32,567 bases of DNA. Source: an uncultured Lachnospiraceae bacterium (GTDB taxonomy: Bacteria > Bacillota > Clostridia > Lachnospirales > Lachnospiraceae). The stretch spans positions 1 through 32,567 of the forward strand of contig CANQGA010000015.1 in the NCBI GenBank assembly GCA_947600145.1, written 5' to 3'. Shown piece after piece: positions 1-32,567 of this stretch. A program made the position numbers and the translations under genes. Position 1 is the stretch's first letter, and each line of letters opens with the position of its first letter. The notes beneath the pieces were generated by a model, which was not told the origin of the DNA, searched no databases, and saw only the letters and a list, made by a program, of their open reading frames with translations.

Positions 1-460
1 AGCTGTCAATGCGCTGCTGCACATCGGCCGCAACCGCCGTCTGAACTGCCGGAGCTGTCTGCTGCTGTTCTGCAGGAGTTTCCGCGGACGCGCCTGGGCC
101 TGTCGCCGCCCCTGGGCCGGTTGCCGCGCCCGGGCCTGTCGATGAACCTGAACCGGTCGACGAACCTGAGCCGGGACCTGCCGCGGTACCCGGGCCTGCA
201 GCTGCGCCGGGACCTGCACCCTGCGTGTTATCGGATGACGTCCCATCCGTCTCTGTTGTAGTGCCGGGACCTGCCGCGGTACCCGGACCTGGAGCTGCGC
301 CGGGGCCGCCGGAATCGGATCCCTGGGACGCTTCGGTCTCAGTCGGAGCGCCGGGGCCAGCCGCGTAACCGGGGCCCTGGGCCAGGGCGGTCAGGGTCTG
401 ACCGGCCAGCATAGAGACGGAGAGAGATGTGATCAGTATATACCTGAGACATTTGTGCAT
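1..460 (-). CDS. Secreted Gly-Pro-Gly-rich protein, N-terminal part (cut by window start)
   Basis: The minus strand is open from an ATG at 460-458 to the window edge, giving 153 codons without a stop. A GAGGAGGG ribosome site lies just upstream (about 467-474). Residues 1-28 form a signal peptide: a short basic start (MHKC), a hydrophobic core and an A-L-A-Q cleavage region. The mature part seen here is a low-complexity Gly/Pro/Ala/Thr linker with about eleven GPG tripeptides, mostly in the form (A/T)GPG(A/T)A, followed by a Gln/Ala-rich stretch. The functional domain must lie beyond the window. The design matches the N-terminus of the secreted metallo-hydrolase at 16241, so it may be a paralogue of that protein. 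The gene is transcribed away from the polysaccharide locus. No function can be assigned from this part. Confidence 0.75.
   Translation of the reverse strand, partial: MHKCLRYILITSLSVSMLAGQTLTALAQGPGYAAGPGAPTETEASQGSDSGGPGAAPGPGTAAGPGTTTETDGTSSDNTQGAGPGAAAGPGTAAGPGSGSSTGSGSSTGPGAATGPGAATGPGASAETPAEQQQTAPAVQTAVAADVQQRIDS
57..410 (-). repeat. GPG-encoding degenerate repeat
   Basis: This GC-rich coding repeat within the divergent secreted protein encodes GPG units spaced mostly 6-7 residues apart. A longer block starting with gccgggacctg occurs at 170 and again at 263, an offset of 93 bp or 31 codons. It is probably a flexible extracellular linker. Confidence 0.7.
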
Positions 461-633
461 AGGAAAATCCCTCCTCTTTTGATGTACATTCACTAATTTA
501 CCACATTTCCATAGAAAATGCCATATGCAATTTACTTTTTTCCCCCGCCATGGTAAAATTGTAAGCAAAATGAAAAAATATAGCACACAGGATGTAAGAA
601 AATGATGTCATAATAGGAAAGGTGGGAGTACGG
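461..633. promoter_or_regulatory. Divergent intergenic region with candidate promoter for the polysaccharide locus
   Basis: This AT-rich spacer separates the divergent secreted-protein gene from the polysaccharide locus. On the plus strand TTTACT (531-536) and TAAAAT (554-559) are 17 bp apart and could be a SigA-type promoter, with transcription starting near 566. No clear hexamer pair was found for the minus-strand gene. I did not recognise a riboswitch or an operator. Confidence 0.4.
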
Positions 634-1626
634 ATGTCCTCTGCGGGCGGCGGGCCGGTCATGGTCAGCATCTGCTGTATTGCTTATAATCAGGAACCTT
701 ATATCCGCGCGGCCCTGGAAGGGTTTGTGAATCAGAAGACTTCATTTGCGTATGAGATCCTGATCCATGACGACGCTTCCACGGACCGGACGGCTGAGAT
801 CATAAAGGAATACGCCGGCCGGTATCCGGATCTGATCCGGCCGATCCTGCAGACGGAGAACCAGTATTCCAGGGGACTGACCAATATCAGCGGAACCTTT
901 AATTTCCCGCGCGCCAGGGGACGCTATATCGCCATGTGCGAGGGCGACGATTACTGGACGGATCCCTGTAAGCTGCAGACGCAGGTGGATTATATGGAAG
1001 CGAACCCGGGCTGCTCGCTGATGCTGCACAGCGCGGCGGTTCGCGTGGAAGGGCGGGCCTTCACAGAGAGGCGGATGCGTCCCTATCGGGGCGACAGGCG
1101 GATCCCGCCGGAGGAGATCATCGACAAGACCTCCGGCTATCCTACGGCCTCGCTGCTGTTCAGGGCCGAGATGGTGAAGGAGCTGCCGGATTACTATGTG
1201 AACGCGCCGATCGCGGATATTCCGCTGCAGCTGATGGCCGCCTCCCGCGGCTGGGCTTACTATATGGATAAGCCGATGTGCGTCTACCGGCTGGGAGGCT
1301 CCTATTCCTGGACGGAACTGATGAAGCAGGGCGATTACGAGGAGAAATCCCGGCGCTATTACCTTCAGATGCGGCAGATGTACAGAGGATTCGACGAAGC
1401 GACCGGGCGGAGGTTCCACGGAACCGTGACCCACGCGGTCCGGCGGATCTATTTCCTGACTAAGGTGAATACGAAGGATTACCGGCTGGTGCTTTCCGCG
1501 GAATACAGGGAGTTTTACCGGGAGCTAAGCCTCAGGACACGGTTTTTTATCCGGCTGGAGGCGGGCGCTCCGGGACTTTACCGGCTGCTTTACCGGCTCT
1601 ACCACAGAGAGGCGGGCCGTACCTGA
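634..1626 (+). CDS. Family 2 glycosyltransferase
   Basis: This is a 330-residue GT-A-fold glycosyltransferase, the first gene of the polysaccharide locus. The N-terminus reads VSICCIAYNQEPYI, followed by the nucleotide-binding HDDASTD at residues 45-51 and the EGDDYW motif at 103-108, which supplies the metal-binding acidic residues. It would transfer a sugar from a nucleotide-sugar donor to the growing glycan at the cytoplasmic membrane face; donor and acceptor cannot be read from sequence. The ATG at 634 is preferred because AGGTGGGAG at 620-628 sits 5 nt upstream. A GTG at 622 in the same frame would overlap that ribosome site. The C-terminal third is basic and aromatic, as is common where such enzymes contact membrane. 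The next gene starts 33 nt downstream, which suggests one transcript. Confidence 0.88.
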   Translation: MSSAGGGPVMVSICCIAYNQEPYIRAALEGFVNQKTSFAYEILIHDDASTDRTAEIIKEYAGRYPDLIRPILQTENQYSRGLTNISGTFNFPRARGRYIAMCEGDDYWTDPCKLQTQVDYMEANPGCSLMLHSAAVRVEGRAFTERRMRPYRGDRRIPPEEIIDKTSGYPTASLLFRAEMVKELPDYYVNAPIADIPLQLMAASRGWAYYMDKPMCVYRLGGSYSWTELMKQGDYEEKSRRYYLQMRQMYRGFDEATGRRFHGTVTHAVRRIYFLTKVNTKDYRLVLSAEYREFYRELSLRTRFFIRLEAGAPGLYRLLYRLYHREAGRT

Positions 1627-1659
1627 CGGGCCGCCGGATCGAGAAATGGAGTAACATTT

Positions 1660-2682
1660 ATGGAGAAGAAGACGATCCTGGTGACAGCCATCGGTTCCTT
1701 TTCGGCCGCGGCGGTCATCGGTACTTATAAGAAGGCGGGACACCGCGTGCTGGGCTGCGATATCTATCCGGCGGAGTGGGTCGCCGCGTCGCTGGAGGCG
1801 GACCGTTTTTTTCAGGCGCCTTACGCGGCGGATGAGGACGCGTATCTGGAGTTCCTAAGCCGGATCTGCCGTCAGATGGGAGTGGATCTTCTGGTTCCTC
1901 TGACGGACGCGGAGATCGACGTGATCAACGGCTGGCGCGAAGAGGCGGCGCGGATCGGCGTTACCGTGTGCCTGTCCCCCGCGGAGAGCATCCGCCTGTG
2001 CCGTGATAAATGGGAGTCGGCGCGGAAGCTGCGGGAAGAAGGCGTCTGCCGCACGATACCGACGCGGCGTCTGGACGAGGTGATCCGCTCGGAGGCGGCT
2101 TCCGGGTATGAGCGTCTTGAGTATCCGCTGGTGCTGAAGCCGGCCCGCGGACGCAGCAGTCAGGGGCTTCTGACGGTTCTGGACGCGGAGCAGATGCGAA
2201 GGGAGGCGGACCGGCTGCGGCCGGATGCCGGTTCTTACCTGGCGCAGCCCCGGATCGCCGGCAATGTGGTGACGGTGGATGTGGTGAGAAACGTGATAGA
2301 GAGCGGAGACGACGTTTCCGCGGCGGACCAGGTCGTGTGCCTGCCCCGGAGAGAGCTTCTGCGGACGCCGAACGGCGCCGGGACCTCCGTCTGTATCTTC
2401 CGGGATGAACGGCTGGAGGCGCAGTGCGCCGCAGTCGCCCGCGCGCTCGATGTCCGCGGCTGCGTGAATTTTGAGTTTGTTGAAGAGAGTGAAGGCCGGT
2501 GGCATTTTCTGGAATGCAATCCCCGTTTTTCGGGCGGCGTCGCGTTTTCCTGCATGGCGGGATACGACATGCCGGGCAGCCATCTGCGGTGCTTTACGGG
2601 CGGGGAGATCGAGCCGATGGGGGAGATCCGCAGCCAGTATCTGGTGAAGAGATACACGGAATACCGTACGAAGATCTTGTGA
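1660..2682 (+). CDS. ATP-grasp domain protein (carbamoyl-phosphate-synthase-like ligase)
   Basis: This 340-residue protein starts with a Rossmann-like pre-ATP-grasp domain (ILVTAIGSFSAAAVIGTYKKAG, residues 5 onward, then LVPLTDAEID). The ATP-grasp fold follows, including YPLVLKPARGRSSQG for the ATP-binding lysine strand and loop, and FLECNPRFSGGVAF near the end for metal binding (E/N/R). The family activates a carboxylate as an acyl phosphate and joins it to an amine or another nucleophile. In capsule and O-antigen loci such proteins are thought to attach or form amide substituents. It directly precedes an amino-sugar aminotransferase gene, so acylation or ligation on an amino sugar is a plausible but unproven role. 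The ribosome site GGAG at 1648-1651 lies 8 nt before the ATG. Confidence 0.85.
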   Translation: MEKKTILVTAIGSFSAAAVIGTYKKAGHRVLGCDIYPAEWVAASLEADRFFQAPYAADEDAYLEFLSRICRQMGVDLLVPLTDAEIDVINGWREEAARIGVTVCLSPAESIRLCRDKWESARKLREEGVCRTIPTRRLDEVIRSEAASGYERLEYPLVLKPARGRSSQGLLTVLDAEQMRREADRLRPDAGSYLAQPRIAGNVVTVDVVRNVIESGDDVSAADQVVCLPRRELLRTPNGAGTSVCIFRDERLEAQCAAVARALDVRGCVNFEFVEESEGRWHFLECNPRFSGGVAFSCMAGYDMPGSHLRCFTGGEIEPMGEIRSQYLVKRYTEYRTKIL

Positions 2683-2748
2683 CATTGCTTCGGGGCGTCC
2701 GTCTTTCGGAGCGGTCTGGAGAACAGAATTTTCAGAATGGAGAAGAGA

Positions 2749-3855
2749 ATGGCAGACGACAGAAAGCGGCCTATCGCGGTGACACGGTCGTCGCTTCCTC
2801 CCTTAGAGGAATATGTGGAAATGCTGAAGCCTCTGTGGGAAAGCGCATGGCTGACCAACATGGGAGAATATCACAGACAATTCGCGGAGCAGCTGAAGAC
2901 TTATCTGGGGACGCCGAACCTGGAGCTGTTCGTCAACGGACATATGGCCCTGGAGCTGGCGCTGCAGGCGATGGATCTGAGCGGCGAAGTGATCACCACG
3001 CCGTTCACATTCGCGTCCACCGCCCACGCCATCGTCCGCAACGGGCTGACGCCGGTGTTCTGTGACATCGATCCCGTGAACTATACGCTGGACGCGGACA
3101 GGCTGGAGGAACTGATCACGGATCGGACGACGGCGATCGTGCCGGTCCATGTATACGGCAATGTCTGCGATGTGGAGCGGATCGGGGAGATCGCCCGCAG
3201 ACATCATCTGAAGGTGATCTATGACGCGGCCCATACCTTCGGGGAGACCTATGACGGCCGCGGCATCGGCTGCTACGGCGACGCCGCGATGTTCAGCTTC
3301 CACGCCACCAAGGTGTTCCACAGCATTGAGGGCGGGGCGGTGGCGTTCCGGGACGAGAAGCTGGCCCCGGCGCTGTACGAACTGAAGAATTTCGGCATTA
3401 CCGGCTATGAGAGCGTGGATTCTGTGGGAGCAAACGGGAAGATGAATGAATTCCAGGCTGCCATGGGGATCCTGAATCTGCGATATGTGGACGGCGAGAT
3501 CGGGAAGCGCCGGGCCCTGGCGCGGCATTACCGCGGCAGGCTGGACGGCGTGGAGGGCATCCGGCTGTGCCCGGAGGATCCGCGGGTCCGGTATAATTAC
3601 GCATATATGCCGGTGGTATTTGACGGATACCGGAAAGACCGGGACCAGGTCTTCGCCGAGCTGGCGGCCCGGGATATTCACGCGCGGAAGTATTTCTATC
3701 CGTGCGTCAACAGCTACGCCTGCTACAGGGACCGCTATGATCCGGCGCTGACGCCGGTCGCGGACCGGATCTCACGGCAGGTGCTGACGCTGCCGCTGTA
3801 CGCGTCGCTGAGCCCGGACGACGTGGACCGGATCTGCGATATCATTTTACAGTAA
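2749..3855 (+). CDS. DegT/DnrJ/EryC1/StrS-family sugar aminotransferase
   Basis: This PLP-dependent fold-type I enzyme (368 residues) would convert a keto group on a nucleotide-linked sugar to an amine, usually with glutamate as donor. Clear marks are FVNGHMALELAL (PLP phosphate region), ITTPFTFASTAHAI, VPVHVYGNV, IYDAAHTFGE with the Asp that contacts the PLP ring nitrogen (residue 159 from the chosen start), and SFHATKVFHSIEGGA, whose Lys (188) should form the Schiff base. It resembles the FdtB/WecE/DesV group, but the exact sugar cannot be read. The ATG at 2749 is chosen over the in-frame ATG at 2737 because GGAG at 2739-2742 lies 6 nt before it and nothing similar precedes 2737. The matching dehydratase is not in the window. 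Confidence 0.9.
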   Translation: MADDRKRPIAVTRSSLPPLEEYVEMLKPLWESAWLTNMGEYHRQFAEQLKTYLGTPNLELFVNGHMALELALQAMDLSGEVITTPFTFASTAHAIVRNGLTPVFCDIDPVNYTLDADRLEELITDRTTAIVPVHVYGNVCDVERIGEIARRHHLKVIYDAAHTFGETYDGRGIGCYGDAAMFSFHATKVFHSIEGGAVAFRDEKLAPALYELKNFGITGYESVDSVGANGKMNEFQAAMGILNLRYVDGEIGKRRALARHYRGRLDGVEGIRLCPEDPRVRYNYAYMPVVFDGYRKDRDQVFAELAARDIHARKYFYPCVNSYACYRDRYDPALTPVADRISRQVLTLPLYASLSPDDVDRICDIILQ

Positions 3856-3912
3856 GAGTCCGGCCGGTGTGGGCAGAAGCGCAGAAGGCGGAAGAAGAAC
3901 AGGAGACGGAAC

Positions 3913-4608
3913 ATGGCAGCAGCTGACAAGGTACTGGTGATCATACCGGCATTCAATGAAGAAGCGAATATTGAGAAGGTCGTGGATGAACTGGAGAGGG
4001 ATTACCCGCAGTTTGACTACATCGTAGTCAACGACGGTTCCACGGACCGCACGGCGCGTATCTGCCGGGAGAGAGGGTATCATCTGCTGGATCTGCCGGT
4101 GAACCTCGGCCTGGCGGGCTGCTTTCAGGCGGGCATGAAATACGCTTATCTGGGGGATTACGACTGCGCCGTCCAGTTCGACGGCGACGGACAGCACCGT
4201 CCGGAATATATCGAGGCGCTGAGAAGGAAGATGGAGGAAGGATACGATATCGTCATCGGCAGCCGCTTCGTGGAGGGGCATAAGGACGCCTCCATGCGCA
4301 TGATCGGCAGCCGTATCCTGTCCGCCGCGATCCGACTGACGACCGGCGTAAAGGTGGCGGATCCTACTTCCGGCATGCGGATGTTCAACCGTGACATGAT
4401 CGGTGAGTTCGCGTGGAAGCTGAATTTCGGGCCTGAGCCCGACACGGTTTCCTACCTGCTGAAGCAGGGGGCCCGCGTCGCGGAGGTCCCGGTGACCATC
4501 GCGCCCCGCCTGGGCGGGGAGAGCTACCTGAAGCCCTTCGTAGCCGCCAACTACATGCTCCGCATGCTTTTGTCCATCCTGCTGGTGCAGAACTTCCGAA
4601 AACGGTGA
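3913..4608 (+). CDS. Family 2 glycosyltransferase, polyprenyl-phosphate-sugar synthase type
   Basis: This 231-residue GT2 has the dolichol-phosphate-mannose-synthase pattern: VIIPAFNEEANI at the start, VVNDGSTD (38-45), GLAGCFQAGMKYA, QFDGDGQH (88-95) with the metal-binding DxD, VIGSRFVEG, and PTSGMRMF. Enzymes of this class load a hexose onto undecaprenyl phosphate on the inner membrane face. There is no long C-terminal membrane domain, only a short hydrophobic tail. The neighbouring flippase, DUF2304 and DUF2142 genes suggest it makes a lipid-linked monosaccharide for use on the outer face; this is inferred from context. AGGAG at 3901-3905 precedes the ATG by 7 nt. Confidence 0.88.
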   Translation: MAAADKVLVIIPAFNEEANIEKVVDELERDYPQFDYIVVNDGSTDRTARICRERGYHLLDLPVNLGLAGCFQAGMKYAYLGDYDCAVQFDGDGQHRPEYIEALRRKMEEGYDIVIGSRFVEGHKDASMRMIGSRILSAAIRLTTGVKVADPTSGMRMFNRDMIGEFAWKLNFGPEPDTVSYLLKQGARVAEVPVTIAPRLGGESYLKPFVAANYMLRMLLSILLVQNFRKR

Positions 4609-4654
4609 GCGCCGCGCGGTGGAAAACCCGGAACCGGGAAAGGAGGATCCCGCG

Positions 4655-6034
4655 ATGTGTCCGCACAGGAGCGGGGGGATATCTGAGATGAGCCTGGCAG
4701 ACCGCCTGGCGGCGCTTCTGATGAAGCCGGCCGCCGACAGGGAAAAGCAGAATATCGTCTGGAACATGATCGGCAGCTTCTGTTACGCGTTTGCCAGTAT
4801 GGTGCTGTCTTTCCTGGTCATGCGCATCGCGGGAGACGACGACGGAGGCATCTTCGCCTTCGGATACAGCACCTTCGGCCAGCAGATGTTCCTTGTAGCC
4901 TATTTTGGGCTCCGGCCTTTTCAGATCACGGACGGAAAGGGAGAATACCGTTTCGGCGACTACCTGCTCCACCGCTGTCTGACCTGCGCCCTGGCGGTGG
5001 CGGCGGGCGCGGGGTATCTGCTGCTTGGCGGTTATACCGTCCGGAAGGCGCTGATTATTTTTCTTCTGGTCTGCTACAAGGTGATCGACGGCTTCGCGGA
5101 CGTCTACGAGTCGGAGTTTCAGCGTCAGGGCCATCTGCACCTGACCGGCAAGTCCAACGCGTTTCGGACGATCCTGTCGGTGACGGTGTTCCTTACGGCG
5201 CTTCTGGCCGGGCGGCAGCTGGTCTTCGCCTGCGGAGCGGCGGTGGCGGCCCAGGCAGCCGGCGTCTGGCTCTTTGACGTATCGGTGATCCGCCGCCTTC
5301 CGTCGGTGGACACAGGCCGCGACTGGAGCCGCCTGCGCCCCCTGACCGGCGCCGCGGCGCTGCTGTTTGTGTCGGTGTTTTTGGATTTTTACATTTTTTC
5401 AGCGGCCAAATATGCCATCGACGCCAATATGGACAACGCGGCTTCCGGATATTTTAATATCATATTTATGCCCACGTCGGTGATCAATCTGGCGGCGGGA
5501 TTTGTCATAAGGCCGGTCCTCACGTATCTGACGGACGCCTGGACCGGTCGGGATTTCGCGGCTTTCCGCCGGCTTCTGCGGCGTATCTCAGCCCTGATCG
5601 CGGTGCTTGGCATCGCGGCGGCGGCGCTGGCGTGGTTTGCGGGACGGCCTGTGCTCGGCATCATGGAGAGGCTTCTGGGAGACGGTTACGCCGGAAGCCT
5701 GGTGCGATACCATGTGCCGTTTGTCATGGTAGTGCTGGGCGGGGTGTTTTACGCGATTCTGAACCTGTATTACTATGTGCTGGTGATCCTGCGCAGGCAG
5801 GATGTGATTTTCGGGATCTATGTTGTGATGACGGCAGCGGCGGCGGTGGCCGCGCCCGCGATGGTCCGAAGAGGAGGGATCGGCGGGGCCGCGTTTGCGT
5901 ACCTGATGCTGATGGCAGTCATGGCTGCCGGATTTACGGGAGGAGCCTTAAACCGCGTGCGCGCGGGGGAGAGAGCAGACAGCAGGGGGATTATGAAAAA
6001 TGAATGGCATGGAGATGGAGACAGAGATCTATAA
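4655..6034 (+). CDS. MOP/Wzx-like polysaccharide flippase
   Basis: This polytopic membrane protein of 459 residues has roughly twelve hydrophobic segments spread over its length, as in the MOP superfamily of lipid-linked oligosaccharide flippases. The first helix region is IVWNMIGSFCYAFASMVLSF, and a pattern of paired helices follows. It should move an undecaprenyl-linked sugar or oligosaccharide from the inner to the outer face. The start at 4655 follows a perfect AGGAGG at 4641-4646. An in-frame GTG at 4619 exists but would place that ribosome site inside the gene. Its end overlaps the next gene by 35 bp. A flippase is unexpected next to a complete ABC exporter, which suggests that it serves a side branch or lipid-sugar donor. 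Confidence 0.85.
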   Translation: MCPHRSGGISEMSLADRLAALLMKPAADREKQNIVWNMIGSFCYAFASMVLSFLVMRIAGDDDGGIFAFGYSTFGQQMFLVAYFGLRPFQITDGKGEYRFGDYLLHRCLTCALAVAAGAGYLLLGGYTVRKALIIFLLVCYKVIDGFADVYESEFQRQGHLHLTGKSNAFRTILSVTVFLTALLAGRQLVFACGAAVAAQAAGVWLFDVSVIRRLPSVDTGRDWSRLRPLTGAAALLFVSVFLDFYIFSAAKYAIDANMDNAASGYFNIIFMPTSVINLAAGFVIRPVLTYLTDAWTGRDFAAFRRLLRRISALIAVLGIAAAALAWFAGRPVLGIMERLLGDGYAGSLVRYHVPFVMVVLGGVFYAILNLYYYVLVILRRQDVIFGIYVVMTAAAAVAAPAMVRRGGIGGAAFAYLMLMAVMAAGFTGGALNRVRAGERADSRGIMKNEWHGDGDRDL

Positions 6035-7001
6035 AGGACTTGCCGATCCGGAGGAAAGCCGGACGGAGGCCCGGCGGATGAGCGTGGATGTGATCATCCC
6101 GGTATACCGGCCGGACCGGCGCTTTGCCCGCCTTCTGGCGATGCTGAAGCGGCAGACGTACCCGGTGGACCACATTATTATCATGAATACGGAAAGCCGG
6201 TTCTGGAATGAGGACGGCTATAAAGGAATCCGCGGGATGGAGATCCATCATCTGGAGAAATCCGAGTTCGATCACGGCGGCACCCGCAACCGCGGGGCGG
6301 CGTATTCCACGGCGGATGTGCTGCTGTTTATGACCGACGACGCGGTGCCGCAGGATACGCGCCTGGTGGAACGCCTGGTGGAAGCCCTGAAGCAGAAGGG
6401 GCCGAAGGGCGAGACGGCGGCGGCGGCCTATGCCCGGCAGCTGCCCGACAGGGACTGCCGCGCCATCGAGCGGTATACGAGAAGCTTTAACTATCCGGAC
6501 AAGAGCCGGATCAAGACGGCGGCGGATCTGCCCGGGCTTGGGATTAAGACGTATTTCGCGTCCAATGTCTGCTGCGCTTACCGGAGGGACATTTTCGAGA
6601 GCCGGGGCGGGTTCGTGAACAGGACGATCTTTAATGAAGACATGATCTACGCGGCGGGAGCGGTCCGGGACGGATACGCGATCGTCTACGCGGCCGGCGC
6701 GAAGGTGATCCATTCCCACAATCTGACGTTTTCGCAGCAGTTTCGGAGGAACTTTGACCTGGCGGTGTCCCAGGCGGATCACCCGGAGATATTCCGGGGA
6801 GTGCCGTCGGAGGGAGAGGGGATCCGGATGGTAAAGCAGACTGCCGGATGGCTTGTGAAGACCGGGCGGCTCTGGCTTCTCCCGTCCCTGGTGATCGGGA
6901 GCGCCTTCAAATACGCCGGATACCGGCTGGGGAAGATGTACCGCTTCCTTCCGCGCAGGCTGGTGTTAATGTGCACGGATAACCGGGAATACTGGAGATA
7001 G
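6000..7001 (+). CDS. Rhamnosyltransferase-like family 2 glycosyltransferase
   Basis: This 333-residue GT2 has DVIIPVYRPDRRF at residues 30-42, FDHGGTRNRGA at 90-100, and MTDDAVPQD at 111-119. The FDHGGTRN plus MT(D/Q)DA pair is typical of the group annotated as rhamnosyltransferases (RfbF/WbbL-like). An rmlC gene downstream fits a dTDP-L-rhamnose donor. The first ATG at 6000 has AGGGGGA upstream (5984-5990). Further in-frame ATGs at 6009, 6015 and 6078 remain possible, and the conserved fold only begins near residue 28. The gene overlaps the end of the flippase gene, so the two are probably translationally linked. The C-terminus is basic with a hydrophobic stretch (LWLLPSLVIGSAF). Confidence 0.87.
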   Translation: MNGMEMETEIYKGLADPEESRTEARRMSVDVIIPVYRPDRRFARLLAMLKRQTYPVDHIIIMNTESRFWNEDGYKGIRGMEIHHLEKSEFDHGGTRNRGAAYSTADVLLFMTDDAVPQDTRLVERLVEALKQKGPKGETAAAAYARQLPDRDCRAIERYTRSFNYPDKSRIKTAADLPGLGIKTYFASNVCCAYRRDIFESRGGFVNRTIFNEDMIYAAGAVRDGYAIVYAAGAKVIHSHNLTFSQQFRRNFDLAVSQADHPEIFRGVPSEGEGIRMVKQTAGWLVKTGRLWLLPSLVIGSAFKYAGYRLGKMYRFLPRRLVLMCTDNREYWR

Positions 7002-7052
7002 AGGAAGAAACCGAAGACCGCCGGACGCGGGCAGAAAGAGAGGAAGACGATT

Positions 7053-7472
7053 ATGATGACAATGACGCTGCGGGTCGCGCTGATCCTGGTCTCGGTGGGG
7101 ACGCTGTTTCTGATGATGCGCAGGATCCGTCAGTCCAAGCTTCAGATCGAGAGCGCGGTTTTCTGGATCGTCCTGGCCCTGGTGCTGGTCGTATTCAGCC
7201 TGTTTCCGGCCGCGGCGGATTTCGCGGCTCACTGCCTCGGGATCTACTCTACGGCCAACTTCCTGTTCCTGTTCGCGATCTTTGTGCTGATCGTGAAGGT
7301 ATTTTACATGACGATCCACATCTCCCAGCTGGAGACGAAGATCAAGGAGCTGGTGCAGCACATTGCCCTGGAAGAGAAGAAGCGCCAGGAGGAGAATGCC
7401 CTTCTGGAGAGGCAGATCCGGTCGAAGACAGAGGAAGACGCGGATCGGACCGGAGGAAGCGATGAAGAATAG
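7053..7472 (+). CDS. DUF2304 family small membrane protein
   Basis: This 139-residue protein has three hydrophobic segments (about 4-20, 34-53, 66-88) followed by a charged, coiled-coil-like tail rich in Glu/Lys/Gln (92-139). Length and layout match DUF2304, a family regularly found beside polyprenyl-phosphate-hexose synthases in surface glycan loci. Its biochemical role is not established; partner or flippase-accessory functions have been suggested from context. GAGAGGAAG lies upstream of a run of ATG codons at 7053-7058. The 3' end overlaps the next gene by 11 bp, so the two are likely coupled. Confidence 0.82.
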   Translation: MMTMTLRVALILVSVGTLFLMMRRIRQSKLQIESAVFWIVLALVLVVFSLFPAAADFAAHCLGIYSTANFLFLFAIFVLIVKVFYMTIHISQLETKIKELVQHIALEEKKRQEENALLERQIRSKTEEDADRTGGSDEE

Positions 7473-9150
7473 GCAGGGATATCTGACAATCGGGATCATG
7501 TTTTCGGCGCTGACGGTGCTGGGACTGTGGCATTTTCTGGATGTGAGGACAGGGGTCTCAGTCTCCGGGGATGGGTGGCTTGCGGGCTGGTATCTGGCCC
7601 TGTTCGCCGTCTGTCTGGCGTTTCTGGCGCTGCTGGGCCGGGTATTCTTATCGCAGGGACAGGGAAAGCAGTGGAGCCTTGTCCGGATCTATCCGATCGC
7701 GGGGCTCGGGCTGGGACTTCTGTATCTGTTCGTGCTTCCGCCCATGTCCGCGCCGGATGAGATCAGCCACTATCTGACCGCGTATGATCTGTCCAGCCGT
7801 ATGCTGGGCCGGCCCGCGCGGGCGGAGGACGGTCATGTCCTTGTCCGGGCGGAGGACTGGTTTCTGGAGGACGCCCGCGGCAACTATCTGGTCGATGACA
7901 GCGGACCGTATCTGAGCGCCGCGGGGATCGACAGGGAAGATGAAACGGGGATCGTTCTGTTCGGACAGGAGGTCACGGAAGACACGTACCGGATGATCCA
8001 CGAGATCCTGATCGAGGGAAAAGAGACGCCGCAGCAGCGGATGCTCAGGGAATCCGGGGCCGGGAGGGAGACGCTCGCGGTATCGCCGCTTCCGCCGGTA
8101 AACACCACGCCGGCGGCTTATCTGCCGCAGGCGGCGGGGATCGCGATCGCCAGGATCCTCCGCCTGGACAGCCTGAAGCTTGCTTATCTGGGGCGGCTGT
8201 GCAACCTTCTGTTCTTTGTGGGAATTACATGGCTGGCGCTTAAGCGGATGCCGTTCGGCCGGGAAGTCCTCTTCGGCGTGGCGCTGCTGCCGATGACCCT
8301 GCATCTGTCGGCGTCATTTTCCTATGATGTGATGATCCTCGCCGGAATGTTCCTGCTGACGGCGGTCTGTATGGATCTGGCTTACCGGCAGGAGCGGGTG
8401 CGGGTGCGGGATGTGGTTCTGCTGGCCGTGATCATGGCGGTCTGCGGGCCGTGCAAGATGATCTACGCGCCGATGATGGGGCTCTGCCTGCTGATCCCGG
8501 TGAAGAAATTCGGCGGCTGGAAGCGCTGGCTCGCCTCGGCGGCCGCGGTAGCCGCGGCGTTTGCCGCCGCCATGGTGCTGGTCAACGGGGCGATCATCCT
8601 GCGCTACGCGACGGTGGAAGCCGGGGCCGCGCTGACTTCCGACGGAGAGGCCGGATACAGCCTGACGCTCCTGCTTCATCAGCCGCGCCTGCTTCTGCGG
8701 ATGTTTTACAATACGGTGGTCTACCAGCTGGATGAATTCCATCTGACGATGGTGGGCGCGATGCTGGGCAATCTGGACCCTCAGATGAATGTGCCGTATC
8801 TGCTGGTGGCGTTCTTTACGCTGGGGCTTCTGATGCTGGCGTTCCGCGTTCCCGGCGAGAGCCTGGTGGTCACCGGCGGGCGGAGGATCTGGATCTTCGT
8901 TGTGTGCGCGGCCTGTGCCGCCGCGGCGATGCTGTCCATGCTGATCGCGTGCACGCCCCAGGGTTCGCTTGTCATCGAGGGCGTGCAGGGACGGTACTTC
9001 CTGCCGCTTCTGCCGGCGCTTCTGCTGGCCTGCAAAAACGACCTGTTGGTTTTGACAAAGGATGGAAACCGTAGTATATTGTATCTGATGTGCTGCGCGA
9101 ACCTGTATGTGCTGATCCGGCTCTACGGCGTTGTGTGCCTGCGGGTCTGA
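7462..9150 (+). CDS. DUF2142 family polytopic membrane protein (GT-C-like)
   Basis: This 562-residue protein has many transmembrane segments and a large extracytoplasmic loop after the third or so helix. The motif APDEISHYLTAYDLS, at about 104-118, carries the acidic D-E pair and His typical of DUF2142 and reminiscent of the first-loop acidic motif of GT-C glycosyltransferases that use polyprenyl-phosphate sugars. The start at 7462 follows GGAGG at 7452-7456 and overlaps the DUF2304 gene; an upstream in-frame ATG at 7363 would add an implausible Arg-rich leader that reads through the previous gene. A role as outer-face transferase for the lipid-linked sugar made by the GT2 at 3913 is an inference from gene context and fold relationship. 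Confidence 0.83.
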   Translation: MKNRQGYLTIGIMFSALTVLGLWHFLDVRTGVSVSGDGWLAGWYLALFAVCLAFLALLGRVFLSQGQGKQWSLVRIYPIAGLGLGLLYLFVLPPMSAPDEISHYLTAYDLSSRMLGRPARAEDGHVLVRAEDWFLEDARGNYLVDDSGPYLSAAGIDREDETGIVLFGQEVTEDTYRMIHEILIEGKETPQQRMLRESGAGRETLAVSPLPPVNTTPAAYLPQAAGIAIARILRLDSLKLAYLGRLCNLLFFVGITWLALKRMPFGREVLFGVALLPMTLHLSASFSYDVMILAGMFLLTAVCMDLAYRQERVRVRDVVLLAVIMAVCGPCKMIYAPMMGLCLLIPVKKFGGWKRWLASAAAVAAAFAAAMVLVNGAIILRYATVEAGAALTSDGEAGYSLTLLLHQPRLLLRMFYNTVVYQLDEFHLTMVGAMLGNLDPQMNVPYLLVAFFTLGLLMLAFRVPGESLVVTGGRRIWIFVVCAACAAAAMLSMLIACTPQGSLVIEGVQGRYFLPLLPALLLACKNDLLVLTKDGNRSILYLMCCANLYVLIRLYGVVCLRV

Positions 9151-9242
9151 GAACAGCCCAGAAGGCGCTGTACGCGGCGCGGCCGGCAAGATGGTGCGGC
9201 GGCCCCGCGAATACAGAAGAAATAAAGAAGGAGACGCAAACG

Positions 9243-9797
9243 ATGGGCAATATAAAAGTAACTCCCTGCCATATCAAAGGACTGTACGTGATCGAGCCTG
9301 AGGTCCATGAGGACGCCAGGGGCTATTTTGTGGAGACCTATAATCAGCGGGATTTCCAGGCGGCGGGGCTTGATATGGTGTTTGTTCAGGACAACCAGTC
9401 CATGTCTGTGAAGGGCGTGCTGCGGGGGCTTCATTATCAGAAGCAGTACCCGCAGGGAAAGCTCGTGCGCGCGGTCCGGGGCAGGGTCTTTGACGTGGCG
9501 GTGGATCTTCGCGCCAAATCCCCGACTTACGGGCAGTGGTTCGGCGTGGAGCTGTCGGCGGAGAACAAGAAGCAGTTCTATGTGTCGCCGGGCTTCGCCC
9601 ATGGCTTTCTGGTCCTGTCGGATGAGGCGGAATTCGCCTACAAGGTGACGGATTTCTATCATCCCGGAGATGAGGGAGGTCTGATCTGGAACGATCCTGA
9701 GATCGGTATCGAGTGGCCCATCGAGGAGGGCATGGAGCTGATCTTCTCCGAACGCGATAAGAAATGGGGCGGCCTCGCGGACACGTTCAGGTTCTGA
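9243..9797 (+). CDS. rmlC: dTDP-4-dehydrorhamnose 3,5-epimerase
   Basis: This 184-residue cupin enzyme carries all family landmarks: EVHEDARGYFVETYNQ at the N-terminus, FVQDNQSMSVKGVLRGLHYQ with the catalytic His, KLVRAVRGRVFDVAVDLR, FYVSPGFAHGFLVLSDEAEFAYKVTDFY, and WNDPEIGIEWP. It performs the third step of dTDP-L-rhamnose synthesis, epimerising C3 and C5 of dTDP-4-keto-6-deoxyglucose. The start at 9243 has GGAG at 9230-9233, 9 nt upstream, and gives the normal family length; an in-frame ATG at 9090 lies inside the previous gene and is rejected. The rmlA, rmlB and rmlD partners are not in this window and presumably lie elsewhere. The distinct ketoisomerase FdtA is unlikely given the RmlC motifs. 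Confidence 0.95.
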   Translation: MGNIKVTPCHIKGLYVIEPEVHEDARGYFVETYNQRDFQAAGLDMVFVQDNQSMSVKGVLRGLHYQKQYPQGKLVRAVRGRVFDVAVDLRAKSPTYGQWFGVELSAENKKQFYVSPGFAHGFLVLSDEAEFAYKVTDFYHPGDEGGLIWNDPEIGIEWPIEEGMELIFSERDKKWGGLADTFRF

Positions 9798-9890
9798 ACC
9801 GCGCCGGACTGAATTTGCGGAGCGCGCTTCTGCCCGGTTAAGGGCGCGGACAGAGATGAAAAACAGACAGAGACAGCGGGAGAGGCATCG

Positions 9891-10703
9891 ATGAATTATC
9901 TTGTCACACTGGCGAAAGAAATGGTAAAGCGGCGGAGACTGATCTGGGACCTGGCGAAATCCGATTTCCGGAAGCGCTTTGTAGGTTCCTATTTCGGCGT
10001 GGTCTGGATGTTTATCCAGCCGGTGGTCACGGTGCTGATCTATTTCTTCGTATTTCAGATGGGTTTTAAGAACGCGCCGCCGATCCCGGGGTATCCGTAT
10101 GTCCAGTGGCTGATCCCCGGCATTGTGCCGTGGTTTTTCATCAGCGAGGCGCTGAATTCAGGAACCGGCTGCCTGCAGGAATACAACTATCTGGTGAAAA
10201 AGGTGGTCTTTCAGGTGGAGATCCTGCCGGTCATCAAGGTGATCTCCTGCCTGATGGTGCATGTGATCTTCGTGCTGATCATGGTGGCCGTGTTTCTGCT
10301 GTACGGAACATTTCCGAAGGTCAGCTGGCTGCAGATCGCGTATTATTCCTTCGCGGCCATGGTCTTTTCGCTGGGGATCGTGTATTTTACCAGCGCGGTC
10401 AATGTGTTTTTCAAGGATATGGCCCAGATCGTCAGCATCTTTCTGCAGGTGTGGATGTGGGTGACCACGATCATGTGGGATCCGGCCATGTTCGCGGACC
10501 ATCCGGCCTGGCTTGACCGGGTGCTTAAGCTGAACCCGGTCTGGTATGTGGTCAACGGGTACCGCGACAGCATGCTGACCGGAAACGCCTTCTGGGAGAG
10601 ACCGGGGGTGACGGTTTATTTCTGGTGTGTGACTGCCGTGCTGTTTCTGGTGGGACTTAAGGTGTTTAAGAGACTGCGGCCGCATTTCTCGGATGTGCTG
10701 TAA
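9891..10703 (+). CDS. wzm: ABC polysaccharide exporter, permease subunit (Wzm/TagG-like)
   Basis: This 270-residue ABC-2-type permease has an N-terminal amphipathic stretch and about six transmembrane segments. Hallmarks are RKRFVGSYFGVVWMFIQPV near residue 27, PGIVPWFFISEALNSG, NVFFKDMAQIVSI, and LNPVWYVVNGYRD near the C-terminus, all typical of O-antigen and teichoic-acid exporters. It forms a dimeric channel that moves a finished undecaprenyl-pyrophosphate-linked polysaccharide across the membrane, powered by the ATPase encoded next. GGGAGAGG (9878-9885 region) precedes the ATG. A 93-bp spacer separates it from rmlC, without an evident terminator. Confidence 0.92.
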   Translation: MNYLVTLAKEMVKRRRLIWDLAKSDFRKRFVGSYFGVVWMFIQPVVTVLIYFFVFQMGFKNAPPIPGYPYVQWLIPGIVPWFFISEALNSGTGCLQEYNYLVKKVVFQVEILPVIKVISCLMVHVIFVLIMVAVFLLYGTFPKVSWLQIAYYSFAAMVFSLGIVYFTSAVNVFFKDMAQIVSIFLQVWMWVTTIMWDPAMFADHPAWLDRVLKLNPVWYVVNGYRDSMLTGNAFWERPGVTVYFWCVTAVLFLVGLKVFKRLRPHFSDVL

Positions 10704-10783
10704 GCGGCGTTCGGGCTCCCGGCGGCGCGCGCCGCGGTATCGCCGCGGTCTGTACGGACGCCTGCGGGAATAGGAGGATTTGC

Positions 10784-12178
10784 ATGGAGAATGCCATCAT
10801 CGTAAAAGATGTGACAAAAATCTATAAATTATATGATAAACCCATTGACCGGCTGAAGGAGTCCTTAAATCCTTTTCACAGGGAGTACCACAGGAAATTT
10901 TACGCATTGAACGGCCTGTCCTTCTCCGTGGAGAAGGGTCAGACTGTGGGGATCATCGGAACCAACGGCTCCGGCAAGTCCACGATCCTTAAGATCATCA
11001 CCGGCGTCCTGTCACCCACCACGGGGGAGGTGACGGTGAACGGCACGGTGTCGGCGCTCCTGGAGCTGGGGGCCGGCTTCAATATGGATTACACCGGTAT
11101 CGAGAATATCTATATGAACGGCAGTATGATGGGCTTTTCCCGGAAAGAGATGGACGCCAGGCTTCAGGATATCCTGGATTTCGCGGATATCGGGGATTTT
11201 GTGAACCAGCCGGTAAAGACCTATTCCAGCGGTATGTTCGTCCGTCTGGCTTTCGCGCTGGCGATCAACGTGGAGCCGGAGATCCTGATCGTGGACGAGG
11301 CGCTGTCGGTCGGGGACGTATTCTTCCAGGCCAAGTGCTACCGGCGTATGGAAGAGATCCGGAAAAAGGGCACCACGATCCTGATGGTGACCCATGACAT
11401 GGGCAGTATCCTGAAGTATTGCGATAAGGTGGTACTGCTGAACAAGGGCAATTTTATCGCGGAAGGAACCGCCGGACATATGGTGGATCTGTATAAGAAG
11501 ATCCTGGCGAATCAGATGGATTCGCTGGAGGAGGAACTGGCGGCGGAGCGCCGGACGGAAGCTGAAGCGGCGGCCCAAGGCACCGGGAGGACGGACGGCG
11601 CGGCGGTCCGGGATGCTGAGGCGAAGGGCGGCGCGGCCGCGGATCCGGGCGGAATACGGGGCGACGGAGGTCAGAAGCCGGGACCTTCCCTTATGAAGGA
11701 CAAACTGGCCGTTAACCCCAGGCGGACGGAATACGGCGACGGCCGGGCGGAGATCTATGATATGGGGCTGTTTGATCAGAGAGGGAATCTGACGAGCCTG
11801 CTCTTAAAGGGAGAGAAGTTCACGATCCGGGAGAGGATCCGGTTCCACGCTCCGGTTCAGGCGCCTATTTTCACATATACGATCAAGGATAAGAAGGGAA
11901 CGGAACTGACGGGTACGAATACCCTGTACGAGGGGGCGGATATCCGGCCGGTGCAGGACGGCGACGAATACGATGTTTCCTTTACCCAGAAAATGACTCT
12001 GCAGGGGGGAGAATATCTGCTGAGTATGAGCTGCACCGGATTTGAGATGGGGGAACATGTGGTTTACCACCGCCTCTATGATGTGCTGGGACTGACCGTG
12101 ATCTCGAACAAGAACACGGTGGGTGTGTACGATATGGAGTCAGAGGTAAGGGCTGAAAAGACGAAAGGAACAACATGA
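10784..12178 (+). CDS. wzt: ABC polysaccharide exporter, ATP-binding subunit with C-terminal substrate domain (Wzt-like)
   Basis: This 464-residue protein is longer than a bare export ATPase. The nucleotide-binding domain has Walker A GTNGSGKST (59-67), a YSSGM signature (147-151), Walker B ILIVDEAL (167-174) and the switch His204. A charged Ala/Gly/Glu-rich linker (about 245-305) then leads to a beta-rich C-terminal domain (about 310-455). In E. coli O8/O9a-type systems that C-terminal domain recognises the modified non-reducing end of the chain and so couples export to termination. This is exactly what a terminator enzyme encoded next would need. AGGAGG at 10772-10777 precedes the ATG. The stop overlaps the next start by four bases (ATGA at 12175-12178), so the two products are made together. 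Confidence 0.93.
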   Translation: MENAIIVKDVTKIYKLYDKPIDRLKESLNPFHREYHRKFYALNGLSFSVEKGQTVGIIGTNGSGKSTILKIITGVLSPTTGEVTVNGTVSALLELGAGFNMDYTGIENIYMNGSMMGFSRKEMDARLQDILDFADIGDFVNQPVKTYSSGMFVRLAFALAINVEPEILIVDEALSVGDVFFQAKCYRRMEEIRKKGTTILMVTHDMGSILKYCDKVVLLNKGNFIAEGTAGHMVDLYKKILANQMDSLEEELAAERRTEAEAAAQGTGRTDGAAVRDAEAKGGAAADPGGIRGDGGQKPGPSLMKDKLAVNPRRTEYGDGRAEIYDMGLFDQRGNLTSLLLKGEKFTIRERIRFHAPVQAPIFTYTIKDKKGTELTGTNTLYEGADIRPVQDGDEYDVSFTQKMTLQGGEYLLSMSCTGFEMGEHVVYHRLYDVLGLTVISNKNTVGVYDMESEVRAEKTKGTT

Positions 12179-15100
12179 GATCAGAGAAAGAACGAACGGA
12201 AACAGAGCGGAAGCTTCTGGGACTTCTGAAGACCTACGGAGCCGATGTGAAGGCGATCCTCGGGGCGAATCCCAGACTGGAATACCTTTACGCCCTCTCA
12301 CCCCAGCGGGAGAACCTGCTGGAATGGTATCCGTTTCGCGGGGACGGAACGCTCCTTGAGGTGGGATCCGATTTCGGGGCGCTGACAGGCCTCTATGCCC
12401 GGAAGGTATCCAGAGTGGATGTGCTTGATCCGTCCTGGGCCAATCTGGAGATCAACCGCCTGCGCCACAGCGGGCAGGACTTTTTTAAGAACATCAATTA
12501 TGTGCAGGGAACGCTTTCCGAATATCTGCCACAGGCGAAGGGACTTTATGACTATGTGGTCATCGTCGGGGATCTGGAACAGGATGAATTGAGCGAAGAG
12601 GAAAGCGCGGCCCAGATCCGGGCGGCCAAGTCGCTCCTCAAGCCCGACGGCGAGCTGATCGCGGCCGTCTGCAATCCGTTCGGGATCAAATATTGGGCCG
12701 GCGCGGCGAAGGACGGCCACAGTCTGTCGAAATCCGCGCTGACGAAATGGCTTTCCGAGGGCGAGGACGGCAGTCTGGAATTCTATTACCCGATGCCGGA
12801 TTACAAGCTGCCGGTGACCATTTATTCCGACGCGTATCTTCCGCGGGAGGGAGATCTGACGGATACGGTCGCGGCCTATGATTTTCCGGATTATCCGTTT
12901 TTTGACATGGGGGCGGCCTTCGACCAGGCGGTCCGGGACGGCAGGTTCGACCAGTACGCCAACGCGTATCTGGCGATCTGGCGGCGCGGCGGCCGGATGA
13001 TCCAGCAGAGCGGGCCCCAGTATATGAAATATAACCGCACCCGGCGGGAAGAATTCCAGTTAAAGACCGTGATCCTCGGCGGCGCTGACGGAGTCCGGCG
13101 GGTCGAGAAGAGCGCGCTGACGGAGGAAGGCAGGGTCCATATCAGTCATTTCGTCTCGCAGTACGCGGCGCTATCCGCCCAGCATAAGTTCCTGAACTAT
13201 CTGGAAGGAGAACAGGCAGCGGACAGCAGTTCGGTTGCATTTCCGTATCTGACGGGACGGACGCTGGCGGCGAGGCTGACGGATGAGCTTTCGGACGGAA
13301 GCGCGCCGGTCGAGCTGATCCGGCAGACCATCGATGTGCTGCTGGCATCGGAGATCGGCGATATAGAGCCGTTTGCGCCGACAGAAGGGTTCGCGCTGGT
13401 CTTCGGCAGGAAAGAAATGGATGTGCTGGCGGAGCAGAAGCCGGACGCCGGATGGAATGTGCCCTGCCTGCATGTGTCCAATATCGATCTCCTGTTTGAA
13501 AATGTGCTGCTGACCGACGACGGAAACTATTGCCTGGACTATGAGTGGGTCTTTGATTTTCCGGTTCCCGTCGATTATATCCGTTACCGGATCCTGTTCT
13601 ACGCCTACCGGCAGTTTAAGAGCCTGCTGTCTGACTGCGGGACGCTGACCGAATGGCTTGGGCAGTTCGGCATTACGCCGGAGGCGGAGGCGCTCTACGA
13701 TGCCATGGAACGGAATTTCCAGTATTATGTCCATGGGGAGAACCAGGTCCTTTATCTGGAGAATTATCTGGTAAAGCCGCGGACCGCGAAGGGCTTTACG
13801 GAGATGGATGAGCAGCTGCGCCGCCTGGAGAGCGAGCTTGCGCGGTCAAAGGAAAATGAAGAGCGGTTAAAGGCCCAGATCCATGACCAGGGCGCCGCGA
13901 TCCGCAAAATGACGGAGGTCAAGCGGCTGACGGACAACCATGTGACGAATCTGGAGATCATGATCAGGGATCTGCGGCATGAGATCGACGAGATGGGGAA
14001 GACCCTGACATACTTAAACGGCCATGAGGCGCTTATTTTCAAAGTCCGCCGCAGGCTGGGCGAGAAATTCAACGCGAAGTATCCGAAGGGCTCGCCGCAG
14101 AGGAAACGGCTTCACTACCGGAAGGAATATCTGACGCATCCGATCCGCTCCTTCCGGTTCTATCGGACGGAAGAAGGAAAAAACCTGAGAGACGGTGATT
14201 TTGAGATCGGGGACGCGTACCGGGAGCACCGGAAGCTGGTGTTTCCGCCGGCCGAACAGCCGGAGGTATCCATCGTGATCCCGGTTTATAATCAGATCGG
14301 CTATACTTACGCGTGTCTGGTCTCGATCCTGGAGAATACGAAGGATGTATCCTATGAGATCATTATCGCCGACGACGTGTCCACCGACGCCACGGAGCAT
14401 ATCAGCCGCTACGCGGAGGGCGTGACGGTCAGCCGTAACGAGACCAATCAGGGCTTCCTCAGAAACTGCAATCAGGCGGCGAAAAAGGCCCGCGGCCGCT
14501 ATATCATGTTCCTGAATAATGACACCCGTGTGACGGAGGGGTGGCTTACGGCGCTTGTGAACCTGATCCGCTCCGACGATTCGATCGGTATGACAGGTTC
14601 CAAGCTGGTCTATCCCGACGGGAGGCTTCAGGAAGCGGGCGGTATCATCTGGAGCGACGGTTCCGGATGGAACTACGGCCGGCTGGACGATCCGGACAAG
14701 CCCCAGTACAATTACGTGAAGGATGTGGACTACATTTCCGGGGCCGCGATCCTCATACGGAGAAGCCTGTGGGAGCAGATCGGCGGATTCGACGAGCGCT
14801 ACGCGCCGGCCTACTGTGAGGACTCGGATCTGGCTTTCGAGGTGAGAAAGGCCGGTTACCGGGTCGTATACCAGCCGCTTTCGAAGGTGATCCATTATGA
14901 AGGGATCTCTAACGGAACCGATGTGCAGGGCGGCGGCCTTAAGCGGTATCAGGCCGGGAATTCGGAGAAGCTTAAGGAGAAATGGGCGGAGGAGCTGAAA
15001 CATCAGTGTGAGAACAACGGCAATCCCGATCCGTTCCGGGCCCGCGAGCGCAGCATGGGCAGGCCGATTATTCTGGTGATCGACCATTATGTGCCTACGT

Positions 15101-16191
15101 TTGACAAGGACGCCGGATCCAGAACCACTTACCAGTACCTGAAAATGTTCTTGAAGCATGGCTATGTGGTCAAATTCCTTGGGGACAATTTCGCCCACGA
15201 GGAGCCCTATTCCACGGCGCTGGAGCAGATGGGCGTCGAGATCCTGTCCGGTCCGGAGTACGAAGCGGGTATCTGGGACTGGATCTCGGCCCATGGGAAG
15301 GACATTTCCGCCGCGTATCTGAACCGGCCCCATATCGCCATCAAATATGTGGACTATCTGAGGGAGAACACGGATATCCGGCTGATCTACTACGGGCACG
15401 ATCTGCATTATCTGCGGGAAAGCAGGGAATACGCTCTGACCATGGATCCGGACCGCCGGCGCGCGGCCGACTACTGGAAGGGCATTGAACTGTCCCTGTT
15501 TTATAAGGTGGACATGTCCTACTATCCGTCCTGTGTGGAGAGAGATGCGGTCCGGGCCGAGGATGAGAATATCCCGGTGAAGGATATTGTGGCCTATGTG
15601 TACGATGAGTTCAGAGAAAACATTCCGCGGGACTTTGCCAGGAGGGAGGGCATCCTCTTCGTGGGAGGCTTCGCCCACCCGCCGAACGCCGACGCGGTCC
15701 TGTGGTTTACGAAGGAGGTCTACCCGCTGATCGCGGACCGCATGCGCGGGGAAGGCGCCGAGCCGCCGAAGTTCTACGTTGTGGGTTCGAGGGTGACCGA
15801 TGAGATCAAAGCGCTGGAGCAGACGGTGCCCGGCGTGGTGGTCAGGGGCTTCGTAAGTGATGAAGAGCTGACTCAGCTCTATGATGAGACCAGGCTAGTA
15901 GTTGTACCGCTGCGCTACGGCGCGGGAGTCAAGGGCAAGGTAGTGGACGCCCTTTACAACGGGGCCGCCGTCGTCACGACATCCATCGGCGCCGAGGGCA
16001 TCCCTCACGCGGAGGATGTGATGGTCATTGCCGATCAGGCGGACGCCCTGGCAGAAGCGGTGCTCAGGATCTATCAGAGCCCGGAGAGCTGTCAGGCATT
16101 AAGTGAACGAACCCAGGATTATGTGCGCCGATACTATAGCCAGGAAGCGGCCTGGGATGTGATAAAGGATGATTTCCCATGCGGGCCGTGA
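12175..16191 (+). CDS. Multidomain methyltransferase / kinase-like / coiled-coil / GT2 / GT4 protein, WbdD-like with fused glycosyltransferases
   Basis: Five modules are visible in 1338 residues. (1) About 1-230 is a class I SAM methyltransferase, with LLEVGSDFGALTG (60-72) and an acidic strand end VDVLDPS (81-87). (2) About 275-530 looks like an aminoglycoside-phosphotransferase-type kinase: Lys312 in VEKSA, N436-I-D438-x4-N443 matching the HxDxxxxN catalytic loop with Asn for His, and LDYEW with Asp455 as the metal ligand. (3) About 541-615 is a Glu/Arg/Leu-rich coiled coil. (4) About 697-930 is a GT2, with SIVIPVYNQ, ADDVSTD, FLNND and EDSDLAFEV. (5) About 963-1338 is a GT4/GT1-like domain, with GGFAHPPNADAVLWF and PLRYGAGVKGKVVDAL. 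Modules 1-3 repeat the order of E. coli O9a WbdD, the chain-terminating and length-setting enzyme. ATGA overlap with wzt supports a joint job. The kinase call is from motif reading only. Confidence 0.85.
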   Translation: MRSEKERTETERKLLGLLKTYGADVKAILGANPRLEYLYALSPQRENLLEWYPFRGDGTLLEVGSDFGALTGLYARKVSRVDVLDPSWANLEINRLRHSGQDFFKNINYVQGTLSEYLPQAKGLYDYVVIVGDLEQDELSEEESAAQIRAAKSLLKPDGELIAAVCNPFGIKYWAGAAKDGHSLSKSALTKWLSEGEDGSLEFYYPMPDYKLPVTIYSDAYLPREGDLTDTVAAYDFPDYPFFDMGAAFDQAVRDGRFDQYANAYLAIWRRGGRMIQQSGPQYMKYNRTRREEFQLKTVILGGADGVRRVEKSALTEEGRVHISHFVSQYAALSAQHKFLNYLEGEQAADSSSVAFPYLTGRTLAARLTDELSDGSAPVELIRQTIDVLLASEIGDIEPFAPTEGFALVFGRKEMDVLAEQKPDAGWNVPCLHVSNIDLLFENVLLTDDGNYCLDYEWVFDFPVPVDYIRYRILFYAYRQFKSLLSDCGTLTEWLGQFGITPEAEALYDAMERNFQYYVHGENQVLYLENYLVKPRTAKGFTEMDEQLRRLESELARSKENEERLKAQIHDQGAAIRKMTEVKRLTDNHVTNLEIMIRDLRHEIDEMGKTLTYLNGHEALIFKVRRRLGEKFNAKYPKGSPQRKRLHYRKEYLTHPIRSFRFYRTEEGKNLRDGDFEIGDAYREHRKLVFPPAEQPEVSIVIPVYNQIGYTYACLVSILENTKDVSYEIIIADDVSTDATEHISRYAEGVTVSRNETNQGFLRNCNQAAKKARGRYIMFLNNDTRVTEGWLTALVNLIRSDDSIGMTGSKLVYPDGRLQEAGGIIWSDGSGWNYGRLDDPDKPQYNYVKDVDYISGAAILIRRSLWEQIGGFDERYAPAYCEDSDLAFEVRKAGYRVVYQPLSKVIHYEGISNGTDVQGGGLKRYQAGNSEKLKEKWAEELKHQCENNGNPDPFRARERSMGRPIILVIDHYVPTFDKDAGSRTTYQYLKMFLKHGYVVKFLGDNFAHEEPYSTALEQMGVEILSGPEYEAGIWDWISAHGKDISAAYLNRPHIAIKYVDYLRENTDIRLIYYGHDLHYLRESREYALTMDPDRRRAADYWKGIELSLFYKVDMSYYPSCVERDAVRAEDENIPVKDIVAYVYDEFRENIPRDFARREGILFVGGFAHPPNADAVLWFTKEVYPLIADRMRGEGAEPPKFYVVGSRVTDEIKALEQTVPGVVVRGFVSDEELTQLYDETRLVVVPLRYGAGVKGKVVDALYNGAAVVTTSIGAEGIPHAEDVMVIADQADALAEAVLRIYQSPESCQALSERTQDYVRRYYSQEAAWDVIKDDFPCGP

Positions 16192-16240
16192 GAGAAAGCG
16201 GCAGGTTTCGGGGGACATCCCAAGGAAAGGAGCAGCATTT

Positions 16241-17425
16241 ATGAATTTACATGATTTAAGATCCGCGTCTGTCATGCATGCGGCCGCCCTGACATTGCTT
16301 TTCACCCTGACGGTTTCCACGGCGGCCCTGGCGGCGGGCCCCGGCCAGTTGTCGGAAGGAATGCGCGGCGGCCCGGGAGCCCAGGTGAATACGACTTCCC
16401 AGACAGCCCCCGGCGTCCCGGCGGGCGCCCCGTCCCAGACGGGGCCGGGAGTCCAGCAGGGCCCCGGAGGTTTGGCGGGACCGGGCGCGCAGCAGGGACC
16501 CGGCGTATCAGGTTCGGCCGGAAGTACCGCGATTGGACCGTCCATCTATAATCCCAGCGGCGGCATGCTTCCGGAGTCTACCCCGGTCACCGGCCAGGAG
16601 ACGCCCCTGTTCGGCGGCGGAAGCCTGACCATGATGTACGGGCGGACAGGCGCGCAGATGCTCAGCGTTCTTCTTCAGTCGAAGGAAGGCGGCCTTGTGG
16701 TCGTAGACGGGGGCTGGGAGGGCGACGCGGACGCGCTCCTGGAGGCGGTCAGGGCGAGGGGCGGCCATGTGAACGCATGGCTGATCACGCATCCGGATTC
16801 TGATCACGCGGGAGCCCTCTGCAATATTCTCGGAAGAGGCGAGACCGGGATCGTGATCGATCATATCTACTGCTGCCTTGCCGGCGTGGACTGGTACAAC
16901 GCGGTGGATCCCGGAGAGGCGCCGTTTATTACGCTGTTCAAGCAGCGGCTGGCGCTGCCGCCGCTGGGAATGGTCGTCGATATCGTGTCCGCCGGTTATC
17001 AGATCTCCGTTCCCGGCATCGAGACAAAGGTGCTCAACAACGCCCTGTTCGGCACGGAGGAGCCGGCCGTGAACAACAGCTCCGTCGTATACCGGGTCGA
17101 GATGAACGGCGTCAGGATCCTTTTCCTGGGCGATCTGGGCGAGGCCGGCGGCAATCTGCTTCTGCAGAGCGTTCCGCGGGAAGAGCTGAAGGCGGATATC
17201 GTACAGATGTCCCATCACGGGCAGGCCGGTGTCGGAAAGAATGTCTACGAGGCTGTTGCGCCGTCCATCTGTCTGTGGCCGACGCCTCTGTGGCTCTGGA
17301 ACAATGACAGCGGAAGCGGATACGGAAGCGGTTCCTGGCGTACCCTGGAGACCCGCGGATGGATGCGCGATCTGGGTGTGACCCGAAATTATGTGATGAA
17401 GGACGGAGACATCGTCCTGAGATAA
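16241..17425 (+). CDS. Secreted metallo-beta-lactamase-fold hydrolase with GPG-rich linker
   Basis: This 394-residue protein has a signal peptide (1-32, ending A-A-L-A-A). A Gly/Pro/Gln/Thr linker (about 33-100) contains six GPG units, and a metallo-beta-lactamase domain of the ComEC/Rec2 C-terminal type follows. Metal-site marks are LITHPDSDHAG with H184-x-D186-x-D188-H189, FLGDLGE, and a later SHHGQAG. The usual HxHxDH is therefore HPDSDH, as in other ComEC-like extracellular members. The substrate is unknown; phosphodiester or other ester bonds of wall polymers are possible. GGAG at 16229-16232 sets the start; an in-frame ATG at 16169 would bury the signal peptide and overlap the previous gene. 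It is the last gene of the polysaccharide locus and shares its N-terminal design with the protein at 1-460. Confidence 0.85.
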   Translation: MNLHDLRSASVMHAAALTLLFTLTVSTAALAAGPGQLSEGMRGGPGAQVNTTSQTAPGVPAGAPSQTGPGVQQGPGGLAGPGAQQGPGVSGSAGSTAIGPSIYNPSGGMLPESTPVTGQETPLFGGGSLTMMYGRTGAQMLSVLLQSKEGGLVVVDGGWEGDADALLEAVRARGGHVNAWLITHPDSDHAGALCNILGRGETGIVIDHIYCCLAGVDWYNAVDPGEAPFITLFKQRLALPPLGMVVDIVSAGYQISVPGIETKVLNNALFGTEEPAVNNSSVVYRVEMNGVRILFLGDLGEAGGNLLLQSVPREELKADIVQMSHHGQAGVGKNVYEAVAPSICLWPTPLWLWNNDSGSGYGSGSWRTLETRGWMRDLGVTRNYVMKDGDIVLR

Positions 17426-17439
17426 CGGAAAATATCAGA

Positions 17440-17505
17440 GGGGCTGCCGCAATACCGGATGTCTCTGCGCGAAGCAGATGTGACACAGGTATCCGCGGCA
17501 GCCCC
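17440..17505. terminator. Bidirectional hairpin between convergent genes
   Basis: Perfect 11-bp arms, GGGGCTGCCGC (17440-17450) and GCGGCAGCCCC (17495-17505), continue inward with ATACC/GGTAT and end in TCTGC-GCGAA-GCAGA. Together they make a long, nearly continuous stem. It lies between the stop of the hydrolase gene and the stop of the convergent signal peptidase gene, so termination from both sides is likely. There is no strong T tract on either side. Confidence 0.6.
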
Positions 17506-17511
17506 GTCGTG

Positions 17512-18171
17512 TCATTTCAGAAGGCTGATCTTCGGGAAATATCGGAACAGTACTTTGGCGACCATCTGGTCCTTGCTGATATAAGTGTATCTCCAGAAGC
17601 GCGCGTCCGCCGAGTAGTTCCGGTTGTCGCCCAGCATCAGATAGTGTCCTTCGGGGACCTCATAGTGCAGGGGCTGGGGCGTGATCATCTCTTCTGCGAG
17701 GTACGGCTCCGCTTCCGGAGTTTCGGAACCGTTCAGATATACGCAGCCGTCGTGGATATCCACCACGTCGCCAGGCACGCCGATGACCCGCTTTACGTAA
17801 TAAATGGTCTTGTTGCGTTTGTCGCTGCGGCCGCATGCGGGACAGACGTTCTCCGGCGTCTTCTGGTATTCGACGCCGCATCCGCGGCAGGAATAGCCGA
17901 ACACGAAGATCGCGATATCCCCCCGTTCGGGCTCGCCGAAGGTATAGCTTAAACGGGAGCCGATGACCCGGTCTCCGGTCATGATCGTAGTTTCCATGGA
18001 ACCGCTTGGAATGCGGCTGTTGGCGATAATGAAAGTATCCAGTATAAACGCGGCCAGCGCGGCGATCACGAGGATCTGCAGCCAGCTTATGAGTTCCTTC
18101 TTCCAGTTAAAGGGTTCTTCCTCTTCCTGTTCGATTTTTTTTCTTTTATCGGATCGTTCCTTATTCTTCAT
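17512..18171 (-). CDS. lepB: Type I signal peptidase with inserted Cys4 loop
   Basis: This 219-residue enzyme removes signal peptides from Sec-exported proteins at the outer membrane face. It has a highly charged cytoplasmic N-terminus (1-24), one membrane anchor (about 28-50), the serine motif IPSGSME with Ser58, and TIYYVKRVIGVPGD with catalytic Lys127. GDNRNYSADARFW (181-193) is the box E signature. Between the serine and lysine motifs, residues 95-113 hold C-x2-C-x11-C-x2-C (C95, C98, C110, C113), which looks like a small zinc ribbon absent from the textbook enzymes. The start at 18171 leaves the normal short cytoplasmic tail; the open frame extends upstream to 18624 but is non-conserved in character. 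GAAAGAAGGG lies about 12 nt upstream. The gene converges on the polysaccharide locus and diverges from the DUF3810 gene. Confidence 0.93.
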   Translation of the reverse strand: MKNKERSDKRKKIEQEEEEPFNWKKELISWLQILVIAALAAFILDTFIIANSRIPSGSMETTIMTGDRVIGSRLSYTFGEPERGDIAIFVFGYSCRGCGVEYQKTPENVCPACGRSDKRNKTIYYVKRVIGVPGDVVDIHDGCVYLNGSETPEAEPYLAEEMITPQPLHYEVPEGHYLMLGDNRNYSADARFWRYTYISKDQMVAKVLFRYFPKISLLK

Positions 18172-18208
18172 AGATCTGCGGCGCCCTTCTTTCTCCCGTT
18201 TCCCATTC

Positions 18209-18237
18209 AGTGTAAATGAGTTTTCCGTATTCCGCAA
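18209..18237 (-). promoter_or_regulatory. Candidate SigA promoter for signal peptidase gene
   Basis: On the minus strand TTGCGG (18237-18232) and TACACT (18214-18209) are 17 bp apart. Transcription would begin near 18202, about 30 nt before the start codon. Confidence 0.5.
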
Positions 18238-18291
18238 GGGGTTTTTGAAAAAGTAAGAAAAAATTTCATAGGTAGCGGAAGGTGAATGTGG

Positions 18292-18297
18292 TATACT
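18292..18297 (+). promoter_or_regulatory. Candidate -10 element for the DUF3810 gene
   Basis: TATACT lies about 80 bp before the start codon in the AT-rich divergent spacer. No convincing -35 hexamer is found at 16-18 bp, so this is a weak call. Confidence 0.3.
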
Positions 18298-18376
18298 TTT
18301 ACTATACGAAGCTTTGGGAGGATCCTCCGCGCCGCGTCCGGCGGAAGGGCCGCAGAGAGAATGGGGAGAATCGGGC

Positions 18377-19492
18377 ATGAAACCTGGCTTACATAAAGAT
18401 AAAAGGCAGAAGGACGGCCGCGGCCGTTCGGGCAGCGCGGGATTTACGGCCGGAAGACGGGCAGCCGCCGGTCTGATCCTGCTGATGCTTGCCGGCGTGA
18501 TGCAGCTGGCCGCCCGTCTGTCCGCGGGCTTCGGAGAGTGGTACGCGCTGACCGTATATCCGTGGATTGTGGGGATATACGGCAGGATCTGCGGTATTTT
18601 TCCGTTCTCAGTGGCGGAGATCATGCTTTATGCCCTGATCATATCGGCTGTTTTGTACACGGCGTCCCATATTTTCCGTATCGCGTCCCGCAGGGAGACC
18701 GCGCGGGCTGCAGCGGGAGACTGGTTTTCCGCCGCGTGCTTTTTCCTGGGACTTCTGGCCTTCCTTTATACGGCCTGCTGCGGCGTTAATTATTACCGGC
18801 GTCCGTTTTCCGGCTATCTCGGGCTTGAGGTGAGGGACTCCTCGGTGGAAGAATTAACTGCCCTCTGTGAATATCTTACCGGGAAAGTCAATGAGACGGT
18901 GGATACGTCTTCCTACAGCCGAAGCTGGAAAGCGGAGGGACAGAGGGCAATGAAAGCCCTGGCCGAGCGGTATCCGCAGCTGGAAGGCTATTATCCGCGG
19001 CCCAAGCCGCTTCTGATCCCCTGGATCCTGTCCGTTCAGCAGCTGTCCGGCGTTTATTCGCCGTTTACCGTAGAGGCCAACTATAACCGCGCCATGACGG
19101 ATTATAATATTCCGCATGCCATCTGCCATGAATTGTCCCATCTGCGCGGTTTCATGCGGGAGGATGAAGCCAATTTCATCGGCTATCTGGCCTGCATCGG
19201 CTCCGACGACCCTTCATTCAGGTACAGCGGTTACCTGACGGGCTGGGTTTACGCCGGCAATGCCCTGGCTGCCCAGGATATGGAAGCGTACATGGTGCTT
19301 TACGCCGGCTTAAACGAGCAGACCCGCGCCCACCTCGCCGCCAACAACGCCTTCTGGAACCGCTATGAGGGCAAAGTGGCCGAGGCCGCCAACCAGATGA
19401 ATGATACATATCTGAAGATCAACAGCCAGTCCGACGGCGTTAAAAGCTACGGGCGGATGGTGGATCTGATGCTGGCCTATTACCGCAGGTAA
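18377..19492 (+). CDS. DUF3810 family membrane protein with zinc-peptidase motif
   Basis: This 371-residue protein starts with a basic tail followed by about three hydrophobic segments (about 28-48, 57-95, 116-134) and a large extracytoplasmic domain. The domain contains HAICHELSH with H251-E252-x2-H255, followed by MREDEANF, whose Glu264 would be the third zinc ligand of a gluzincin-like site. This matches DUF3810, predicted membrane-bound zinc peptidases of unknown substrate. ATG 18377 has GGGGAG at 18363-18368, 8 nt upstream; an in-frame ATG at 18314 lacks one. It is divergent from lepB, and a glgB promoter begins within a few bases of its stop. The function is inferred from motif only. 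Confidence 0.85.
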   Translation: MKPGLHKDKRQKDGRGRSGSAGFTAGRRAAAGLILLMLAGVMQLAARLSAGFGEWYALTVYPWIVGIYGRICGIFPFSVAEIMLYALIISAVLYTASHIFRIASRRETARAAAGDWFSAACFFLGLLAFLYTACCGVNYYRRPFSGYLGLEVRDSSVEELTALCEYLTGKVNETVDTSSYSRSWKAEGQRAMKALAERYPQLEGYYPRPKPLLIPWILSVQQLSGVYSPFTVEANYNRAMTDYNIPHAICHELSHLRGFMREDEANFIGYLACIGSDDPSFRYSGYLTGWVYAGNALAAQDMEAYMVLYAGLNEQTRAHLAANNAFWNRYEGKVAEAANQMNDTYLKINSQSDGVKSYGRMVDLMLAYYRR

Positions 19493-19495
19493 TAT

Positions 19496-19524
19496 TTGTA
19501 TTTATCTGAAAATAATGGTACACT
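19496..19524 (+). promoter_or_regulatory. Candidate SigA promoter for glgB
   Basis: TTGTAT (19496-19501) and TACACT (19519-19524) are separated by 17 bp, directly after the DUF3810 stop codon. This gives a short leader before the AAAAAGGAGGAG ribosome site. Confidence 0.5.
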
Positions 19525-19551
19525 ATAGATAATAAAAAGGAGGAGCGCACC

Positions 19552-21939
19552 ATGACCGATATCCTTTATTCTCTGATGGACTGGCGTGCCATTGAAGAGC
19601 TGGTCTATTCTGAATCCTGCGATCCGCATCGGATCCTGGGACCGCATGTCGTGCCTCAGGGCGTGCTGATCCAGGCGTTTATCCCGACGGCGTCCCGGAT
19701 CACCGTGCTGACGGATGGCGACGGACATGCCTACCCCATGGAACTGGCCGATGAAGCGGGATTTTTTGCCGCGCTCCTTCCCGGCGCTGCAGTACCCGCG
19801 TACACGCTGGAAGTGACTTATGACAACGGGACTTCCCAGCTGCTTTCCGATCCCTATGCGTACGCCCCACAGCTGGACGAAGGAGATCTGAAGAAATTTG
19901 ACGCCGGCGTCCTTGGCGCCGTCTATGAGAAGCTTGGCGCCCATCCGATGGAGGTCGGAGGCGTGCGGGGCACCTATTTCGCGGTATGGGCCCCCTGCGC
20001 CATGCGCGTCAGCGTAGTCGGCGATTTCAATCTCTGGGACGGACGCCGTCATCAGATGCGCAGACTTGGCAGCCACGGTATTTTTGAGATATTCCTGCCC
20101 GGCATCGCGCAGGGAACGATCTACAAATACGAGGTGAAGACGGCAGGCGGCGCCGCCATGCTCAAGGCCGACCCTTACGGCACATACGCGGAGGTGCGTC
20201 CCCACGACGCATCGATCGTGTGGGATACGTCGCATTTTGAATGGCACGATCAGGAATGGATGAAGCGGCGGGCCGAGGGCCGGGAAACGGCGGCACGGCA
20301 GCCGATGTCGATCTACGAGGTGCATTTGGGATCGTGGATGCGCCGGAGGAAAGCGGAGACGGACGGCGGGGCCGGCGCGTTTCTGAATTACCGCGAGCTG
20401 GCGGTGAAGCTGGCCGAATATGTGAAGGAGATGGGCTACACCCATGTGGAGCTGATGCCTATCATGGAACATCCTCTGGACGCCTCCTGGGGATATCAGA
20501 CGACCGGATATTACGCTCCCACCAGCCGCCACGGTTCGCCGGATGATTTTCAGTATTTTATAGACTATCTGCACAGCCGGGATATCGGCGTGATCCTGGA
20601 CTGGACGCCGGCTCAGTTTCCGCGCGATCTGGCGGGGCTTGCCTGTTTCGACGGCAGCTGCGTCTATGAGCACAAGGATCCGAGGCAGGGGACCCATCCC
20701 CAGTGGGGGACGCTGATCTTCAATTACGGACGCCCCCAGGTGGCCAATTTCCTGATTTCAAACGCCCTCTTCTGGACCGGGGTATATCACGCCGACGGCA
20801 TCCGCGCCGACTGCGTGGCGGCAATGCTTTATCTGGACTACGGCAAGGGGCCCGGCCAGTGGATCCCGAATATTTACGGCGGCAATGAGAATCTGGACGC
20901 GGTGGATTTTCTGCGGCGGCTGTCGGCCTGCTTCCATAAGAGAGAGGACGGGGCGGTCCTGATCGCCGAGGAATCCGCGGCCTGGCCGCTGGTGACAGGG
21001 AACGAGGACGGCGCGCTGGGGTTTGATTACAAATGGAACAGCGGATGGCTGAATGATTTCTTGGGATATATGAGATATGACCCGTATTTCCGGCACCAGC
21101 GGTACGGAGAGCTGACGTTCAGCATGCTGTACGCCTACAGCGAGGCATTCATTCTGGCGCTCCCGCATCATGAGATGGCGCACGGGCGCGGCTCTATGGC
21201 AGGCAAAATGCCGGGAGGGACTCTGGCGGAGAAGCTCGCTCATCTTCGGGCGGCATACGGATACTGGATGACCCATCCGGGCAAGAAGCTGCTGTTCATG
21301 GGGCAGGATATGGGCATGACGGAGGACTGGAACGAGAATGTAAGTCTTCCCTGGGAAATGCCGGACGGGCCTTCGGATGAGGAGGCCGGGGCGCCGCGCG
21401 GGGAGAAGGCCGGGGGGCCAAGTCCGGAGGAGGCCGGGGCGCCGCGCGGGGAGAAGGCCGGAGCGCCGGACGGGGCAGCCGGGGATCAGCGGATCCTCCG
21501 CCGGCAGTTCCGCGATTATGTCAGGGCGCTCCTGCAGCTGTATCGCTCGCATCCGGCGCTCTATGCGCTGGACGATCAGCCGGACGGGTTCGAGTGGATC
21601 GACTGCCTGAGCAGTCAGGAGAATATTCTGGCGTATCTGCGCCTGTCCGCGCAGCCCCGGGAGACGCTGCTGGCAGTCTGCAATTTCGCTCCCGCGGAGC
21701 ATAGTAAGCGGCAGATCGGCGTTCCGTTTGCCGGGAGGTACCGGGAGATCTTTAACAGCAGCGCCCGGGAATTCGGCGGAAACGGCGTGGGGAATCCGAA
21801 GGAGATCCAAAGCGTTTTGGAGGAATGCGACGGCCGGGCCCAGTCTGTCACGATCCGGATACCGCCGCTGAGTATTCTGATCTTTGCGTGTACGCCGGAT
21901 GAAAGCGCCGGAAAGGCGGATGGGAGACAAAAGAAATGA
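19552..21939 (+). CDS. glgB: 1,4-alpha-glucan branching enzyme homologue with altered active site
   Basis: This 795-residue GH13 protein has the full GlgB layout: N-terminal beta domains including FAVWAPCAMRVSVVGDFNLWDG (about 143-164), the barrel, and a C-terminal beta domain. Close matches to E. coli GlgB include WGYQTTGYYAPTSRHG, CFDGSCVYEHKDPRQG and YGGNENLDAVDFL. The nucleophile Asp is kept (GIRADCVAAM, D420), and so is the acid/base Glu (IAEESAAWP, E473/474). The third catalytic Asp in the usual SHDEVVHG is His here (PHHEMAHG, H540), and the HFP histidine of the barrel is Gln (DWTPAQFP, Q355). A 45-residue low-complexity insert (602-646) contains a duplicated 16-residue unit. It may be a weakened branching enzyme, a different transglycosylase, or non-catalytic. 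Its stop overlaps the channel gene (ATGA). Confidence 0.88.
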   Translation: MTDILYSLMDWRAIEELVYSESCDPHRILGPHVVPQGVLIQAFIPTASRITVLTDGDGHAYPMELADEAGFFAALLPGAAVPAYTLEVTYDNGTSQLLSDPYAYAPQLDEGDLKKFDAGVLGAVYEKLGAHPMEVGGVRGTYFAVWAPCAMRVSVVGDFNLWDGRRHQMRRLGSHGIFEIFLPGIAQGTIYKYEVKTAGGAAMLKADPYGTYAEVRPHDASIVWDTSHFEWHDQEWMKRRAEGRETAARQPMSIYEVHLGSWMRRRKAETDGGAGAFLNYRELAVKLAEYVKEMGYTHVELMPIMEHPLDASWGYQTTGYYAPTSRHGSPDDFQYFIDYLHSRDIGVILDWTPAQFPRDLAGLACFDGSCVYEHKDPRQGTHPQWGTLIFNYGRPQVANFLISNALFWTGVYHADGIRADCVAAMLYLDYGKGPGQWIPNIYGGNENLDAVDFLRRLSACFHKREDGAVLIAEESAAWPLVTGNEDGALGFDYKWNSGWLNDFLGYMRYDPYFRHQRYGELTFSMLYAYSEAFILALPHHEMAHGRGSMAGKMPGGTLAEKLAHLRAAYGYWMTHPGKKLLFMGQDMGMTEDWNENVSLPWEMPDGPSDEEAGAPRGEKAGGPSPEEAGAPRGEKAGAPDGAAGDQRILRRQFRDYVRALLQLYRSHPALYALDDQPDGFEWIDCLSSQENILAYLRLSAQPRETLLAVCNFAPAEHSKRQIGVPFAGRYREIFNSSAREFGGNGVGNPKEIQSVLEECDGRAQSVTIRIPPLSILIFACTPDESAGKADGRQKK
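21379..21474 (+). repeat. Two tandem 48-bp coding repeats in glgB
   Basis: Copies start at 21379 and 21427, each opening with gaggaggccggggcgcc. They encode EEAGAPRGEKAG plus four variable residues. They form the insert in the GlgB homologue between the barrel end and the C-terminal part. The first 35 bases of the two copies are identical. Confidence 0.85.
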
Positions 21940-23336
21940 TCTGGAACCAGGAAGATATTTTTGAGACGCCTGCCGCGGAGACGGCCGCCGGATCCGGAAA
22001 CGGGCAGGGAGGCGGGGAAGTGTCCGGCGGGGAAGGAAATGCGCCGGGCGGAAGCGGCGAAACGTCCGGGGGCGCGGATGAGGAGAGCCGCGGGGAAGCG
22101 TCCGGAAGCGCGGATGAAGAGAGCCGCGGGGAAGCGTCCGGGGATGCGGATGAGGAGAACCGCGAAGAGGCTGAAGGAAACGCGGATGAAGAAAACCGCG
22201 AGGAGGCCGGCGGAAACGCGGATGAAGAGAGCCGTGAAGAGGCTGAAGGAAACGCGGATGAAGAAAACCGTGAGGAGACAGGGGGAAACTCGGATGAAGA
22301 GTACGGCACGGAGACCGATGGGAGCGGAAGCTATATTATCGGAGAGGACGGCGGGACGCAGATCGTCTTCGATGCGGAGCCGGAGACGGAATATATTGTC
22401 GGAACGCCTGTCAACACCACGGCAGACGTTTCTTCCGGCAAGGATTCCGGCGGCTTCATTTCCAAAACATACTCGGGAGCGGCGGGCATGATCGCGAAAA
22501 CGGCCGAGAGCGCGGCCAAAAGCGCGGCTCCGGCACTCAAAACCATAGGCTTCAATCTGGTGAACGCGGTTCTGATCCTGTTTATCGGAATCCAGATAGC
22601 GAAGCTTTGCCGGAAGATGCTCAACAGGACTTTTGAACGGATCCATATGGACAGCTCCCTGCGGTCGTTTCTGACCTCCATCATCTATGCCCTCATCTGC
22701 GGGGTGGCGGCTTTCATGGCTATGGAGCGCGTGGGGATCAGTTCCGCCTCTATCATCGCGCTCCTCGGTTCCGCGGGCCTGGCCGTCAGTCTGTCGCTGC
22801 AGGATTTCCTGGGAAATTTCGCCGGCGGAGTGATCATCCTGATCTTAAAGCCCTTCAGGGCGGGGGATTACATCGTCTGCGGTTCGGCGGAGGGGACGGT
22901 TGCTTCCACGAGTCTGTTCTACACAACGCTGAATACGATAGATAACCGTCAGATGATCCTGCCCAACGGCGCGCTGTCCAACGCGAATATTATCAATGTG
23001 ACCGCCGAGGAGAAGCGGCGTCTGGAGATCCGGGTGGATATTTCCTATGAATCCGATCTCCGCAGGGCGAAGGAGATCCTGGCGCGGCTGTACGATGAAC
23101 AGCCCGATATTCTTCATGAGGAGGATGTGCTCGTCTTTGTTGATTCCCTGGGAGAAAGCGGGATCACCCTGGTCGCCAGGGGCTGGATCGCCACGGATAA
23201 GTACTGGCCTGCCAAATGGGAACTGACGGAGAAGGTGAAATATGCCTTCGACGAGGCGGGTATCGTGATCCCGTACAGACAGGTGGTCGTGCATACGGGA
23301 GTCTCCGGGAAGAAGGAGGAGAAAGAGGAGACGTGA
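21936..23336 (+). CDS. MscS-family mechanosensitive channel with acidic repeat N-terminus
   Basis: This 466-residue protein ends in a recognisable MscS core. It has TM1 at about 204-222, TM2 at about 244-263, and the pore helix TM3 at about 268-306 (ALLGSAGLAVSLSLQDFLGNFAGG, with the small-residue packing pattern). The beta domain contains GDYIVCGSAEGTV and ILPNGALSNANIINV. Such channels open under membrane tension and release solutes during osmotic downshock. The first 200 residues are unusual: Gly/Glu-rich low complexity with seven 12-residue acidic repeats and no signal peptide. They would probably face outward if the topology follows MscS. The ATG overlaps the glgB stop (21936-21939), so translation is coupled, and a terminator follows at 23380. 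Confidence 0.9.
   Translation: MIWNQEDIFETPAAETAAGSGNGQGGGEVSGGEGNAPGGSGETSGGADEESRGEASGSADEESRGEASGDADEENREEAEGNADEENREEAGGNADEESREEAEGNADEENREETGGNSDEEYGTETDGSGSYIIGEDGGTQIVFDAEPETEYIVGTPVNTTADVSSGKDSGGFISKTYSGAAGMIAKTAESAAKSAAPALKTIGFNLVNAVLILFIGIQIAKLCRKMLNRTFERIHMDSSLRSFLTSIIYALICGVAAFMAMERVGISSASIIALLGSAGLAVSLSLQDFLGNFAGGVIILILKPFRAGDYIVCGSAEGTVASTSLFYTTLNTIDNRQMILPNGALSNANIINVTAEEKRRLEIRVDISYESDLRRAKEILARLYDEQPDILHEEDVLVFVDSLGESGITLVARGWIATDKYWPAKWELTEKVKYAFDEAGIVIPYRQVVVHTGVSGKKEEKEET
22068..22319 (+). repeat. Seven tandem 36-bp coding repeats
   Basis: Seven 36-bp units encode residues 45-128 of the MscS protein, with consensus G-(N/S/D)-A-D-E-E-(N/S)-R-(E/G)-E-A-x. The units keep the reading frame and differ mainly at positions 2, 7, 9 and 12. 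The block is strongly acidic, and unit number is likely to vary between strains. Confidence 0.9.
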
Positions 23337-23379
23337 ACAGAGCCGCCGGGCGGACCGGCGCGAGCAGAAAAGGGATGAC

Positions 23380-23422
23380 ACTCCCGCGAGGCAGTCTGGC
23401 TGCGGCGCGGGAGTTCTTTTTT
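23380..23422 (+). terminator. Rho-independent terminator after the MscS gene
   Basis: ACTCCCGCG (23380-23388) pairs with CGCGGGAGT (23406-23414), with a small inner GCAG/CTGC stem. TCTTTTTT (23415-23422) follows. It ends the glgB-mscS transcript 43 nt after the stop codon. Confidence 0.88.
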
Positions 23423-23474
23423 GCGGTCAGGCAGTTTTCTGAAAAGAGAAAATATTGCGACTTTAAGAAAGCGC

Positions 23475-23503
23475 TTGACCGGGGCGAAAAAATAGCTTAT
23501 ACT
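23475..23503 (+). promoter_or_regulatory. SigA-type promoter of the exported-protein operon
   Basis: TTGACC (23475-23480) and TATACT (23498-23503) with a 17-bp spacer form the clearest promoter in the window. Transcription should begin near 23510, leaving about 355 nt before the first start codon. Confidence 0.75.
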
Positions 23504-23509
23504 GAATCT

Positions 23510-23865
23510 ACAAATCTCGGCGGAAGGTTCAGCCGATGCCGGATTTCTGGAATTTCTATATTCCTGTTTGGTGTTTCACCATTGTTTCACAACGTGTTGC
23601 CGGATGACAGTGCGCAGAGAAGGGAGTGGTGCCGTCAGTTTCGGATCGTTTTCTGTCCGGAACGGAGAAAAGGATCGCCTTTTGGAGAAGGAAGGCCGGA
23701 GAAAGAATCCGGAGATGTGTTTTGGGAAAGGAGGGGGTATCGCCCGGCGGGGGCGGGGCTGCCCGAACGGAAAAGGGAACGCCGCCGCGCGTTCTGCGGC
23801 GCAGCAGGAGAAGAGACGGCGCGCCGGCGTTTCACGGAGAATCAGAAAAAACAGAAAGGAACTGT
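23510..23865 (+). other. Long untranslated leader with several hairpins
   Basis: No convincing gene lies here. Inverted repeats include TCGGC/GCCGA near 23517-23536 enclosed by AAATC/GATTT, paired GGTG-TTT-CACC and TTGT-TTC-ACAA mini-hairpins near 23570-23592, and TTTTCT/AGAAAA flanked by GATC near 23642-23672. CCGGA/TCCGG near 23686-23702 and a GC-rich CGCCGC/GCGGCG stem near 23781-23802 follow. It could be a regulatory leader. I do not recognise it as any riboswitch class, and no T-tracted terminator is present. An in-frame open stretch from 23626 is judged non-coding. Confidence 0.45.
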
Positions 23866-25110
23866 ATGAAGAACAGAGTGAGAAGGAAGTTTTTTGGGGC
23901 CCTTCTGACTGTGGGCCTGATTTTGTGCGCTCATTTTGCCGCGTACGCCGCATCGGACGGCATGAGTCCGGAGCAGATGCTTGAAACGGCGAAAGAGCAG
24001 GAATCCGCGGTCACCGGCGAAGATCCGCGTCTGATACCGGACAGCCGGCTGGTAGTGACGGACAGGACGGAAAATGATATCCGCGTCACGTCGATCGCGG
24101 GTCAGTGCCTGGAAAAGGGAAATGACCAGGTGTTTTATGTGATCGGAAAGGATTATGTGCCGGAGGGGAGCGCTTTGCCGGCGGTGTTCGGCGCGGCGGT
24201 GGAGTATTCCTGCACGGAAGAGGCGTCTGCCGGGCGGGAGGACGGAACCTACTGCCTGATGCGGTTTGCGGTTCGCCGGACCGGCGAAAGAATCGAAGAA
24301 GACGGAGCAGCCGATGACGGAACGGACGGATCAGACCGGGGAGACAAAGAGGCTGTAGCGGAGGACCGGCTCCCGGCGCGGCGCCGCTGGAATCTTGGAG
24401 ACCTGGTGCTGCGGACGATTGACGGAGTCAGTTACGCGTTCCGCTGTATCGACCAGAATTACGGGGAAGGAGACGCGATGGGACAGAGTCTTGCATTGTT
24501 TCTGTGCGAGTCCGTGATCCCGGCGGATACAGGGTCGGAGATGGTCTACGGAAAGAGGGAAGACGGCAGCTTCGGTTACGAATTTCATCCCGGACCGATC
24601 GTGAATTTCGGGGAAAGCGCGGAATACGCGGATTCTGCCGTACGCGCGTGGCTGACCTTAAATGAGTCGGATTCCGAACTGTTTCCCGATGTGAACGTGG
24701 GTGTGGACAGCAGCTGCACGGGGCGGACAGCGGACGGCCTTTTCAGCCGTTTTTCGGCCTCGGACCTGACGTTTCACAGGCTGGGAAGCCAGTATCTGAC
24801 CGGAAAATATTTTATCCTGTCGCTGGAGGAGGCGCTGCGGTACCGGGAGTATCTGTGGAAGGTGGACGGCTGCGGGGAAGAAGAGTCCGCGGCGAATACG
24901 GGAACCTTCAGCAGGGGCTACTGGCTGCGGACGCCGATGGGGGACGGCTCGGGAAAAGATACCGGGTTTGTGTATATTGTGGATCTTGTGAACGGAAGCC
25001 TGCATCCGCAGGCTGTAAAGCCGGACGCGGAGGGGGAGACGGATCCGGAGCTGGCGGTGACCGGTCCCATCGGAGTCCGTCCGGCATTTGTGCTGAGACA
25101 GGCAGACTGA
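23866..25110 (+). CDS. Secreted DUF6273 domain protein
   Basis: This 414-residue protein has a signal peptide (1-29: KNRVRRKFF, hydrophobic core, AAYA cleavage region). A short N-terminal domain of unknown type and an acidic linker (about 148-172) follow. The C-terminal domain (about 178-410) has the DUF6273 pattern: WNLGDLVLRTIDGVSYAFRCID, ALFLCESVIPAD, SAVRAWLT, YFILSLEEALRY, GYWLRTPMGDGSG and GVRPAFVL. Such domains occur in exported or surface Firmicute proteins and resemble formylglycine-enzyme/C-lectin-like folds in layout; their role is unknown. GAAAGGA at 23854-23860 sets the start. It is first of three exported-protein genes read from the promoter at 23475. Confidence 0.82.
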   Translation: MKNRVRRKFFGALLTVGLILCAHFAAYAASDGMSPEQMLETAKEQESAVTGEDPRLIPDSRLVVTDRTENDIRVTSIAGQCLEKGNDQVFYVIGKDYVPEGSALPAVFGAAVEYSCTEEASAGREDGTYCLMRFAVRRTGERIEEDGAADDGTDGSDRGDKEAVAEDRLPARRRWNLGDLVLRTIDGVSYAFRCIDQNYGEGDAMGQSLALFLCESVIPADTGSEMVYGKREDGSFGYEFHPGPIVNFGESAEYADSAVRAWLTLNESDSELFPDVNVGVDSSCTGRTADGLFSRFSASDLTFHRLGSQYLTGKYFILSLEEALRYREYLWKVDGCGEEESAANTGTFSRGYWLRTPMGDGSGKDTGFVYIVDLVNGSLHPQAVKPDAEGETDPELAVTGPIGVRPAFVLRQAD

Positions 25111-25153
25111 CGCGCAGGCGCGGTCAGCAAAGAGAGAAAAGGAGCGGAGAGCT

Positions 25154-28100
25154 ATGGAGAAGAACAGAAAAAGAATAACAGATGATCAATTTGGAAAATC
25201 CGGACTGCGCGGACGCTGTATGAAGCGGCGCGCGGCAGCCGTTATGGCCGCCGCGGTGCTTCTGCAGTCATGGTCCGGCGGTCTGACAGCCGCCGCGCAT
25301 ATGGCGGCGGAGAAAACGGCCGGGGTCGTACAGCAGGAAGATATGGCCGCGTTTGAGGAGGAGTTTCAGACGGCGACGATCTCGGACGCGGCCGCGATGG
25401 CCGCGGTTCTATCGGATCCCTGGGAGGGCTGGAACGGTGACGCGGATTTTCCGGGGGACGGGACTGAGGAGAAACCGTATCAGATTCGCTCCCTGGCCCA
25501 TCTGATGGGACTGTCCCAGGCTGTCGCCGAGGGTGAGAGCTTTGAGGGAGAATATTTTGAGCTGACCCAGGACATCAATCTGGCCAATCTGGATGTAAAC
25601 GGCGGGAACTGGAACCCGATCGGCTGGTATCAGAGCGCGGACGAGATGGACGGGGAAGTACAGCACCCGTTCAGCGGTCATTTTGACGGACGGGGCCATA
25701 TGATCCGGAATCTGAATATCGACGGAACGGAAGCAGGTCTGAGCTGTCTGGGGCTTTTCGGCGTGATCGACGGCGGTTCGGTGGAAAATGTGAAGGTGAC
25801 GGCCGGCAATATCTTCGGATGTGATCAGACGGCTGTTCTGGCCGGCGTTATCCGCGGCGGCGCGGTGATCCGGGACGTGACCGTGTCCGGATATGTGTCC
25901 GCGAAAGGCGGAGAGCCGGGGCACGCGGGCGGTATCACTGCCGTGGCGGACGGTTCCGGCGGACGTGTGACGATCGAAAACTGTACGGCAGATAATATCG
26001 CCGTTGCCTCCGATCAGACGACAGGCTGCGTGGGAGGGATTGCCGGCGAGGCGAAAGAAGCGGATCTGGTTGACAGCACCGTTCAGACCGGAAGGATCAA
26101 TTCCAACCACATTCAGGGGCTGGGTTATGTAGGCGGCGTCGCCGGCCGGATGGAGGAGACCAGGATCTATAACTCCTATGTCAGCGGCCTGATCGGCGGG
26201 CATCAGAGCCGGGCCGTGGGAGGGCTTGTCGGCGAGTATGTGAGCGGAGACCTGATCCTGGGGCGGTTCGCGGGGGAGATCAGCCCTACCGGTATGGGGA
26301 AGGCTACGCGCGAGGGCACCTTCGTGGGCACCCGGGATCTGTCCCATCCGTTCCGCTACGGCACGGAACCGGGGGATAATCTGGCGTACCTTTTCGCGGA
26401 TACGGCTCCCGGCGCGAAGCAGGCATCAGGTTCCGGCGAAGAGGACGATAATACATTTTCCTACAGCGCCCATATCGGATACTGGCTGGATAATCAGAGA
26501 AGCTTCAGCCTCCTGTCCGGCAACGCGGAGAAGAGCGGCGGAGATACGTATTTCTATCAGGAACTGGAAAACGGAGTACGGTTTATCATAACGTCCAAGC
26601 TGCAGAATGAGTTTACGGCTCAGGGATCGACAGAGGGACTCAGCTTCCGCCTGGATCATTTCGCACCGGGACAGCAGGGGCAGCCGGTGAAGGGATATCT
26701 GCTGTCCGTCCCGCGGATCGACACGCGCAACGCCAACGGCACCTACGATACGGATGTGGCGTCCCTGACGGCCGTTCCGGAGGGAAATTCGTCCTATTAC
26801 CGTCCCATCGATAAGAATAATCCGGCCGCGGTCGCGCCGGGCGTGACGGTTACGGTGACGACCGCGCCCAAAAACAGGGAAACCGACCGTTATCAGATGG
26901 CGGCGGACAGTTCTGAGCGGGGAGGCGTGAAACCGCCGGTTTATATCAATAAGCTGGGAAGGCAGGTCCCGATGTCCTATGTGACGGGAGGAACCTATAC
27001 ATTTACGATGCCGGAGAGGGATACCCAGATCAATGTGGAGTACGTGAAGGTGACCACGCAGCTTACCATGACGCCTGAGGAGACGGAGATCAATGTGACG
27101 CAGACCAGGACCGGGGACCGCAAATCTCCGGATATCGTGACGGAGGTGCGCGACGGAAGGGGAACTCTGATCGCCCGGTATATCGACGAGATGCAGGATG
27201 CGTCTGTCCAGGTGCAGCCGGTCCGGATCCACAGCGAACATAACGCGGACGGAGGCGCGGCAGACAGGTCGGTTCTCTGGTCAGTGGACGACAGCGATCT
27301 GATCGATCTTGTCTCTGAAGCCGGCTATACCGGGAAGGACGCGCAGATCCTGCCGAATCTGAACGGCGCGTTCATCCGGAATACCGCCGCGGAGCAGGCG
27401 CAGGCGCAGGCGGACGGCGGATATCTGGAAGCGATCCGGCCCACTGTCTATGAGAAGCACGCCGTAGTGACCGCTTCTTCCAATCCGGATACATCGGCGG
27501 ACCATGTGGCGGTTCTCGGAAACTGCAAGGTTACGGTGCGGTTCCAGATCCTGGATTATACGACCCGCAGGGTGGAAGGACTTCAGCTGAATAAGAGCGA
27601 TGTCGTGATGACAGTTACCAGGAAGCTGACCGGATCCCGTTTGAATCCTACAGAGACGATCACGTGCTCGGAACCGGTGGTATTGGCGGCGAGCCTCTAC
27701 CCGGAACGGCCGTTTTACAAAAATGTGTCCTGGAGCGATGCCGGAAGCGGGGCGGCGGTCCTTCTGACGCCCCAGGGGAGCAACGCGTCCCAGTGCGCGG
27801 TGACGGTCCGGTATGACGCCGGGGGAAAGGAAAATCCGGCCTGGATCCAGAATGTGATCAACGCGGACAATGAGAAAAAGAAGAAAGATCCGTACGCGAA
27901 GGCAGAAGGTTCCGCGCAGTATACGGAGACGGTGACCGCGGTGAGCGAGGATCAGACCAACGGGCATATCTTTGCGCAGTGCCGGATCACGATCTGTCTG
28001 AAGACCGAGGATCAGACGACGGTCAGAAGCTCGGGCGGCTCATCCGGTTCCGGAGGAGGAACCGCGTCTTCCGGCTCGGGCATGGGCGGAGGCCAGAGCG

Positions 28101-28549
28101 CGGGACCGGGTATCGCGTTCCCTGACGCGGCGGTTCCGGGGGCGCCGGGGCTTGCGGGACAGTCGGGCCCCGCGTCGGGCGGCGTGTCCGCAGCGGGCGC
28201 CGTGACCGGTCTCTGGCAGCAGGCGGCAGACGGGCGCTGGTCCTTCCTTGTGGGACAGCAGCCGTATCGCGGCCGGTGGGCCTATATTTTCAATTCGTAT
28301 GCGGATCCTCTGAAGGGACAGTCGAATGTGGACTGGTTCTATTTTGACGAGGACGGAAGCATGGCGACAGGCTGGAGATGGATCCCCGCGGGCGACGGCC
28401 TGCTGAGGTGCTACTATTTCAATGAGATCTCAGACGGCACGCGGGGAGCCATGCTCCACGGATGTACGACGCCTGACGGCTGGCAGGTGGACGAAAGCGG
28501 CGCATGGACGCTCGGCGGCGCCGTACAGACCAGACAGGCGCAGCAGTAA
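25154..28549 (+). CDS. Large surface protein with GLUG-like repeats and C-terminal wall-binding-like region
   Basis: This 1131-residue exported protein has a long-n-region signal peptide (about 1-48, with MKRRAAAVMAAAVLLQSW as the core). An FPGDGTEEKPYQIRS region follows that is typical of the start of GLUG and adhesin beta-helices. GLUG-like units occur at about 292-375 (VGGIAGEAKEADLVDSTV, VGGVAGRMEETRIYNSYV, VGGLVGEYVSGDLIL). The middle is beta-rich and Ig-like. A Ser/Gly/Pro linker leads to a C-terminal part (about 1025-1120) with WFYFDEDGSMATGWRWI, CYYFNE and GWQVDESGAW, which resembles choline/glucan-binding wall repeats. No LPXTG motif is seen, so attachment is probably non-covalent. 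AAAAGGAG precedes the ATG; the Met at residue 23 lacks a ribosome site. It lies 43 nt after the DUF6273 gene. Confidence 0.82.
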   Translation: MEKNRKRITDDQFGKSGLRGRCMKRRAAAVMAAAVLLQSWSGGLTAAAHMAAEKTAGVVQQEDMAAFEEEFQTATISDAAAMAAVLSDPWEGWNGDADFPGDGTEEKPYQIRSLAHLMGLSQAVAEGESFEGEYFELTQDINLANLDVNGGNWNPIGWYQSADEMDGEVQHPFSGHFDGRGHMIRNLNIDGTEAGLSCLGLFGVIDGGSVENVKVTAGNIFGCDQTAVLAGVIRGGAVIRDVTVSGYVSAKGGEPGHAGGITAVADGSGGRVTIENCTADNIAVASDQTTGCVGGIAGEAKEADLVDSTVQTGRINSNHIQGLGYVGGVAGRMEETRIYNSYVSGLIGGHQSRAVGGLVGEYVSGDLILGRFAGEISPTGMGKATREGTFVGTRDLSHPFRYGTEPGDNLAYLFADTAPGAKQASGSGEEDDNTFSYSAHIGYWLDNQRSFSLLSGNAEKSGGDTYFYQELENGVRFIITSKLQNEFTAQGSTEGLSFRLDHFAPGQQGQPVKGYLLSVPRIDTRNANGTYDTDVASLTAVPEGNSSYYRPIDKNNPAAVAPGVTVTVTTAPKNRETDRYQMAADSSERGGVKPPVYINKLGRQVPMSYVTGGTYTFTMPERDTQINVEYVKVTTQLTMTPEETEINVTQTRTGDRKSPDIVTEVRDGRGTLIARYIDEMQDASVQVQPVRIHSEHNADGGAADRSVLWSVDDSDLIDLVSEAGYTGKDAQILPNLNGAFIRNTAAEQAQAQADGGYLEAIRPTVYEKHAVVTASSNPDTSADHVAVLGNCKVTVRFQILDYTTRRVEGLQLNKSDVVMTVTRKLTGSRLNPTETITCSEPVVLAASLYPERPFYKNVSWSDAGSGAAVLLTPQGSNASQCAVTVRYDAGGKENPAWIQNVINADNEKKKKDPYAKAEGSAQYTETVTAVSEDQTNGHIFAQCRITICLKTEDQTTVRSSGGSSGSGGGTASSGSGMGGGQSAGPGIAFPDAAVPGAPGLAGQSGPASGGVSAAGAVTGLWQQAADGRWSFLVGQQPYRGRWAYIFNSYADPLKGQSNVDWFYFDEDGSMATGWRWIPAGDGLLRCYYFNEISDGTRGAMLHGCTTPDGWQVDESGAWTLGGAVQTRQAQQ

Positions 28550-28573
28550 GAAAGAATCTGAGGGAGGTACAGC

Positions 28574-31500
28574 ATGAAGAGGAGATACGTTTGGGGCAGG
28601 CGGAGACGGCTTTTGTCCGGTCTTCTTGCTTTCGTCTGTTTCTGCATGGCGTTTCTGCCGTTTTTTGAGGGAACGTCCATCGTCAGCCGCGCGGGGACAT
28701 TTACGGGGAGAAATATATGGACCGGCGGTTCTGAGACGATGCTGGGACACAGCAGGAACTATTTTTACCGGTGGTCGGACGGTCATCAGCTGACGTTCTG
28801 TATTTCGCCGGGGAAACATATGGGGTCGGCGGTCGTGGCAAGCGGTATGCGCACAAGCATTGAAGACGGCTCCTGGCCGTATATCTCGAGCGAAGAAGAC
28901 TATATGCGGCTTGCCATGATCTGCGGCTGGCTGGAGGCAAACGGCGCCGCGGCGGCGGACAACGCGACCTACGCGGCGGCCCAGACGGCGGTATGGTCGA
29001 TCGTTTACGAAGGCTGGAACGGCGCGGAAGCGCTGGAGAGCGTGGTAGACCGCCATGTGCCCGGAACGTATGCCCGGTGGCAGGTTTTGAGGGACTATGT
29101 CGAAGAGACGCAGAAGGAACGGCCCGACTGGCTGGAGACCTCCCTCTATCTGGCTAAAAAGAAGCCTGTCGGAATGGAGATGAAAGACGGGATCTGGACC
29201 GCGGAGCTCGATCTCACGGGATATCCGGGGCTGGCCGTACCGAATTGGGGCTGGATGGAGGAGGTCCCCGGATGGAATATGGAACTGACCGGATCGAAGC
29301 TCCGCCTTACCTATTCGGGAGGCCAGTCCTCCTCCGTGGGCGTATTTTTCCTGGTTCCGCCGGAGCTGGCAGACTGGTGCAGGAATACGGAAAGCCTGAA
29401 TTTCTATATACCGGCCGGGGATCCCAGCCGGATCCAGGCCATGATCAGCAGCGGTCCCCGCCTGCAGGCGCTGTATCTGTATCTGTCTACGGACGGGGCT
29501 GTCCATGGCCAGGCGGAATCGCAGACGGAGCTGACGATCTATGAACACAGGGAAACATTTGAAGCGCATTACCGGGTTGCGCTTGACAAGGCCTGCGCGG
29601 AGACCGGCATGCCGCTCGAAGGGGTGGAGTATCAGGTTCTGGAAGCGGTTGGAGGAGACAGACCCGGCGGCCTGGAGTCCGCTGCCATGTCGCCGAGACC
29701 CGCTGTCTGGGACGGCTTTAAGGTGTGCGCCGACACGGCGACGGATCAGGACGGCCATATCGTTCATACGGATACAAAGAAATATGAGTATGATAAAACA
29801 TACTGTGGCGGACACCCGAGCCCGGAATATCTCTCTGACGAGGGAGTGACGGATCCAGCGGAGCTTGAGGCGATCGCGGCGGAGAACGCGCTCCTGGAAG
29901 AACAGTGGAACGCCCAGAAGGCTGCCTGCGCGGACAGCACGGATTTCCACAGCGACGAGCCGGGGGAAGGGCTCCGGATGATGCTGGAGGACAGGCAGAG
30001 AACGTATGAAGAATTCATTGGGCTGGAATATGACTATACCTTCCGGGAAACGCGCGCGCGATACGGTTACACTCTTCACGGACAGCACGGCGATGACGAG
30101 CCGATCGATGTTCTTCGCGTACCGTCGGCCGAATCGGGCGGAAGCGCAAGAATAGTAAACAGAAAAGTGGAGATAAATGAATATATTGGATACGAAATCG
30201 GCATGAAAGTGGGTGATACAGGCGAGTATTCGGCAAATAAAGATGCGAATATGGGGATTATATTGAAAAAAGTCCTGATTGAATGCCTGAGGACGCCCGG
30301 GAATCCCCGGGCGGGCCGTGAAGAAGAGAACGCGGCTGAAAGGGAACCGGCATCGCCGGCAGACGCGGCCGGCGCGGAGATCGGTGATAGTTTCGGGGAA
30401 AAAGCGACTGCTTCGGACGCGGCGCAGGTCCGGATCCGGGGAGCGGCGCGGGTTTCACTTCTGCGTGAGATGGCGGCCGACGCGTCCCTTCCGGAGCCGG
30501 TTCTGGATGACGAGCCCTGGCTTGAGCCGGCCGGAGACAGCGGAGAGCCGGCGGGGACGATCCATGTAACGGATCACCGGACGGAAGGGGAGATCCATAT
30601 CAACAAGCGCGATATGCAGCTTAAGGCCGGGGAGAACGGGACCTACGACAGCTATGGAGATACGCAGGGAGACGCGTCGCTGGAAGGAGCGGTCTACGGG
30701 CTGTATGCCGCGGAAGACATCGTTCATCCGGACGGAACGACCGGCGTGGTCTACCGGGCCGGGGATCTGACGGCGGTTGCGGCCACGGACAAAAACGGAG
30801 ACGCCTCCTTTATGGCGTATACGGAGGAGAGCGCGGCGTCGCTTGCGGCGGCCAATCAGGACGGAACCTGGATCGGGCATCCGCTGCTTCTGGGTCACTA
30901 TCAGGTGCGTGAAATCGCGCGCTCCGAAGGATATGAGCTGACGCTGCTGGACGGCGGACCGGAGTTTTCGGGGCGGGCCGATGTGACGACTCCGATGAGT
31001 CATCCGATCGATATGCACGACGGCTCCTGGACGGAATTCGAAGTGACCTATCAGGGCACGGAGAACGGCTTCGATATCCTGATCAGCGGATATCCTGAGA
31101 ATACGGAGTTTTATCGTTCCCAAATGACCGAGACATCTGAGAAAACCAAAGTTTGGGTGGGTTCCGAGCTGGTCGAGACCGGGGAGTATGAGAAAGCGGA
31201 GGCCGGGGAGTACCGGCTTGACGCCGACGGAAATTACATTCCGAAGAAGGATGGCTCGGGAAGACCGCTTTACGATATGTCGCGGCCTGTGACGCGGACG
31301 TATCCGGTGACGCGGCGGCTGAACTATTATCCGACCGGAGACGCGGAGGCAAACGTGGATCCGGATAAATGGAATGACGTTTCGGCTGTCGATCCGGAAT
31401 ATGTGAAGGCGGAGACAGAATCCGTTCTGGATCAGATGGGATACCTGATCCTGGACGGGGAAGAGACGTCCGCGGCCCCGTGGACAGAGATCACGCTGGC

Positions 31501-32567
31501 GGGGAATACCAATCAGGAGCTGATCCTGGGCATCCGGGCATGGTTTTTGGAGAATTCCTTCTGGGACAGCGGCGCGGTGGACCGGGTCTGGGAGGAGGAC
31601 GGAAGCTGGCACGCTCTGGTATTTCATGATTACAGACGATCCGATGCCGCCGCGGTCTATGAGGCTCTGACCGGAAGACTTTACGTGCGGATCGACGTTC
31701 AGGTCGAGGGAGCGGGAACGCGCCATATGTATGTGTGCTATGAAGAGGCGGATTATACGATGGAGGGCGGATACGCCGTGGTGGAGTCGATCCGCCAGAA
31801 TGAAGCGTTGGCATTCGGCGCGCGGATGGAAGACGCGGTAGGGCCGGAATATGCCGCGCTCTATGAACAGTATGCGGAAGGCGAGTACCGTCTGGACGGC
31901 AGCGGACAGAAAATACCGGTCCGTGAATGGAGGGATATCTATGAGGTCCGCGAGGAGGCCGGCAGCGATTATGAGCTGACGCCTTTGGAGGCAGAGTATG
32001 ATCCGGTTCGCAGAATGTATCGGATCCATGTGGATACGAAGAAAGAATGGGATCCGTCGGAGGCGGCGGTGACGGAAACCTTCCGGGCCGTAACACGGGA
32101 GAAAACCGCGCCGGAAGACGGCGGGACATTTTACAGCGACTATCTGCTGAATGAAACCGGCGCAGGCGCGAGCGCATACGCGGCGCCGGAGGAGCTGTCC
32201 GGGGCCCCGGGACAGGAACCTGAAGACGGTTCGGGGCAGGCAGACGAGCGCTTTGGTCTGGTAAAGCTGACGTATCCGGGACAGATCAGCCCAGCTCAGG
32301 ACGGCGCGGGCACGCCGGGATACGGAACGAGGACTTCCCCGGCGGGCGTGCAGGAGCGGGAGATCGTACAGACGGTAAAGGTGTTCAAGGATATCAGCGG
32401 AGAGGACGGAACCGCGCAGGGGGCGGATCATTTCCGGTTCAAGGCGTATCTGAAAAGCAATCTGCTGCGGCTGTACCGGGATAAAGACGGCCTTGTGACC
32501 TGGCTGGACCGGCGGGGAGAGCCGATCGATCTGAACGGGTATCTTGGGGCTTTTCCCGGGCTTGTGC
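28574..32567 (+). CDS. Large thioester-domain and SpaA-like surface adhesin (3' end outside window)
   Basis: The frame is open for 1331 codons to the window end. A signal peptide (about 1-40, KRRYVWGRRRRLLSG then a hydrophobic core) is followed by a domain with FCISPGK (Cys76) and AAAQTAVWSI (Gln137). These match the Cys and the hydrophobic-Q-x-A-hydrophobic-W motif of Cys-Gln thioester domains, which bind host or other targets covalently. A SpaA/Cna-B-like domain is visible at about 670-790: EIHINKRDMQL with the Lys, LEGAVYGLYAAED, then LLLGHYQVREIARSEGYEL with the Glu of a typical isopeptide site. Further beta-rich modules fill the rest, with recurring GEYRLDADGNYIPKK / GEYRLDGSGQKIPVR units. 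AGGGAGG at 28561-28567 sets the start. An AT-rich patch lies at about 30145-30285. The sorting signal is beyond the window. Confidence 0.83.
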   Translation, partial: MKRRYVWGRRRRLLSGLLAFVCFCMAFLPFFEGTSIVSRAGTFTGRNIWTGGSETMLGHSRNYFYRWSDGHQLTFCISPGKHMGSAVVASGMRTSIEDGSWPYISSEEDYMRLAMICGWLEANGAAAADNATYAAAQTAVWSIVYEGWNGAEALESVVDRHVPGTYARWQVLRDYVEETQKERPDWLETSLYLAKKKPVGMEMKDGIWTAELDLTGYPGLAVPNWGWMEEVPGWNMELTGSKLRLTYSGGQSSSVGVFFLVPPELADWCRNTESLNFYIPAGDPSRIQAMISSGPRLQALYLYLSTDGAVHGQAESQTELTIYEHRETFEAHYRVALDKACAETGMPLEGVEYQVLEAVGGDRPGGLESAAMSPRPAVWDGFKVCADTATDQDGHIVHTDTKKYEYDKTYCGGHPSPEYLSDEGVTDPAELEAIAAENALLEEQWNAQKAACADSTDFHSDEPGEGLRMMLEDRQRTYEEFIGLEYDYTFRETRARYGYTLHGQHGDDEPIDVLRVPSAESGGSARIVNRKVEINEYIGYEIGMKVGDTGEYSANKDANMGIILKKVLIECLRTPGNPRAGREEENAAEREPASPADAAGAEIGDSFGEKATASDAAQVRIRGAARVSLLREMAADASLPEPVLDDEPWLEPAGDSGEPAGTIHVTDHRTEGEIHINKRDMQLKAGENGTYDSYGDTQGDASLEGAVYGLYAAEDIVHPDGTTGVVYRAGDLTAVAATDKNGDASFMAYTEESAASLAAANQDGTWIGHPLLLGHYQVREIARSEGYELTLLDGGPEFSGRADVTTPMSHPIDMHDGSWTEFEVTYQGTENGFDILISGYPENTEFYRSQMTETSEKTKVWVGSELVETGEYEKAEAGEYRLDADGNYIPKKDGSGRPLYDMSRPVTRTYPVTRRLNYYPTGDAEANVDPDKWNDVSAVDPEYVKAETESVLDQMGYLILDGEETSAAPWTEITLAGNTNQELILGIRAWFLENSFWDSGAVDRVWEEDGSWHALVFHDYRRSDAAAVYEALTGRLYVRIDVQVEGAGTRHMYVCYEEADYTMEGGYAVVESIRQNEALAFGARMEDAVGPEYAALYEQYAEGEYRLDGSGQKIPVREWRDIYEVREEAGSDYELTPLEAEYDPVRRMYRIHVDTKKEWDPSEAAVTETFRAVTREKTAPEDGGTFYSDYLLNETGAGASAYAAPEELSGAPGQEPEDGSGQADERFGLVKLTYPGQISPAQDGAGTPGYGTRTSPAGVQEREIVQTVKVFKDISGEDGTAQGADHFRFKAYLKSNLLRLYRDKDGLVTWLDRRGEPIDLNGYLGAFPGLV
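30145..30285 (+). other. AT-rich, codon-atypical patch inside the adhesin gene
   Basis: The reading frame stays open, but codons switch to ATA, GTA, AAA, AAT and TTG, unlike the GC-ending codons on both sides. The encoded stretch runs roughly from ARIVNRKVEINEYIGYE to IILKKVLIE. It may be a recombined segment or a conserved domain edge. Confidence 0.5.

Follow-up and report, generated by a model that had tools for sequence, protein, structure and literature searches.

The window, i.e. the whole stretch of 32,567 nucleotides analysed here, probably comes from a gut bacterium, and its forward strand carries an ABC-transporter glycan operon with the following features:

4619-6034, + strand: membrane protein, flippase-like by appearance (about 10 hydrophobic segments by hydropathy)
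6000-7001, + strand: GT2 enzyme (PF00535, 55 bits), by its predicted role perhaps a polyprenyl-phosphate sugar synthase for side chains
7053-7472, + strand: small membrane protein, DUF2304 (PF10066, 110 bits), role predicted
7462-9150, + strand: DUF2142 membrane protein (PF09913, 162 bits), by its predicted role perhaps a GT-C-type side-chain transferase; start placed by inference inside ORF 7363-9150
9243-9797, + strand: rmlC, dTDP-4-dehydrorhamnose 3,5-epimerase (PF00908, 248 bits); start placed by inference inside ORF 9090-9797
9891-10703, + strand: wzm, ABC transporter permease (PF01061, 54 bits)
10784-12178, + strand: wzt, ABC transporter ATPase (PF00005, 86 bits)
11726-12136, + strand: Wzt_C substrate-recognition domain (PF14524, 136-139 bits; curated cut-off 30.4)
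12175-12178, + strand: ATGA stop-start overlap of wzt with the presumed capping polymerase gene (read from the sequence)

Upstream of wzt lie wzm, rmlC, two GT2 genes, the DUF2304 and DUF2142 genes and the flippase-like gene, whose product found no match among the Pfam and NCBIfam families. The gene rmlC is inside the operon, and rmlA and rmlD were found elsewhere in the genome. The preliminary description had assigned Wzt a C-terminal domain beyond the ATPase; this tail does belong to the Wzt_C family (PF14524), and it is the sole Wzt_C found in the genome.

The ORF at 12175-16191 (+ strand) encodes a protein of 1338 aa, in which a SAM methyltransferase, a kinase-like domain, a helix of about 98 residues, a GT2 and a GT4 follow each other:

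12175-12996, + strand: methyltransferase domain, residues about 1-274 (class I SAM methyltransferase)
12997-13779, + strand: kinase-like domain, residues about 275-535 (APH-type protein-kinase-like fold; pLDDT 89.7; APH, MPH and AmiN matches)
13108-13110, + strand: codon of K312, presumed ATP-binding lysine (K in 76 of 77 homologues, one gap)
13486-13503, + strand: D438-x4-N443, presumed catalytic loop (D438 and N443 each in 77 of 77 homologues)
13537-13548, + strand: D455-Y-E-W, presumed metal-binding DFG-like motif (D455, E457 and W458 each in 77 of 77; Y456 in 76 of 77)
13786-14079, + strand: coiled-coil rod, residues 538-635 (single helix in the model; COILS-type score at 538-581 and 588-615)
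14257-14994, + strand: GT2 glycosyltransferase domain, residues about 695-940 (PF00535, 92 bits)
15055-16176, + strand: GT4 glycosyltransferase domain, residues about 961-1334 (PF13692, 76 bits)

Pfam placed the methyltransferase at residues 61-159, the GT2 at 699-866 and the GT4 at 1159-1301, and matched no family to the middle region, which holds the kinase. Sequence, Pfam and structure models together bore out the layout first proposed for this locus, namely methyltransferase, kinase-like domain, coiled coil, GT2, GT4, ATGA overlap and a tailed Wzt. The kinase-like domain was confidently modelled by AlphaFold, and fold searches with it matched APH, MPH and AmiN, in keeping with the aminoglycoside-phosphotransferase type; the model supports the protein-kinase-like fold claimed earlier, over residues 272-548. 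WbdD was absent among the 50 matches listed for the kinase-only fold searches, an absence without evidential weight. Sequence searches of solved structures found no kinase relative (the best profile match, at E 0.14, was unrelated), and the protein was unmatched by PF01636 (APH) and PF00069 (Pkinase) at E 0.01. In the alignment of 77 homologues, no conserved glutamate stood out in the N-lobe helix (residues 319-336). A role as an antibiotic-resistance kinase was considered in view of the resemblance to aminoglycoside and macrolide phosphotransferases. It was rejected because the domain belongs to a glycan operon, where its gene follows wzt, and because its homologues include proteins of a proven sugar-kinase type.

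According to the model, the long helix begins at residue 538, directly after the last kinase helix ending at 531, with no carbohydrate-binding module separating the two. Among the 78 proteins compared (the window protein and 77 homologues holding the kinase region), the rod segment measures 90 residues in 50 rows and 97 residues, one heptad more, in 10 rows including the window. An explanation of the linker length classes as heptad steps was rejected, since the 184 and 189 classes arise from a loop before GT2 and have no origin in the rod. In the GT2 domain, N781-N782-D783 and E882-D883 are invariant (78/78), and this domain is 30% identical (E 4e-28) to the second GT2 of P0003, a Pseudomonas asturiensis protein discussed below. 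The solved-structure search for the GT4 domain returned weak matches, none of them informative.

The methyltransferase is fused to the kinase in 42 of the 78 proteins, is encoded by a separate upstream gene in 34 and is cut off in two; in all 34 split loci, for example that of the cultured relative Lacrimispora xylanisolvens, the methyltransferase gene directly precedes the kinase gene. On a quick tree the fused and split states require five changes, four of them forced by well-supported branches, whereas shuffled labels require 25 on average. In the SAM motif, 27 of 42 rows have D in place of the second glycine, and the motif of this family is looser than that of P0003. The suggestion that the locus forms a self-contained machine was too strong, because the methyltransferase is a separate gene in those 34 proteins and because primer and donor-sugar functions require further genes.

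A tailed Wzt is encoded upstream in 74 of the 79 relative loci compared (77 of which hold the kinase region), lying within 200 nt in 71 and about 3 kb away in three, while the other five loci hold at most 74 upstream bases. One of these 74, in Clostridium tepidiprofundi (L076), is without the kinase. The exact 4-nt overlap recurs in 19 of the 74 relative loci having the upstream gene, with ORFs called by first start. Among 195 genomes including its own, profile matches at E up to 1e-5 were obtained for the kinase in 77 and for Wzt_C in 88; 72 genomes hold both, 5 the kinase only, 16 Wzt_C only and 102 neither, and outside the own genus the numbers are 48, 5, 15 and 101, both sets of counts being uncorrected for shared ancestry. 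Of the 77 genomes with the kinase, 68 have a strong Wzt_C no more than 4 kb from it. In a phylum-wide sample of 398 genomes, seven, counting the window's own, match the kinase, and in one of these seven the match covers just 51 positions. In one genome (G412), the methyltransferase, a kinase with coiled coil and the tailed Wzt are encoded by separate neighbouring genes.

WbdD of E. coli O9/O9a shares with the window protein the methyltransferase, the kinase, the coiled coil after the kinase and a gene adjoining wzt, but carries no glycosyltransferases. Models and fold searches gave the same order of a class I methyltransferase followed by a protein-kinase-like domain, and the top solved-structure match of Foldseek with the model of residues 1-640 was WbdD (E 3.1e-9; TM 0.32 at best, rmsd 15.9). 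The WbdD kinase has been described as resembling eukaryotic kinases in the available part of one report (PMC3482155), and WbdD matches PF01636 and PF00069. In hhalign against the single WbdD sequence (P0002, encoded by wbdD of E. coli HS), the kinase profile reached a probability of 0.1, and a second profile reached 11.6 over the methyltransferase part only. The claimed likeness to WbdD therefore holds for the structure of the methyltransferase-kinase pair, but no convincing sequence kinship emerged, although a very remote one might escape a comparison with one WbdD sequence. Membership in the WbdD family was accordingly not accepted on sequence, even though no solved structure matches the pair better.

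Closer relatives were found by tblastn of residues 1-547 against plasmids, which gave two places (E 1e-4 and 7e-4), each directly behind a wzm-wzt pair with Wzt_C. P0003 of Pseudomonas asturiensis has 1457 aa with a methyltransferase and two GT2 domains, and P0004 of Citrobacter braakii has 649 aa. The profile of the window family aligned with methyltransferase and kinase together in both P0003 (probability 99.7, E 2.6e-25) and P0004 (probability 99.6, E 5.4e-24). P0003 possesses Y28, Y66, G91, G93, E112 and Y158, i.e. all six SAM-site residues published for ORF6 of Klebsiella pneumoniae O7, at identical numbers (as given in the available text of PMC11231755), and is therefore very probably an ORF6 orthologue; in P0004 the six are present but shifted by one. 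The invariant D438 aligns with D443 of P0003, the apparent counterpart of D441 in ORF6, and P0004 carries Glu where the window protein has D455. The kinship of the window protein to ORF6 thus runs through P0003 and P0004 as proxies for the ORF6-O7 sequence MN173773.1.

According to the available part of the 2024 report on ORF6 (PMC11231755), this protein phosphorylates and methylates terminal rhamnose in vitro, its kinase is abolished by D441A, and its two C-terminal GT2 modules, behind the coiled coil, are rhamnosyltransferases; in some orthologues the chain stops behind the coiled coil. ORF6 and the window protein are alike in uniting a methyltransferase, an APH-like kinase, a coiled coil and a pair of glycosyltransferases in a single polypeptide, and the ORF6 cluster, as far as described there, holds wzm, wzt and dTDP-rhamnose genes, while the window cluster has wzm-wzt and rmlC. 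The two differ in that GT4 replaces the second GT2, and in that the rod of the window protein follows the kinase immediately, where ORF6 has a carbohydrate-binding module, the need for which was left open in the same text. In addition, relatives of the window protein often have the methyltransferase as a separate gene, and the window host is Gram-positive by its relatives, the nearest named ones being uncultured Lachnospiraceae, unlike Klebsiella; the available text places ORF6 orthologues in alphaproteobacteria, gammaproteobacteria and cyanobacteria, mentions homologues in a methanogen, and names no Gram-positive. By these sequence relationships the window protein represents the design of Klebsiella O7 ORF6, not that of WbdD, in a Gram-positive version. 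The cap-and-export logic proposed earlier finds good support in the kinase fold, the Wzt_C tail and the strong co-occurrence of kinase and Wzt_C, not as a WbdD type but as a variant of a known design, because the protein groups with proteins of the O7 ORF6 type, for which a methyl-phosphate cap is proven. The fused architecture is accordingly not new as such, since ORF6 already joins those modules.

Other known systems resemble the window protein in part. In Geobacillus stearothermophilus, WsaE was described as carrying a methyltransferase and two rhamnosyltransferases on one chain, with overlapping wzm, wzt and wsaE (PMC2943079, PMC3898925). Compared by description only, it is Gram-positive like the window host, its cap is 2-O-methyl, and the available parts of these sources mention no kinase. 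The Lcin_0519 family, likened here by description only, was reported to combine kinase and methyltransferase, commonly with a coiled coil and in some cases near wzt and wzm; its ion-pair glutamate was reported missing, and the groups named in the available text are Gram-negative, unlike the window host (PMC9758233). In the titles and abstract starts among the literature matches listed, a kinase-bearing fusion in a Gram-positive was undescribed, most subscription journals lying outside the search, and the best 10 of 211 matches held nothing on the polysaccharide of E. bolteae.

We consider it likely that the protein both polymerises and terminates a surface glycan that is exported by the ABC transporter and probably contains rhamnose; this glycan would be measured by the rod, capped with methyl-phosphate and recognised by Wzt_C. 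The computations show the domains and folds, the invariant residues presumed to be catalytic, the homology to O7-ORF6-like proteins, the predicted rod, and the linkage and co-occurrence with Wzt_C. Cap chemistry, sugar identity, ruler action and Wzt_C recognition are the parts that we infer. At the membrane, the C-terminal GT2 and GT4 would lengthen a chain linked to polyprenyl, and the coiled-coil rod would define how far away the N-terminal head is held; once the growing end reached the head, the APH-type kinase would phosphorylate the terminal sugar and the methyltransferase would methylate the terminal phosphate, which would stop growth. The Wzt_C of the neighbouring transporter would then recognise the capped end, and the chain would be exported. 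Weighing against this reading are the Glu of P0004 in place of D455, the lack of a conserved N-lobe-helix glutamate (a lack reported for Lcin_0519 too), the D at the second glycine of the SAM motif, the uninformative GT4 matches, the TM and rmsd of the WbdD match, and the cyclic phosphate of Clostridioides difficile Ox247 described below.

The head might instead place phosphate, a cyclic phosphate, or methyl and phosphate groups on different positions, which we regard as unlikely, though the most plausible of the alternatives. According to the available part of one report (PMC6254364), Clostridioides difficile Ox247 exports a rhamnose-containing S-layer glycan by an ABC transporter, whose end is a 2,3-cyclic phosphate on rhamnose; phosphate ends thus occur in clostridia, but as cyclic phosphate, not methyl-phosphate. 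The separate methyltransferase genes and the loose SAM motif also fit such a cap, but the homology covers both domains of the O7-ORF6 type, a proven methyl-phosphate maker, and the split methyltransferase genes stand immediately before the kinase genes. Much less probable is a kinase and methyltransferase that decorate repeating units along the chain, with no termination and with length set elsewhere. End-group data for members in these genomes were not found in a limited literature search, which leaves room for such decoration, but the predicted rod between head and polymerase, the linkage to Wzt_C and the homology to a proven terminator speak for termination. Slightly less probable still is a non-catalytic kinase-like domain with methylation alone as the cap, as in WsaE. 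This would agree with the lack of a conserved N-lobe-helix glutamate, and with three loci (L076, L134, L135) that share the GT2-GT4 pair and a methyltransferase head and give no kinase match, but retention of K312 (one gap), D438, N443 and D455 in the 77 homologues would be unexpected in a dead kinase.

The GT2-GT4 pair itself has a wider distribution. Of 398 genomes searched with a GT4 profile, eight gave a match with E no higher than 1e-60, the window's own among them; with C. tepidiprofundi the total comes to nine loci. The window head consists of methyltransferase plus kinase. The heads of L076, L134 and L135 have a methyltransferase and a longer coiled coil, with Wzt_C and with the kinase unmatched by phmmer and profile search. 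L123 carries a pyruvyltransferase head (PS_pyruv_trans, 97 bits) and a Wzt of 246 aa without Wzt_C; L136 has a borderline sulfotransferase (27.8 bits against a cut-off of 27), with coiled coil and Wzt_C present; and L138 has another methyltransferase without coiled coil. L137 has no head and adjoins a weakly matched glycerophosphotransferase gene, and L139 consists of GT4 alone. For L134-L136 and L138, Pfam was given the N-terminal part only and is in any case blind to the window kinase, so that the kinase is called absent there from phmmer and the profile search. The occurrence of the pair with other heads in other Bacillota suggests exchangeable capping heads. That one conserved GT2-GT4 polymerase is fitted with such heads across Bacillota, and that each type of head may come with its own Wzt tail, is a tentative and somewhat doubtful proposal, the set being small and the head functions being taken from family names. 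If it were true, pyruvate and sulfate would be new kinds of chain-terminating export caps.

What is fresh here is that a single polymerase occurs with several heads that appear to be exchangeable. The measure-and-cap logic of Gram-negative O-antigens would be carried into a large group of Gram-positive Lachnospiraceae, for which little seems known on how glycan length is controlled and how glycans exit from the cell, and a polymerase that naturally occurs with different heads, rods of different length and different Wzt tails would make it possible to test directly how a cap is formed and recognised.

The GT2-GT4 pair of the type found in the window polymerase carries other N-terminal heads elsewhere, namely a methyltransferase only, a pyruvyltransferase, a borderline sulfotransferase or none, at seven loci of other genomes:

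L076 (C. tepidiprofundi) 7997-11944, GT2-GT4 polymerase with methyltransferase-only head
L123 2611-6579, GT2-GT4 polymerase with pyruvyltransferase head
L134 2558-6241, GT2-GT4 polymerase with methyltransferase-only head
L135 3269-6901, GT2-GT4 polymerase with methyltransferase-only head
L136 3160-6684, GT2-GT4 polymerase with borderline sulfotransferase head
L137 4855-7065, GT2-GT4 polymerase without head
L138 1661-4624, GT2-GT4 polymerase with methyltransferase head

The Wzt adjoining the pyruvyltransferase-headed polymerase (L123 7269-8009, 246 aa) is a single case lacking the C-terminal substrate-recognition domain Wzt_C, in contrast to those adjoining the L076, L134 and L135 polymerases, all of which possess this tail. 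In E. coli HS, wbdD (L120 12967-15093) is labelled by RefSeq as a class I SAM-dependent methyltransferase and nothing more.

Downstream in the window, 21936-23336 encodes an MscS-type channel whose N terminus carries a long, acidic stretch of repeats; in the DNA, 36-base and 72-base repeats are located at 22054-22301. Two large proteins are encoded at 25154-32567; one gave weak choline-binding-repeat matches, below the cut-off, and the other, whose gene extends past the window end, contains a SpaA-like domain.

Upstream, the membrane protein encoded at 4619-6034 has about 10 hydrophobic segments and matches in many relative loci, and no family was found for it in Pfam or NCBIfam. Consecutive GT2, DUF2304 and DUF2142 genes occupy 6000-9150, and together they resemble a three-part system that attaches side chains on the outer side of the membrane.
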